Shown: piece after piece, positions 1 to 49,108 of the stretch
Layout of the letters: each line of letters starts with the position of its first letter
Position numbering within the stretch: position 1 is the stretch's first letter
NCBI GenBank assembly: GCA_030652805.1
Contig: JAUSPT010000071.1
Coordinates: 1 to 49,108, forward strand
Source: a bacterium
GTDB taxonomy: Bacteria; JAHJDO01
DNA length: 49,108 bases
Reading direction: 5' to 3'
Translations under genes and position numbers: made by a program
Notes under the pieces: generated by a model
The model's database searches: none
Told to the model about the DNA's origin: nothing
Seen by the model: the letters and a program-made list of their open reading frames with translations, nothing else

Positions 1-57
1 GTAAAAACTAGCTGTCTTTCTCATTTGGCAACTCCTCCGATATGGTAGATTCTTGCT

Positions 58-89
58 CCAAACATTGCTCGCTAGCTCGCAATGTTTGG
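58..89. repeat. Perfect inverted repeat (11-bp arms)
   Basis: The arms CCAAACATTGC (58-68) and GCAATGTTTGG (79-89) are exact complements around a 10-nt loop. Weaker symmetry continues outward (TGGTA/GAT on the left against ATC/TACCA on the right). No T-run follows on either strand, so it is not a standard terminator. It lies upstream of the transporter gene and could be an operator, an RNA hairpin, or the relic end of a small mobile repeat. Confidence 0.6.
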
Positions 90-157
90 ATGTCTTCTAT
101 CATACCACGAGTGTTACCTATGTTTCTCAGCCTCCGCATAAAAATAGGGGCTATTCT

Positions 158-1033
158 ATGCGCAGTGAAAAATATCTGAAAGGGGTGCTTCTCATGGTAG
201 CATCATGTATTGCTTTCTCCATAATGAGTGGATTAATTAGATATGCTTCAAACATTGATTCATTTAAGACTGGACTTTTTCGTTTTGCTATTGGTTTTAC
301 ACTACTCGCTACAGCAGCTCTATTTCGCAAGATTAAGCTGGAATTTGTAAACAGTAAGATGCTTTTTGCAAGAGGATTATTTGGAGGCATAGCTGTTTTT
401 CTGTTTTTCTTATCAATAAGAAAGATAGGCATGGCCAAAGGTACAGTTATCAACTATTCCTATCCAATATTTGCAACAGCAATTAGCGCTGTATTTCTAA
501 AGGAGAGAATCTCTCTTGTAAGCTGGGGAATGATAGGGATATGTTTTCTAGGAATATTTCTAATTGTAACGGGGGGACAAGGTACTTTCTCTAGTTTCGG
601 CATATTTGATATCCTGGCTATTGGGGGAGCTATTACAAGTGGTATTGCTGTGGTGTATGTAAAGAAGTTACATGATACAGATTCTTCCTATGCCATCTTC
701 ATGGCGCAGTGTATAATAGGTTTCTGGTTGGTTGTTATCCCCGCTAATCTGATACCATGTTCAGTTGGTATCTCTGGAGGAATCTTGCTTCTTGGAATTG
801 GTATTACTGCTGCAATTGGTCAACTTCTTATGACATATGGCTATAAAGATCTCTCTGTATCAACTGGTTCTCTTCTCAGTATGTTAGTTCCTGTATTCAA
901 TATTCCATTAGGAATACTATTGTTCAATGAAAAAGTTTCAGCGTATATGCTTATTGGCTCAGCACTTGTATTGACATCCTGTGTTTATATGATTCTCAAG
1001 AGAAACATCCCTAGCAAACTAGATTCCAGATAA
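158..1033 (+). CDS. EamA/DMT-family transporter
   Basis: Predicted inner-membrane exporter of the drug/metabolite transporter superfamily; the substrate cannot be told from sequence. About ten hydrophobic segments form two EamA repeats. The first repeat has a conserved turn around GTVINYSYPIFATAISAVFLKERIS, and the second ends LVPVFNIPLGILLFNEKVS, the usual 'P...FGEKLS' family signature. The protein is about 291 aa, normal for the family. An upstream in-frame ATG at 53 would add 35 polar residues running through the 58-89 hairpin. The ATG at 158, behind an AGGGG stretch at 145-150, gives a normal family N-terminus and is preferred. The gene converges on the next one with a 10-bp gap and no visible terminator. 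Confidence 0.85.
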   Translation: MRSEKYLKGVLLMVASCIAFSIMSGLIRYASNIDSFKTGLFRFAIGFTLLATAALFRKIKLEFVNSKMLFARGLFGGIAVFLFFLSIRKIGMAKGTVINYSYPIFATAISAVFLKERISLVSWGMIGICFLGIFLIVTGGQGTFSSFGIFDILAIGGAITSGIAVVYVKKLHDTDSSYAIFMAQCIIGFWLVVIPANLIPCSVGISGGILLLGIGITAAIGQLLMTYGYKDLSVSTGSLLSMLVPVFNIPLGILLFNEKVSAYMLIGSALVLTSCVYMILKRNIPSKLDSR

Positions 1034-1043
1034 TAAAGGAATT

Positions 1044-2039
1044 TTACACTCTCCATTCTTTAATATCCTTATCAGAAACATGTTCTTCCTGTCCAAGTCG
1101 AATTGTTTGCTGATGACCCTTTTTGAACACATTAATATGCTTCCATACAGCTGTTTTCTTACAGTACATTGAGCATAATAAAGCTGCTGTTCTGATATCC
1201 TCGTCATTTATATTAGACTCAACCAGAACCACTGGTCCAGGCACGTTTTGAGGTTCAAGATGTATCATCTTATCCCCAGCAAGCTTGAGCAATTTATTGT
1301 TTTCCTGCTCATTTCTTCCAATTATAACTTTTGTGCCTGATGGAAGTCTAAAATGACGGCCGATTTTTAATAATTCAACATCTTTTAACATAAAATCCGG
1401 TTTGAATTTTATTAAATCTTTCATACGTTTTGAAAAATTTGGCTCTGTAAGCAAACATCCACCAGCCGGGGCTGAAAATTCCCGAATTCCATACTGGTTT
1501 GCCAGCATAAACTGGGGTTTTCTTGATCGACCTTGAATATCAAGCAACCTATCTCTACTTATCCATCCTTTTATTTCGGGTATAGTAGGAGAAAGCAGCT
1601 TTGCAGATAAAGGACGAAGTATCAACCCCTTTAAACCCGAATCCCTGTCTACAATATTCATAGCATCCCTGCGCTGGGACATTGGTCTTTCTCCAAGAAC
1701 CTCTCCTGTAATCAGGAAAGAAGCTCCTATCTTCTTCATATATTGCCCGGCTTTTATTAGCATATAGATTCTACAGTCTAAACATGGATTCATATTCTTG
1801 CCATAACCATATCTAGGATGTTTAACTATATTCAGAAAATCCCGAGACGCTTTATGAGAATACAATATTATTCCTAATTCATCAGCGCTTCTTTCTGCAT
1901 AAGAAGATGCTACAGTTTTTATTGATTCCGAAAAAACATGAACAACAGTAAAACCATATACCTCAACACCCTGCTCCATTACTACCTTTGCACCTAGAGC
2001 ACTGTCAAGCCCACCGGATATCAAAGCAACTGCTTTCAT
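1044..2039 (-). CDS. PP-loop ATPase with MnmA/ThiI-like domain and NFACT-R-like tail
   Basis: Probable tRNA-thiolation-type enzyme. The N-terminus has the ATP-pyrophosphatase P-loop SGGLDSALG (about residues 8-16), typical of MnmA/ThiI/QueC adenylating enzymes. A CxxC (NPCLDCR, about residue 82) and a later C in PAGGCLLTEP could carry persulfide chemistry as in MnmA. The last ~100 residues (KIGRHFRLPSGTKVIIGRNEQEN, then PGPVVLVES) resemble the NFACT-R/DUF814 RNA-binding domain. This PP-loop plus NFACT-R architecture is seen in many anaerobes, annotated loosely as a tRNA methyltransferase or thiouridylase. The modified base is unknown. The start ATG fits the P-loop position. The gene stands alone, divergent from the fucosidase. 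Confidence 0.75.
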   Translation of the reverse strand: MKAVALISGGLDSALGAKVVMEQGVEVYGFTVVHVFSESIKTVASSYAERSADELGIILYSHKASRDFLNIVKHPRYGYGKNMNPCLDCRIYMLIKAGQYMKKIGASFLITGEVLGERPMSQRRDAMNIVDRDSGLKGLILRPLSAKLLSPTIPEIKGWISRDRLLDIQGRSRKPQFMLANQYGIREFSAPAGGCLLTEPNFSKRMKDLIKFKPDFMLKDVELLKIGRHFRLPSGTKVIIGRNEQENNKLLKLAGDKMIHLEPQNVPGPVVLVESNINDEDIRTAALLCSMYCKKTAVWKHINVFKKGHQQTIRLGQEEHVSDKDIKEWRV

Positions 2040-2052
2040 AACACCTTCTTTA

Positions 2053-2080
2053 TGTTATCACTCTATTTGGTATGATAACA
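2053..2080. repeat. Inverted repeat in divergent intergenic region
   Basis: TGTTATCA (2053-2060) and TGATAACA (2073-2080) form a perfect 8-bp palindrome with a 12-nt spacer, just upstream of the minus-strand PP-loop gene. It could be an operator or an mRNA-leader hairpin. A second palindrome, ATGAAAT/ATTTCAT (2151-2168), lies nearer the fucosidase. The rest of the 167-bp gap is AT-rich and shows nothing else clear. Confidence 0.4.
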
Positions 2081-2206
2081 CATTAAATAAATATGCGTCA
2101 AAAACTAGATTTTTCTTAAAAATTTTGGTATATTTTAGATAATTTTACGATGAAATATGGATTTCATATATTAATTGTTCGCACAGGATAATAGGAGACT
2201 TAACTC

Positions 2207-3478
2207 ATGAATAACGAAGGATCTGTAAAGAAATGGTTCTCAACAAGAAGGCTGGGGCTTTTCCTGCATTTTGGCCTGTATTCTATTGAGGGGTGGCACG
2301 AGCAGGACCAAATGAGACGATGCATCTCGCGCACAGAATACGGGAAGCTGATAGAACGGTTTAATCCTACCGAGTTCAATGCTGAGCGCATCCTAGATCT
2401 CGCCGAATCTGTTGGGATGGAATACGTTTGTTTGACAGCTAAGCACCATGACGGCTTCTGTCTCTGGGATACCAAGCTAACAGATTTTAATGTCATGAAC
2501 TCACCGTATGGGCAGGATGTCATGGAGATGTTGGCCAACGCCTGTCATCGCCGCAACTTCCCCCTTGGAATATACTACTCGGTTGTGGATTGGCACCATC
2601 CAAATTACCCGAATCAGGGGCGACATCATGAACTCCCTGAGCCTCAATTGGGAGACAAGCCAGACTGGGACAAATACATGGAGTATCTGACTCGCCAAGT
2701 ACGAGAATTGTGCACGAATTACGGGGAAATCCGGCATTTCTTCTGGGACATCAATGTTCCAAAACATCGCGATCCATCAGTCAACAACATGCTACGTGAT
2801 ATTCAACCGAATATCGTCATCAACGATCGTGGATTCGATGAAGGAGACTTCGGCACACCGGAGCGCGAATATAACAAAGAGAAGACGGGTCAAGCAGTTC
2901 GCTTTTCTCGGCCAACAGAAGCTTGTAACTCCGTCGGTACGCAGAGCTGGGGTTACCGCATAGACGAGGACTATTATTCATCTGAATTCTTAATCAGCAG
3001 CATTGATAGAACCATGGCGATGGGCGGACACTACCTGCTTAATGTCGGACCAGACGCAAACGGAGCTATTCCTGACCAAGCTACTCGGATACTTTCGGAG
3101 ATTGGAGACTGGTATAAGAAGACGCATGAGTCCTTTTTTGATACGGAGCCGGCCCCGAAGTTGACAAACAATAAAAGTGTCTTGCTTACACGACGAGAGA
3201 ACACGTTGTACGTACACATCATCGCACCAGTCAAAGCCGAAGCCATCACCCTGGCACCGATTTCGCAGGAACCTTTTCGCGCCGTACTGCTGAATACTGG
3301 GCAGCAACTTCGTACCAGCACAGATCTACTCCCGGTTTATTTCGCAGAAACCCGCATTCTTACTATAAAGGGACTCCCTAGAAACATGCTGTCCGGTGAA
3401 ACTCTAGTTGTGCGACTTGAGTTCAACACCCCAATAGTGGTTGACGATGCATCTGGAATCAATGAATTCAAAGGATAG
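2207..3478 (+). CDS. GH29-type alpha-L-fucosidase
   Basis: Retaining glycoside hydrolase of family 29, expected to remove alpha-L-fucose from glycans. The N-terminal catalytic barrel is clear: WFSTRRLGLFLHFGLYS near the start, then LTAKHHDGFCLWDTKLTDF (about residue 82), the GH29 'KHHDGF' signature. The strand that bears the nucleophile reads RHFFWDINVP instead of the commoner WFDG, so the Asp in FWD is the likely nucleophile but is not certain. MAMGGHYLLNVGPDANGAI matches the conserved 'NVGP..DG' loop. There is no signal peptide, so a cytosolic location is likely. At 423 aa it lacks most accessory C-terminal domains. RBS AGGAG at 2191-2195. The region is visibly richer in G+C than its neighbours and is followed by a cassette-like tail, suggesting recent acquisition. 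Confidence 0.85.
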   Translation: MNNEGSVKKWFSTRRLGLFLHFGLYSIEGWHEQDQMRRCISRTEYGKLIERFNPTEFNAERILDLAESVGMEYVCLTAKHHDGFCLWDTKLTDFNVMNSPYGQDVMEMLANACHRRNFPLGIYYSVVDWHHPNYPNQGRHHELPEPQLGDKPDWDKYMEYLTRQVRELCTNYGEIRHFFWDINVPKHRDPSVNNMLRDIQPNIVINDRGFDEGDFGTPEREYNKEKTGQAVRFSRPTEACNSVGTQSWGYRIDEDYYSSEFLISSIDRTMAMGGHYLLNVGPDANGAIPDQATRILSEIGDWYKKTHESFFDTEPAPKLTNNKSVLLTRRENTLYVHIIAPVKAEAITLAPISQEPFRAVLLNTGQQLRTSTDLLPVYFAETRILTIKGLPRNMLSGETLVVRLEFNTPIVVDDASGINEFKG

Positions 3479-3483
3479 CAAGT

Positions 3484-3546
3484 GCGAACAAAGCGCTCCA
3501 GCGGACGCGGAAAAACCACAGAAAGAAAATCCCCATGCGTTAGCCA
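3484..3546 (+). other. attC-like (integron cassette) relic downstream of fucosidase
   Basis: Starting six bases after the fucosidase stop is a GC-rich stretch reading GCGAACAAAGCGCTCCAGCG, then GACGCGG, ending at 3538-3545 with GCGTTAGC. The order (AACAA, then GCGCTnnAGCGGACG, later GCGTTAG) is like the left arm and right end of integron cassette recombination sites that directly follow cassette genes. The right inner arm that should pair with the left arm is not evident, so this is at best a degenerate site. The rest of the 178-bp gap holds a small hairpin (TAGTA/TACTA near 3547-3561) and the promoter below. Confidence 0.3.
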
Positions 3547-3587
3547 GTAGTAGAAATTACTATTTTGGCAGCCGTTAATTCATTAGT

Positions 3588-3616
3588 TTGACAAATCATA
3601 AACCAGAAGTTAAACT
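3588..3616 (+). promoter_or_regulatory. Putative sigma70 promoter for aldo/keto reductase operon
   Basis: An exact TTGACA (3588-3593) is followed after 17 bp by TAAACT (3611-3616), a 4/6 match to TATAAT. It lies 40 bp upstream of the aldo/keto reductase start and would drive that gene and the closely spaced run after it. Confidence 0.45.
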
Positions 3617-3656
3617 TCATAGACTAAAGTAGGCTGGGTAATAAGGAGATGTGTGC

Positions 3657-4625
3657 ATGAAACTGGTTAAGCTTGGAAGCACAGAGGAACAGGTTTCCGA
3701 GATGTGTCTTGGAACAATGATGTTCGGTAGAAGGTGCGATGAAAAAGAATCAGACATAATATTATCATTTGCTCTGGATAATGGAGTTAATTTTATTGAT
3801 ACTGCTGCAATGTATGGTGAAGGAGAGACAGAAAAAATACTTGGACGTATAATGAAAAACAGGAGAAAGAAACTCTTTATAACCACAAAAGTTCACAAAG
3901 ACATAGATAGTAAAAGCATTCTTACAAGCATAGATGAGAGTCTCAAGAGGCTTCAAACAGATTATGTTGACCTGTATCTAATTCACTGGCCAAAGGAAGG
4001 AATGAATCCTGATGAAATCATGGAGGCGCTTAATGAGGTTACTAAAAGCGGAAAAACGCGCTTTATAGGCTGTTCTAATTATCCAGCATGGCTTTTTGCA
4101 TACTCTAACTGCATTGCTAAACTGAGAGGATGGAAAACATTCATCAATCATCAGGTTTGTTATAATCTGATTGAGAGAGGAATTGAGGTTGAAGTGCTCC
4201 CGCAGGCAATAGCAGAAAACATAGCAATAACTACTTACAGGCCTCTGGCAATTGGACTATTAACGGGAAAATATAAACCTGAACAACCTATCCCTGATGA
4301 TTCACGAGGATATAATGACTGGCGAATTTCAACATGGCTCAAAAGATACAAGAATGGAATTTTGAGATTCTTTCAATTTGCCAAGGATCATGGCATAATA
4401 CCTGCTCAGTTGGCTATATCATGGGTGCGTAAATCTCCTGCGGTGACCTGCCCGATCGTAGGAGTTAGCTCTCTTAACCAGATGAAAGAAGGCATAAAAG
4501 CATTTGACTTTAACCTATCAGATCAAGAGTATGAAGAAGTAACAGGCATGTTTGATACTGGTGTAAAAGAAGAATCAGGGGGAGACTATAAGAATTTACG
4601 ACGGCATCTTTCCCTCTTAAAATGA
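3657..4625 (+). CDS. Aldo/keto reductase
   Basis: NAD(P)H-dependent (beta/alpha)8-barrel oxidoreductase that interconverts carbonyls and alcohols; the substrate is unknown. The opening KLGSTEEQVSEMCLGTMMFG is the typical AKR start. Catalytic tetrad residues can be placed: Asp and Tyr in FIDTAAMYGEGETE, Lys in FITTKVH, His in DLYLIHWPKEG. The cofactor-binding end is seen in SWVRKSPAVTCPIVGVSSLNQ. Length (322 aa) is normal. A GTG at 3651 is possible, but RBS AAGGAG at 3643-3648 is correctly spaced only for the ATG at 3657. It precedes the PAP2 gene by 11 bp. Codon use returns to the AT-rich pattern of the rest of the window, unlike the fucosidase before it. Confidence 0.88.
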   Translation: MKLVKLGSTEEQVSEMCLGTMMFGRRCDEKESDIILSFALDNGVNFIDTAAMYGEGETEKILGRIMKNRRKKLFITTKVHKDIDSKSILTSIDESLKRLQTDYVDLYLIHWPKEGMNPDEIMEALNEVTKSGKTRFIGCSNYPAWLFAYSNCIAKLRGWKTFINHQVCYNLIERGIEVEVLPQAIAENIAITTYRPLAIGLLTGKYKPEQPIPDDSRGYNDWRISTWLKRYKNGILRFFQFAKDHGIIPAQLAISWVRKSPAVTCPIVGVSSLNQMKEGIKAFDFNLSDQEYEEVTGMFDTGVKEESGGDYKNLRRHLSLLK

Positions 4626-4636
4626 GAACTATATAA

Positions 4637-5191
4637 ATGTGTAGGTTCTTCACAAATATAGATACTGCTCTGTTCTATTCTGTAAATCATGGTTTAGAGA
4701 ACAAGTTCCTCGACATAATAATGCCAATTATAACAGACATAGGATATTGGGAAATTCCTCTTTTAGCTGCATGGCTATGCTTGATGATATTTGGCGGGAA
4801 AAAGGGGAGAATAACAGGAATAGTGCTTGTTGTATCAATCATACTTATAGATCTTTTTAATAGCTATCCTCTGAAATTTCTTTTTGCAAGAACACGTCCA
4901 TGCAATGTGTTTCTTGATGTTCGTACCCTTGTCCCAACTTCAACCACATACTCATTTCCCTCATCCCATGCTGCTAATATATTTGCATTAGCAACTATAT
5001 TGTCAAACAAATACAGGAGTTTCAGATTTTATTTCTTTTCTATTGCATTAGTTGTGGGTATATCCAGGGTTTATGTTGGCGTACATTATCCATTTGATGT
5101 TTTAGCAGGTGCAGTTGTTGGAATACTTTGTGGATTGGGGGCGTTGAAACTAGAAAAATATATTCTCCAGAGATTTGAAGTTGTACAGTAA
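4637..5191 (+). CDS. PAP2-family membrane phosphatase
   Basis: Integral-membrane phosphatase of the PAP2 superfamily, probably acting on a lipid phosphate such as undecaprenyl pyrophosphate or phosphatidate. All three signature motifs are present: KFLFARTRP (KxxxxxxRP), SFPSSHA (PSGH type, with the catalytic His) and SRVYVGVHYPFD (SRxxxxxHxxxD). About five hydrophobic helices surround them. At 184 aa it is a compact family member, with an N-terminal FFTNIDTALFYSVNHGL segment typical of bacterial BcrC/PgpB-like forms. It lies 11 bp after the aldo/keto reductase and 28 bp before pyrF. The exact substrate is not decided. Confidence 0.85.
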   Translation: MCRFFTNIDTALFYSVNHGLENKFLDIIMPIITDIGYWEIPLLAAWLCLMIFGGKKGRITGIVLVVSIILIDLFNSYPLKFLFARTRPCNVFLDVRTLVPTSTTYSFPSSHAANIFALATILSNKYRSFRFYFFSIALVVGISRVYVGVHYPFDVLAGAVVGILCGLGALKLEKYILQRFEVVQ

Positions 5192-5219
5192 GAATTGTTG
5201 TGATAAAATTTAAGGTCAT

Positions 5220-5957
5220 ATGACAGCTAAAAAAGAATTAAACTCCTTAAAATCTCCAGTAATTGTAGCACTGGATATAGATAACCTGAAACAAGCAGAA
5301 ATACTCATACAAGAGCTTAAGGATTATGTATCTGTTTTTAAAGTAGGAAGCCAGTTATTCACAAGCCAGGGACCTGGTATTATAGATTTCATTCATGAGA
5401 GGGGATGTAAAGTATTTTTAGACTTAAAGTTTCATGATATACCTAACACAGTCTCACTAGCAGTCGGTAATGCAGTTAAAAAGGGTGTTTTTATGCTGAC
5501 AGTGCATGCATCCGGTGGAATAGAGATGATGCGTTCTGCATATGAAGCAGCGCGCTCCCAAACCATTCTTTTAGGTGTTACAGTTCTCACCAGCATAGAC
5601 GAGGAAATTCTAAAAAATGATCTACATATAAGTGCTTCTATAAAAGAACATGTTTCACATCTTGCAAAAATGACGAAGATGGCAGGTTTAGATGGTGCTG
5701 TCGCATCTTCAGAAGAAATAAAATATATTAGACAAACGTGTGGAGAAGACTTTCTGATTGTTACACCAGGCATAAGATTTCGAGACTCAGATAAAGACGA
5801 TCAAAAACGAATAGCTTTTCCTGCGCAAGCCATTAATAGAGGTGCTGATTTAATAGTAATTGGAAGGTCTATTACTAAAGCTTCCAGCCCTAAGCATACA
5901 ATGGAAATGCTCATAAAAGAAATTAATGAGCAAAGAATAGATGAAGATGATGTTTAG
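5220..5957 (+). CDS. pyrF: Orotidine-5'-phosphate decarboxylase
   Basis: Catalyses the last step of de novo UMP synthesis, OMP to UMP plus CO2, in the cytosol. The charged active-site network is intact: VALDIDN at the start, then the catalytic DLKFHDIPNT (about residues 67-76), which carries the Asp-Lys-Asp triad. VTPGIRF and IVIGRSITKA form the phosphate-binding end. The length of 245 aa is typical of the bacterial PyrF1 type. The ATG at 5220 follows a weak RBS. The 3' end overlaps the next frame if that gene begins at 5941. pyrE follows one gene later, so the operon brings together the last two pyrimidine steps. Confidence 0.95.
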   Translation: MTAKKELNSLKSPVIVALDIDNLKQAEILIQELKDYVSVFKVGSQLFTSQGPGIIDFIHERGCKVFLDLKFHDIPNTVSLAVGNAVKKGVFMLTVHASGGIEMMRSAYEAARSQTILLGVTVLTSIDEEILKNDLHISASIKEHVSHLAKMTKMAGLDGAVASSEEIKYIRQTCGEDFLIVTPGIRFRDSDKDDQKRIAFPAQAINRGADLIVIGRSITKASSPKHTMEMLIKEINEQRIDEDDV

Positions 5958-6897
5958 AATTCTAAAAACTTGGATTTTGAATTTGCTTCGAGTATTCGGA
6001 TTTAAGATTTCAGATTTTAGTAGATATATGACTAATTTAGAGTCCAGAGAAATATTGAAACGGAAACATGCAAGAGTTGATGTATCTTTAAAAATCTGCG
6101 CCAAGCATGAATATAAAATGGATCTTTGTGATAGTAATGTTGTAGATATTAGTGAAACTGGACTATGTTTTAAAACAGATATTCTCTATCCTGTAAAGAG
6201 TGGATTGGAACTTGAACTAGAATTCCCACAAGACTTTGGAGCAAAAGAGGAAACCCGCTCTTTTTATGCATTATCAGAGGTTAAGCAAGTCAAAAAAACA
6301 GAGAAGAATATGTATCTAACAGGAGTAGAATTCAAAAAAATTCATCCGCGTTTTAAGAGAAGATTAAACAAATTCTTAAAAATGGAATTGGAGAAGAAAA
6401 TGCGAGCATGTATAATCTATTTTTCATTAACTGGGAATACACACCAATTAGCTCAAATGATCTCGCAAGAATTAAAACACAAGAACTTTGAAGTTGATTT
6501 AGTAAGATTAGAACCAGTTGACGGAGCAAAGACATTTGCTGGACAGGGCATGACAGCCCTGCAAAGGAAAAGGGTGAATATTGGTGATGTTAATTTTGAC
6601 CTGAGCATGTATGACATGATATGGTTTGGTTCACCTGTCTGGGCCTTCAGTCCAGCACCAGCATTAAATACCTATCTGGATAAATGCTATGGGCTTGATG
6701 GGAAAAAGGTTGTAGTGTTTTATACATACGGAAGCGGCACAGGAAAGGGCAGAGCTGTGAAAATTGTTAACAAGATGTTAGAACATAAGAGGACAAAATC
6801 CCTGCATTCTTTATTAATCGCACAAAGAGACCTAAAAAATTCTCAAGATATTAATAATAAGGTAAATGAGCTTTTAGAAAGCATATTACAAAAATGA
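5941..6897 (+). CDS. PilZ-domain / flavodoxin fusion protein
   Basis: Unusual two-domain protein. Residues ~40-145 form a PilZ domain: RKHAR gives the RxxxR motif and DISETGLCF the D/NxSxxG motif that together bind cyclic di-GMP. Residues ~154-318 form a flavodoxin: the FMN phosphate loop is IIYFSLTGNTHQLAQ, followed by FGSPVWAFSPAP and FYTYGSGTGKGRA. A c-di-GMP-sensing electron carrier or flavin protein is one reading. Starts are uncertain. ATG 5941 overlaps pyrF; ATG 6028 (residue 30) would leave the 7-bp repeats of 5971-6020 outside the gene. An internal ATG at 6400 with GGAG at 6390 could also make free flavodoxin. The stop overlaps the pyrE start (ATGA). Confidence 0.75.
   Translation: MKMMFRILKTWILNLLRVFGFKISDFSRYMTNLESREILKRKHARVDVSLKICAKHEYKMDLCDSNVVDISETGLCFKTDILYPVKSGLELELEFPQDFGAKEETRSFYALSEVKQVKKTEKNMYLTGVEFKKIHPRFKRRLNKFLKMELEKKMRACIIYFSLTGNTHQLAQMISQELKHKNFEVDLVRLEPVDGAKTFAGQGMTALQRKRVNIGDVNFDLSMYDMIWFGSPVWAFSPAPALNTYLDKCYGLDGKKVVVFYTYGSGTGKGRAVKIVNKMLEHKRTKSLHSLLIAQRDLKNSQDINNKVNELLESILQK
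5971..6020 (+). repeat. 7-bp-phased AT-rich repeat
   Basis: GGATTTT near 5972 and then ATTTAAG ATTTCAG ATTTTAG (6000-6020) recur with a 7-bp period. It encodes, or precedes, the extreme N-terminus of the PilZ-flavodoxin protein (residues ~11-27, hydrophobic, not part of either domain). Related 7-bp-phased tracts occur at 19638, 22384, 25391 and 29774. Confidence 0.55.
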
Positions 6898-7478
6898 AAC
6901 AACATGAAGTCCTGGATCTCTTTAGAAAGCGCAATGCTCTTCTTGAAGGCCATTTTCTGCTCTCTTCAGGTCTTCATAGCAGTCAATATATTCAATGCGC
7001 TAAGGTTCTCCAGTATCCAGAGTGTGGGACTAAACTTGGAAAAGCTATTGCAGAGCTTTTCCAACATATACAATGCGATGTAGTTGTATCTCCTGCAATT
7101 GGAGGAATTCTCATTGCACAGGAAGTTGCCAGAGCTTTAGGTACTAGAGCTATATTCTGTGAAAGAAAAGGTGGAAAGATGATTCTTCGGAGAGGCTTTG
7201 GAATTAAAAAAAAAGAACGTGTACTTATTATTGAAGATATCATCACTACAGGCCGCTCGACTATGGAAGTTATCGCAACTGTAGAAAGTTTCAAAGGCTG
7301 TATTGTTGGTATTGGTGCAATAATTGACAGAAGTGAGAAAAAAATTAACTTTCCCACAGAATTTAAGAGCCTTGCTAAGTTAAGTCTTGAAAATTATAAT
7401 TCTGACAATTGTTTAATATGTAAACAGGGGAAAATTTCTTTAGTAAAGCCAGGAAGCAGAGAAAAAATAGAAGTTTAG
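6894..7478 (+). CDS. pyrE: Orotate phosphoribosyltransferase
   Basis: Transfers phosphoribosyl from PRPP to orotate to give OMP, the substrate of PyrF. The PRPP signature is VLIIEDIITTGRSTMEV (about residues 105-121). FLLSSGLHSSQYIQCAKVL near the N-terminus is the orotate-binding 'SG.HS..Y' segment. ERKGGKMILRRGF supplies the mobile catalytic loop with its Lys and Arg residues. The length of 194 aa is normal. Its ATG overlaps the previous stop as ATGA, implying translational coupling to the PilZ-flavodoxin protein. The stop overlaps the RBS of aroC. Confidence 0.94.
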   Translation: MKQHEVLDLFRKRNALLEGHFLLSSGLHSSQYIQCAKVLQYPECGTKLGKAIAELFQHIQCDVVVSPAIGGILIAQEVARALGTRAIFCERKGGKMILRRGFGIKKKERVLIIEDIITTGRSTMEVIATVESFKGCIVGIGAIIDRSEKKINFPTEFKSLAKLSLENYNSDNCLICKQGKISLVKPGSREKIEV

Positions 7479-7487
7479 GAGGTATAT

Positions 7488-8534
7488 ATGTTGCGTTATC
7501 TTACAGCAGGTGAATCACATGGGCCAAGTCTTACAGCTATCCTTGAAGGCATGCCAGCTGGATTGAGGATAAATAAGGCAGAGATAAACAGAAAACTTGC
7601 AAGAAGACAATCCGGATATGGCAGAGGTGAAAGGATGCAGATTGAGCACGATACTGTTCAAATAACCTCTGGACTGCGCATGGGATTAACACTTGGCTCG
7701 CCGATTACAATGATCATAGGGAATAAGGATTGGAAGAACTGGAAAAATGAACCCCCTATAACAAGTCCCAGACCAGGACATGCTGATCTTGCTGGAATTA
7801 TGAAATATAATCAACTGGACATAAGGAATATCCTTGAGCGTTCAAGTGCTCGCGAAACAGCAGCTAGAGTTGCAGTTGGCACAATTACTAAAAAGCTACT
7901 TAATAAATTTGGTATAGAGATTATAAGTCGTGTATGCGAAATTGGCGGTGTGGAAAAAAATGAAAAACTAATGAGAGAGAAAATAGACCAAGCACGAAAA
8001 AACGGCGATAGTCTGGGAGGTATATTTGAAATAACAGTAAAGTATGTTCCTGTAGGATTAGGATCTCATGTGCATTGGGACAGAAAACTGGATGGAAGAC
8101 TGGCTCAATGTTTGATGAGCATTCAAGGAATAAAGGGTGTTGAAATAGGTCTTGGATTCGCTGCATCAAGAAAACCAGGTTCAAAGGTTCATGATGAAAT
8201 AATATATGACTACAATTTTGAACGAAGGACTAATAATGCCGGTGGAATTGAAGGAGGCATTTCAAACGGAGAGGACATAGTCATTCGCGGAGCAATGAAA
8301 CCAATTCCAACCCTTAAAAAGGCTCTTAACTCAGTAGATATAATTACAAAAAAAACTGTTAAAGCAAAAGTAGAACGTTCTGATGTTTGCGCAGTTCATG
8401 CTGCAAGCGTTGTAGGAGAAGCAGTCGTAGCCTTTGAAATTGCAAATGCTATGTGCGAAAAATTTGGCGGAGATAGTATTAAAGAGATGAAGCGAAACTA
8501 CAATTCCTACATTAGAACGATAAGAAGGATTTGA
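7488..8534 (+). CDS. aroC: Chorismate synthase
   Basis: Final shikimate-pathway enzyme: EPSP to chorismate, requiring reduced FMN. Family signatures are clear: [18 protein letters not shown] at the start, [29 protein letters not shown] (about residue 122) and [27 protein letters not shown] (about residue 245). The length of 348 aa is normal. RBS AGGAGGT at 7477-7483 overlaps the pyrE stop. The enzyme needs FMNH2; in anaerobes an outside flavin reductant must supply it, and a flavodoxin lies two genes upstream. That link is speculation. Confidence 0.96.
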
Positions 8535-8538
8535 AACG

Positions 8539-9159
8539 ATGAGACTTCAGGTAAATCCAACGCGAATGGAGGTGCTAAATCTTAGGCGAAGACTTGCACT
8601 TGCAAGACGTGGGCATAAGCTGCTTAAGGACAAACAGGATGAACTTATGCGCAGATTCATGATATTTCTGGATCATAACAAAGAGCTTCGTAAGAAAGTT
8701 GACGAGGAACTTAAAAAAATCTTTAATCTGTATTTGGGAGTATGTTCCCGGACAAATAAAGAATCATTATACTCTGCAATAAAATACCCTCAGAAGGTAC
8801 CAGAATTTCTTTCATCAAAACTAACAGTTCTCAATATAAAAACACCACACATTGAAATAAGCAAACAAGGGAATCCTTTTTCCTATGGATTTAAAGATTC
8901 CTCTCCAGATCTGGACACTACGTTAAGCATGCTGGATGCGCTTCTTCCTGAAATGTTGAAACTAGCAGAAATAGAAAAGCTCATACATCTGGTAGCAGAT
9001 GAGATAAAGAAAACCAGAAGAAGAGTCAATGCACTAGAATATATCTTAATACCAAATCTAGAAGAAACAATAACCTACATTACAATGAAGCTCAGCGAAC
9101 TTGAGCTTGCAAACATTGTCAGGCTAATGAAGATTAAGGATATTGCGCGGGCAAAATAA
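8539..9159 (+). CDS. ntpD: V/A-type ATPase subunit D
   Basis: Central-stalk (rotor) subunit of V/A-type ATP synthases or ATPases, coupling the catalytic head to the membrane ring. MRLQVNPTRMEVLNLRRRLALARRGHKLLKDKQDELMRR is the highly conserved N-terminal helix, and the C-terminus (RRRVNALEYILIPNLEETITYI) is the second antiparallel coiled-coil helix. The length of 206 aa is normal. No other ATPase subunit is nearby; it sits between aroC and ispD, 4 bp after the former and overlapping the latter (TAATG). The rest of the operon must be elsewhere, or this is a relic placement. Confidence 0.93.
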   Translation: MRLQVNPTRMEVLNLRRRLALARRGHKLLKDKQDELMRRFMIFLDHNKELRKKVDEELKKIFNLYLGVCSRTNKESLYSAIKYPQKVPEFLSSKLTVLNIKTPHIEISKQGNPFSYGFKDSSPDLDTTLSMLDALLPEMLKLAEIEKLIHLVADEIKKTRRRVNALEYILIPNLEETITYITMKLSELELANIVRLMKIKDIARAK

Positions 9160-9845
9160 TGAGAGTATGTGCACTAGTCCCTAATGCCGGGTCTGGGGCA
9201 AGGATGAAAACTGCCCTTCCAAAACAATATCTTGTCTTAGATACCAAACCTGTTCTCATTCATACACTGAACATACTTGATAAGGCGAAATGCATAAATG
9301 AAATCATCCTTATTTCAGATAAAAAATACATAGAAAAGTCGCGTTTACTGATTCAAAAATACAATATCAAAAAAGTTTCAAGAATTGTCTGTGGAGGCAA
9401 AACAAGACAGGAATCAGTTTACAGGGGACTTATGAGTATTAGAAACACGCCTGATATTATACTAATTCATGACGCAGTAAGGCCCTTTATTACTTCTGAG
9501 CTTATTAGTAAATCAATAAAAACTGCTAATAAGCATGGTGCTGCTGTAATAGGGCTTCCTTTGTTTGACACAATAAAACTGGTTAAAGATAATTGTATTG
9601 AAAGAACTGTTGACAGAACCAATTTATGGAGAGTTCAAACTCCTCAGGTATTTAGATACTGTCTTATAAAAACCGCATACCAAAAAGCTAATAAAAACAA
9701 GTTTTCAGGAACGGACGATGCTTCATTAGTGGAACAATTAAATCATTCTGTTAGGATAGTTCAAGGCTCTGAGGGGAATATAAAAATTACAGACCAAAAA
9801 CAATTTAAATTACTTGGAGGGAATTACAAATGCTGGTTGGAATAG
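9159..9845 (+). CDS. ispD: 2-C-methyl-D-erythritol 4-phosphate cytidylyltransferase
   Basis: Third step of the MEP isoprenoid pathway: MEP plus CTP gives CDP-ME. The N-terminal CTP-binding loop reads LVPNAGSGARMKTALPKQYL (family: AGxGxRM...KQ). IILIHDAVRPFIT and RVQTPQVFRY are the other conserved segments, and GTDDASLVE is the 'TDDA' signature near the C-terminus. The length of 228 aa is normal. Its start overlaps the V-ATPase subunit D stop by one base, and its 3' end overlaps ispF by 16 bp, so the genes are translationally linked. Confidence 0.94.
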   Translation: MRVCALVPNAGSGARMKTALPKQYLVLDTKPVLIHTLNILDKAKCINEIILISDKKYIEKSRLLIQKYNIKKVSRIVCGGKTRQESVYRGLMSIRNTPDIILIHDAVRPFITSELISKSIKTANKHGAAVIGLPLFDTIKLVKDNCIERTVDRTNLWRVQTPQVFRYCLIKTAYQKANKNKFSGTDDASLVEQLNHSVRIVQGSEGNIKITDQKQFKLLGGNYKCWLE

Positions 9846-10309
9846 GTTATGATATACACAGATTAGTTATAAACCGTGATCTTATTATAGGTGGAGTGAA
9901 GATTCCTTTTATATTTGGACTAAAAGGCCACTCTGACGGAGATGTTCTGGTTCATGCTATATGCGATGGGATTCTTGGCGCAATAAATAGAGGTGATATT
10001 GGACAACATTTTCCGGATGATGACCCGCTTTTTGATGGCGTCTCCAGTCTTAAATTTCTTGAAGAAATGGACCCTATTCTGCGAATGGAAAACATGGAAA
10101 TCAACAATATTGATACCATTATATTTACAGAAAAGCCCAAGATGGCTCCTTATATTGATGGTATGAAATTGAACATTGCCAAAGCCTTAAATACTAAAAA
10201 GGATAAAATAAGCATAAAAGCTAAAACATATGAACAACTCGGACCAATAGGAGAGGGAAAAGCTGTTGGGGCACAGGCAATCGTTAGTCTGCATGTTAAA
10301 GAACTATGA
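9830..10309 (+). CDS. ispF: 2-C-methyl-D-erythritol 2,4-cyclodiphosphate synthase
   Basis: Fifth MEP-pathway step: CDP-ME 2-phosphate gives MEcPP plus CMP, by a zinc- and divalent-metal-dependent homotrimer. Zinc ligands are in VGIGYDIHRLV and in GHSDGDVLVHAICDGILGA. DIGQHFPDDDP is the conserved metal/substrate loop. The C-terminal cytidine-binding segment KAKTYEQLGPIGEGKAVGAQA departs slightly from the usual 'KATTTE.LG..GR.EGI'. The length of 159 aa is normal. Overlap with ispD by 16 bp is typical of ispDF operons. Confidence 0.95.
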   Translation: MLVGIGYDIHRLVINRDLIIGGVKIPFIFGLKGHSDGDVLVHAICDGILGAINRGDIGQHFPDDDPLFDGVSSLKFLEEMDPILRMENMEINNIDTIIFTEKPKMAPYIDGMKLNIAKALNTKKDKISIKAKTYEQLGPIGEGKAVGAQAIVSLHVKEL

Positions 10310-11988
10310 ATAATAGAGAAATTGCCGAAATATTCCATTCTATAGCCGATATTCTGGAGATTAAGGCTGGAAATCCATTTAGGATAAGGGCTTATAGAAG
10401 AGCTGCGCAGGTAATCGAAGAACTATCTCAATCTATTAAAGATATCTGTACTAATGGCAAGCTGCCAAACATACCGGGCATTGGAGAGGGAATTGCTGGA
10501 AAAATATCAGAGCTTATACAAACAGGAAAACTTAAAGAATATGAGACAATTAAGAAAAGTGTGCCTTCTGGATTACTGGAGATTTTGAACATATCAAGTG
10601 TTGGTCCTAAAACAGTTGCTTTTATCTACAAAGAATTAGGTATAACAAGTGTTGAAGGACTTGAGAAAGCAGCCAAAGATCATAGACTGGCAAAGTTTCC
10701 AGGTATGGGAGAAAAAAAGGAAGAAAATATTATCCGTGGAATTAAAATCTTACGGGAGACTAAGGAAAGAATTCCCATATATGAGGCAGAGATAATTGCG
10801 CAGGAGATAATTAGCCAGCTTAAAAAGCTAAGAGCTATAGATAAAATCAGTATCGCAGGCAGCTTACGCAGACGGCGGGAGACAATAGGAGACATTGATA
10901 TACTGGTCGCATCGGATAAGCCGGATCAAGTAATGGATGCTTTTACAACATTGCCTCAGGTTAAGCAAATACTGGCAAAAGGAAGCACGCGTTCAAGTGT
11001 TAGAATTGAGGGTGGAAGACAGGTAGATATACGAGTTGTCGAAACAGATTCCTTTGGTGCAGCACTTCATTATTTCACAGGGTCAAAGGCTCACAACATA
11101 AGAATAAGAGAATTAGGTATTAAAAAGGGGCTTAAAATTAATGAATATGGTGTTTTTAAACGTGCTTTGCTAGAAGAGAAGAAAATCGCTGGAAGAGAGG
11201 AGATTGATGTCTTTAAAAGTATTGGTATGCCTTATATCTGTCCTGAAATAAGAGAGGATCGCGGAGAAATTGAGGCAGGACTTTCGGGCACACTCCCAAA
11301 ATTAATAGAAATTAGTAACTTAAGAGGGGATTTACATATTCACTCAAACTGGAGTGATGGAATAAATTCTATAGAAGAAATGGTAGAAGCTGCAATAAAA
11401 AGAGAATATAAATACATAGCAATATGTGACCATTCCAAAAGCCTGAAAGTTGCAGGAGGATTAGATGAGGGGCAACTTATAGAAAGACAGAAAGAAATTG
11501 ATAAGTTGAATAATAAATACAAGAAATTTAGAATATTATCAGGTATTGAACTGGAGATACGTATTAATGGAGAACTTGATTTCAGCGATGATATATTGGA
11601 AAGCCTGGATGTTGTAATTGGCGCAATACATACTGGTTTTTCTCAGAATGAAAGTGTTAATACAGCCAGAATTATAAAAGCTATGGAAAACAGAAATATT
11701 GATATTATTGCACATCCTACAGGCCGCTTACTTGGGAAAAGAGAAGCGTATAAAATAGATATCCCCGCTATTATCAAAGCAGCAGCAGATACAGGAACTG
11801 CGCTTGAAATAAATGCCTTTCCTGAACGCCTAGATCTAGCTGATGTCTATCTTCAAGAAGCAAAAGAAAAAGGCGCTAAATTCGCAATTAATACAGATGC
11901 TCATAGTATTTCACAACTAGATTTTGCCAAATTTGGTATTGGAGTCGCCAGACGCGGCTGGCTCGAAAAACAAGACGTTATAAATTGA
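10306..11988 (+). CDS. polX: DNA polymerase/3'-5' exonuclease PolX, 3' end clipped by IS
   Basis: Family-X gap-filling DNA polymerase with a PHP nuclease domain, used in base-excision and gap repair. Residues ~1-80 are the 8-kDa/HhH region (NPFRIRAYRRAAQVIEEL, LPNIPGIGEGIAGKI). The nucleotidyltransferase motif GSLRRRRETIGDIDILV lies near residue 185. The PHP domain begins LRGDLHIHSNWSDGI (about residue 343), with further metal ligands in ICDHSKSL, EINAFP and NTDAH. The start overlaps ispF (ATGA). The stop TGA at 11986-11988 is made by the inserted IS: 'aa' of the target plus 'GA' of the IS end. The original last 14 codons lie beyond the element. The loss touches only the C-terminal tail, so activity may remain. 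Confidence 0.93.
   Translation: MNNREIAEIFHSIADILEIKAGNPFRIRAYRRAAQVIEELSQSIKDICTNGKLPNIPGIGEGIAGKISELIQTGKLKEYETIKKSVPSGLLEILNISSVGPKTVAFIYKELGITSVEGLEKAAKDHRLAKFPGMGEKKEENIIRGIKILRETKERIPIYEAEIIAQEIISQLKKLRAIDKISIAGSLRRRRETIGDIDILVASDKPDQVMDAFTTLPQVKQILAKGSTRSSVRIEGGRQVDIRVVETDSFGAALHYFTGSKAHNIRIRELGIKKGLKINEYGVFKRALLEEKKIAGREEIDVFKSIGMPYICPEIREDRGEIEAGLSGTLPKLIEISNLRGDLHIHSNWSDGINSIEEMVEAAIKREYKYIAICDHSKSLKVAGGLDEGQLIERQKEIDKLNNKYKKFRILSGIELEIRINGELDFSDDILESLDVVIGAIHTGFSQNESVNTARIIKAMENRNIDIIAHPTGRLLGKREAYKIDIPAIIKAAADTGTALEINAFPERLDLADVYLQEAKEKGAKFAINTDAHSISQLDFAKFGIGVARRGWLEKQDVIN
11982..11986. repeat. Target-site duplication AAATT (left copy)
   Basis: AAATT at 11982-11986 is repeated at 13526-13530, directly flanking the terminal inverted repeats of the insertion sequence. 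Removing the IS plus one copy restores an open polX frame, which supports a 5-bp duplication. A 4-bp AATT reading is also possible. Confidence 0.8.
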
Positions 11989-12046
11989 GCCCGTTCAACG
12001 TTATAACATGTTAATACGCAAGGGGTTAGAGATGGTGATTTTAGAG

Positions 12047-12152
12047 AGTAACCCAAAAATTCTCTCAAAACGGCGTTTTTTTGGCGTTATCGAGGTGAGA
12101 GATCGAAAAAGTAACCCAATTTTTTACACTCAAGATGGCGAAAGTAACCCAA
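12047..12152 (+). repeat. Three copies of AGTAACCCAA in IS leader
   Basis: The decamer AGTAACCCAA occurs at 12047-12056, 12110-12119 and 12143-12152, all in direct orientation, between the left IS end and the transposase. It could be transposase or host-factor binding sites. In one frame it makes a short ORF (12008-12190) with repeated SNP tripeptides; I do not think that ORF is a real gene. Confidence 0.6.
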
Positions 12153-12281
12153 CATTTTGGAAGGTCGTTAAAACCCATGAAATCTCATAACACTATGATA
12201 TTTTTATTGTTGTGGTGTATGGGGTGTGTTCTGTATGCTCCTGAAATATTGAACGCCAATATTGAACAGGAGGTACAAAGT

Positions 12282-13511
12282 ATGACGCGTAAATACACAC
12301 TACAAGAGATGGAATTTCTGGAGTACTTTCGTAGCATCGACAAACATACTATTGGAGAAATCCTTTCCGAATATCACTCGACTGGACCCACAGGCTACTC
12401 AAGCTCTTTGGTACTCTCGCGTATCTTGAAGGTTAAAGAGAGGATCTCTTCTGATAGAGAACTCACAGAAAAGTTAGCTAAGAATCCAATCTATCGTGAT
12501 GCTGTTGGGATAAACTCTAATGAGATCCCTGCGCATAATACCTTCAACACCCTTCGCCATCGACTGGGAACTGAAGGATTTTTACGTATTCATCGACACT
12601 TTGTTTTTCAGGCATATAAGACTGGCTTACTTACTCCACCGCTGAAGAATCTTCCGGAGATGCTCGGAGACAAGATCATTCTCATTGGAGACTCAACTTT
12701 TCTCTTAGCGGTTGCATCCACCAAAGGAGAAAAAGATAAAGAAGGCAACTGGCTTTTTACTGACGAGAGCATTGCTTTTGGGAGACCGCACCACAAGCAC
12801 AAATATCCTGTTGGGCATCGGGCTCACACAGTTATGTCCGTCAGTGGGATTCCCATCGTGAGTTTGCTTGCTCCAGCTAATGAAAGCGATGAGACTTATA
12901 TCATGCCTGTTTTGTGGGAAGCTGTCACTCGATACCCAGAGTTTCCTTTTGGTTGTGTCATCCTTGATTCTGGATATGACTCGGAGGATTTACATCGAGA
13001 CATCTATACGGAGTTTCATCTCCTGCCGATAATCATCCGTAAACCTTCTATGAAGTATGGTCGTGGCTTCAGCACTGAGGGAACACCACTGTGTCCCTTT
13101 GGGTATCCGACTCGACGTAAAGGAATCGAATACAATCATCAACGCACCAAGTTTGCATGTTACCATATCTGTAAGAAAGATTCACAGCGGTTAATCTTCA
13201 AGTGCCCATACGAAGATTCTAAAAGCCGTTTCGGCTGGATGACACGTACACGTTTCAAAGATAGCTATCGTAAGCAAGGACCCGCTGTTCCTGGATCAAG
13301 GGCGTATAAAAGACTCAAACCACTTCGTACTGGTATTGAACGTTATTATGGGTTGGCCAAAGAAAACCGCTACAGGATGGAGAGTAGCAATACTTACATG
13401 GGGCATGACAATGTGCTTATCCACGTCATCGAGCATGACATCGTCTTAACTCTGGATATCATCTTTCAGCACGCTCGAACTGGAAAGCGTAGCGACGTAA
13501 TTGAGGTGTAA
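12282..13511 (+). CDS. IS transposase (DDE, IS4/IS5/IS1182-like)
   Basis: Catalyses cut-and-paste type transposition of the surrounding element. Candidate catalytic residues are Asp in ILIGDSTFLL, Asp in VILDSGYDSEDL and Glu in RTGIERYYGLAKENR, the last matching the 'RxxIERxF/YxxxK' box of IS5/IS1182-type enzymes. The N-terminal ~120 residues are helical (DUF772-like) and would bind DNA. RBS CAGGAGG at 12267-12273 decides the start at 12282; an earlier in-frame ATG at 12135 would add 49 residues without an RBS. The frame is intact (409 aa), so the element may still be active. G+C is higher than in flanking genes, consistent with acquisition. Confidence 0.88.
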   Translation: MTRKYTLQEMEFLEYFRSIDKHTIGEILSEYHSTGPTGYSSSLVLSRILKVKERISSDRELTEKLAKNPIYRDAVGINSNEIPAHNTFNTLRHRLGTEGFLRIHRHFVFQAYKTGLLTPPLKNLPEMLGDKIILIGDSTFLLAVASTKGEKDKEGNWLFTDESIAFGRPHHKHKYPVGHRAHTVMSVSGIPIVSLLAPANESDETYIMPVLWEAVTRYPEFPFGCVILDSGYDSEDLHRDIYTEFHLLPIIIRKPSMKYGRGFSTEGTPLCPFGYPTRRKGIEYNHQRTKFACYHICKKDSQRLIFKCPYEDSKSRFGWMTRTRFKDSYRKQGPAVPGSRAYKRLKPLRTGIERYYGLAKENRYRMESSNTYMGHDNVLIHVIEHDIVLTLDIIFQHARTGKRSDVIEV

Positions 13512-13525
13512 TATTGAACAGGCTC

Positions 13526-13574
13526 AAATTGTCTTAATATAGATGAATTGCAAAAATTCTTAGGAGTTTTTTAG
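13526..13574 (+). pseudogene. polX: Detached 3' end of polX
   Basis: After the right copy of the target duplication, the sequence continues the interrupted polX frame. Joining ...GAC GTT ATA AA (left) to T TGT CTT AAT... (right) gives DVIN then CLNIDELQKFLGVF and a TAG at 13572-13574. This matches the usual PolX ending 'DVLN..P.EELL.FL'. The native stop would overlap the convergent purE gene by about 15 bp. Confidence 0.85.
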
Positions 13575-14057
13575 TTTCTTATTATCCTTCTCAACTTTAT
13601 CAGCAAGCTCTTTTCTATACTCTTTAAGCTTTTTTGTAATAGAAGGATTTTTTAAAGCTAATATTTCCGCAGCCAGTATGCCTGCATTCTTTGCTCCGCT
13701 CTTGCCAATAGCCATAGTAGCAACTGGAATTCCACCTGGCATTTGCACTGTTGAATACAGAGCATCTACGCCTTTTAACTCAGAAGACGGGATTGGAACT
13801 CCAATTACAGGAAGAAGTGTATGAGAAGCTAGAACTCCGCCGAGATGCGCTGCTGCGCCTGCTCCCGCTATTATTATTTCCAGTCCATTCTTTGCAGCAT
13901 TTTTAGCGTACTCTGCCGCTTTAGCAGGAGTACGATGCGCAGAACATATTGTTAATTCATATTGAATATCAAAAAAATCCAATATTTTACATGTCTCCAT
14001 TATATACTCTCTATCTGAGATACTTCCAATTACAATTCCCACTTGTGCTTTAGCCAT
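13560..14057 (-). CDS. purE: N5-carboxyaminoimidazole ribonucleotide mutase
   Basis: Purine biosynthesis: rearranges N5-CAIR to CAIR (class I PurE) in the cytosol. The nucleotide/phosphate loop is VIGSISDREYIMETC, the active-site His is in ICSAHRTPAKAAEYA, and AGAGAAAHLGGVLASHTLLPVIGVP carries the second conserved block. VDALYSTVQMPGGIPVATMAIG is also diagnostic. It has 165 aa, with a Lys-rich C-terminal tail overlapping the former polX end. It lies 15 bp downstream of purD and is surely co-transcribed. The enzyme class (I or II) is judged only from the overall match; PurK is not in the window. Confidence 0.93.
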   Translation of the reverse strand: MAKAQVGIVIGSISDREYIMETCKILDFFDIQYELTICSAHRTPAKAAEYAKNAAKNGLEIIIAGAGAAAHLGGVLASHTLLPVIGVPIPSSELKGVDALYSTVQMPGGIPVATMAIGKSGAKNAGILAAEILALKNPSITKKLKEYRKELADKVEKDNKKLKNS

Positions 14058-14072
14058 GTTTTGTCCCCTTTC

Positions 14073-15347
14073 TTATAAATATTTCAGTGCCTTATCTGCA
14101 ATATCACTCCTAAAATACATCTTGTTAAAATGTATTTCTCCAACTGCTTTATACGCCTTATCAATAGCCTGTTCAATATTAGCACCAAGAGCTGTTACAC
14201 CAAGAACTCTTCCGCCAGAGGTTGCAATATCTACTCCTGCTAAGACTGTGCCTGCGTGAAATACAACTACATCCTGTAATTCCTCAGCTTGTTTAATTCC
14301 TATTATTTTTTCTCCCTTCTTATATGGACCCGGATAACCTCCAGATGCTATCACAACACATACTGCCGTCTCATTTCTCCACTCAATACTCGCTTCATTC
14401 AGCTTTCCATCTATACAGGATTCCATAATATCAATTAAGTCTGTTTTTAGTCTTGGTAGTATTACCTGGGTCTCAGGATCTCCGAATCTCACATTAAACT
14501 CAAGGACTTTCAGTCCACTCTCTGTAATCATAAGACCTGCGTAAAGAACGCCTTTATATGACATTCCTTTTTTTTCCATCTTATTTATTATGGGTTGAAA
14601 GACCTGCGAGGATATCGTCTTCATCATATCTTCATTAATAACCGGAGCAGGGGAATATGCTCCCATTCCTCCTGTGTTTGGCCCCTTATCTCCGTCATAG
14701 ATTGCTTTATGATCCTGAGACGCGACCATTGGTATAAAACTCTCTCCATCACAGAATGCAAGTATTGATGCCTCTTCTCCAACTAAGCATTCCTCAATCA
14801 TAATTTTATCTCCAGCTTTCCCAAATGCCCTTTTAACCATTATCAGTTCAACCGCTTCTAATGCTTCTTCTTTTGTTTTTGCAACAATCACGCCTTTCCC
14901 AGCAGCAAGTCCGTCAGCTTTTACGACAATGGGAACAGGTTGCGATTTTATGTACTGTGCGGCTCTATCTGAATCCTCAAATACTTCGCACTTACCTGTT
15001 GGCACTCCTGCTTCAAGCATTATCTCCTTTGCAAAGATCTTACTTCCTTCAAGCTGAGAAGCACCCTTTGACGGACCAAAGACTCTTAAATTTCTTTTTT
15101 CAAATTCATCAACTATCCCCTTTGTAAGGGATGCTTCAGGACCAACCACAGTTAAATCGATTTCCTTCTCTTCTGCAAAACGGATAAGTTCAGAAATATT
15201 CTCAGCTTTTATTGGAACACATTCTGCTTTCTGACTGATACCAGCATTTCCCGGAGCACAATAGATTTTAGAAACTCTTAGACTCTGAGCAATCTTCCAG
15301 ACAAGTGCATGCTCACGTCCACCACTTCCAATAACCAGAACCTTCAT
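14073..15347 (-). CDS. purD: Phosphoribosylamine-glycine ligase
   Basis: Second step of purine synthesis: phosphoribosylamine plus glycine plus ATP gives GAR. MKVLVIGSGGREHALVWKI is the standard PurD start. The ATP-grasp domain is seen in PIVVKADGLAAGKGVIVAKT (about residues 134-153), IMIEECLVGEEASILAFCDG and FNVRFGDPETQVILPRL (about residue 282). The length of 424 aa is normal. A well-formed promoter lies just upstream (15373-15401). purE follows, giving a two-gene pur operon; the other purine genes are elsewhere except purH at 31134. Confidence 0.95.
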   Translation of the reverse strand: MKVLVIGSGGREHALVWKIAQSLRVSKIYCAPGNAGISQKAECVPIKAENISELIRFAEEKEIDLTVVGPEASLTKGIVDEFEKRNLRVFGPSKGASQLEGSKIFAKEIMLEAGVPTGKCEVFEDSDRAAQYIKSQPVPIVVKADGLAAGKGVIVAKTKEEALEAVELIMVKRAFGKAGDKIMIEECLVGEEASILAFCDGESFIPMVASQDHKAIYDGDKGPNTGGMGAYSPAPVINEDMMKTISSQVFQPIINKMEKKGMSYKGVLYAGLMITESGLKVLEFNVRFGDPETQVILPRLKTDLIDIMESCIDGKLNEASIEWRNETAVCVVIASGGYPGPYKKGEKIIGIKQAEELQDVVVFHAGTVLAGVDIATSGGRVLGVTALGANIEQAIDKAYKAVGEIHFNKMYFRSDIADKALKYL

Positions 15348-15372
15348 AAAAAACTCCCTATTTTATAAATTC

Positions 15373-15401
15373 ATTATAAAGCAAGCTCTACTCAAAATCA
15401 A
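15373..15401 (-). promoter_or_regulatory. sigma70 promoter for purD-purE
   Basis: On the minus strand, TTGATT (15401-15396), 17 bp, then an exact TATAAT (15378-15373). Transcription would begin near 15366, about 20 bp ahead of the purD start. The -35 box ends two bases from the -35 box of the opposing tRNA promoter. Confidence 0.75.
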
Positions 15402-15403
15402 AC

Positions 15404-15432
15404 TTGACAGGATTTTTCATCTTCCCTATAAT
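15404..15432 (+). promoter_or_regulatory. Consensus sigma70 promoter for tRNA-Met
   Basis: A perfect TTGACA (15404-15409) and a perfect TATAAT (15427-15432) are separated by exactly 17 bp, the consensus. The predicted start near 15439 is about 20 bp before the tRNA. This is the best promoter in the window and suits a stable-RNA gene. Confidence 0.88.
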
Positions 15433-15453
15433 CGTAAATGCTCTGTGAACGGT

Positions 15454-15531
<78 letters not shown>

Positions 15532-15540
15532 CAAATGCAG

Positions 15541-16386
15541 TTAATATTCCTTAGGCAAATCATTTAATTCAGCCAGAGAGAAGATAGGGCCATCTTTACA
15601 GACGTATTTATTGCCTATATTACATCTGCCGCACTTTCCTATACCGCACTTCATTCTCATTTCAAGTGAGTTTAATATATTCTCAGGAGAGAATCCTAAT
15701 TCTACAAGCTTTGGAATAGTAAATTTTATCATTACAGGCGGTCCGCATATTATTGCCACTGCCCCCTGAGCAGAGGGGGCGACTTCTCCCACAACAGTTG
15801 GGACAAACCCTTCTCTTCCCTTCCAGCCTTTATCTCCTTTATCAACGGTAACGTATAATTTTACATCATCTCTTTCAGCCCATTCTTCCAGCTCTTTTTT
15901 ATAAATTAGGTCGTCTGGACTCCTTGCCCCATAGATAACTGTAATATTTTTGAACTTGTTTCTGTTATTGTGATGAATCATATATGTAGTTAAGGAACGC
16001 AGGGTTGTAAAAGCAAAACCGCCTCCTATAACCACGACACTTTTACCTATAATATTTTTTGACTGAAAACTATTGCCAAAAGGGCCGCGAATCCCGACTT
16101 CATCTCCTGTAAATAAGTTGTGAAGAGCGTTTGTCACCACTCCCTTTTCATACCACTTAACAGTGAACTTTAAAATCCCCTTCTCTGTTGGAGATGATGC
16201 TATTCCTATTGGCGCTTCTCCAGCGCCTAAAACAGAAATTTCTGCAAACTGGCCTGGTAAATATGAGAAAATTTTCTCATCTTCCTTGTTTAGAAATGCA
16301 AGCTCAAATGTTTTAATATCCTTAGCTGTCGTTTCATTCGTTATTCTTTTAATTATCATAGGTATAGGCAAATAGGGATTATTCAT
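15541..16386 (-). CDS. FlxA/HydG-like FAD-NAD(P)H oxidoreductase subunit
   Basis: Flavoprotein of the ferredoxin-NADP reductase family, like sulfhydrogenase gamma (HydG), AsrB or FlxA, passing electrons between NAD(P)H and Fe-S partners. The FAD-binding barrel is about residues 10-105, with YLPGQFAEISVLG and APIGIASSP taking the place of the 'RxYS' motif. NAD(P) binding follows at VVVIGGGFAFTTLRSL and AIICGPPVMIKFT. The C-terminus has a cysteine cluster CGIGKCGRCNIGNKYVC for a [2Fe-2S] centre, as in PyrK/HydG. It is the last gene of the minus-strand array, its start overlapping the FlxB-like stop (ATGA). It is probably the entry point of NAD(P)H electrons to the HdrA complex. Confidence 0.82.
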   Translation of the reverse strand: MNNPYLPIPMIIKRITNETTAKDIKTFELAFLNKEDEKIFSYLPGQFAEISVLGAGEAPIGIASSPTEKGILKFTVKWYEKGVVTNALHNLFTGDEVGIRGPFGNSFQSKNIIGKSVVVIGGGFAFTTLRSLTTYMIHHNNRNKFKNITVIYGARSPDDLIYKKELEEWAERDDVKLYVTVDKGDKGWKGREGFVPTVVGEVAPSAQGAVAIICGPPVMIKFTIPKLVELGFSPENILNSLEMRMKCGIGKCGRCNIGNKYVCKDGPIFSLAELNDLPKEY

Positions 16387-17396
16387 TTCGACTCCAGTAT
16401 ATCTTTTAGTGTTTTTCTAATATCCAGATTAACAGGACAGTACTCTACACATCTTCCACAGCCTACACATCCATAGTCGCCCACATTTGTCTTTAAATAA
16501 TCAAATTTATGCATAATTCTCTGCCGCCATCTTTCCTTTTGCGTTGCTCTGGGATTATGTCCAGAGACATGTGATGTAAATTTCGGAAACATACACGAAT
16601 CCCAATTCCTCACCCTACAACCTTTCTCTCCTATAGTTTCATCCTGAATATCAAAGCAGTAACAAGCCGGACACAGATATGTACATATACCGCATTTTAT
16701 GCATTTCTCGTGAATTTCATCCCAGATTGGAGACTCAAACATTCCATGCAATTTTTTATTTATATCTTTTATTTCAAAAACAGGTTTTAGTCTTTTTTCT
16801 GCGTTCTTTTTAAGCTCCTCTGCTTCCTTGATATCTTCCTGAGAAGCATTATCAAGATGCACAAAAAGCTTCTCGCACTGTTTTGTTACAGGAATAATAA
16901 GATGCTTTTCTTCCAGTTCAACAAACAACGCATCAAGTCCCTCAATTGAAAAAGGGCCTCCCTCAACAGACGTACAAAAACATGTCTGCCCGGGCTCATT
17001 ACATGCCATACCTATAATGAGAGTGTTTTTTCGCCTGCTTTTGTAATATGAATCAGTTATATTCTCCAGAAATACCTTATCCAGCATAGCAATGGCCTTT
17101 CCATCACATGGACGAACCCCAAATAGGAGACTTTGTCTCTTTTTTCGCTTTAGATCTGTAATCTCATTACTGTTTCCTTTTTTGACAAATCTGAAAAGTT
17201 CCTCTGATTGAGGGAGTAAAAACTCCTTCACAGAATTTTTTGTATTTGAATAGGAAAGGCATATCTCATCTGCTTTATCAATCTTTGAGAAAAGGATACC
17301 TTCCTCTTTCTTTACAGGAGCAAAGAAATCATACTCTTTAACAAGCTTACTGATAAATTTCGGCAAATCTTTTTTTGCTAATATCTTGTTTTTCAT
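16383..17396 (-). CDS. FlxB/AsrA-like 4Fe-4S subunit
   Basis: Iron-sulfur subunit resembling sulfhydrogenase beta (HydB), anaerobic sulfite reductase A (AsrA) and FlxB. The N-terminal ~220 residues match that family (LFGVRPCDGKAIAMLDKVFLEN, GMACNEPGQTCFCTSVEGGPF). Two [4Fe-4S] motifs follow: CIKCGICTYLCPACYCF (about residue 233) and CVGCGRCVEYCPVN (about residue 312). It would carry electrons between the flavoprotein subunit and HdrA. The length of 337 aa is normal. Both ends overlap the neighbouring genes by 4 bp, as expected of a stoichiometric complex. Confidence 0.82.
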   Translation of the reverse strand: MKNKILAKKDLPKFISKLVKEYDFFAPVKKEEGILFSKIDKADEICLSYSNTKNSVKEFLLPQSEELFRFVKKGNSNEITDLKRKKRQSLLFGVRPCDGKAIAMLDKVFLENITDSYYKSRRKNTLIIGMACNEPGQTCFCTSVEGGPFSIEGLDALFVELEEKHLIIPVTKQCEKLFVHLDNASQEDIKEAEELKKNAEKRLKPVFEIKDINKKLHGMFESPIWDEIHEKCIKCGICTYLCPACYCFDIQDETIGEKGCRVRNWDSCMFPKFTSHVSGHNPRATQKERWRQRIMHKFDYLKTNVGDYGCVGCGRCVEYCPVNLDIRKTLKDILESK

Positions 17397-18232
17397 TTTA
17401 TAAAATCCTGGCTGTCATCCTCTTTAAATGTTGTAAATGGAGGTTTAATCTCTATATCAAGCCCTGTTTCATAGTCAAAAAGTGCTTCCCCGTCTTTTGT
17501 AATCTTCTGAGTGAACTGCCTCAGGTCTATATTCATTGGACATGCTCTTACACATGCTCCACAATCTGTGCATCTTCCAGCTTGATGGAAAATGCGTCCA
17601 AGATGAAAGAAAATAATATCAGAGAGATTATTAGTTGTGCCAACCCATCTTGGTTTTTCCTGATCAATAAAACATTCCTTGCAATAACATGTCGGACACG
17701 CATTTCTGCACGCATTACATCTTATACATTTTGATAATTCTAACTCAAGATATTGCCACTTATCAGAAGAAGATTTTTTTTCAAACTTTTCAACCTCTTT
17801 ATACTTATCTTTCTTCTTGTTTTCTTTAACTTTCTCTCCAACAAGCACATCATATATTACAGGGTTCTTATGTTCGCATATAAGACAGTAATCATGAAGC
17901 ACATTGTTCTTATCAGTCATTCCCTCGCATGGTATGCCAATAATATATAATTGCTCCCGTTTTATCTGATTTTCCTGAATAAGAACTACTATGGATCTTG
18001 AATCACACCCTTTAGCCACAATCCCAATTTTATCCTTGCGTTTTGGCAGATAATTTGCCAGATTATTCCCGCAAAACGAGTTCCATATAAGTCTATCCGC
18101 CTGATCAGGGCTTTTTATAAAACACGGAGCTACACACGAAGGAAGTGTCCCTTTTTCAAAACCAATAACAACATCTACTTTTTTCTCTTTAAGAAGTTTT
18201 CTAGCGATGTCCTGTATTTTTTTATCTTTCAT
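17393..18232 (-). CDS. FlxC-like FrhB/4Fe-4S subunit
   Basis: Iron-sulfur protein of the FlxC type. An N-terminal segment (VVIGFEKGTLPSCVAPCFI, GIVAKGCDSRSIVVLIQE, IIGIPCEGM) is typical of Frh-B/CoxF-like proteins. A charged linker rich in Lys (about residues 125-160) leads to two [4Fe-4S] motifs, CIRCNACRNACPTCYCKEC and CTDCGACVRACPMNID. It would join FlxA, FlxB and the MvhD-like protein to deliver NAD(P)H electrons to HdrA. Overlaps of 4 bp on both sides argue for a single complex. No transmembrane segment. Confidence 0.78.
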   Translation of the reverse strand: MKDKKIQDIARKLLKEKKVDVVIGFEKGTLPSCVAPCFIKSPDQADRLIWNSFCGNNLANYLPKRKDKIGIVAKGCDSRSIVVLIQENQIKREQLYIIGIPCEGMTDKNNVLHDYCLICEHKNPVIYDVLVGEKVKENKKKDKYKEVEKFEKKSSSDKWQYLELELSKCIRCNACRNACPTCYCKECFIDQEKPRWVGTTNNLSDIIFFHLGRIFHQAGRCTDCGACVRACPMNIDLRQFTQKITKDGEALFDYETGLDIEIKPPFTTFKEDDSQDFIK

Positions 18233-18672
18233 ATTTCCTTTACCAGCTTCTTTGCAGGGCCGAGTTTTTTGACTTCCTCTGTTACCTCTTTTATAACTTC
18301 TGCAAATTTGCCGCCTTCAGAAGCAGACACCCATGAGAAATGTATTCTTCCCGGCTCAATGCCAACATATTGAAGCAAGCTATTTATGATAGCAAACTTT
18401 CTTCTAGCATGATAATTACCTGTTAGATAATGACAATCTCCCGGATGACAGCCTGAAACCAAAACCCCGTCAACTCCATGTTGAAGAGATCTGATTATAT
18501 ATAGAGGATTCATTCTGCCTGAGCATGGTACACGGATAATCCGCACATTAGGCGGATACTGCAGTCTGCTTATTCCAGCCAGATCAGCTCCTGCGTATGA
18601 ACACCAGTTACAGAGAAAAGCAATTATCTTTGGCTGCCAGCTTTTAGCTCTAAATTTTGAATTCTTATTCAT
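18229..18672 (-). CDS. MvhD/FlxD-type iron-sulfur subunit
   Basis: Small [2Fe-2S] protein that bridges HdrA to its electron donor (MvhD in methanogens, FlxD in bacterial Flx-Hdr). Conserved cysteines are all present: FLCNWCSYAGADLAG, RVPCSGRMNP and SGCHPGDCHYLTGN. The length of 147 aa is normal. It follows the giant HdrA by 10 bp and overlaps the FlxC-like gene, the usual position for this subunit. Compared with the paralogue at 28413, it keeps the full cysteine set and so is more likely the working partner of HdrA. Confidence 0.88.
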   Translation of the reverse strand: MNKNSKFRAKSWQPKIIAFLCNWCSYAGADLAGISRLQYPPNVRIIRVPCSGRMNPLYIIRSLQHGVDGVLVSGCHPGDCHYLTGNYHARRKFAIINSLLQYVGIEPGRIHFSWVSASEGGKFAEVIKEVTEEVKKLGPAKKLVKEI

Positions 18673-18682
18673 CTTTTATTCT

Positions 18683-21600
18683 CTACAGCGCGTCAATCTG
18701 CGCAAGAATTTGTTCATCTGTAAAACCGCTAATGGTTATTGCGTTTGGTCTGCATGATGCAGAACATGCTCCACATCCTTTACATAAGGTAGAATTTACA
18801 ATAGCAATATTGCGCTCCTCATTAATCTCTATTGCCTTATAAGCGCATACTTCAACACATAATCCGCAACCGTCGCATTTACTCTCATCAACAACAGAAA
18901 TAGTACCCTCTGCAAAAATCTGTTTTTTACTCAATACAGTACATGCTCTGCCTGCTGCTGCATATGCCTGAATAATACTTTCCCTTATATTTTTTGGCCC
19001 GTGAGCAAGACCGCACATAAAAATACCTTCAGTCGAAAAATCAACAGGACGGAGTTTCATGTGCGCCTCAAGAAAGAACCTATCCTCATTTAATGGCACT
19101 TTCATCATTTGTGAGAGCTCTATATTTTCAGGATTAGGTATAATTCCTGCACTCAAAACCAATAAATCTGTATTTAAATCCATCTGCTTTCCAACGATTA
19201 TATCCCTAACAGAAACAATTAATTTCTTCTTATTATCCAGGTTAACATCCGGTTTCTCATCATCGTTGTATCTTATAAAAATCACCCCTCTATCCCTTGC
19301 TTCTCTGTATGCATCTTCATAGAATCCGTATGTTCTCATGTCTCTGTACAGAATATAAATCTCAATCTCAGGATTTATTTTCTTTAATAGGAGTGCGTTC
19401 TTTATTGCCTGCTGGCAACAGACTCTGCTGCAATAAGGTCTCTCGTCATCTCTTGAGCCAACACACTGAATCATTACAATAGACTTCTTGGCATCCAAGT
19501 TAATATTAGAACAGGATATCATATGTTCCAATTCTTTTTGCGTAACAATTCGTTTATCTCTCCCATACAGATATTCTGTTGGCTTATATTCCTCTGCTCC
19601 TGTTGCAACAATAACAACTCCATGCTTAACTTCCATTAATTTTGAATTATTAATTTTTAATTTTGAACTGAAGTTTCCCACATATCCTTCAATTTCTCCG
19701 ACATGCGAGTTTAAATAGACGTTTATATGCTTATTATTCTTAACCTGTCTTTTCAGATTTTCCAATTTGTTCCTGATTTCTTGTCCACTTATATCAAAAT
19801 GAATATTCTTTAAATTCCCTCCAAGTTCAGCTTCTTTTTCAATAAGATGTGTTTGGAACCCATTGTTTGCTATTGACAGCGCAACAGTCATGCCAGCTAC
19901 ACCTCCGCCAATAACAAGAGCTTGCTGCACTACATCTGATGCTATCCTCTCAAGAGGACGTTTAAAGCGCGATTTTGCTACAATCATTTTAACCAAATTC
20001 TTTGCTTTGTCTGTAGCCTCTCTGGGCTGCTTCATATGTACCCATGAACATTGATCCCTGATATTCCCCATTTCAAATAAATAAGGATTCAGCCCGGCTT
20101 CTTTAATTGTCTCCTGAAATAGAGTCTCGTGTGTTCTCGGGGAACAGGAAGCAACGATTACCCTGTTTAAGCCATGCTCCTTAATCTTATCCTTAATTAT
20201 TTGTTGAGTATCCTGGGAGCATGTATATAAATTCTCATCAGCATACACAACATTTGAAAGTGTTTTTGCATATTCAACAACCTCTTTAACATCCACCACA
20301 CCGCCAATATTAATACCGCAATGGCATACAAAAACACCTATTCTGGGTCCCTGTCCACGGATATCAAGCTCTTTTGGATATGCTTTCTCTTTTATTAATG
20401 CACCACGTACACCAGATAACGGCTCTGCAGCTGCAGCTGCAACTCCACTTGCTCCCATTACAGTCTCAGGAATATCCTTTGGACCGCTAAATGCCCCACA
20501 TACAAATATTCCAGGTTTAGAGGCATGCAGGGGAAGAAAGTCTCTTGTATCACAAAAATTATATTGATTAAGCTTAATGCCAATTTTTCTTGCAAGATTG
20601 GAAATCTTCTTAGAAGGCTTCAGCCCTACTGAAAGAACAACAAGATCAAATTCCTCAAAGAATATATTTCCCTCTTCATTGACATATCTTAATGTAATAT
20701 TACCTGTGTTTTTATTTTCAACTGCTTCTGAAACTCTTGATCTTATAAATCTTACGCCATATTCAGCTTTTGCTCTTTCATAATATTTGTCAAAGTCCTT
20801 GCCATACGCCCTCATATCCATGAAGAAAATACCAATATCCAGTTTCTCCCTGCTATGTTCCTTTGCTATAATTGCTTCTTTTATAGCATACATGCAACAC
20901 ACAGAAGAGCAGTATCCAGCTTTGCAGTCAACATCTCTTGAACCAACGCATTGAAGAAAAGAAATTCTCTTTGGCGATTTCCTGTCAGAAGGTCTTAACA
21001 GATGCCCTTCGTAAGGCCCTGAAGCAGATAAAATTCTCTCAAATTGAATACTGCTTATTACATTTTTAAATCTGCTATATCCATAATCATATTTCAATTG
21101 CGGATTAAATTCCTCAAAGCCCGGCGCAAGAATTATTGAGCCAATATTTATATGTGCAAATTCATCTTTCATGTCATGGTCTATTGCATTTGCCTGACAT
21201 ATTTTTTCACATTCACCGCACCCGGAACAAATTCCGCAATTAAGACATCTTTCCGCTTCTCTCTTTGCGTCTTCTTCTGAGAATCCAAGCTCAACTTCAG
21301 AGAAATTTTTAACCCTCGGTTTAATATTAAGCTCTGGCATTCTCACTCTGTTTTCAGGTGTAAGATAATCTCCAACATCCGGATCGCTTGGATTACCCTG
21401 AACCGTTTTGTATGTTAATTTTACCCCATGTAAATATCCCATTATTGATACAGCTGCTTTCTTCCCAGCTGCAATTGCCTCTATAACCGTGCCTGGTCCG
21501 CTGGTAACATCTCCGCCTGCGAATATGCCTCCTTTAGCGGTCTGGCAGGTGTCAGCCTCAGCATCAATTGTCTTCCATTTGCTGATAACTATGCCATGGT

Positions 21601-23131
21601 CTTCTGAGATAAAAGACAGGTCTGGGGATTGGCTTATAGCAGGTATTAACATATCTATCTCAACAATAAAATCAGTTTTGGGTATCGGGACAGGTCTTCT
21701 TCTTCCACTGTCATCAGGTTCACCAAGCTTCATTTTTTGACAAACAACCTTGCGAGCTTCGCTCTTTTCTCCAACTATTCTCAACGGAGCGGCTAAATAG
21801 ATAATATCAATTCCTTCTTTCTCTGCTGCTCTTATCTCCTCCTCATCTGCAGGCATTTCTAGTCTAGTGCGCCTGTATATGATTGTCACTTTACTGGCTC
21901 CCAGTCTCAGGGCAGTTCTGGCAGAATCCACAGCTGCATTTCCTCCTCCTATAACAACAACTTTCCCTTTAACTTGTTTAAGCTTTCCAAGATTTGCCTC
22001 TCTCAAAAATGCCACGCAATCCAATACGCCTCGCATCCCTTCACCGGGAATACCCAGCTTAAGCCCCTTATGAGCACCTGCTGCAATGAACACAGCTTTA
22101 TATCCCATTTTGTTTTTTAAGTCGCTAAAACTGATTTTATCTCCTATGCAGATATTTGTTTTTATCTCAACGCCCAGGTCCTGAATCATTCTAATTTCTT
22201 TGTTTAATATATTTTTAGGTAGGCGATATTCAGGTATGCCTACTGCAAGCATTCCACCTGCAACAGGCAATGCTTCAAATACTGTAACAGGATATCCTTC
22301 TCGTGCTAGATCATAAGCACAGCTCAAGCCAGCTGGTCCAGAACCAATAATTGCAACTTTTTCCTTCTTTCTTCGTTGCTTTTCCTTAATCCTTAATCCT
22401 GAATCCTTAATCCTATTTTTCCCTTCCCAATCCGCAAGGAAGCGTTTTAGAGATCTTATAGCAATTGGCTGATCATATTCTCCTCTTTTGCATTGTGCTT
22501 CACATGGATGATGACAAACCCTGCCGCACACTGCAGCAAAAGGAATTCTCTCTCTTACAAGATCAAGCGCCTCTTTATACTTGCCTGCAGAAATAAGCGC
22601 AATGTATCCATGTGGATTGACCCCTGCAGGACAGGCAAGTCTGCATGGAGAAATATCATTTTTCTCAATTGTATATGCATTTGGATATGCCTGTGGAAAC
22701 GGTCTGTAAATAGCTTTACGAGACACTAATTCCTGGTTGAACTCATCAGGAACCTTTACAGGACATACATCTTCACATTCAGCGCATCCGGTACACTTTG
22801 TTGTATCTATAAATCTGGATTTCCTCCTGATACGTACCATAAAATTGCCAGCCTGACCGGAAATATTTTCTATGTCTGAATATGTAATGTTCTCTATATT
22901 GAGATGCCTGCCGCACTCAACCAGTTTAGGGGACATTATGCACATAGAGCAATCATTAGTGGGGAAGGTTTTATCAAGCTGAGCCATTACGCCGCCAATT
23001 GTTGGCGACGATTCCACAAGATAAACCTTAAACCCTGACTCAGCAAGATCCAAAGACGCCTGTATGCCCCCGATTCCTGCACCAACTACCATTACTGAAG
23101 CTACAGGCTTGTTTTTTTGTTTATTTGACAT
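18683..23131 (-). CDS. hdrA: Giant HdrA-GltD-HdrA fusion flavoprotein
   Basis: Predicted core of an electron-bifurcating Hdr complex, 1482 aa, more than twice a usual HdrA. Order: first HdrA Rossmann fold (VVGAGIGGIQASLDLAE, about residue 16) and ferredoxin CTGCAECEDVCPVKV; inserted GltD/NfnB-like module, residues ~160-620, with N-terminal Fe-S region (CRLACPAGVNPHGY, AVCGRVCHHPCEAQC), FAD fold GSGPAGLSCA and NADPH fold VIGGGNAAVDSA; first HdrA half resumes (CLNCGICSGCGECEKIC, LQCVGSRDVDCKAGYC); then a second full HdrA (GVFVCHCGINIGG at ~930, VIGGGVAGMTVA at ~1070, CVGSRDDERPYCS) ending in two [4Fe-4S] motifs (CDGCGLCVEVC, CKGCGACSASC). Three FAD sites are expected. Two 7-bp-phased repeats fall in linkers. 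Confidence 0.88.
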   Translation of the reverse strand: MSNKQKNKPVASVMVVGAGIGGIQASLDLAESGFKVYLVESSPTIGGVMAQLDKTFPTNDCSMCIMSPKLVECGRHLNIENITYSDIENISGQAGNFMVRIRRKSRFIDTTKCTGCAECEDVCPVKVPDEFNQELVSRKAIYRPFPQAYPNAYTIEKNDISPCRLACPAGVNPHGYIALISAGKYKEALDLVRERIPFAAVCGRVCHHPCEAQCKRGEYDQPIAIRSLKRFLADWEGKNRIKDSGLRIKEKQRRKKEKVAIIGSGPAGLSCAYDLAREGYPVTVFEALPVAGGMLAVGIPEYRLPKNILNKEIRMIQDLGVEIKTNICIGDKISFSDLKNKMGYKAVFIAAGAHKGLKLGIPGEGMRGVLDCVAFLREANLGKLKQVKGKVVVIGGGNAAVDSARTALRLGASKVTIIYRRTRLEMPADEEEIRAAEKEGIDIIYLAAPLRIVGEKSEARKVVCQKMKLGEPDDSGRRRPVPIPKTDFIVEIDMLIPAISQSPDLSFISEDHGIVISKWKTIDAEADTCQTAKGGIFAGGDVTSGPGTVIEAIAAGKKAAVSIMGYLHGVKLTYKTVQGNPSDPDVGDYLTPENRVRMPELNIKPRVKNFSEVELGFSEEDAKREAERCLNCGICSGCGECEKICQANAIDHDMKDEFAHINIGSIILAPGFEEFNPQLKYDYGYSRFKNVISSIQFERILSASGPYEGHLLRPSDRKSPKRISFLQCVGSRDVDCKAGYCSSVCCMYAIKEAIIAKEHSREKLDIGIFFMDMRAYGKDFDKYYERAKAEYGVRFIRSRVSEAVENKNTGNITLRYVNEEGNIFFEEFDLVVLSVGLKPSKKISNLARKIGIKLNQYNFCDTRDFLPLHASKPGIFVCGAFSGPKDIPETVMGASGVAAAAAEPLSGVRGALIKEKAYPKELDIRGQGPRIGVFVCHCGINIGGVVDVKEVVEYAKTLSNVVYADENLYTCSQDTQQIIKDKIKEHGLNRVIVASCSPRTHETLFQETIKEAGLNPYLFEMGNIRDQCSWVHMKQPREATDKAKNLVKMIVAKSRFKRPLERIASDVVQQALVIGGGVAGMTVALSIANNGFQTHLIEKEAELGGNLKNIHFDISGQEIRNKLENLKRQVKNNKHINVYLNSHVGEIEGYVGNFSSKLKINNSKLMEVKHGVVIVATGAEEYKPTEYLYGRDKRIVTQKELEHMISCSNINLDAKKSIVMIQCVGSRDDERPYCSRVCCQQAIKNALLLKKINPEIEIYILYRDMRTYGFYEDAYREARDRGVIFIRYNDDEKPDVNLDNKKKLIVSVRDIIVGKQMDLNTDLLVLSAGIIPNPENIELSQMMKVPLNEDRFFLEAHMKLRPVDFSTEGIFMCGLAHGPKNIRESIIQAYAAAGRACTVLSKKQIFAEGTISVVDESKCDGCGLCVEVCAYKAIEINEERNIAIVNSTLCKGCGACSASCRPNAITISGFTDEQILAQIDAL
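19638..19665 (-). repeat. 7-bp-phased repeat (AATTTTG type) in HdrA
   Basis: On the plus strand, four heptamers: AATTTTG AATTATT AATTTTT AATTTTG. Read on the minus strand they encode the KLKINNSKL stretch of HdrA (about residue 1155), a surface linker before the conserved HGVVIVATGAEEYKPTE. The same residues and repeat recur in the paralogue at 29774-29801. Confidence 0.7.
22384..22411 (-). repeat. 7-bp tandem repeat (CCTTAAT) in HdrA linker
   Basis: Four tandem heptamers on the plus strand: CCTTAAT CCTTAAT CCTGAAT CCTTAAT. On the coding strand they encode IKDSGLRIKE in the linker between the Fe-S region and the FAD fold of the inserted GltD module. The basic, low-complexity linker around it (to EKQRRKKEK) has no counterpart in the homologous NuoF-GltD protein. 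Confidence 0.8.
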
Positions 23132-23143
23132 GGAGCTAGTATA

Positions 23144-24889
23144 TTATCTCTGCTTAATTATCTTTATAAAGGCATCTACTGCTTCTGGGTCGAATTGTGT
23201 TCCTTTATTCTTCTTGAGTTCCTCAATAGCTTGATCTTCATTCATTGGTTTCTGTCTGTAGGGTCTTCTGGATGTCATTGCGTCAAAGGAATCTGCAACT
23301 GCCAGAATTCTTGCAATAAGTGGGATGTTCATTTTTTCAAGACCATCGGGGTAACCCCTTCCGTCAAAACGTTCATGATGATGTCTTATTAATGGAGCTG
23401 CATCTTTGAGGAACTCCAGCGGTTCTACGAGTTCTGCTCCTTTTGTTGGATGTGTCTTAATCTCTGCAAATTCTGCAGTGGTTAATTTGTCTGGCTTGTT
23501 TAATATTCCGTCCGGGATAGCAATCTTCCCAATATCATGCAACCGCCCTGCATATCTAATAATTTTTAATAGTTCCTCTTCTACCTTGAGTTCCTTTGCT
23601 ATGCCAATAGCATAATTTGTAACACGTTCTGAATGACCGCGAGTGTATAGATCCCTTGCTTCGATCGTAAGAGCAAGGGTCTCTATTGTTTCTAAATAAT
23701 TTTTCTTAATGGTATCGTAAAGCTTGGCATTCTCTATGGCAACCGAAATATGATTTGCAAACGCACTCAGTAAGTCAATATCATTCTGCTCAAATTCATG
23801 TGGGGATTTTTTGTAAACACTGATTAGACCTATCACTCGAATCTTAGATTTTATTGGGACAGAAAGCAGTGCCACTAACCCCTCGTTTTTTAGAAATTCA
23901 TTATAATCTACCCTTTTGTCTTTTCGAATATCGCATATTGCAATCGGCTCCGCATGCTCTGCAACATAACCTCCAACACCTTCTCCCATTTCCAACGGTC
24001 CTTTTCTCATATATTCACCACTCAGATTGTGCCCGGCACGAATTAGAAGCTTGTTCTTGTTCTCATCATCCAGCAGTCTCAAAGAACATGACTCAGTATT
24101 CGTTATCTCTGTTGCCATTTTTGCAATGTAATCCAGTGTCTTCTGCAGATTAAGTGAAAGGTTGATTTTTTCACTAACACTACATAAAGTAGAATGCTCT
24201 TTTGCTTTTTTGGTAACATCATGATACGCGCGAACATTCTCAATTAATATAGCAGCCTGACTTGCAATAGCTATCAAAGAATCCAATTCATCCTGAGTGA
24301 ATGATTTGCTGTTTTTTTTATTTGTGCAGTTTATAACTCCAAGCAGCTCTCCTTTTGAAATTATAGGAACAGATAATAGAGATTTTCCCTTGTATATAGG
24401 ATTATTTGTTCCTGAAAATCTTGATTTTTCAATATCTTCTATAAGCAAAGGCTGCCTTTCCTGCGCCACCCATCCAGAGATTTCTTTTTCTTCTCCCAGT
24501 TTTATTCTGGTACTCTCTATTATTTCATCCCCTAAACCAACAGCCGCTTTTATGCTCAATAGGTTTTTATCCTTATTAAAAATCATTATGCTTCCCACTT
24601 TGCAATCAAGTGCCTTTGTTACCACATTAATAACCTTACTCAGAATTTGTTCAAGGTTTCCTGATGATACAAAAACGCTGCTTATGCTTTGTATTGCTGA
24701 TAACTGCTTAACCTTACTGGAAAGCTCATCAACATGTTCTTGAAGATCCTTATTAAGTTTCTCAAGCACACCGTGATATTTTGTTTCTGTAATATTCTCC
24801 CGCTTTTTCAATAAAAGGAATATATTTATTACAATCATTGCAATTAATGTTACTAACAAAAAGAAATTTATAATGACCTGCAATGGCAT
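23144..24889 (-). CDS. Membrane GAF-GAF-HD-GYP phosphodiesterase
   Basis: Predicted cyclic-di-GMP (or related dinucleotide) phosphodiesterase. One N-terminal membrane helix (about residues 5-27, VIINFFLLVTLIAMIVINIFLLL) leads into a coiled coil. Two GAF sensor domains follow, about 60-215 and 230-385 (EISGWVAQERQPLLIED in the first, GVGGYVAEHAEPIAICD in the second). The HD-GYP output domain is about 390-581, with RLHDIGKIAIPDGILNKP and HHERFDGRGYPDGL complete. The location is odd: it lies between hdrC and the giant hdrA, 6 and 12 bp from them, so it is made with the redox complex. GAF domains may sense a ligand or redox state; which one is unknown. Confidence 0.9.
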   Translation of the reverse strand: MPLQVIINFFLLVTLIAMIVINIFLLLKKRENITETKYHGVLEKLNKDLQEHVDELSSKVKQLSAIQSISSVFVSSGNLEQILSKVINVVTKALDCKVGSIMIFNKDKNLLSIKAAVGLGDEIIESTRIKLGEEKEISGWVAQERQPLLIEDIEKSRFSGTNNPIYKGKSLLSVPIISKGELLGVINCTNKKNSKSFTQDELDSLIAIASQAAILIENVRAYHDVTKKAKEHSTLCSVSEKINLSLNLQKTLDYIAKMATEITNTESCSLRLLDDENKNKLLIRAGHNLSGEYMRKGPLEMGEGVGGYVAEHAEPIAICDIRKDKRVDYNEFLKNEGLVALLSVPIKSKIRVIGLISVYKKSPHEFEQNDIDLLSAFANHISVAIENAKLYDTIKKNYLETIETLALTIEARDLYTRGHSERVTNYAIGIAKELKVEEELLKIIRYAGRLHDIGKIAIPDGILNKPDKLTTAEFAEIKTHPTKGAELVEPLEFLKDAAPLIRHHHERFDGRGYPDGLEKMNIPLIARILAVADSFDAMTSRRPYRQKPMNEDQAIEELKKNKGTQFDPEAVDAFIKIIKQR

Positions 24890-24895
24890 GTTTTT

Positions 24896-25375
24896 TTACC
24901 CCTGAGATTTTATGAACTCTTTGACTTTAGCTGTTATATTCTCTCCTGCTTTATCAACTGGTTGTTCTTTTGTAAGACACTTAATAATATCAAGTCTTAT
25001 TTTTTGTGCCAGATTATCAATGTTATACACCTTATCTAAAAAATCCTTCCTAACATGACCTTCCTTTATTGCTAGGTACCTGAGCACTGCCATAATATCT
25101 GTAAATTTAACATTCTGTGGGCATTGCGCGTAGCATGTATAACAGCTACAGCAATACCAGATTACTTTAGAGGAGAGTACCTCTTTCTTCATGCCAAGCA
25201 GTACCATGCGAATAATTTTTCTTGGATTGAACTCCTCATCTACTTCACTCACAGGACATCCTGCAGTACATGTGCCACAGGAAAAGCATTTTTTAATATT
25301 TTCTCCACCTGGCTGCGCACCTACCTCATATTTAAAGTTTTTATCAAGTTCATCAGAACTAATTTTATCTTTCAC
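24896..25375 (-). CDS. hdrC: HdrC-like iron-sulfur subunit
   Basis: Fe-S subunit that normally links HdrA to the disulfide-reducing HdrB. Two [4Fe-4S] motifs are visible: CFSCGTCTAGCPVSEVDEEFNPRK (about residues 35-58) and CCSCYTCYAQCPQNVKFTD (about residues 84-102). The length of 159 aa is typical. No HdrB (CCG-domain) gene is found next to it or anywhere in the window. metF lies 39 bp upstream and the HD-GYP gene 6 bp downstream. Together with MetF/MetV this suggests that HdrC may deliver electrons to the methylene-THF reductase; that is inference. Confidence 0.87.
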   Translation of the reverse strand: MKDKISSDELDKNFKYEVGAQPGGENIKKCFSCGTCTAGCPVSEVDEEFNPRKIIRMVLLGMKKEVLSSKVIWYCCSCYTCYAQCPQNVKFTDIMAVLRYLAIKEGHVRKDFLDKVYNIDNLAQKIRLDIIKCLTKEQPVDKAGENITAKVKEFIKSQG

Positions 25376-25390
25376 TTGCCCTTGTTTCCC

Positions 25391-25413
25391 TTAATTAAAA
25401 ATTCAAAATTATA
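25391..25413. repeat. 7-bp-phased repeat between metF and hdrC
   Basis: Minus-strand reading is AATTTTG AATTTTT AATTAAG, the same heptamer family as in hdrA and its paralogue. Here it is intergenic and lies directly downstream of the metF stop, upstream of the hdrC RBS. Confidence 0.6.
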
Positions 25414-25414
25414 T

Positions 25415-26326
25415 TTATGGTCTTGGAAATAATCCGACCATTTTTACGATCTCGGGCACTACTTCTTCCCACTGAACTGCCATTATGTGAATACCATGAA
25501 CACCTTTTATCTTTTTCAACTCTTCTATGGTTTCAATACATATATTTATACCTTCCTCCTTAGGGTCATTAGCGCTCTCTATACGTTTCAAGATTTCCTG
25601 AGGCACACTAACCCCTGATACGTTTTCAGCCATATGCTTTGCCATATTATATGATTTAATGGGAGTGACACCCGCGAGAATGTGCGTCTTCTTGTCTAAT
25701 CCTTTATCCTCCACCATTTTCATCCATTCAGAAAACCTGTTCATATCAAATATACACTGTGTTTGAATAAAATCCGCTCCAGCTTTTATCTTTTTCTCAA
25801 GTCTTATAACTCTGAATTCCAGAGGATCTGCAAAAGGATTTGCTGCTGCGCCTATAAAGATTTGGGGAGGCGTTTTTATCGCATCACCGCCTAAAACCTT
25901 TTGTTCATCCCTCATCATCTTCAAGAGACTTACAAGCTGTATGGAATCTATATCAAACACATTTTTTGAATCGGGATGATTTCCAAAACACTGATGATCG
26001 CCAGTAATACAGAGAATATTTTTCACTCCTAATGCAGCTGCGCCAAGAACATCGCTTTGGATAGCGATCCTGTTGCGATCCCGACAGGTCATTTGAATTA
26101 CAGGCTCAATACCCTGATCCAGAATTATTCTACCTGCGGCTATACTGGACATTCTGACTATTGCAGTTTGATTGTCAGTAAGGTTTGCTGCGTCTACATA
26201 GTTTTTTAATATCTGCGCCCGTTTTATAACAAACTCTTTATTTGCGCTTTTAGGAGGCCCTAATTCTGCAGTAATAGCGAACTTGCCTGAAGTTAAAACG
26301 GTTTCAAGATTACTTCCTGATTTCAT
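25415..26326 (-). CDS. metF: Methylenetetrahydrofolate reductase (MetF)
   Basis: Reduces 5,10-methylene-THF to 5-methyl-THF, the last folate step of the methyl branch of the Wood-Ljungdahl pathway. The FAD-bearing barrel is recognisable: FAITAELGPPKSANKEFVIKRA, DAANLTDNQTAIVRMSS, QMTCRDRNRIAIQSDVLGAAALG, ILCITGDHQ, GAAANPFADPLEFR and FIQTQCIFDMNRFSEWM. The length of 303 aa fits the short bacterial/acetogen type, which lacks an NAD(P)H-binding extension and depends on a partner. metV is directly upstream (6-bp gap), as in acetogens. The start ATG at 26326 fits. Confidence 0.92.
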   Translation of the reverse strand: MKSGSNLETVLTSGKFAITAELGPPKSANKEFVIKRAQILKNYVDAANLTDNQTAIVRMSSIAAGRIILDQGIEPVIQMTCRDRNRIAIQSDVLGAAALGVKNILCITGDHQCFGNHPDSKNVFDIDSIQLVSLLKMMRDEQKVLGGDAIKTPPQIFIGAAANPFADPLEFRVIRLEKKIKAGADFIQTQCIFDMNRFSEWMKMVEDKGLDKKTHILAGVTPIKSYNMAKHMAENVSGVSVPQEILKRIESANDPKEEGINICIETIEELKKIKGVHGIHIMAVQWEEVVPEIVKMVGLFPRP

Positions 26327-26332
26327 AAACTA

Positions 26333-27004
26333 TTATTCTCTTACATCCTGCCTTATGACTTTTCTGGGGCCTCCGTCTCTTGAGGTCTTCCAGCTTTTTG
26401 CAGGCTCTATTTTTAGGAGTTTATCAAGTTGTCCAAGGAGTTTCATTCTGTCATAGATTAATTGCCATGCACAATCAATATTATCCGGATCCACCTCGCA
26501 TTTACCATCTACTGATCCTCCGCATGGACCATTAAGCAGGCTTTTCGAACACCTGGCGATATGGCATATGCCGCCAAAATCTGCCAGCCTGCAGTCTCCA
26601 CATCCAGCACATGTTTCAGTCCATTGTCCCTGTTCTTCAGGCAAACCCATAAACTTTGGATTAAGCGCGGGATAAACTAGTTTCCCTTCATACATCTTTG
26701 CAATGAGCTGCACTCCTATTCCACAAGCCATTGACAGTATAATATCATGTCCTTTAATTTCACTCTCTATTTCTTTAACAAACTCCTCCTCACACTGACG
26801 TTCTGTAACTTGTTCTGTAATTTCTATGGGCTTACCTTGTTTCTTCTTTGCTATTTTAACTAAAGAAGCAAGTTCAGAGACCTCTTTTTCTCCACCTGCC
26901 ATACAAATGGCTACACAAGCGTTACAGCCAACAATAAGCAACTTCTCACAATCTCCAAGCATATCCAGAATTTCCTGAATAGGCTTCCTATCAGCAACTA
27001 TCAT
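26333..27004 (-). CDS. metV: MetV (MTHFR C-terminal-like Fe-S/Zn protein)
   Basis: Partner subunit of MetF in acetogens (MTHFR_C domain). The N-terminal part has LLIVGCNACVAICMAGGEKE. The C-terminal part has ETCAGCGDCRLADFGGICHIARCSKSLLNGPCGG, the cysteine-rich block that binds Fe-S (and probably zinc), and ends DGKCEVDPDNIDCAWQLIYDRM. It would relay electrons to MetF's FAD from a partner such as the Hdr proteins. It has 223 aa. It overlaps folD upstream (ATGA) and precedes metF, so folD-metV-metF forms one translational run. Confidence 0.92.
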   Translation of the reverse strand: MIVADRKPIQEILDMLGDCEKLLIVGCNACVAICMAGGEKEVSELASLVKIAKKKQGKPIEITEQVTERQCEEEFVKEIESEIKGHDIILSMACGIGVQLIAKMYEGKLVYPALNPKFMGLPEEQGQWTETCAGCGDCRLADFGGICHIARCSKSLLNGPCGGSVDGKCEVDPDNIDCAWQLIYDRMKLLGQLDKLLKIEPAKSWKTSRDGGPRKVIRQDVRE

Positions 27005-27891
27005 CTTATAGATCTCTGCATTCTCGCAGCTTTTATAGTATTATGCATAAGCATTGTAATTGTCATAGGCCCAACGCCGCCCGGAACAGGTGTAATAGCA
27101 CTCGCTATTTCTTTTACTTCCTCGAAATCCACATCCCCAACAAGTTTGTATCCCCTTTCTGAGCTTGAATCATCAACCCGATTAACTCCCACATCTATAA
27201 CCACTGCGCCATGTTTAACCATATCTCCCTTTATCATCCTTGCTCTTCCAATAGCAGCAATTAATATATCCGCCTGTTTGGTATAGTAAGACAAGTCCCC
27301 GCTTCGTGAATGGCATACAGTGACTGTTGCATTAGCACCTTGCGCTTTTTGAAGCAGAATTAGCGCAACAGGTTTGCCTACAATATTACTCCTGCCAACT
27401 ACAACAACATGTTTCCCTTCAATCTGGATGCCGCTTTTAAGAAGAAGCTGCTGAATGCCATATGGAGTGCATGGCAGAAAGGAAGGCTTGCCAATAACAA
27501 GATTGCCCACATTTACCGGATGAAAGCCGTCAACATCCTTTGATGGATCAATAGCGTTAAGAACCTTATCTTCATCAATATGGTCCGGCAGGGGAAGCTG
27601 AACAAGAATGCCATGAACCTTCTCATTTGCATTGAGCTTATTAATAAGTTCTAGCAGGTCTTGTTCTGGAGTTTCTCGTGGCAGTTTGTGCTCTTCAGAG
27701 TATATTTCAAGCTTTTGGCACGCCTTTTTTTTCATATTGACATAGACTCTGGAAGCAGCATTATCTCCTATCAGGACAACAGCAAGTCCGGGAATTAGAT
27801 TATATTTGTTCTTAAGGCTCTCCACCTCAATCTTCATCTCTTCTTGCATCTGAGCAGCAATCGCCTTACCATCTATAATCTTTGCAGACAT
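27001..27891 (-). CDS. folD: Methylene-THF dehydrogenase/cyclohydrolase
   Basis: Bifunctional folate enzyme interconverting 10-formyl-, methenyl- and methylene-THF, feeding methylene-THF to MetF. The catalytic YVNMKKKACQ (Y-x3-K) is near residue 50, the substrate loop is VQLPLPDHID, and KDVDGFHPVNVG is a FolD signature. The nucleotide-binding fold has VVGRSNIVGKPVALIL, VTVCHSRS and GAVVIDVGVNRV, then PVPGGVGPMTITMLMHNT at the end. The length of 296 aa is normal. Overlap with metV by 4 bp. It could also supply 10-formyl-THF for PurH, whose gene starts the same array. Confidence 0.95.
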   Translation of the reverse strand: MSAKIIDGKAIAAQMQEEMKIEVESLKNKYNLIPGLAVVLIGDNAASRVYVNMKKKACQKLEIYSEEHKLPRETPEQDLLELINKLNANEKVHGILVQLPLPDHIDEDKVLNAIDPSKDVDGFHPVNVGNLVIGKPSFLPCTPYGIQQLLLKSGIQIEGKHVVVVGRSNIVGKPVALILLQKAQGANATVTVCHSRSGDLSYYTKQADILIAAIGRARMIKGDMVKHGAVVIDVGVNRVDDSSSERGYKLVGDVDFEEVKEIASAITPVPGGVGPMTITMLMHNTIKAARMQRSIR

Positions 27892-27895
27892 ATGT

Positions 27896-28348
27896 TTAGT
27901 ATCCTGCCTGATTCAGAAATCTTATATGAAACTCATAGCATTTATTGTGTGCAATCTGAATAGTGCGTCCAAAATATCCGGGTTTTCCCCATCTTATCAT
28001 CTCCCATATGCCAAGCGGAACGCCCCACACAAGACCTGTAACAAGCGATTCTGCAGCTATTATAGGAGTAGCTATAAGAACCTCAAATATAGTCTTTTTC
28101 TCTTTTTCGCGATAAAGATTAGGCCTTAAAGGGTAATCCTCTGGTTTAGCTCTCCATGTAAACAGCTTCCATGGGATTGATACAAACGGCGCAATAATGG
28201 GTGCCGGCAGCCATGTCGGCATAAAGAGTAACTCCCTGGTTGCCTGATTTGATTGCCCTATTAATGATTCTTCTTCCTGAGCAAATGCAGCAAGACTTGC
28301 AGAAAAAACTAGTGTTATTACTATTAACGTAGCTAAAAACTTCTTCAT
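27896..28348 (-). CDS. Small exported protein of unknown function
   Basis: I do not recognise the family. A clear signal peptide opens it (MKKFLATLIVITLVFSASLA, cleavage likely after AFA). The mature part (~125 aa) has two hydrophobic stretches rich in Pro and Trp (LFMPTWLPAPIIAPFVSIPW; then TPIIAAESLVTGLVWGVPLG) between polar segments, and ends IRFLNQAGY. It may be peripheral to the outer face of the membrane. It has a strong RBS (AAGGAGGAG) and lies 4 bp upstream of folD, inside the redox array, with no obvious link to one-carbon metabolism. Confidence 0.75.
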   Translation of the reverse strand: MKKFLATLIVITLVFSASLAAFAQEEESLIGQSNQATRELLFMPTWLPAPIIAPFVSIPWKLFTWRAKPEDYPLRPNLYREKEKKTIFEVLIATPIIAAESLVTGLVWGVPLGIWEMIRWGKPGYFGRTIQIAHNKCYEFHIRFLNQAGY

Positions 28349-28412
28349 TTCACTCCTCCTTTTTCCATTATGTTATTACCTTACAACTCCATAATCTTTA
28401 GCAGCTTTTTCT

Positions 28413-28823
28413 TCAAACACCTCCTTTCTTCCATTTCTTGTATATTGGCCCAAGCTCTGAAGCCTGTAACATTACATCCCCAAAAGCACTACGGAATTTC
28501 TCTTCCATATTAGGTGCAAAGTTGAGAATTTGCAAGCGTTTATCCTCAATGTCCAATTCCTTCAACATATTACAAGTGGCCTCCACAACTTTTTCTACTC
28601 TTATATTTCCATTTATAAAGTGACATGCTTCTTCTATGCATGCAATTACTATAACCATATCCTTCCCGGATTCAAAACATTTAAGTATATGAATACTACT
28701 AATCTTCCCGGAACATGGAACCTTTATAACTTGAATATTGCTGTGGTGTTTACTAACACTTAACGCAGTTTCATAAACTGAATTCTCACAGCAGAAGACA
28801 GTAATATTTGGTTTATATGTCAT
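28413..28823 (-). CDS. Divergent MvhD-like iron-sulfur protein
   Basis: Second MvhD-family protein of the window (136 aa), placed directly after the split HdrA pair. The framework matches (TVFCCENSVYE, IKVPCSGKISSIHIL, IACIEEACHFINGNIRVEK, LGPIYKKWKK). Compared with the usual CxxC...C...C..C pattern, the second Cys of the first pair is Ser (CCENS against CNWC), so its cluster may be altered or absent. It may still act as a docking or electron-transfer subunit for the 30087/28831 proteins. A 64-bp gap separates it from the exported-protein gene. Confidence 0.75.
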   Translation of the reverse strand: MTYKPNITVFCCENSVYETALSVSKHHSNIQVIKVPCSGKISSIHILKCFESGKDMVIVIACIEEACHFINGNIRVEKVVEATCNMLKELDIEDKRLQILNFAPNMEEKFRSAFGDVMLQASELGPIYKKWKKGGV

Positions 28824-28830
28824 TACAAAA

Positions 28831-30090
28831 TCACCCTATAAGCTCAAGTATCTTCTCATCCTCATATTCCCTGAGCTGTATTGCTCTTGAGGGACATAGA
28901 GATGTGCAGATTCCACATCCAAAACATGCCTCTTCAATAATCTTTGCAGCTTTCTTGCCTGCTTCGCGAGAGAACTCTATATCTATTGCTTTATGAGGAC
29001 ATGAACGTAGGCATGTGAGACAAAGCGCGCATTTTTCCTCATCTACTTCTGCTGTCTTCTCATCAATTTCTATCGCACTCTTTGCAATCAGGTTATGAGC
29101 AGCATATGCAGCTGTTAACGAATCATCTAATATATCATTCAGCCCGGCATCAATATGACATGCTCCAGCAAAGAATATGCCTTTCCTATTTGACAAATTT
29201 GGCATAAAGTGAACATTATTATTCTGAAAAAACCCTTGTTTATCTCTCTCAACACCAAGTATACCCGAGAGCTCTTCTGTGCCCTGGCTGGGAAGAATAT
29301 TTTCCCCAATTACCAGCCAGTCACACTTCAGTTGAAGATCTCTTATGTCTATTCCCTCTACAGCAGAATCTGTTGAGCTAAGTTCAACAAATATTAGGTT
29401 GTTATATGGAGATATTTTCATCTGAGACTTAAGAGGCTTTATAAATACAACTCCTTTTTCTCTGGCATCCGTATATGATTGCTCAAATTTCTTACCAGCA
29501 ACTTTTATATTGCGGGATATTACAAATACCTCACATCTTAATTTTTCTCTGAGAAGCAAAGCATTTTTTAGTATAGATAATGCTATTATTTGAGAATCCT
29601 CCTTGTCAAAATCACATAGAAATACGACTTTTGACAATCTTCTTATCTTGCTATCTGCAATGCAATCTTCAAGACGGGTATGATTGATTATCCTTTGAGA
29701 ATTGCAATCCATCTTTGGCGTGGATATATTAATTCCTGTTGCAATAATAACTGCCCCATGCTTAACGTTAATTAATTTTGAGTTTTTAATTTTTAATATT
29801 GAATTGAAGCTTCCAACATATCCTTTGGCCTCTATTAATTCTGTAGAGGTAAGCACGGTTATATTTGAGGATTTGTTCAATTTTGATATTTGCTGAGAGA
29901 CAAAATCTTTCGCACATATATCCATGCCATATATGCTAAAAAGATTATTTAACCTGCCACCCAGGATTTCTCCTCTTTCAATTAGAGTTACTTTATGCCC
30001 TTGTTCCCCAAGGTATATTGCAGCAGTTATTCCTGCAATGCCTCCACCAATTATAAGAATGCCTCCGTTTACTCTAATTCGTCTGTTCAC
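28831..30090 (-). CDS. HdrA-like flavoprotein, C-terminal half type (QmoB-like)
   Basis: FAD protein of the HdrA/Qmo family, 419 aa. The Rossmann fold is ILIIGGGIAGITAAIYLGE (about residues 11-29) with ILGGRLNNL after it. The HGAVIIATG segment follows at ~120. Two ferredoxin motifs at the C-terminus are CALCLTCLRSCPHKAID and CFGCGICTSLCPSRAI. The CVGSRD block of HdrA is changed to VVFLCDFDKEDSQ, so the disulfide-like/FAD loop has diverged. With the upstream 344-aa protein it makes up about one HdrA split in two, or a QmoA/QmoB-like pair. It overlaps that gene by 4 bp. Confidence 0.8.
   Translation of the reverse strand: MNRRIRVNGGILIIGGGIAGITAAIYLGEQGHKVTLIERGEILGGRLNNLFSIYGMDICAKDFVSQQISKLNKSSNITVLTSTELIEAKGYVGSFNSILKIKNSKLINVKHGAVIIATGINISTPKMDCNSQRIINHTRLEDCIADSKIRRLSKVVFLCDFDKEDSQIIALSILKNALLLREKLRCEVFVISRNIKVAGKKFEQSYTDAREKGVVFIKPLKSQMKISPYNNLIFVELSSTDSAVEGIDIRDLQLKCDWLVIGENILPSQGTEELSGILGVERDKQGFFQNNNVHFMPNLSNRKGIFFAGACHIDAGLNDILDDSLTAAYAAHNLIAKSAIEIDEKTAEVDEEKCALCLTCLRSCPHKAIDIEFSREAGKKAAKIIEEACFGCGICTSLCPSRAIQLREYEDEKILELIG
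29774..29801 (-). repeat. 7-bp-phased repeat in HdrA-like gene
   Basis: On the plus strand, AATTTTG AGTTTTT AATTTTT AATATTG. On the coding strand it encodes LKIKNSKL before NVKHGAVIIATG, the same place as in the giant HdrA. It may have been inherited by both paralogues rather than inserted twice. Confidence 0.65.
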
Positions 30091-31121
30091 AAGTACTCCA
30101 TCACATCTATTGCAGTTTTCTCTGCGTGCCGAATAGATTCTGATATGCTCTTTGGCCCTTCACATGTACCTGAGAGAAAAACACCTTGAACATTTGTTCT
30201 TGTAGAAAAATCATCAACAGGTTCAAAAAAACCGAACTCGTCTGTATTGATCCCAAGAAGACTCTCAATTCTCCGATTATCCTCTGATGGCGTTACGCCT
30301 ATAGAGAGAACAAGAAGATCATAATCCCTCTTAACAAGTTTAGCCTTTGTTACTTCTTCATACAAAACCCTTACTGATTTAGTCTCAGGAATTTCTTGCG
30401 CTCTTGTTGGTATGCTCTTTATAAACTCTATTTTTGAATCATCCTTACATTGGTCATATAACATATTGAATTCTTTGCCTGAAGACTGGATATCCATATA
30501 GAAAACATCTACCTTAATTTCAGGAAAGGCTTCTCTGAGCATCATGACGAGTCTCAAGGCATAACGACAGCATACTCTTGAACAATAGCCCTTGTTTAAG
30601 TGCGGATCCCTGGACCCAACGCACTGTATGAATGCCGCTCGCTTTGGGATGTCACCCAAGAGCCTAAATTCTCCCTTTTCTTTGAAGTGCTCCTCAATAT
30701 CCAGACCTGTAAAAACATAAGGGATTCTTCCGTAGCCAAATCTGCCTTTTTCCCTTGCATCAAATGGAGTAAAACCAGTTGCAATGACTATTGCATCTGC
30801 CTCTACAGAGCTGTTTTTATTACCCTGCTTTATTTGAATGGAAAAGTTAGATTTGGATCTTAAAATATCGGAGATATCTGAATCTAAATATATCTTGACA
30901 TTAGGATGAATCTTTATTCTGTCTCTTCTATCCTTTAGAAGGCAAGCCCCACATTTTGTACAAACATCATCTACAGCTTTACAACAAAATCTTTGAACAT
31001 GTCCGCCTATTGAAGAATTTTTTTCTACTAAATGAACAGTTATTCCCCTATCTGCAATCTCTAAAGCTGAAATAATGCCTGCTATTCCCGCTCCGATAAC
31101 CAGCACATTTTTATGTTTCAT
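30087..31121 (-). CDS. HdrA-like flavoprotein, N-terminal half type (QmoA-like)
   Basis: FAD protein of the HdrA/Qmo family, 344 aa. It has VLVIGAGIAGIISALEIAD at the start, SIGGHVQRFCCK, a Cys cluster CTKCGACLL, VIATGFTPFDA, IQCVGSRDPHLNKGYCSRVCCRYAL (the HdrA hallmark block) and GVFLSGTCEGPKSISESI near the end. The terminal ferredoxin domain of full HdrA is missing here and is found on the next gene. It starts 13 bp after purH in the array. No QmoC or HdrB membrane or disulfide partner is in the window, so its electron acceptor is unknown. Confidence 0.82.
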   Translation of the reverse strand: MKHKNVLVIGAGIAGIISALEIADRGITVHLVEKNSSIGGHVQRFCCKAVDDVCTKCGACLLKDRRDRIKIHPNVKIYLDSDISDILRSKSNFSIQIKQGNKNSSVEADAIVIATGFTPFDAREKGRFGYGRIPYVFTGLDIEEHFKEKGEFRLLGDIPKRAAFIQCVGSRDPHLNKGYCSRVCCRYALRLVMMLREAFPEIKVDVFYMDIQSSGKEFNMLYDQCKDDSKIEFIKSIPTRAQEIPETKSVRVLYEEVTKAKLVKRDYDLLVLSIGVTPSEDNRRIESLLGINTDEFGFFEPVDDFSTRTNVQGVFLSGTCEGPKSISESIRHAEKTAIDVMEYL

Positions 31122-31133
31122 AGCATAATTATT

Positions 31134-32819
31134 CTAGTGTAGAAAATGCCGCATTCCGGTAAATGCCATGGCTATACCAAGCTCGTCAGCCTTGGATATT
31201 GAGGCATCATCCCGTTTTGACCCGCCTGGCTGGATAATATAGCGAATACCAAACTCAGCCGCTTCTTCAACAGTATCAGAAAATGGAAAAAATGCATCAG
31301 AAGCAAGCACCAGTTCTGACATTACTCTTTTTACATAATCATCTAATGATCCTTCCGGTTTCAGCATGTCATATTCAATCTGTAGATTTTCCATTGCTTT
31401 GGCAACTGCTAACTTACGCAAAGAATCGACTCTGTTTGGCTGACCAGCGCCCATACCTAACACCTGAAAATATCTAGGCATATATTCCCTGCAAAGAACA
31501 ATCGCGTTGGACTTAGTATGTTTGCACGCCTTATATGCAAACTTAGCCAACTCTTTTTTATTGTCAGGAAACAATGCTTTTGTCGGAACATCAAATGTAT
31601 CAAAAACTTTCAAGTCTCTGTCTTGCTCAAGTATACCGCCTACAATTTTTCTATATGTAAATCTTTCATGCTCACCCACCTCAAGAGGCGCTACTTCAAG
31701 AATTCGCAATACCTTACCTTCGGACTTTAAAAGCTCTAAAGCATTTCTATCATATCCTGGAGCTATTATAACCTCCACATGCTTTGTTTTAACCTCCTCT
31801 GGCACATACTTATCACCCTGTTTCGCATAGGTCAGGTGCTTTGTATCCTTTCCTTTTAGAAATTTTGCAGTCTCAAAATCAAGTTTTCTTGTAACAGCAA
31901 CAATTGAGCCAAAAGCAGATATTGGATCTCCCATCCATGCTCTTTCAACAGCCTCTTTTAAGGTCCTGCCTGTCGCATATCCACATGGATTTGTATGTTT
32001 CACCACAACGGCTCCGATTTGCTCTTTGAGATCTTTTACTGCTTCAAAAGCACCGTTTGCGTCTACATAATTGTTATAAGACATCTCTTTACCATGCAAA
32101 ATTTTTGCTGTGGCAAGGTTTGATTCTGCACAATCTCTATTTATATAAAAAGTAGCTGACTGATGCGAATTCTCCCCATATCTTAAAGGTACTCCTTGTG
32201 TAAATTTAAGTCTTAGTATTTTTTCTTTAGACAGGTTTTCGCTGAGATATTTGTCTATAGCGCTGTCATAATCTGCGGTATGCCTGAATACTTTAACAGC
32301 TAGATTCTCTCTTGTCTTAAGAGATATTTCCCCTGAATTTTTAAGCTCATCAATAATGAATGCATAATCATCTGGGTCCACTACAACAGCAACATCCTTG
32401 TAGTTTTTTGCTCCGCTGCGAAGCATTGTTGGGCCTCCAATATCAATATTTTCTATCGCCTCTTCAAGAGAGGTCCCCTCCTTGGCTATGGTCTTCTGAA
32501 ATGGATACAAATTCACTACAACCATATCTATAAGTTCAATAGAATAATTCTTAACCTGTTCCATGTGTTCAGGACTATTTCGAAGAGCAAGAAGTCCTCC
32601 ATGGATTTTAGGATGCAGCGTCTTCACTCTGCCGTCAAGCATCTCAGGGAAACCTGTAAATTCAGACACTCCTTTTACAGATACTCCTGCTTCTTCAAGC
32701 GCTCTTTTTGTGCCTCCTGTTGAGAGTATCTCTATGCCCATTTTGTCCAATTGGTTAGCAAAATCCACAATCCCTGTTTTATCAGACACGCTTACCAGTG
32801 CTCTCTTAATCTTATGCAT
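31134..32819 (-). CDS. purH: Bifunctional AICAR transformylase/IMP cyclohydrolase
   Basis: Last two steps of purine synthesis, using 10-formyl-THF. The IMP cyclohydrolase domain starts [19 protein letters not shown] and includes [14 protein letters not shown] and [19 protein letters not shown]. The transformylase domain has [40 protein letters not shown] and [20 protein letters not shown]. It has 561 aa, some 40 more than the common bacterial form, the extra length falling mainly in the middle of the transformylase domain (about residues 310-390). RBS CAGGAGGT at 32822-32829. It heads the minus-strand array, so folate-dependent steps (purH, folD, metF) share one transcription unit. Confidence 0.94.
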
Positions 32820-32854
32820 AATACCTCCTGTGTATACCCCTTACATATGAAACT

Positions 32855-32883
32855 ATTATACAAGCAATCATTCAATCAATCCA
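32855..32883 (-). promoter_or_regulatory. Putative promoter for purH/Hdr/Met array
   Basis: The minus strand carries an exact TATAAT (32860-32855). The best -35 at 17-bp spacing is TGGATT (32883-32878), weak. It lies some 35 bp ahead of the purH start. The two Rex-type palindromes sit about 90 bp further away and do not overlap it. Confidence 0.5.
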
Positions 32884-32929
32884 GCAAAATAATGCCTTTT
32901 TTGTCCGGTTATTTTAGCTTGACACCGTA

Positions 32930-32958
32930 TTGACAACAAATTTAGTTAGTGATAATAT
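32930..32958 (+). promoter_or_regulatory. rex promoter
   Basis: TTGACA (32930-32935) and TAATAT (32953-32958), spacing 17 bp. The -10 box is inside the first Rex-type palindrome. Another TTGACA at 32919-32924 has no fitting -10. It would drive rex and the hydrogenase operon. Confidence 0.65.
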
Positions 32959-32964
32959 TCACAG
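32947..32964. promoter_or_regulatory. Rex operator 1 (overlaps -10)
   Basis: GTGA (32949-32952), 6 bp, TCAC (32959-32962): the core of the Rex consensus TTGTGAAnnnnTTCACAA. The flanks are poorer than in the second site. Its centre is 21 bp, two helical turns, from that of operator 2. Confidence 0.6.
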
Positions 32965-32967
32965 GAT

Positions 32968-32985
32968 TTGTGAAGTTTATCACAA
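32968..32985. promoter_or_regulatory. Rex operator 2
   Basis: TTGTGAAGTTTATCACAA is an 18-bp palindrome with one mismatch to TTGTGAAnnnnTTCACAA. It lies between the -10 box and the rex start (ATG 32995), where bound Rex would block transcription. Rex binds when NADH/NAD+ is low, so this predicts induction of the operon by reducing conditions. Confidence 0.85.
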
Positions 32986-32994
32986 GGAACTAAG

Positions 32995-33630
32995 ATGGAA
33001 AGCTACAAAATTCCGAGAAAGTCAGTAGAAAGATTATCCATATATAGGCGGATTTTAATGGGAATAATGGACGCAGGTTTTACAACTGTCTCTTCTCGCG
33101 AACTTGCGGAAAGAGCTGGACTCAACTCTGCTCAAGTGAGAAAAGATCTTGTATATTTTGGCCAATTCGGAACACCTGGAATGGGATACAATGTTTCAAT
33201 GCTTCACAGGGCAATTACGAGGATAATGGGTTTGCATAAAAGAATTCCTGTGGCCTTAACAGGCGTTGGCAATCTAGGACAGGCCTTATTATCATATCCT
33301 GGATTTAAGGAACGTGGTTTTATAATAGAGTCTATTTTTGATAATGATCATGAAAAGGTTGGAAAGATAAAAAATGGATTAAAAATACGAGATGAGAAAA
33401 ATATTAGCAGTGAAATTAAAAATAAGAAGATCAAGGTAGGTATTATTGCAACACCTTCCCCTGTGGCGCAGTCCGCTGCTAATAAGTTAATTAAAGGAGG
33501 GATTAAGGGAATATTGAATTTTGCTCCAATAGAACTTAAAGTCCCCTCAGGAATAACAGTAGTTAACGTGGCGTTGTGCGAAAAGCTGGAAATGTTGTCC
33601 TATTATTTATCAAAAAGGAAATTGTTATGA
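32995..33630 (+). CDS. rex: Redox-sensing transcriptional repressor Rex
   Basis: NADH-sensing repressor of anaerobic metabolism. The N-terminal winged helix has SSRELAERAGLNSAQVRKDLVYFGQFGTPGMGYNV (about residues 37-71), the part that reads the operator. The Rossmann NAD-binding domain begins VALTGVGNLGQALLSYPGF (about residue 84). IIATPSPVAQSAANKLIKGGIKGILNFAPI is the second conserved block. The length of 211 aa is normal. It is preceded by two Rex-type palindromes, so it is autoregulated by inference, and it heads a hydrogenase operon. Confidence 0.94.
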   Translation: MESYKIPRKSVERLSIYRRILMGIMDAGFTTVSSRELAERAGLNSAQVRKDLVYFGQFGTPGMGYNVSMLHRAITRIMGLHKRIPVALTGVGNLGQALLSYPGFKERGFIIESIFDNDHEKVGKIKNGLKIRDEKNISSEIKNKKIKVGIIATPSPVAQSAANKLIKGGIKGILNFAPIELKVPSGITVVNVALCEKLEMLSYYLSKRKLL

Positions 33631-33974
33631 AAATTAGAGATATTGTCCGCATTTTGGAGGCTGAAATATTGTGTTGTGAAAATTGTCTTGGGAAGAGAAT
33701 TTTGGATTTTGCAGCAAGTGATCTTTTAAGTGATGTTCTGGCTTATGAAAAGGAAAACTATTTGCTTTTAACAGGACTGACTTCTCAACAAGTTGTCCGA
33801 ACGGCTGAGATAACAGGCGCGGTTGCTATTGTCTTTGTAAGAGGGAAACTTCCTCCTCAGGAGGCAATCGGATTGGCAAAATCTCATCATATTCCTCTCC
33901 TGATGACAGATAAATCAATGTTTGATTCTTGCAGGAAAATAACTGAGGAACTTAGTAAAGAAAAGAATAAATGA
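33627..33974 (+). CDS. DRTGG-like domain protein 1
   Basis: Small (115 aa) cytosolic protein of the DRTGG-like family, found with hydrogenase or phosphotransacetylase genes in anaerobes; function unknown. Conserved features are ASDLLSDVLAYEKENYLLLTGLTSQQVVRTAEI and AIVFVRGKLPPQEAIGLAKSHHIPLLMTD. Two cysteines (EILCCENCLGK) lie near the start. The ATG at 33627 is chosen over 33576, which is deep in rex. It overlaps the rex end by 4 bp (ATGA) and the next start. A homologue, 34908-35243, is encoded after the next gene. Confidence 0.82.
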   Translation: MKIRDIVRILEAEILCCENCLGKRILDFAASDLLSDVLAYEKENYLLLTGLTSQQVVRTAEITGAVAIVFVRGKLPPQEAIGLAKSHHIPLLMTDKSMFDSCRKITEELSKEKNK

Positions 33975-34921
33975 ATATATATAATCATTCTAAGGAAAAA
34001 TTAACACTGGCTAATGAGTTGATATATGAAATCAAGGTCAAGGAAGCAATGTCAAAAAACTTACTGTTCTTTAATGAAAATGCTACTTTCAGAGAAATTC
34101 AATTAGCACTCAAGGAGAAAAAAATTTCAGGAGTCCCTGTAATTGATGCTAAAAAAAATCTTGTAGGCATTGTAAGTATCGATGATATCATTACAGCTTT
34201 TGATAAGAACTACGTAGATAATAAAATTAGTGATTATATGACCAGAAATGTAATCACTATCCCCAAGAATTTTTCGGTAATTTCTGCAATTAACAGGTTA
34301 GAAAAATTTAAGGTGGGAAGACTTCCTGTTACCGAATCTTCAAAAAGCCGAAAAGTTGCAGGGATAATAACTCTTAGTGATATTTTAAACAGATTGTTAG
34401 TTGTAGTTCATTCAATTGCTGAAGAAGTTGAGGAGAGAGAAGCAAAAAACACCCAGATTTCTAAAAATTTAATAAGGGAAATTGCCAAAAAACCGCTACA
34501 ATTTGAAGTTAAGGGAGATGATTTTGATAATGCTGGTAGAGCAGCCAGCATAACCAAAAAGTACTTTCAAAACCTAGGAATTAGTAAAGATATTATTCGC
34601 AGGATTGCTATAGTCTGCTATGAAGCTGAAATGAATATTTGCCTTCATTCCTTAGGAGGAAATATCACTATTAAACTAGATGGTAATAATATTGCAATTT
34701 GTGCTTATGATAAAGGCCCTGGGATTGCTGATGTTAAACTGGCACTAAAACCAGGGTTTACCACAGCATCAGAAAAGATAAGGGCATTAGGTTTTGGTGC
34801 CGGCATGGGACTTCCTAATATAAAACGTTGTTCTGACAATTTAGAGATAAAATCTTGTTTAAAGGCAGGGACAATCTTAAAAGCAAAAATTAATTTAGGA
34901 GAGGGAAATGAGGCTATCTAA
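33971..34921 (+). CDS. CBS-pair / RsbW-like ATPase fusion
   Basis: A signalling protein of 316 aa. Residues ~20-155 form a tandem CBS pair (VKEAMSKNLLFFNENATFREI, GVPVIDAKKNLVGIVSIDDII, ISDYMTRNVITIPKNFSVI, GRLPVTESSKSRKVAGIITLSDIL), expected to bind adenine nucleotides. Residues ~175-316 form a GHKL ATPase of the SpoIIAB/RsbW kind: N-box IAIVCYEAEMNICLHS, G1 DKGPGIADV and G2 GFGAGMGLPNIKRCSD. No His-kinase phosphoacceptor domain is present. It may be a switch that senses energy charge and phosphorylates or binds a partner. Overlaps of 4 bp before and 14 bp after tie it to the two DRTGG-like genes. Confidence 0.85.
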   Translation: MNIYNHSKEKLTLANELIYEIKVKEAMSKNLLFFNENATFREIQLALKEKKISGVPVIDAKKNLVGIVSIDDIITAFDKNYVDNKISDYMTRNVITIPKNFSVISAINRLEKFKVGRLPVTESSKSRKVAGIITLSDILNRLLVVVHSIAEEVEEREAKNTQISKNLIREIAKKPLQFEVKGDDFDNAGRAASITKKYFQNLGISKDIIRRIAIVCYEAEMNICLHSLGGNITIKLDGNNIAICAYDKGPGIADVKLALKPGFTTASEKIRALGFGAGMGLPNIKRCSDNLEIKSCLKAGTILKAKINLGEGNEAI

Positions 34922-35243
34922 GATTATTGATAAATGCAAATTAGAAAAAATTGCTGTATGTTCGGATTGTGAAATTGAGACAGGATATTGCGGCGATTTA
35001 ATGTCTAATGTTATGGCTCATGCTGCTCAGAATTGTATTTGGGTTACTATACAGGCACATAAAAACAGTATCGCAGTTGCTCTCATTAAGGATATTCGGG
35101 CAATAATATTTACCAATAATGTACAAGTTGAACCTGAAGTAATTGAAAAAGCCAAAGAAGAGAAGATTAATTTACTGAGAACGGGAAAGGATTCCTTTGC
35201 GATTTGCGGAGAAATATATGGCATGCTGGAGGTTAAAAACTGA
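34908..35243 (+). CDS. DRTGG-like domain protein 2
   Basis: Paralogue of the 33627 gene, 111 aa. The family core reads GYCGDLMSNVMAHAAQNCIWVTIQAHKNSIAVALIKDIRAIIFTNN, and ends EKINLLRTGKDSFAICGEIYGML. VCSDCEIETGYC holds three cysteines near the N-terminus. Function unknown; a nucleotide or metabolite-binding regulatory role is likely. Its start overlaps the CBS-ATPase gene by 14 bp, and its stop (TGA) is entered by the CTG start proposed for the PHP gene. Confidence 0.78.
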   Translation: MRLSKIIDKCKLEKIAVCSDCEIETGYCGDLMSNVMAHAAQNCIWVTIQAHKNSIAVALIKDIRAIIFTNNVQVEPEVIEKAKEEKINLLRTGKDSFAICGEIYGMLEVKN

Positions 35244-35959
35244 AAAGGATTGATTTGCATATGCACTCTGCGCTTTCAGCTTGTTGCGCGGATGAAATGT
35301 CGCCAAGGATGATTTTAGATATGGCATTAAAAAGAAATTTAAATGTTGTTTCTATAACTGACCATAATGCTGTTAAGCATTCAATTGCAGCCTGTCAGTT
35401 AAGTAAAAAAGACTCGATTGCAGTTATCCCCGGTGTTGAGCTAACAACCAGAGAAGAAGTACATCTTCTGGCATATTTCCCGAATGTAGAGACTTTGTTA
35501 AAATTAGAAAAGAAAATAGATAGTTGTTTACCAAAAGCAAGTAATAATCCAAAAATTTTTGGGCATCAGGTACGTTATGATCTAAATGGAGAGATCGTTG
35601 GGCTTGATAACAAATTAAGACAGACAGCTCTGGATATGGGATTAGATAATCTTGTTGATTTTATTCATAACCTTGGGGGTATAGCGGTTCCTGCGCATAT
35701 TGATAAAGATAGGTTCAGCATGCTCAGCCAATTGGGTTTTTTAGATCCGGAAGCAAATTTTGATGCGGTGGAGATTTCCAAATTTAAATGGGGAAAAGAA
35801 AGTTTTCATTTGACAGACGTTTGGGAAGGGTTTCCTGTAATAGCAGGTTCTGACAGTCATGCTATCGATGACATAGGACTTTTTTTTATGGAAGATATCA
35901 ATGAAGAAATCAGCGATTTTTCATCTTTAAAAGATTTTTTTGGGGAAAATAAACAATGA
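35240..35959 (+). CDS. PHP-domain phosphoesterase (CTG start proposed)
   Basis: PHP-family metal-dependent phosphoesterase, about 240 aa, substrate unknown. Metal ligands are in DLHMHSALS, VSITDHNAVKHS, PGVELTTREEVHLLAYF, IAVPAHIDKDRF and AGSDSHAIDDIG. The first motif matters for the start: a TTG at 35255 would remove the Asp and Leu of DLHMHS. CTG at 35240 gives LKRIDLHMHS, the standard PHP opening (M-x-x-I-D-L-H-x-H-S), and has RBS GGAGG at 35228-35232, overlapping the previous stop as CTGA. It lies in a group of signalling-like genes and may turn over a phosphorylated signal (inference). Confidence 0.82.
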   Translation: MKRIDLHMHSALSACCADEMSPRMILDMALKRNLNVVSITDHNAVKHSIAACQLSKKDSIAVIPGVELTTREEVHLLAYFPNVETLLKLEKKIDSCLPKASNNPKIFGHQVRYDLNGEIVGLDNKLRQTALDMGLDNLVDFIHNLGGIAVPAHIDKDRFSMLSQLGFLDPEANFDAVEISKFKWGKESFHLTDVWEGFPVIAGSDSHAIDDIGLFFMEDINEEISDFSSLKDFFGENKQ

Positions 35960-36510
35960 AAGATTTAGCAGACCATTTATTTGACATTCTGGAAAATTCA
36001 GTGACGGCTGAGGCGACGGAAATTAAAGTTACATTGGGACTGTGTAATAAGCGATTTTTTTGTGAAATAAAAGATAATGGCAGAGGTATTAAAAGCGAAG
36101 ACGTGACTGATCCTTTTGTAACATCCAGAAAGGAACGAAAAGTTGGGTTGGGCCTTCCGCTTTTGAAGAAGACAGCAGAAAATACAAACGGATTTCTCAG
36201 GATTTCTAGATTAGAAGACAATGGAACATTCCTTGAATTTGAGACAGATATATCTCATATTGATGCAAAGCCATTCGGTAATTTGGCAAAGGTTTTTGTT
36301 GATGCTCTACGTTCATGGCCAGGGGTTGATTTTGAGGTTTTAATAGAGAGAAAAAAAAGCAAAAACGAACAAGTTCTTAATACAAAAGAAATTAGAGATA
36401 CTATGGGCTGTTCTGATATACAGTATAAAGAAATACAGGATTTTGTTTATCAATCTATTGACAAAGAACTTACAAGAATTGGTATTAACACACAATTCGG
36501 CAATTTTTAA
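35956..36510 (+). CDS. Stand-alone GHKL ATPase
   Basis: ATP-binding protein of 184 aa with the histidine-kinase-like fold only: N-box LADHLFDILENSVTAEA, G1 IKDNGRGIKSED and G2 KVGLGLPLLKKTAENT. It has no sensor, no phosphoacceptor His domain and no membrane helix. A C-terminal extension of some 80 residues (about 105-184) is not familiar. It may bind or phosphorylate one of the small partners in the operon. It overlaps the PHP gene by 4 bp. The first hydrogenase-type gene follows after 19 bp with its own RBS AAGGAG. Confidence 0.8.
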   Translation: MKDLADHLFDILENSVTAEATEIKVTLGLCNKRFFCEIKDNGRGIKSEDVTDPFVTSRKERKVGLGLPLLKKTAENTNGFLRISRLEDNGTFLEFETDISHIDAKPFGNLAKVFVDALRSWPGVDFEVLIERKKSKNEQVLNTKEIRDTMGCSDIQYKEIQDFVYQSIDKELTRIGINTQFGNF

Positions 36511-36529
36511 TCTTACATAAAGGAGAGCT

Positions 36530-36895
36530 ATGAAAAACTTAGAAGAACTAAAGCAGATAAGGGATAAAGTAAAGAAAAATCTTCAGATGCGGTCGGGAAA
36601 ACACAAAGTTCGAATTGTTGTTTGCATGGCAACCTGTGGTATTGCTGCCGGAGCAAGGCAAACGATGAACACTCTGGTGGATCTTATTGAAAAGAGCAAT
36701 AGGGACGATATTGTAATCACTACTTCCGGTTGTGCTGGATTTTGTGAGCAGGAACCTATGATCCAAATTTACATAGAAGATAAGGAACCCGTGGTTTATG
36801 GAAAGGTTGACTTAAAGGCTGCGGAAGAAATCTTTGAGAAGCATATTCTAAATGGTCAGATTGTAGAAAGATATCTTTTTTCTAAGGGAAAATAA
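36530..36895 (+). CDS. HndB-like [2Fe-2S] protein
   Basis: Thioredoxin-like [2Fe-2S] ferredoxin, 121 aa, of the HndB type found in NADP-reducing hydrogenase operons. Four likely ligand Cys lie in VVCMATCGIAAGA (about residues 26-38) and TTSGCAGFCEQEP (about residues 63-75). The end YGKVDLKAAEEIFEKHILNG matches the family. It lies 2 bp before the first NuoE-like gene. It probably shuttles electrons within the hydrogenase complex. Confidence 0.85.
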   Translation: MKNLEELKQIRDKVKKNLQMRSGKHKVRIVVCMATCGIAAGARQTMNTLVDLIEKSNRDDIVITTSGCAGFCEQEPMIQIYIEDKEPVVYGKVDLKAAEEIFEKHILNGQIVERYLFSKGK

Positions 36896-36897
36896 TT

Positions 36898-37389
36898 ATG
36901 GAATGCCTTTGCAAAGAAAAGGAACTTACCAGTGAACAGAAATATAGCCAGCTTAAAGAGTTCATTGATAAAAGCAAGGATAAAAAAGGCTATTTAATTC
37001 CTGTTCTCCACATGGCTCAAACAATCTTTGGATATCTTTCCCTTGAAGTGCAAAATTTTGTAGCAATGGAAATGGATATTTCGGTAAGTATAGTTACGGG
37101 AGTGGTTACTTTTTATTCCTATTTTAAAACCTCTCCTACCGGCAGGCATACTATTACTGTATGTTTGGGTACGGCTTGTTATGTCAGAGGCGCAAAAAAA
37201 ATATTAGAAGCGCTTGAGAAAAAACTTGGTATCAAGATCGGTGAAACTACTGAAGATAGAAGATTTTCTCTTGGAGCGCAAAGATGTTTAGGGGCCTGCG
37301 GATTAGCTCCTGTCATTATGGTTGGCAAAGATATCCATGGACGGATGTCTGCTCAAAAATTAGATGCAATAATAGAACAATATAAATAA
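36898..37389 (+). CDS. NuoE/HydC-like subunit 1
   Basis: [2Fe-2S] thioredoxin-fold subunit (HydC, HndA or NuoE family), 163 aa. An N-terminal helical domain (GYLIPVLHMAQTIFGYLS) precedes the cluster ligands CLGTACYVRGA (about residues 88-98) and RCLGACGLAPVIM (about residues 129-141). VVTFYSYFKTSPTGRHTI is the conserved linker. It would pair with the NuoF-GltD protein directly downstream. A second, differing NuoE is encoded at 40393. Confidence 0.92.
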   Translation: MECLCKEKELTSEQKYSQLKEFIDKSKDKKGYLIPVLHMAQTIFGYLSLEVQNFVAMEMDISVSIVTGVVTFYSYFKTSPTGRHTITVCLGTACYVRGAKKILEALEKKLGIKIGETTEDRRFSLGAQRCLGACGLAPVIMVGKDIHGRMSAQKLDAIIEQYK

Positions 37390-37405
37390 GGCAGAAAATA
37401 TCATT

Positions 37406-40396
37406 ATGTATAATCTAAGAACGCATGTTCTTCTTTGTTATGGAGGCGCCTGCCTTTCTTCCGGTGCTGAAAGTCTTAAGGGAGCAATGGAGAAAGCAAT
37501 AAACGAAGTTGGCATTCAAAATGAAGTTGATGTTATTACTACCGGATGCATGGGAACCTGTGAGTTAGGTCCGGTTATGATTGTTTATCCTGATGGAGTA
37601 TTTTACCAAAAGGTTAAAGCTGAAGACGCGAAAGAAATTGTCCGTGAACATTTGCTAAAAGGAAGAGTGGTTAAGCGTCTTTTTTACAAAAAGCCAAAGA
37701 CTGAAGAAATGGTGGAAATGTTTAATGATATTGATTTCTTCAAGCTTCAGAAAAAAATAGCTCTCAGGAATTGCGGGATTATCAATCCGCTTGATATTGA
37801 TGAGTATATTGCCGCTGACGGATATATGGCTCTTGGAAAAGCGCTGACGGAAATGACTCCGCATAAAGTGATCAAAGAAATCAAAAGATCAGGACTCAGG
37901 GGACGCGGAGGGGCAGGATTCCCTACAGGTTTAAAGTGGGAGCTTACTGCCGCATCCGCAGGAAAACAGAAGTATGTGGTATGTAACGCTGATGAGGGCG
38001 ATCCCGGAGCTTTCATGGACAGAAGTATTCTGGAAGGAGATCCTCACAGTGTCATGGAAGCCATGATGATATGCGGTTATGCTATTGGCTCAAATCAGGG
38101 ATATGTGTATGTTCGCGCAGAATATCCACTGGCAGTAGAAAGATTATCGCTTGCCATTGAGCAGGCAAGGAAGAGCGAACTTCTTGGAGAAAATATTCTT
38201 GGAACAGGTTTTAATTTTGAGATAGATATCAGGATGGGCGCCGGAGCCTTCGTATGCGGAGAGGAAACTGCGCTTATGCGTTCCGTAGAAGGCATGAGGG
38301 GAGAACCGCGGACAAAACCGCCTTTTCCAGCTCAAAAGGGTCTGTTTGACTGCCCAACAGTGCTAAATAATGTAGAAACTTTTGCCAATGTCCCTTATAT
38401 AATTTTGCAAGGTGCTGATGATTTTGCTTCTGTCGGAACTGAGAAAAGTAGAGGAACAAAGGTTTTTGCTCTGGCGGGAGATATAAATAACACAGGTCTT
38501 ATTGAGATACCTATTGGAATGCCATTGGGAACAATTATCTATGATATCGGAGGAGGTATTCCAAATAATAAAAAATTAAAAGCAGTGCAGATTGGAGGCC
38601 CTTCAGGCGGATGCATTCCTGTTCAACACTTAAATGTACCCGTTGATTATGAATCATTGCAGGAACTCGGCGCTATTATGGGCTCGGGCGGTTTGATTGT
38701 TATGGATGAAGACACCTGTATGGTTGATCTGGCGCGCTATTTCATGGAGTTCATTCAGGAAGAGTCGTGTGGGATGTGTACTCCATGCCGTCAAGGAACG
38801 CGAATTATGCTGGACATTCTTACCAGGATCTGTGATGGAAAAGGCAGAATGGAGGACATCAATATTCTTGAAGAATTATCATATCAAATAAAACAAACTT
38901 CACTTTGCGGATTAGGACAAACTGCGCCAAATCCGATTTTATCTACTTTGAAATATTTCAAAGTAGAATATATTGAACATATCCGGGATAAAAAATGCCG
39001 CGCAGGAGTATGTTCAAAATTGGTATATGCTCCCTGCTCTAATATCTGTCCTGCATCAGTAGATGTGCCGGCCTATCTGGCATATACAAAAGAGGGCAAC
39101 TTCAAACAAGCTTTAAAGGTTCATTTGAAGACTAATCCGTTCCCTGCAGTCTGCGGACGTGTATGTCCACACCAGTGCGAAGCTAAATGCAGAAGGAACG
39201 ATATTGATTCGGCGGTAAACATTCGTTCTGTAAAACGTTTTATGGCAGATTCAATAGAAGATTATCTGGAATGTTTCCCTGAAAAGCGCAAGCCTAACAA
39301 ACTAAAGATAGCTGTAGTAGGTTCAGGACCATCAGGTCTATCCAATGCCTATTTTTTAACCATGCTGGGGTATGATGTAACTGTTTTTGAATCTGAGTCC
39401 AAAGCAGGAGGAATGCTTACCCACGCTATTCCTTCCTATAGACTTCCTAATAATATTGTGGAGAAAGAAATTCAGGCTTTATGTGGATATGGGGTGAAAA
39501 TAAAAACTGCTACGAATGTCGGCAGGGATATCAGCATTGACGAACTTAGAAAACAGGACTTTAAAGCTTTTTATATTGCTTCCGGCGCAGAGGATTCTAT
39601 TATGCCACGCATTGAAGGGATAGATAATGAAAAAGTTATGACTGGATTGGATTTTTTATATAAAGTAAATAACGAAGAAGAGGTAAATGCAGGAAAGGAA
39701 GTAGTAGTTATTGGCGGCGGAAACACAGCAATTGATGCTGCAAGAACAGCAAAACGACTTGGCGCAGATGTGACCATAGTATATCGTCGAACCAGAGAAG
39801 AAATGCCTGCTGAAATAGAGGAAATTAAGGAGGCGGAAAACGAGGGGATAAAGATACAGCTTCTTCAAAATATTAAATCAGTCAGGTCAATTAATAATGG
39901 GTTAGAAGTTGAATTTGTAAATATGCGGCTTAGCGAATTTGATAAATCAGGCAGACGAAGACCTGTCGAAATAGAAACATCTTCTTTTTTCAGGAAAATT
40001 GATTCATTGATTTTAGCTATCGGGCAGAAACCGTCTCATGGCGCTTTATTCGACAAAGGATTAATGAAAGATATGTTTGCCGGCGGGGATGTAGTAACAG
40101 GTCCTGCTACAGTGGTAGAGGCGATTGGGGAGGCGCAGAGAGCAGCAGAGGCTATTGATAAATATTTAACCGGCGGCAGAGAGAAATACCCATGGAATAT
40201 TATGAATCCAATTGAAGTTGCATTTGACACGGAAGAAGAACCTGTTAGTTATAAAAGAGAAAAAAATCTTTTGATTCCCTTAAAAGATAGAAAATCTTTT
40301 ACTGAAGTTGAAAAAACATGGAACAGAGAGACTGCCTGCAAAGAAACAGAGAGATGTCTGCGTTGTGAATATAAAAAAGAAGAGGAAGAGCTATGA
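37406..40396 (+). CDS. NuoF-GltD fusion flavoprotein
   Basis: A 996-aa redox protein. Order: thioredoxin-like [2Fe-2S] domain (LLCYGGACLSSGAE, TTGCMGTCELGP; residues ~1-100); NuoF/HydB core with FMN- and NAD-binding (RGRGGAGFPTGLKW ~165, CNADEGDPGAFMDR, CGEETALMRSVEG); SLBB; [4Fe-4S] site (SCGMCTPCRQGT ~455, with CGLG later). Then a GltD/NfnB-like module from ~540: Fe-S segment CSNICPASVDVPAY and AVCGRVCPHQCEAKC, FAD fold VVGSGPSGLSNAY ~637, NAD(P) fold VVIGGGNTAIDAA ~767, and CKETERCLRC at the end. It could link NADH and NADPH pools to the hydrogenase by two flavins. Its stop overlaps the second NuoE gene. Confidence 0.88.
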   Translation: MYNLRTHVLLCYGGACLSSGAESLKGAMEKAINEVGIQNEVDVITTGCMGTCELGPVMIVYPDGVFYQKVKAEDAKEIVREHLLKGRVVKRLFYKKPKTEEMVEMFNDIDFFKLQKKIALRNCGIINPLDIDEYIAADGYMALGKALTEMTPHKVIKEIKRSGLRGRGGAGFPTGLKWELTAASAGKQKYVVCNADEGDPGAFMDRSILEGDPHSVMEAMMICGYAIGSNQGYVYVRAEYPLAVERLSLAIEQARKSELLGENILGTGFNFEIDIRMGAGAFVCGEETALMRSVEGMRGEPRTKPPFPAQKGLFDCPTVLNNVETFANVPYIILQGADDFASVGTEKSRGTKVFALAGDINNTGLIEIPIGMPLGTIIYDIGGGIPNNKKLKAVQIGGPSGGCIPVQHLNVPVDYESLQELGAIMGSGGLIVMDEDTCMVDLARYFMEFIQEESCGMCTPCRQGTRIMLDILTRICDGKGRMEDINILEELSYQIKQTSLCGLGQTAPNPILSTLKYFKVEYIEHIRDKKCRAGVCSKLVYAPCSNICPASVDVPAYLAYTKEGNFKQALKVHLKTNPFPAVCGRVCPHQCEAKCRRNDIDSAVNIRSVKRFMADSIEDYLECFPEKRKPNKLKIAVVGSGPSGLSNAYFLTMLGYDVTVFESESKAGGMLTHAIPSYRLPNNIVEKEIQALCGYGVKIKTATNVGRDISIDELRKQDFKAFYIASGAEDSIMPRIEGIDNEKVMTGLDFLYKVNNEEEVNAGKEVVVIGGGNTAIDAARTAKRLGADVTIVYRRTREEMPAEIEEIKEAENEGIKIQLLQNIKSVRSINNGLEVEFVNMRLSEFDKSGRRRPVEIETSSFFRKIDSLILAIGQKPSHGALFDKGLMKDMFAGGDVVTGPATVVEAIGEAQRAAEAIDKYLTGGREKYPWNIMNPIEVAFDTEEEPVSYKREKNLLIPLKDRKSFTEVEKTWNRETACKETERCLRCEYKKEEEEL

Positions 40397-40863
40397 TGAT
40401 AAAAAAAATTGTTAAAAAGCACGGAAATAAAAAAGAGAATTTATTGCAGATACTGCATGACATTCAGAGCCAAAATCCAAAGAGCTACATTACTGAAGAG
40501 GATATTAATACGCTAAGTAGAGAAATGATTATATCTGTATCCGAAATTAAGGGAACTGCTTCTTTTTACACCATGTTTAGTTTTACACCGCGCGGTAAAT
40601 ATATAATCAGAGTTTGTGAGAGTCCACCATGCCATATTCTAGGCGCGCAAACTATTTTCGAAGCGATAGAATCAAAATTAGGGGTTAAGGCTGGAGAAAC
40701 AACTGATGATGGCCTTTTTACGTTAGAGGGAACAAGTTGTCTTGGGATTTGCGGAGTTGCTCCTGCTATGATGATCAATGATGAAGCCTATGGAAATTTA
40801 AACGAAGAAAAAATATATAAAATATTGGGGCAAATTCAAGAAAAGGAAGGGGGAAAAGCATGA
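40393..40863 (+). CDS. NuoE/HydC-like subunit 2
   Basis: Second [2Fe-2S] NuoE-like subunit, 156 aa. Cluster ligands: CESPPCHILGA (about residues 75-85) and SCLGICGVAPAMM (about residues 116-128). It has a basic N-terminus (MMIKKIVKKHGNKKEN) and KGTASFYTMFSFTPRGKYII as the linker. The start may be 40393 or 40396 (ATGATG). It overlaps both neighbours by 4 bp. It is only moderately like the first copy, so the two belong to separate sub-modules and are not a recent duplication. Confidence 0.92.
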   Translation: MMIKKIVKKHGNKKENLLQILHDIQSQNPKSYITEEDINTLSREMIISVSEIKGTASFYTMFSFTPRGKYIIRVCESPPCHILGAQTIFEAIESKLGVKAGETTDDGLFTLEGTSCLGICGVAPAMMINDEAYGNLNEEKIYKILGQIQEKEGGKA

Positions 40864-42158
40864 ATCGGATTGTTCTTGAGAACTGCGGGAAGATTAATCC
40901 TGAAGATATTGAAGAATACATCGGTGTTGGTGGATATGAAGCGCTAGGTATGGCTCTGGAGAGAAAAACGCCGGAAGATATTATTAAGACAGTAAAGGAT
41001 TCCAAACTTGTAGGAAGAGGGGGCGCAGGATTTCCAACAGGTTTAAAATGGTCATTTGCTAGAGCATCGAAAGAGACGCAAAAATATGTTATATGCAATG
41101 CGGATGAAGGAGAGCCAGGCACCTTTAAGGATCGCCTGATTATGGAGGGAGACCCGCATAAGGTTCTGGAAGGTATGGCGCTTTGTGGATACGCAATAGG
41201 TGCTAATACAGCTTATATCTACATTCGCGGAGAATACCAGCTTTCTATTCAAAGATTAACAAAAGCCATAAAAGACGCTGAGAAATTAGGGCTATTAGGT
41301 AAAAATATTTTCGGTGCGGACTTTGATTTTAATGTAAAGATTAAGATTGGAGCAGGTTCTTATGTTTGCGGAGAAGAAACAGCTCTTCTGAATTCAATGG
41401 AAGGATTAAGAGGCGAGCCGAGACTTAAGCCGCCTTTTCCTGCTGAATCAGGATTTTTATCCAAGCCGACAAACGTAAATAATGTTGAAACCTTTGCCAA
41501 TATAGCTCCTATTATATTAAACGGATCTGACTGGTTTAAGAAATTTGGAACAGAAAGCACTCCGGGAACTAAAGTCTATACCATATTGGGACATATAAAA
41601 CGTCCCGGCTTGATTGAGGTTCCCATGGGAATCACTCTGAGAGAGATTATTTATGATTATGCTGGAGGCATGTCTTCCGGAAAATTCAAAATGGCTCAAA
41701 TAGGAGGAACTGCCGGAGACATTGTTTCATCAGCTCTTATGGATGCTCCGCTTGAGTATCAGTCACTTCAGGCGCTGGGGCATAATCTGGGTTCCGGCGC
41801 AATATTGATTATGAATGAAACAGTTTTAGTTGCGGATTTCCTGGCTTGCTGCATGAAATTCTTTGTTCATGAGTCATGCGGAAAATGTTCTGTATGCAGA
41901 ATTGGTACAAAACAGATGTATAACGCTTTCAAACGCATGGAAAAGCAGGAAGCCTATTTTGATGAACTTGAGACTATAAAAGAGCTGGCTGAGGAACTTA
42001 AACTTACAGCTTTTTGTCCTATGGGACAGTCTGTTGCTTCACCCATTCTTTCTGCTTTGAAGTATTTTGGAAAGGAACTCGCTCTAGGAGTAAATCCTGA
42101 CAGGAAGCGAGAACCTGTAACCAGAGAAAACCCTAACATAGTATTAAACTATTCTTAG
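40860..42158 (+). CDS. NuoF/HydB-like subunit 2
   Basis: NADH- and FMN-binding subunit of bifurcating hydrogenases, 432 aa, without N-terminal ferredoxin or C-terminal 2x[4Fe-4S] extension. Motifs: GRGGAGFPTGLKW (about residue 53), CNADEGEPGTFKDR, YIYIRGEYQ, GAGSYVCGEETALLNSMEG, and the [4Fe-4S] site SCGKCSVCRIGT with FCPMG (from about residue 340). It would form the HydBC pair with the 40393 product next to HydA. The RBS (AAGGAAGGGGG) is strong and inside the end of the previous gene. Confidence 0.92.
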   Translation: MNRIVLENCGKINPEDIEEYIGVGGYEALGMALERKTPEDIIKTVKDSKLVGRGGAGFPTGLKWSFARASKETQKYVICNADEGEPGTFKDRLIMEGDPHKVLEGMALCGYAIGANTAYIYIRGEYQLSIQRLTKAIKDAEKLGLLGKNIFGADFDFNVKIKIGAGSYVCGEETALLNSMEGLRGEPRLKPPFPAESGFLSKPTNVNNVETFANIAPIILNGSDWFKKFGTESTPGTKVYTILGHIKRPGLIEVPMGITLREIIYDYAGGMSSGKFKMAQIGGTAGDIVSSALMDAPLEYQSLQALGHNLGSGAILIMNETVLVADFLACCMKFFVHESCGKCSVCRIGTKQMYNAFKRMEKQEAYFDELETIKELAEELKLTAFCPMGQSVASPILSALKYFGKELALGVNPDRKREPVTRENPNIVLNYS

Positions 42159-42181
42159 AAATGAATAAGGAGACAAGAGAG

Positions 42182-43972
42182 ATGCTGAACATTACGGTAA
42201 ATAATGCCCGCTTAGAAGTATCAGAAAATATAACGATTCTGGATGCTGCTAGAAAGATTGGAATAAAGATACCCACTTTATGTTATCTGGCGGATCTTCA
42301 GAACCCCGGATCATGCAGGATGTGTGTTGTAGAGGTAGAAGGAGCGAAAGCGCTTCAACCCTCATGTGTAACAAAAGTTTCTGAAGGCATGAAGATCCAC
42401 ACTAACACCAAAAAAGTGCGTGATGCCAGAAAGATAATATTGGAGCTGCTTTTAAGCGACCATCCATGGGAATGCAATACTTGTGACCGCAATCAGAGTT
42501 GCGAACTTCAGAAACTGGCGGATGAATATGGTATTAAGGAAGTTAGATTTCAGTCCGTAAGAGAGAGAATGCCTTTGGATGAAAGCACCCCCGGAATTGT
42601 CAGAGATCCAAATAAATGCATTCTTTGCAGAAGATGCGTTAGTGTGTGCCATGAGGTTCAGGGAGTAGACACATTAGCTCCAAGAGCGCGTGGGTTTGAT
42701 ACAATCATTGCGCCCGGGCAAGGAGATACGCTTGAAGAGGCTGTTTGTGTTCAGTGCGGACAGTGCGCTGCAGTTTGTCCTGTCGGAGCAATAAGTGAAA
42801 AAGATGATATTGACAAAGTGTGGACAGCTATTGATGATCCAAACAAGTTTGTGGTTGTTCAGACTGCTCCTGCAATTCGTGCAGCCCTTGGGGAATGCTT
42901 TGACCTAAAACCTGGAACTTTAATCAAAGGGAAAATGACAGCGGCTCTCAAAAGACTTGGATTTGATAAGGTATTTGATACTAACTTTACTGCTGATTTA
43001 ACTATTCTGGAGGAAGGCACAGAGCTTCTTACGAGGTTAAAGAAGGCACTGGTTGACAAGGATAAAAATGTAGCTCTGCCTATGTTTACTTCATGTTCGC
43101 CCGGATGGATAAATTACATGGAGAATTTTTATCCAGAACTAATTCCTAATGTATCCACCTGTAAGTCTCCTCAGCAGATGTTCGGAGCTATTGCAAAAAC
43201 ATACTATGCTAACAAAATTGGCAAGAAAAAAGAGGATATAGTAGTGGTATCTATCATGCCGTGTACTGCCAAAAAATTTGAGTGCAGTCGGGAGGAGATG
43301 AATGCCAGCGGAGTTAAGGACGTTGATTATGTGCTAACAACAAGAGAATTAGGCAGGTTTATTAAGCAGGCTGGCATAGACTTCGTGAATCTTCCTGATG
43401 AGGAAATGGATGCGCCTCTGGGTATATCTACTGGCGCTGCGGATATATTTGCAAATACCGGCGGAGTTATGGAAGCGGCTCTCAGAACAGCATATGAAAT
43501 TATTACAGGGAAAGAGCTGCCGTTTAATAAATTGCATGTTACTCCCATTCAAGGGCTTGACGGCCTAAAGGAAGCGTCTCTCAAGATAGAAGGCACAACA
43601 AAGGATTGGAGATTTCTTGAAGGTGTTACATTGAATGTTGCAGTTGCTCATGGTCTTGGAAATGCAAAGAAATTAATAGAATCAATAAAAAGCGGCAAAA
43701 AATCCTATCACTTTATAGAAGTCATGGCATGTCCCGGAGGCTGTATTGGCGGAGGCGGACAGCCGAGAATGACAACTAATGAAGTAAGACAGGCAAGAAT
43801 AAACGCAATATACAAAGAAGATGAAGGCAGAAAACTCAGAAAATCTCATGAAAATCCTGCAGTAAAGGAGATCTATGAGGAATTTCTTATAAAACCTCTC
43901 GGGGAAAAATCCCATCATCTTCTGCATACAACCTATACAAACAAAAAAGACCCATCCGAAAAGGAATGCTAA
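42182..43972 (+). CDS. hydA: [FeFe]-hydrogenase catalytic subunit HydA
   Basis: H-cluster protein with a NuoG-like N-terminus. Order: [2Fe-2S] ([20 protein letters not shown], with later PSC), His-ligated [4Fe-4S] ([17 protein letters not shown]), two [4Fe-4S] ([24 protein letters not shown]), then the H-domain: L1 [11 protein letters not shown]2 [13 protein letters not shown]3 [15 protein letters not shown], and a small-subunit-like tail. In L1 the usual CC pair is CS. The start is taken at 42182 because AAGGAG (42167-42172) is well spaced for it; 42161 would put this RBS inside the gene. At 596 aa it is of the HydA/HndD type. Maturation genes are not in the window. Confidence 0.94.
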
Positions 43973-44547
43973 TGACTAGACAAGAGGATCTTACATCCAA
44001 TCCTGCCCCACTCGGTTTGATGGGCTTTGGAATGACTACAGTGCTGTTAAATTTGCATAATGCTGGTCTTTTCGAGCTAGGTTCAATGATATTGGGGATG
44101 GGGATTTTTTATGGTGGGTTAGCCCAGGTCGTTGCTGGAATCATGGAATGGAAAAAAGGCAATACCTTTGGAACAACTGCATTTACATCCTATGGTTTTT
44201 TCTGGCTCTCTTTGGTTGCGTTGATTGTAATGCCTAAAATGGGATTGATTGCAGCACCGGAAAAATCAGCTATGGTAGCATATTTAATAATGTGGTGCAT
44301 TTTCACTGCAGTTCTATTTATTGGCACACTAAAATTGAACCGAGCGTTACAAATCGTGTTCGCCTCTCTAGCATTGCTCTTCTTTTTATTAGCCCTCGGG
44401 GACTTTACAAATAGCAGTACTATAAAACACATTGCAGGTTACGAAGGAATTTTCTGTGGCCTTTCTGCTATTTATGCCGCTTTAGCTCAAGTGCTTAACG
44501 AAGTATATGGAAAAACCGTCGCTCCCATTTGGCCTGTAAAAAATTAG
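43972..44547 (+). CDS. SatP/GPR1-FUN34-YaaH acetate transporter
   Basis: Membrane transporter for acetate or succinate, likely proton-coupled. The family motif [23 protein letters not shown] is at the N-terminus, followed by six hydrophobic helices ([36 protein letters not shown], and so on) and an end [20 protein letters not shown]. It has 191 aa. The ATG at 43972 overlaps the hydA stop (TAATG) and is spaced correctly from AAGGA (43960-43964). It implies that acetate is taken up or released along with H2 metabolism; direction unknown. Confidence 0.9.
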
Positions 44548-44645
44548 GTATCGTTGTAAAGAATAATCACCAAATCCGCGGAATTCCCAAAAACCGATAA
44601 TGGAAATGACTTGATAAAAAGCACCATATTGGTATCATTTATAAT

Positions 44646-45689
44646 GTGAATGTTATTTTAGGAATTTTAAAAGAGTCTTATTTTTTGCTGAACAAGATGT
44701 CTGTTTATTTGTTATTCGGATTTCTTTTTGCGGGAATTATTCATGTCTTTTTAAGAGAAGGAATGATCGCAAAATACTTAGGCAAAAATAATATAATGTC
44801 AGTAATAAAGGCATCTTTGTTTGGGATACCTCTCCCATTATGCTCATGCGGAGTGGTTCCTGCTGCATTGTCTCTGAAAAAAGATGGAGCAAGCAAAGGC
44901 TCTATCCTATCGTTTCTAATCTCAACGCCAACAACAGGGATTGATTCGATTTTTGCTACATATTCATTATTGGGTGGAGTTTTTGCGTTTTACCGTGTTA
45001 TTGCTGCTTTTATCACAGGTGTATTTGCAGGAATTGTCGCGAATATATTCTTTCGTGGAGAACAACCTTCTTCTAATACAGAGAATAAAAGCACGTGCAA
45101 AGCATGCGATAGCCATAAGCATTCTACGGAAAGCCACAATTTTTATGACAAGGTCAGGGGAGTCTTTAAATATGCATTTGTTGATTTGTTAAGAGACACC
45201 GGGGCATGGATTATTATAGGGATTCTAGCAGGCGGCGCTATATCATATTTTATTCCTGAAACTTTTTTCGCAAAATACATGGGTTCTGTATGGCAGTCTA
45301 TGTTAATAATGCTTATTGTGGGAATACCAATGTATGTTTGTTCTTCTGGATCAATTCCAATAGCTGCAGCACTTATATTAAAAGGGCTGAATCCAGGAGC
45401 AGCATTTGTCTTTCTTATGGTTGGTCCTGCAACAAATTCAGCCGCATTAACTGTTATTACGAAAGAATTTGGAATAAAGACTGTTATTATTTTCCTGGGA
45501 TCTATAATAATATGCAGTATATGTTTAGGAGTATTTTTGAACTATGCATGGCAATTCTTCAATGTTGATGTAACAGCACACATGATGCAGCATGGCAGGA
45601 TGATACCTCCATGGATTGAAATAGCAGCAAGCATTGTTTTATTATTGTGCATTTTTTATAGCAGGCTTTTTAGCGGAGTTAAAAAATGA
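44646..45689 (+). CDS. ArsP-like permease (PF03773-type)
   Basis: Integral-membrane permease of the ArsP/SO_0444 group, thought to export metalloid or metal species. About eight to ten helices, with LPLCSCGVVPAALSL (about residues 60-74), STPTTGIDSIFATYSLLGG, and in the second half VCSSGSIPIAAALILKGLNPGAAFVFLMVGPATNSAAL. A cytoplasmic loop at about residues 145-165 is rich in Cys and His (CKACDSHKHSTESH), a likely metal-binding site. The start is the GTG at 44646 with no clear RBS; TTGATA (44611-44616) and TATCAT (44633-44638) may form a promoter that yields a near-leaderless transcript. An ATG at residue 18 is an alternative. Confidence 0.82.
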   Translation: MNVILGILKESYFLLNKMSVYLLFGFLFAGIIHVFLREGMIAKYLGKNNIMSVIKASLFGIPLPLCSCGVVPAALSLKKDGASKGSILSFLISTPTTGIDSIFATYSLLGGVFAFYRVIAAFITGVFAGIVANIFFRGEQPSSNTENKSTCKACDSHKHSTESHNFYDKVRGVFKYAFVDLLRDTGAWIIIGILAGGAISYFIPETFFAKYMGSVWQSMLIMLIVGIPMYVCSSGSIPIAAALILKGLNPGAAFVFLMVGPATNSAALTVITKEFGIKTVIIFLGSIIICSICLGVFLNYAWQFFNVDVTAHMMQHGRMIPPWIEIAASIVLLLCIFYSRLFSGVKK

Positions 45690-46735
45690 AAAACATTAAA
45701 ATAGCATTTTTTGATACAAAACCGTATGATCAGGATTTTTTTGATAAGGTAAACGATAAGTACGGTTTCCCAATTAAGTATTTCAAAGGTCATTTAAACC
45801 ATGATGCCGCTAAGTTGACTCAAGGATACGAGGTAGTGTGCGCTTTTGTTAATGACGTTCTGGATAAGAAGGTAATCGGCACTTTAAAACAAAATGGGAT
45901 AGAACTTATTGCTATGAGATGCGCAGGATACAATAATGTTGATTTGAATGCCGCATACAAGAATATCCCTGTCGTAAGAGTACCTGCATACTCACCATAC
46001 GCTGTCGCTGAACATGCAACAGCGCTTATGATGGGTTTAAACAGAAAAATACATAAAGCTTATTATCGTACCCGCGATGGAAACTTCGCTATTAATGGTT
46101 TATTAGGATTTGATATGCACGGTAAGACAGCGGGCATAATTGGGACAGGGAAGATAGGAAGATGCCTTGCGCCAATTTTAAAGGGATTTGGTATGAATGT
46201 ACTTGCATATGATACATCCCCTGATAAAGCTTACGCAAAGGCTTCAGGTATCAGGTATGTTACGCTTTCTGAGCTTTATAGGTCTTCGGATATTATTTCG
46301 CTTCACTGTCCGTTAACCCCTGAAACAAATTACATGATAAATAAAGAAAGCATAGATCAGATGAAATCTGGCGTAACGATAATAAACACAGGAAGGGGTA
46401 AATTGATCAAAACACAGGCATTGATTAACGGCCTTAAAAGTGGAAAGATCGGAGCGGCAGGACTTGATGTTTACGAAGAAGAGAGTGAATATTTCTTTGA
46501 AGACTATTCATCTACTGTTATCAGCGATGATGTATTAGCAAGACTTATGACTTTCCCAAATGTTCTTATCACCTCACATCAGGGATTTTTCACCAGAGAG
46601 GCATTGACTAATATTGCAGAAACAACTTTGAATAATATTATTGAATTTTATAAAGACGGATATTTAAAAAACGAAATTTGTTATCGCTGTGAAAGTGATA
46701 AATGTAAGAAGAAATCTGGAAAAAGGTGTTTTTAA
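45686..46735 (+). CDS. D-2-hydroxyacid dehydrogenase (D-LDH-like)
   Basis: NAD-dependent D-isomer-specific 2-hydroxyacid dehydrogenase, resembling fermentative D-lactate dehydrogenases. The Rossmann motif is GIIGTGKIGRCLAPIL (about residue 150). Catalytic residues: Arg in INTGRGKLI, Glu in GLDVYEEESEYFF, His in ITSHQGFFTREAL. MRCAGYNNVDL and AEHATALMM support the D-LDH clade. The length of 349 aa is some 15-20 beyond usual, owing to a cysteine-rich tail (CYRCESDKCKKKSGKRC). It overlaps the permease by 4 bp. Confidence 0.9.
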   Translation: MKNIKIAFFDTKPYDQDFFDKVNDKYGFPIKYFKGHLNHDAAKLTQGYEVVCAFVNDVLDKKVIGTLKQNGIELIAMRCAGYNNVDLNAAYKNIPVVRVPAYSPYAVAEHATALMMGLNRKIHKAYYRTRDGNFAINGLLGFDMHGKTAGIIGTGKIGRCLAPILKGFGMNVLAYDTSPDKAYAKASGIRYVTLSELYRSSDIISLHCPLTPETNYMINKESIDQMKSGVTIINTGRGKLIKTQALINGLKSGKIGAAGLDVYEEESEYFFEDYSSTVISDDVLARLMTFPNVLITSHQGFFTREALTNIAETTLNNIIEFYKDGYLKNEICYRCESDKCKKKSGKRCF

Positions 46736-46766
46736 ATAAGGAAAGTATATAACAGGAGGAAAGGAA

Positions 46767-47276
46767 ATGAACGTTAGCACATTATTTAAATTAAGCTACG
46801 GGATGTATGTAGTGAGCTCCAAAAAAGACGGCGCATTTAACGGGCAAATCGCTAATACTGTTTTTCAGGTAACTGCAGAACCTCCTCAGATTAGCGTATG
46901 TATCAACAAAGAGAATTTGACCCATCAATTTATCCAGAAAAGCGGAGTTTTTACTGTGTCAATTTTAGAACGTGATGTGCCAATGGAATTTATCGGGCAC
47001 TTTGGTTTTAAATCCGGCAAAGAAGTAGAAAAATTCAAAGATATAGATTATAAGCTGGGAGCAACAGGGGCACCGGTGGTTATTCAAAACTGTCTGGGTT
47101 ATTTAGAGTGTGAAGTGACAGGAAATATCAATGTAGGAACGCATACTGTTTTTATTGGCAAAGTCGCAGAAGCCGAAGTACTTAAAGAGGGAGAACCAAT
47201 GACTTATGCCTATTATCACCAGGTAAAGAAAGGAAACTCTCCCAAAAACGCTCCTACGTATATTAAAGAAAAATAG
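46767..47276 (+). CDS. Flavin-reductase-like FMN-binding protein
   Basis: FMN-binding split-barrel protein, 169 aa, like the N-terminal half of high-molecular-weight rubredoxin (Hrb) of acetogens but without the rubredoxin half. It has FKLSYGMYVVSSKKDGAFNGQIANTVFQVT at the start, QISVCINKENLTHQFI, FTVSILE and HTVFIGKVAEAEVLKEGEPMTYAYYH. It may pass electrons to an oxygen- or NO-reducing enzyme. A strong RBS (ACAGGAGGAAAGG) is upstream. A membrane Fe-S protein and rubrerythrin lie downstream, suggesting oxygen defence. Confidence 0.87.
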   Translation: MNVSTLFKLSYGMYVVSSKKDGAFNGQIANTVFQVTAEPPQISVCINKENLTHQFIQKSGVFTVSILERDVPMEFIGHFGFKSGKEVEKFKDIDYKLGATGAPVVIQNCLGYLECEVTGNINVGTHTVFIGKVAEAEVLKEGEPMTYAYYHQVKKGNSPKNAPTYIKEK

Positions 47277-47293
47277 TTAAAATTTGAGAAGTT

Positions 47294-47944
47294 ATGAAAG
47301 GATTGACTCCTGAAGTCCTAAATCTTGTTTTAGATTATGAGGAGAAAAAGTCCGAAATAAGAAAACGATTAGAGGAGTTCAAGGAAGTCTGGAAGCAGCC
47401 TGATAAGCAAATATTCAGCGAACTTTGTTTTTGCCTATGCACTCCGCAAGCAAAAGCAATTTATTGCGGCAGGGCTATTTCTTCTCTTGAGAAAAAAGAA
47501 GTTCTTTTCAAGGGCAATGCCAGTCAGATAAGAAAAGGTTTAAACGCTATTCGTTTTCCCAATAACAAGACTCGTTACATTATGGAAGCGCGTAAACTTT
47601 TTACCGTGAATGGTATTATTAGAATAAAAAACAAAATTGACGAAAATAATATTTTTGAAACTCGTCAGTGGTTTGTCCGCAATGTTAAAGGATTTGGCTT
47701 TAAGGAAGCCAGCCATTTCCTGAGAAATATCGGTTTTGGCGATGATTTTGCCATACTTGATGTGCATATATTAAGAAGTATGATGAGATACGGAATTATT
47801 GATAAACAACCCAAAACTATAACTAAAAATCAATATTTGTGTTTAGAAAACGAACTAAGGCAATTCTCACAAAAAGCGAATGTTCCTATGGACGAAATAG
47901 ATCTATTGTTTTGGGCTTCTGAAACAGGTAAAATATTCAAATGA
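47294..47944 (+). CDS. Ogg2-type N-glycosylase/DNA lyase
   Basis: Base-excision repair enzyme for 8-oxoguanine, of the Ogg2 kind more often found in archaea and thermophiles. Signature: helix-hairpin-helix VKGFGFKEASHFLRNIGFG with the catalytic Lys, then FAILDVHILRSM with the catalytic Asp. The first half has IFSELCFCLCTPQAKAIYC, in line with family sequence SELAFCLLTPQS. It has 216 aa. It lies 17 bp after the flavin-reductase gene and 13 bp before the membrane Fe-S gene, linking DNA repair with the oxygen-protection genes. Confidence 0.87.
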   Translation: MKGLTPEVLNLVLDYEEKKSEIRKRLEEFKEVWKQPDKQIFSELCFCLCTPQAKAIYCGRAISSLEKKEVLFKGNASQIRKGLNAIRFPNNKTRYIMEARKLFTVNGIIRIKNKIDENNIFETRQWFVRNVKGFGFKEASHFLRNIGFGDDFAILDVHILRSMMRYGIIDKQPKTITKNQYLCLENELRQFSQKANVPMDEIDLLFWASETGKIFK

Positions 47945-47957
47945 AGAGGAGAGTTAA

Positions 47958-48419
47958 ATGAAGGGATCTCAATTAATAATGATATGGCTGCTTCCGATTA
48001 TTGTGATCGGGGGATTATTCTATCCAATACTAGGTTATTTGGTCATTGCAATGATGACTTCTCTCTTACTGCTTTCATATTTCAAAAGAGGACGATTTTG
48101 GTGTTGGTATTTGTGTCCAAGAGGGGCTTTCCTGGATATCGTGTTATCAAGATTCAGCGCAAAAAAACATGTTCCTAAAATTTTTACAAAGCAATGGTTT
48201 CGTTGGCTGATATTAATTATATTTATCAGCTTTTTAACATTTCGCATTATTCGAACAGGCGGTAATCTGATTGCCATAGGCGCAGTTTTTGTAACAATGT
48301 GTTTGGTAACAACTATAATTGCTATTGTCTTAGGCATTCCGATGAAACAGCGTGCATGGTGCACGATTTGCCCGATGGGAACTTTGCAGGAAAAAATTGA
48401 AAAAATAGTTGCTAAGTAA
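47958..48419 (+). CDS. NapH/CcoG-like membrane Fe-S protein
   Basis: A small (153 aa) membrane protein with four hydrophobic helices and two short Cys motifs: FWCWYLCPRGAFLD (about residues 48-61) and AWCTICPMGTLQEK (about residues 133-146). These resemble the CxxxCP motifs of NapH/RdxA-type polyferredoxins, but complete CxxCxxCxxxCP ferredoxin sites are missing. It may pass electrons across or along the membrane. RBS GAGGAG at 47945-47950. Confidence 0.82.
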   Translation: MKGSQLIMIWLLPIIVIGGLFYPILGYLVIAMMTSLLLLSYFKRGRFWCWYLCPRGAFLDIVLSRFSAKKHVPKIFTKQWFRWLILIIFISFLTFRIIRTGGNLIAIGAVFVTMCLVTTIIAIVLGIPMKQRAWCTICPMGTLQEKIEKIVAK

Positions 48420-48463
48420 TTATAAGAGCGATAGAATATAGACAATAAAAGAGGAGGTTAGTT

Positions 48464-48973
48464 ATGGGTAAGTCGATAAAAGGAACAAAGACTGAAAAAA
48501 ATCTGTTGGAGGCATTTACAGGGGAATCGCAAGCAAGAAATAAATATACCTATTTTGCGTCAAAAGCAAAAAAAGAAGGGTATGAACAAATAGCCGCGAT
48601 ATTTCTTGAAACTGCTGAAAATGAAAAAGAACATGCTAAACTGCATTTTAAAGAATTAGATGGCATAGGGAGTACTTCTGAGAATTTAAAAGCTGCTGCC
48701 GCCGGAGAAAATTATGAATGGACAAGCATGTATTCAAGAATGGCAAAAGAAGCTAAAGAAGAAGGATTTGACAGAATAGCCGCAATGTTTGAGGGTATTT
48801 TGGGAGTAGAAAAGAAACACGAAGAACGTTATAAAAAACTGTTAAAGAATATTGAAGATGGAGAAGTCTTCAAAAAAGATGGTAAAGTATACTGGAAATG
48901 CAGAAACTGCGGGCATATTCATGAAGGAACCAAAGCGCCTGAAGAATGTCCTGTATGTAAACATCCAACGTAA
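48464..48973 (+). CDS. Rubrerythrin
   Basis: NADH-linked peroxide-reducing di-iron protein of anaerobes. The four-helix di-iron site supplies ExxH-type ligands: [51 protein letters not shown] and [16 protein letters not shown]. The C-terminal rubredoxin domain is complete: [11 protein letters not shown] and CPVCKHP. It has 169 aa. The strong RBS GAGGAGG (48450-48456) suggests high expression. Electron donors could be the NAD(P)H-flavoprotein/rubredoxin-like genes just upstream. Confidence 0.95.
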
Positions 48974-49007
48974 CAGTTTAGCTACAAAAAGTAATGAGAA
49001 AATTTAG

Positions 49008-49108
49008 ATGAGAAAATCAGCGAATAAATTTGAACGAAATAAAAATAATAATCAAGGCGATCTTGTTTGTGGCAAATCAAATTGTCTGAAGAGTTCGGGA
49101 GTTAGCCC
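49008..49108 (+). CDS. Possible start of a gene, cut by the window end
   Basis: An open frame begins with ATG at 49008 and runs 33 codons to the edge without a stop, with two Cys (LVCGKSNCLKSS). There is only a weak RBS (TGAGAA). It is too short to identify and could be chance. Confidence 0.25.
   Translation, partial: MRKSANKFERNKNNNQGDLVCGKSNCLKSSGVS

Follow-up and report, generated by a model that had tools for sequence, protein, structure and literature searches.

The window, a bacterial DNA stretch of 49,108 nucleotides, carries a gene run that, with a probability of about one half, encodes a type IV (Hdr-type) methylene-THF reductase of an HdrB-less kind. In this enzyme a split HdrA (HdrAn and HdrAc) and a second MvhD (MvhD2) would act as an electron relay. 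The HdrB-less arrangement is present in at least three bacterial phyla; because it is conserved across them, it exceeds chance and is a real variant of a known energy-saving enzyme, not an accident.

From the FlxA-like gene to FolD, the HdrB-less Flx–Hdr–MetFV genes occupy 15541–27891 of the minus strand with intergenic gaps of −4 to +39 bp, in line with the overlapping or near-touching genes described in an earlier note. Domain profiles agree with the gene assignments made there: a FlxA-like FAD/NAD(P)-binding subunit of DHODB Fe-S type (15541–16386; PF00175, PF00970, PF10418), a FlxB-like Fe-S protein of the HydB/ShyB/AsrA family (16383–17396; PF17179, 114.6 bits; NF040829, 203 bits), a FlxC-like Fe-S protein with two CxxCxxCxxxC motifs (17393–18232), a FlxD/MvhD-like [2Fe-2S] subunit (18229–18672; PF02662, 189 bits), an HdrA of 1482 aa (18683–23131), an HdrC of 159 aa with two [4Fe-4S] clusters (24896–25375; TIGR03290, 97 bits), the methylene-THF reductase MetF (25415–26326; PF02219, 159.5 bits), its Zn/Fe-S partner MetV (26333–27004; PF12225, 116 bits) and the methylene-THF dehydrogenase/cyclohydrolase FolD (27001–27891; PF02882, PF00763). 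The Flx donor set, as claimed, is complete. FolD belongs to the run but lies just past position 27004, where the note had ended it. The listed genes lie at the places given in the note, but the list missed a minus-strand GAF-GAF-HD-GYP gene between hdrC and hdrA (23144–24889; PF13487, PF01590). In sister genomes this gene is replaced or joined by others, and its product is probably not a subunit of the complex.

The run also continues upstream of the genes described before, on the same strand. There it encodes a 150-aa small protein with a signal-peptide-like N-terminus and no Pfam match (hyp150; 27896–28348), MvhD2, of the FlpD/MvhD [2Fe-2S] type (28413–28823; PF02662, 92.7 bits), the HdrA-like halves HdrAc (419 aa; 28831–30090) and HdrAn (344 aa; 30087–31121; NF040770, 246 bits; 5odc_A, 197 bits), and purH (31134–32819; NF002049, 627 bits), which is its first gene. 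The run holds purine and folate genes as well. It is followed by a purD-like gene (14073–15347, minus strand) and, downstream of that, a purE-like gene (13560–14057), both named from sequence without a family-library scan and found in the same order in the related genome G002. The hyp150 gene lies within the run only in the window and in G002, where it is 94% conserved. Between purH and rex (32995+), and adjoining the latter, is a Rex-operator-like palindrome, TTGTGAAGTTTATCACAA (32968–32985), with TTGTGATAAATTTCACAA at the matching position in G002; a promoter and terminator scan gave results near shuffled expectation.

No HdrB is encoded in the window, as first reported, and the whole-genome search suggested at that time has been run. 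The profile search returned no PF02754 (CCG domain) match in the host's own genome, and the same search was positive in 12 of 14 control genomes. Four relatives searched in the genus, two of which carry the locus, also gave none (five genus genomes with the host's own), and CCG proteins are likewise absent from G153, a single contig that is 98% complete and has the same locus, from G290, and from the searched genomes of loci L005 and L011. Genome G276 provides an internal contrast, since its canonical HdrC–HdrB–HdrA–FlxDCBA cluster (L154) includes HdrB, whereas its MetFV cluster does not. The host genome is a draft of 102 contigs and 95.6% completeness, so HdrB might have been lost from the assembly or be supplied by another locus. 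However, the CCG-free host, genus, G153 and G290 speak strongly against an undetected copy elsewhere in the genome or on an unassembled contig, and no hdrB occurs within any HdrB-less locus read, which leaves this explanation next to no probability.

Beyond the genus, the HdrB-less class recurs in the order [HdrA-like pair]–MvhD–MetV–MetF–HdrC–HdrA–FlxD(–FlxC–FlxB–FlxA) in Chloroflexota, in Ca. Vecturithrix (UASB270), in a second small candidate phylum and in two further genomes, one of them a single contig without any CCG protein. The known type has the order HdrC–HdrB–HdrA–MvhD–MetV–MetF without the extra pair (seven loci), and published Hdr-type MetFV clusters do carry HdrB, as the earlier note held (PMC9430772, PMC5736913, PMC7325909). 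An HdrA-like pair with an extra MvhD precedes MetV in all 12 HdrB-less loci that have upstream sequence; the pair occurs in none of the seven HdrB-bearing MetFV loci. In a tree of HdrA lobe 2, the sequences from HdrB-less loci group in a single clade (support 100/99), and this HdrA type is of single origin. The MetV tree does not recover the HdrB-less grouping and was rejected as proof of joint inheritance.

These counts bear directly on the original proposal that MetFV takes HdrB's place, which can be read as MetFV docking on HdrC while the upstream HdrA pair is incidental. HdrB is indeed absent, and metF and hdrC are neighbours in HdrB-less loci. Yet the proposal as worded overlooks the split second HdrA (28831–31121) and the second MvhD, and it fits poorly with a pair that is constant in one class and missing from the other. 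MvhD also lies beside MetV in both classes, so that MetV has another neighbour, and direct docking on HdrC is improbable. MvhD, rather than HdrC, is the likely neighbour of MetV, because this adjacency holds in both classes; MvhD2 adjoins MetV in most homologous loci, and in the window hyp150 and FolD intervene. In Sporomusa, pulldowns detected MvhD–MetF and MetV–HdrA contacts and no MetV–HdrB contact (PMC9430772).

The HdrC of the window is plainly HdrC-like, with a good AlphaFold model (81.8) and 5odc_C as its best Foldseek match. Its TIGR03290 score is under the equivalog threshold of 160 bits set for this profile, which spans only about the first 80–105 positions of HdrC in both classes. 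Alignments assign it to a subfamily that occurs in HdrB-less MetFV loci, and a C-terminal motif separates the two classes of MetFV locus. HdrB-associated HdrCs outside MetFV loci (L152, L153) also lack this motif, and the C-terminus was dropped as a sign of lost HdrB contact. An alignment of nine homologues identifies invariant cysteines in MetV; its AlphaFold model is poor (pLDDT 66.5), and a PDB fold search gave no convincing match.

The two HdrA systems differ in the residues associated with flavin-based bifurcation, E356 and K409 in M. thermolithotrophicus numbering, a criterion taken from PMC9430772. The large HdrA consists of flavin lobe 1 with a GltD/NfnB NAD(P)H insert (about 160–570), an HdrA N-domain (928–1070), flavin lobe 2 and a C-terminal ferredoxin domain, and it keeps the signature in both lobes. 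Its GltD/NfnB-type lobe is a second possible entry for NAD(P)H, which the earlier account, naming the Flx set alone as donor, did not mention. Across homologous loci the insert varies, being NuoE/NuoF-like in UASB270 and a molybdopterin oxidoreductase in L004, and this comparison suggests that it acts as an electron-input module. HdrAn is a thioredoxin-reductase-like flavin lobe without ferredoxin domains that retains the CVGSRD..VCC motif and aligns end-to-end with the 349-aa 6tjr_A; the bifurcation lysine K409 is replaced by arginine in all eight homologous first halves. HdrAc combines a degenerate flavin lobe, in which the cysteine motif is lost, with two C-terminal [4Fe-4S] motifs (CxxCxxCxxxC at 354 and 389). 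The E/K signature has gone from most of its homologues; in the HdrAc of the window, E and K do fall at the signature columns. Judged by the HdrAn substitution, the split HdrA no longer carries the signature published for bifurcation.

In the relay model, electrons from NAD(P)H would pass through FlxA, FlxB and FlxC to the [2Fe-2S] FlxD, or straight into the GltD lobe of HdrA, or both. The bifurcating flavin in the large HdrA would divide each electron pair between ferredoxin and HdrC. From HdrC, the non-bifurcating HdrAn-HdrAc relic and MvhD2 would pass the electron to MetV and the MetF flavin, where methyl-THF is made. The relay, and not MetFV itself, would then take the position that HdrB holds in Moorella-type complexes. 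Gene content, the genome-wide lack of HdrB, the cross-phylum order, the single HdrA origin and the signature residues are direct observations. The union of all subunits in one complex, bifurcation, the route of the electrons and the role of ferredoxin as second acceptor are inferred. Sporomusa MetVF was purified without Hdr subunits (PMC9430772), so that here, too, the complex may be loose or may not form.

A doubtful but credible alternative divides the operon into two enzymes linked only through soluble ferredoxin: HdrC-HdrA-FlxDCBA would be an oxidoreductase of the NAD(P)H:ferredoxin or a transhydrogenase-like kind, and HdrAn-HdrAc-MvhD2-MetV-MetF a methylene-THF reductase fed by ferredoxin. 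In vitro, reduced ferredoxin can serve MetVF enzymes as electron donor (PMC9430772, PMC8515935), the MetV tree is incongruent with the grouping, and co-transcription with purine and folate genes may reflect only shared C1 metabolism. Insertions also separate the halves; given the genes between hdrC and hdrA and an insert of about 9 kb between metF and hdrC in G394, strict contiguity is not required. On the other hand, metF and hdrC are immediately adjacent in HdrB-less loci across phyla, and an HdrC standing alone, with no subunit to accept its electrons, would serve no purpose if it did not feed the upstream half. Among the loci read, a non-systematic set, no HdrB-less HdrC-HdrA-Flx unit lacks MetFV nearby.

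The earlier note drew on acetogens, a framing that does not suit this host. Profile searches of G000, G001 and G002 found no acetyl-CoA synthase (CdhC/AcsB, PF03598), and Wood–Ljungdahl acetogenesis in the host was rejected on this ground; some other carriers of the locus (L003, L011, G276) do have the enzyme. Since the host lacks it and has split MetH-type genes (homocysteine methyltransferase and MeTr), its methyl-THF is likely to go to methionine synthesis. The reaction might instead run in reverse, with methyl-THF oxidation and ferredoxin confurcating to NAD(P)+, as in syntrophic or fermentative C1 oxidation, and H2 formed by the neighbouring FeFe hydrogenase. The missing acetyl-CoA synthase, an Fhs that would permit formate release, and the NADH-type FeFe hydrogenase HydABC and Rex encoded in the window accord with such a role. 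This is nevertheless very unlikely, because the methyltransferase genes indicate a methionine outlet and methylene-THF reduction with NAD(P)H is the downhill direction. The forward reading can be tentatively extended to a soluble enzyme that reduces both ferredoxin and methylene-THF with NAD(P)H and holds two HdrA systems one behind the other, of which the first bifurcates and the second is a non-bifurcating flavin relay in HdrB's stead. Such an enzyme may have evolved once with its own HdrA, spread between phyla, and supplied biosynthetic methyl-THF in non-acetogens with neither disulfide nor non-cubane cluster chemistry.

To our knowledge, the CoM-CoB heterodisulfide is absent from bacteria. 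With a natural, conserved HdrB-free class that keeps the bifurcating flavins and has a clear NAD(P)H module, HdrB's job in MetFV-Hdr complexes and the putative second acceptor both become testable. The class also places a presumed catabolic, energy-saving enzyme in organisms without acetyl-CoA synthase. Its complexes would escape surveys that demand HdrABC beside MetFV or within one genome with it (e.g. PMC6085437).

Among known systems, the type IV MetFV-HdrABC-MvhD reductase of Moorella thermoacetica and Sporomusa ovata shares MetF, MetV, MvhD, HdrC and a large HdrA with the locus, and there too MvhD adjoins MetV. The Moorella HdrA (PMC9430772) has the same size and architecture, with a TrxR lobe and GltD insert, a second HdrA lobe, a C-terminal ferredoxin domain and E/K in both lobes. 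The present locus differs in having no HdrB, HdrC after MetF, an extra split and degenerate HdrA pair, a second MvhD, FlxA-B-C and a host without acetyl-CoA synthase. FlxABCD-HdrABC (Flox/Hdr), the NADH dehydrogenase/heterodisulfide reductase of Desulfovibrio and relatives, has FlxA, B, C and D with HdrA and HdrC in common, whereas here HdrB is missing, HdrA has two additions, the GltD lobe and another flavin lobe, and the genes are joined to MetVF. In Qmo and the sulfur-oxidising sHdr system, HdrA-like subunits also work with an HdrC-like protein. These systems have no MetFV link, and QmoC unites the HdrC domain with a membrane HdrE domain that is absent here; the 159-aa HdrC matches only positions 4–112 of the 360-position qmoC model and is not a QmoC-type fusion. 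Candidate phylum NPL-UPA2 has HdrA and HdrC without HdrB and a HydB-type (FlxB-like) protein nearby (PMC6305446), but these genes sit with etfAB and are not linked to MetVF. The nearest published gene order is hdrA-mvhD-metVF-hdrCB of the Hakuba actinobacteria (PMC7325909), where hdrA-mvhD-metVF is followed by hdrC as here; that cluster has HdrB, a single HdrA and no reported Flx genes.

The minus-strand run opens with purH, followed by HdrAn (30087-31121) and HdrAc (28831-30090), the two HdrA-like halves of a split, degenerate HdrA, and by MvhD2 (28413-28823), a second MvhD. A 150-aa protein, FolD, MetV, MetF, HdrC, a GAF-GAF-HD-GYP protein at the hdrC/hdrA junction, a 1482-aa HdrA, FlxD, FlxC, FlxB and FlxA complete it. 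Most junctions are 4-bp overlaps or gaps below 40 bp, the exceptions being 64 bp before the 150-aa protein and 193 bp after FlxA, beyond which lie purD-like and purE-like genes. The earlier note had described an Flx-HdrA-HdrC-MetFV array; every gene it named is present, while the mid-run HD-GYP gene and the upstream HdrA pair with its MvhD had been overlooked. Genus members carry different inserts at the hdrC/hdrA junction: GAF-GAF-HD-GYP in the window (23144-24889), HD-GYP plus two 359-aa ORFs, one an ankyrin protein, in the relative G002 (L060 14368-18298), and AAA_14/DUF4143 in the relative G001 (L001 2942-4153). A 458-aa transposase-like ORF (12135-13511), called by sequence only, converges with the purE-like gene at the run's end.

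The same note saw no HdrB in the window and proposed a genome-wide search, which shows it to be absent: PF02754, the CCG domain of HdrB, has no match in the host genome (2.0 Mb in 102 contigs, with 95.6% completeness) or in the four other genus members, and is detected in 12 of 14 control genomes. Two of these four relatives, G001 and G002, carry MetV and have this locus. The L005 and L011 genomes likewise have no CCG protein anywhere, nor do G290 (99% complete) and the single-contig G153 (98%). One such protein is encoded in each of the L002, L003, L004 and G276 genomes, always outside the HdrB-less locus. The G276 protein belongs, as HdrB, to a distinct canonical HdrC-HdrB-HdrA-FlxD-FlxC-FlxB-FlxA cluster (L154), so a single genome has HdrB in its ordinary Flx-Hdr enzyme but not in the one linked to MetFV. 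A further Hdr cluster in G394:C22 and G393:C148 (L152, L153) encodes HdrC and HdrB next to a protein of 1152-1159 aa in which HdrA lobes are fused to an MvhD/FlxD domain.

MetV neighbourhoods from a 385-genome panel, further genome contigs and the small phylum around G276 show that Hdr-linked MetFV loci fall into two kinds. The published, HdrB-bearing kind reads HdrC-HdrB-HdrA-MvhD-MetV-MetF (Desulfoluna L006, L007 and L009; L084, L090, L093, L096). The HdrB-less kind runs in the order HdrA-like pair, MvhD, MetV, MetF, HdrC, HdrA, FlxD, in most cases continuing with FlxC-FlxB-FlxA. It occurs in the window, G002, UASB270 (L002), Chloroflexota (L003, L004, L005, L011), G153, G290, and G276, G393 and G395 of one candidate phylum. 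We take UASB270, where the pair is a single fused protein, to be Ca. Vecturithrix, a genus placed in Ca. Moduliflexota. The HdrA pair and MvhD accompany all 12 HdrB-less loci with upstream sequence and none of the seven HdrB-bearing loci, counts that are not independent events, since the second HdrA lobes of HdrB-less members form one clade (support 100/99). The downstream half is partial in L011, which stops in MetV, and L149 (G395), which stops inside HdrA; the G001 locus (L001/L062, one contig) is truncated at FolD, and about 9 kb separates metF from hdrC in G394 (L151). Loci L080, L150 and L149 (G276:C60, G393:C153, G395:C516) hold two metV-metF pairs each; one pair, of a divergent type, immediately precedes the split HdrA. 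The MetV tree sorts differently from the HdrB-less HdrA grouping; the simplest history would be a single origin of the Hdr-Flx half, with some mixing with MetVF.

The first flavin lobe of the 1482-aa HdrA is interrupted by an NAD(P)H lobe of GltD/NfnB type (residues about 160-570). Behind it come the HdrA N-terminal domain (928-1070) and another flavin lobe, and the protein ends in a ferredoxin domain with two clusters; this is the arrangement of Moorella HdrA as laid out in PMC9430772. The Glu and Lys by which that paper recognises bifurcating flavins are retained in both flavin lobes. HdrAn retains the Glu, with Lys replaced by Arg in 8 of 8 homologues read. In HdrAc the cysteine motif is gone, as is the signature in most homologues, but two [4Fe-4S] motifs remain. 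In G276 and relatives the pair is longer (424-428 and 569-595 aa), its second member having an HdrA N-domain, so the short pair looks like a reduced two-lobe HdrA. NuoE- and NuoF-like proteins fill the GltD position in UASB270 (L002 12221-15282), and a formate-dehydrogenase-like molybdopterin oxidoreductase does so in a Chloroflexota MAG (L004 7095-13371), as expected if this position is a swappable electron-input slot.

NADH lies at about -320 mV and ferredoxins at about -400 to -500 mV. With the methylene-THF/methyl-THF couple at -200 mV (PMC5861303), coupled reduction of methylene-THF and ferredoxin is feasible with little energy wasted. In our model of a putative single complex, NAD(P)H electrons would enter HdrA through FlxABCD and/or the GltD lobe; one would pass to ferredoxin and the other to HdrC, then through an HdrAn-HdrAc-MvhD2 relay to MetV-MetF. 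The main rival is two separate enzymes joined solely through ferredoxin. The strict association of HdrAn-HdrAc-MvhD2 with HdrB absence, the lost bifurcation signature and the conserved MvhD-MetV adjacency suggest the relay role. Sporomusa pulldowns found MvhD-MetF and MetV-HdrA contacts and no MetV-HdrB contact (PMC9430772).

Methionine synthesis is the likely methyl-THF sink in the host, which has no acetyl-CoA synthase gene and encodes Fhs, with homocysteine methyltransferase and MeTr-like methyltransferase genes close together (G000:C74); a MetH B12-activation domain had no match there. Acetyl-CoA synthase is also absent from G001, G002, G153, G290 and the genomes of L002, L004 and L005; it is present in those of L003, L011 and G276, on the locus contig in L003 and G276. 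SHMT, corrinoid protein and Fhs genes precede the G153 locus. In the window, rex and an NADH-type FeFe hydrogenase adjoin the run; the hydrogenase cluster (36898-43972) encodes proteins of NuoE, NuoF and HydA type, among them a 996-aa NuoF-like/GltD-like fusion. Directly upstream of rex, between it and purH, a Rex-operator-like palindrome (32968-32985), kept in G002 (L060 6279-6296), lies 10 bp from rex versus 149 bp from purH and thus may serve rex alone.

An HdrB-less, Flx-equipped MetFV-Hdr cluster was not found described in the open literature, the scope of our search. Published MetFV-Hdr clusters retain HdrB (PMC9430772, PMC5736913, PMC7325909), whereas the window's cluster lacks it and carries Flx genes. 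The one published mention of HdrA/HdrC without HdrB (PMC6305446) shares that absence, but its genes are not linked to MetFV, unlike those of the window.

Follow-up and report, generated by a model that had tools for sequence, protein, structure and literature searches.

A CBS-domain variant of the genes that accompany group D putative sensory [FeFe] hydrogenases, located between rex and a hydrogenase operon

Genes and control elements of the locus

The analysed stretch of DNA (49,108 nt, contig JAUSPT010000071.1, hereafter the window) contains five ORFs with overlapping ends at positions 33627-36510, preceded by rex and followed by a NuoEF/[FeFe]-hydrogenase operon. All five are present as described in a first-pass annotation of the sequence. 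The features of the region, all on the forward strand, are:

32930..32958, +, sigma-70-like promoter of the rex operon, TTGACA-17-TAATAT, near-consensus
32947..32964, +, second, imperfect Rex-operator-like site over the -10 element, 2 mismatches
32968..32985, +, perfect Rex operator TTGTGAAGTTTATCACAA, exact match
32995..33630, +, rex, NADH/NAD+-sensing repressor
33627..33974, +, DRT1, stand-alone DRTGG protein with DxxS motif (D32, S35), from profile and predicted structure
33971..34921, +, CBS pair (residues ~20-145) fused to the SpoIIAB-like GHKL ATPase GHKL1 (~180-310)
34908..35243, +, DRT2, second DRTGG protein with DxxS motif (D30, S33), from profile
35240..35959, +, PHP-domain phosphoesterase, proposed CTG start, metal ligands complete
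35956..36510, +, GHKL2, stand-alone GHKL ATPase with a C-terminal extension and without a phospho-acceptor histidine domain
36530..36895, +, thioredoxin-like [2Fe-2S] protein, the first redox gene
36898..37389, +, NuoE/HydC-like subunit
37406..40396, +, NuoF::GltD-like fusion
40393..40863, +, second NuoE-like subunit
40860..42158, +, NuoF/HydB-like subunit, used as the NuoF query
42161..43972, +, HydA, group A [FeFe] hydrogenase; the genome encodes no other Fe_hyd_lg_C protein

Overlaps occur at the junctions rex/DRT1 (33627-33630), DRT1/CBS-ATPase (33971-33974), CBS-ATPase/DRT2 (34908-34921), PHP/GHKL2 (35956-35959) and, if CTG 35240 is the start of the PHP gene, DRT2/PHP (35240-35243). Since the set overlaps with rex at its start and the end of GHKL2 lies 20 nt from the [2Fe-2S] gene, rex to hydA is likely a single operon. 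The start of the PHP protein must lie upstream of TTG 35255, because the metal motif D-L-H-M-H needs preceding residues; translation most likely begins at the in-frame CTG 35240, which gives LKRIDLHMHS, the form found in relatives.

The perfect Rex operator is the single exact match in the window, with none in 100 shuffled sequences. Sites such as the imperfect one at 32947-32964 are common by chance, and it is notable only for its position. Of the fetched loci, seven of Atribacterial type contain this region (L008-L014), and each has an exact operator as its sole exact match, located ahead of rex in L008 and immediately ahead of DRT1 in L009-L014; with the window included, all eight Atribacterial-type loci carry it. 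Outside Atribacteria, Rex operators are not enriched upstream of DRT1, and Rex control as a general rule for the cassette was therefore dropped. Judging from the promoter and the operators, transcription of the cassette in Atribacteria is probably under Rex control, so that the NADH/NAD+ response of transcription is probably the task of Rex and the five genes would constitute a second layer. No DNA-binding domain was recognised in any protein of the set, and Rex is already available for transcription; the earlier suggestion that these proteins act after synthesis of the enzyme fits both facts.

Domains and active-site residues

Pfam assigned the five proteins to the families named in the first-pass annotation: DRTGG (PF07085) for DRT1 and DRT2 (25.3 and 30.3 bits, both above the cut-off of 25.2), a CBS pair (91.7 bits) in the same protein as an HATPase domain, PHP (26.5, cut-off 26.4) and HATPase for GHKL2 (44.4). 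A sequence search of the PDB with DRT1 and DRT2 gave no useful match, while the fold search resolved DRT1: its AlphaFold model (pLDDT 97) has 2ioj as the best Foldseek match in the PDB (TM 0.86), which identifies the DRTGG fold. Among further matches are nucleotide-sugar enzymes with the MurE/LpxD fold, and the entries 3l2b/3l31, whose titles name complexes, for the CBS-DRTGG regulatory region of the Clostridium perfringens pyrophosphatase. The DxxS motif is invariant (75/75 for DRT1 and 75/75 for DRT2) and is missing from another DRTGG protein encoded in the genome of the window.

Among named families GHKL1 matches SpoIIAB, whose catalytic Glu (E58, domain numbering; invariant) and N-box Asn (N62) it retains; it also has a GFGAGMGLPNIK loop. 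The two CBS domains fused to it have conserved nucleotide-type [S/T]xxD motifs. The metal-ligand set of the PHP protein is complete (D5, H7, H9, H42, E67, H75, H153, D205, H207), and among the nearest relatives of solved structure are an exoribonuclease and further phosphoesterases of the PHP type. GHKL2 retains its catalytic residues and has a fold most like the ATPase domains of MutL, GyrB and kinases; no HisKA domain was matched in it and the ATPase domain occupies its N-terminal half, so it lacks the phospho-acceptor domain expected of a two-component histidine kinase. With the ATPase, PHP metal-site and CBS nucleotide motifs intact, the proteins are indeed of the signalling types claimed earlier. 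A defence function was dropped, as the PADLOC search of the set yielded nothing except weak PHP-domain matches.

Conservation of the cassette and the enzymes it accompanies

The GHKL1 ATPase domain alone was scanned against 85,000 species genomes, which revealed at least 582 relatives. We fetched the best 80 of these and annotated their loci with profiles made from the window's own proteins. Among these 80 loci the set recurs, mostly in the same order and with invariant catalytic and ligand residues, in Atribacterota, Bacillota, Bacteroidota, Synergistota, Spirochaetota, Cloacimonadota and other phyla. GHKL1, DRT1 and DRT2 form the core; PHP and GHKL2 are usual and absent from some loci. True GHKL1 occurs at most once per genome in nine named genomes, in the 37 genomes of one class and in 110 sampled from one phylum, and it scores far above the SpoIIAB-like background that a loose cut-off brought up in the nine. 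A further genome, G057, carries two. An HATPase_c_2 search of the window's own genome returned other ATPases only. The survey of conservation called for by the first-pass annotation thus finds the set in many phyla, far beyond this genome and far beyond chance, and the explanation of the five genes as unrelated neighbours that happen to share a hydrogenase operon, for which we found nothing in favour, is already refuted by the conserved order and by the near-perfect pairing statistics given below. We regard the anatomy of the set and its pairing with a sensor as firm, with little room for doubt. Literature searches by domain names found no description of the cassette, in agreement with the earlier remark that such groups have no assigned role.

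HydABC is the downstream enzyme in many of the fetched loci, but other enzymes are found in the same place: formate-dehydrogenase-type molybdopterin proteins (NADH-formate dehydrogenase), [NiFe]-hydrogenase-type subunits, an rnfCDGEAB operon, and HdrA-like proteins (L053, L059, L066). A profile call that made the partner enzymes HydA was dropped, since Pfam showed that many of these proteins are not HydA. A NuoF/RnfC-family gene is present in 46 of the 62 loci whose sequence extends at least 7 kb further downstream, among the best 80 of at least 582 relatives. The Bfu (HydABC) family comprises electron-bifurcating enzymes with a NuoEF core and varied catalytic subunits (PMC9304861); a word search of the main text of that paper found no mention of kinases, phosphatases or CBS proteins. 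These enzymes are the neighbours of the set, and the cassette itself is not a part of them. Because the downstream enzymes vary, the set goes with the NAD(H)/ferredoxin enzyme class (the Bfu family and Rnf), which is the common feature of the neighbours, and not with hydrogenase alone. The proposed action on the hydrogenase as such is not supported, the more so as ten genomes with the CBS form lack any [FeFe] hydrogenase.

HydS as the proposed usual input of GHKL1

In most of the fetched loci an unfused GHKL1 is directly followed by a protein of ~440 residues that has the full set of H-cluster cysteines and, at its C-terminal end, a [4Fe-4S] motif. It is a putative sensory [FeFe] hydrogenase (HydS) of the type of TamHydS, the group D (M2e) putative sensory enzyme of Thermoanaerobacter mathranii (PMC8163306, PMC13104023). 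The group D HydS locus of Thermoanaerobacter (L023, L037) contains the same DRT1, GHKL1, DRT2, PHP and GHKL2, followed by the bifurcating hydrogenase, and in T. wiegelii the gene after HydS encodes DRT2; the window differs in that it lacks HydS and has a CBS pair fused to GHKL1 instead.

The pairing is nearly complete. GHKL1 is present in 33 of the 37 genomes of Thermoanaerobacteria, HydS in all 33 of these (663-825 bp away, centre to centre), and in 32 of the 33 the catalytic HydA lies on the same contig, 7.0-8.7 kb from GHKL1; three genomes have HydA with neither GHKL1 nor HydS. In an evenly drawn sample of 110 Bacillota, 35/38 genomes with GHKL1 and 0/72 genomes without it possess HydS (Fisher p about 1e-25, relatedness ignored), and all 35 HydS adjoin GHKL1, with gaps of 15-395 bp. 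Where an unfused GHKL1 has no adjacent HydS, HydS is encoded elsewhere in the genome (5/5); a sixth such locus ends with its contig 25 nt after GHKL1. Two Bacillota, G076 and G103, have GHKL1 with neither HydS nor a CBS pair.

The CBS pair in place of HydS

CBS pairs usually sense the energy state of the cell. The window shares with 22 of the 80 fetched loci (the best 80 of at least 582) a GHKL1 that carries an N-terminal CBS pair and is not followed by HydS. HydS was not found in the genome of the window (95.6% complete), in which the catalytic HydA is the sole [FeFe]-hydrogenase protein. Fifteen of 16 further CBS-type genomes lack HydS, ten of them without any [FeFe] hydrogenase; the 16th, G057, has a separate second set of DRT1, unfused GHKL1 and HydS. 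From the evenly drawn sample, G155 (Bacillota) repeats the arrangement of the window from rex to HydA, without HydS. Together with the genomes of the window, G155 and G106, 17 of 19 CBS-type genomes lack HydS, many of the surveyed genomes being incomplete assemblies.

Our first reading, strict mutual exclusion of CBS pair and HydS, was abandoned because locus L119 (genome G106) carries both CBS-GHKL1 and HydS. The exchange is therefore strong but not strict, and as G076 and G103 have neither, an input is not always needed. In the GHKL1 tree only a few changes separate the CBS and HydS types; few events therefore underlie the pattern, and the many loci are not independent. Within these limits GHKL1 carries a CBS pair in place of HydS in the lineage of the window and in others. 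The ligand of the CBS pair would probably be an adenine nucleotide. The first-pass annotation had recognised the CBS pair correctly and had overlooked the usual input, HydS, whose place it takes.

Proposed mechanism and alternatives

We propose, with slightly less than even confidence, that the five genes belong to a widespread cassette, present in single copy, that serves NAD(H)/ferredoxin enzymes (electron-bifurcating NuoEF-type complexes and Rnf), and that they are its form with CBS input. In this cassette a sensor-gated GHKL1 would act on DRT1 and DRT2 and the PHP protein would reverse this action. The input would reach GHKL1 from a separate group D HydS reporting H2 or redox state in most lineages, and in the window from the fused CBS pair, probably responding to adenine nucleotide. 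GHKL1 would then phosphorylate both DRTGG proteins at the invariant DxxS serine, or hold them in an ATP-dependent manner; PHP would undo this, GHKL2 would be a second ATP-binding regulator, and the DRTGG output would tune the enzyme complex after synthesis, with transcription set by Rex via NADH/NAD+. This assignment of roles is suggested by the Glu/Asn pair of GHKL1, the DxxS motif shared by DRT1 and DRT2, the PHP ligands, the lack of STAS and SpoIIE partners, and a natural DRT1::GHKL1 fusion into one protein of 270 residues (L121, a single case); the kinase and phosphatase activities, the target serine and the direction of control are inferred. Phosphorylation as such is doubtful to at best tentative. 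Known PHP enzymes mostly act on nucleotides or nucleic acids and not on phosphoproteins, which counts against it, and GHKL1 could instead be an ATPase only. The idea of a phosphorylation or adenine-nucleotide switch survives from the first-pass annotation, its hydrogenase-specific reading does not.

The main alternative, in our opinion rather unlikely, is a nucleotide second-messenger switch in which no protein is phosphorylated: CBS and/or DRTGG would bind a nucleotide (e.g. AMP or Ap4A) that is degraded by PHP, while the GHKL proteins would serve as partners whose binding is gated by ATP. The conserved [S/T]xxD motifs, the intact PHP site with an exoribonuclease and PHP phosphoesterases among its nearest solved relatives, and the likeness of DRT1 to MurE/LpxD-fold enzymes and to 3l2b/3l31 are all consistent with it; in the latter, a family II pyrophosphatase of clostridia, a CBS pair and a DRTGG domain of the DRT1 fold are jointly regulatory. 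There, however, CBS-DRTGG is part of the pyrophosphatase chain, whereas the window encodes separate proteins together with ATPases and PHP, and DxxS in DRT1 and DRT2. Against the alternative, DRTGG and PHP are kept in HydS-type loci without any CBS pair, and a pure binder would have no need of the invariant SpoIIAB-type Glu.

That the GHKL ATPases and DRTGG proteins form a chaperone-like assembly or maturation set for flavin/FeS NuoEF or Rnf complexes, gated by HydS or CBS, is suggested by its co-occurrence with several kinds of these enzymes and by the MutL/GyrB/kinase-like fold of GHKL2. We consider it improbable: GHKL1 is not generally required, as the three Thermoanaerobacteria genomes with HydA and no GHKL1 demonstrate, there is almost always one copy of the set even in genomes with several such enzymes, and this reading does not explain why the input should be a CBS pair or a hydrogenase that senses H2.

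It is very improbable that the genes form a partner switch like those of RsbW and SpoIIAB, in which an anti-sigma factor would control the operon's transcription. GHKL1 does match SpoIIAB, with the fold, catalytic Glu and N-box Asn of these anti-sigma kinases (E58/N62). The earlier comparison with RsbW fails at the level of the system: neither a STAS protein nor a SpoIIE/PP2C phosphatase was found in the genome of the window (95.6% complete), the set has no sigma gene, GHKL1 is fused to CBS or paired with HydS, and transcription is accounted for by the Rex operators.

Implications

The set consists of ordinary parts combined into an unusual system, the CBS-input variant of the genes that surround the group D sensory hydrogenase. 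It is possible, and we put this forward tentatively, that it represents an undescribed signalling system with exchangeable inputs, HydS (for H2) or a CBS pair (for energy charge), and one conserved ATPase-DRTGG-PHP core that would act on already synthesised NAD(H)/ferredoxin enzymes and control them as a class. The DRTGG proteins would then be phospho-carriers, which this domain is not known to be, and GHKL1 would be the missing partner of group D HydS. Identification of the signalling partner of the group D sensory hydrogenase was called critical in a 2026 paper (PMC13104023). The pairing of HydS with GHKL1, and the presence of a CBS pair on the same ATPase where HydS is absent, make GHKL1 a candidate for this partner that can be tested with small proteins. 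These observations suggest that anaerobes may tune bifurcating hydrogenases, formate dehydrogenases and Rnf via one shared switch.

Features of the operon in the window:
32930-32985, promoter that contains one perfect Rex operator, with another operator-like site overlapping the -10 element
35240-35259, start region of PHP, the phosphoesterase gene that follows DRT2
37406-40396, NuoF::GltD-like NAD(P)-flavin domain fusion, flanked by two NuoE genes

An exact Rex operator lies upstream of rex or of DRT1, a DRTGG protein gene, in every Atribacterial locus that holds this region (L008-L014). The start codon of PHP is probably CTG, overlapping the stop of DRT2, the second DRTGG gene (CTGA); the TTG start given by the ORF caller truncates the PHP metal motif.

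DRT1 and GHKL1, the SpoIIAB-like ATPase, are fused in a single 270-residue ORF in L121 (7147-7956), which rex adjoins. In L119 (7676-8581) CBS-GHKL1 is adjacent to HydS, the putative sensory [FeFe] hydrogenase of group D, 5' of rnf genes, and thus both proposed inputs to GHKL1 occur in one locus.

In T. wiegelii a DRTGG protein is encoded next after HydS (L037:11755-12087). The neighbor of TamHydS was given as "AraC family" (PMC8163306), which may be a misannotation, judging by this T. wiegelii gene. Small ORFs are also found immediately 5' of HydS copies remote from the main set (L112:1066-1401 and L113:2891-3226), and their first residues suggest that they possibly encode an additional DRTGG-like protein.

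On a Neomarinimicrobiota chromosome, one ORF 3' of NuoEF combines a NuoG-type [2Fe-2S] domain with an amidohydrolase (L032:16530-18611).

The arrangement of the NuoF::GltD-like fusion and NuoE in the window recalls the Sporomusa-type Nfn (Stn) transhydrogenase; here the fusion gene shares its operon with HydA, the group A [FeFe] hydrogenase.
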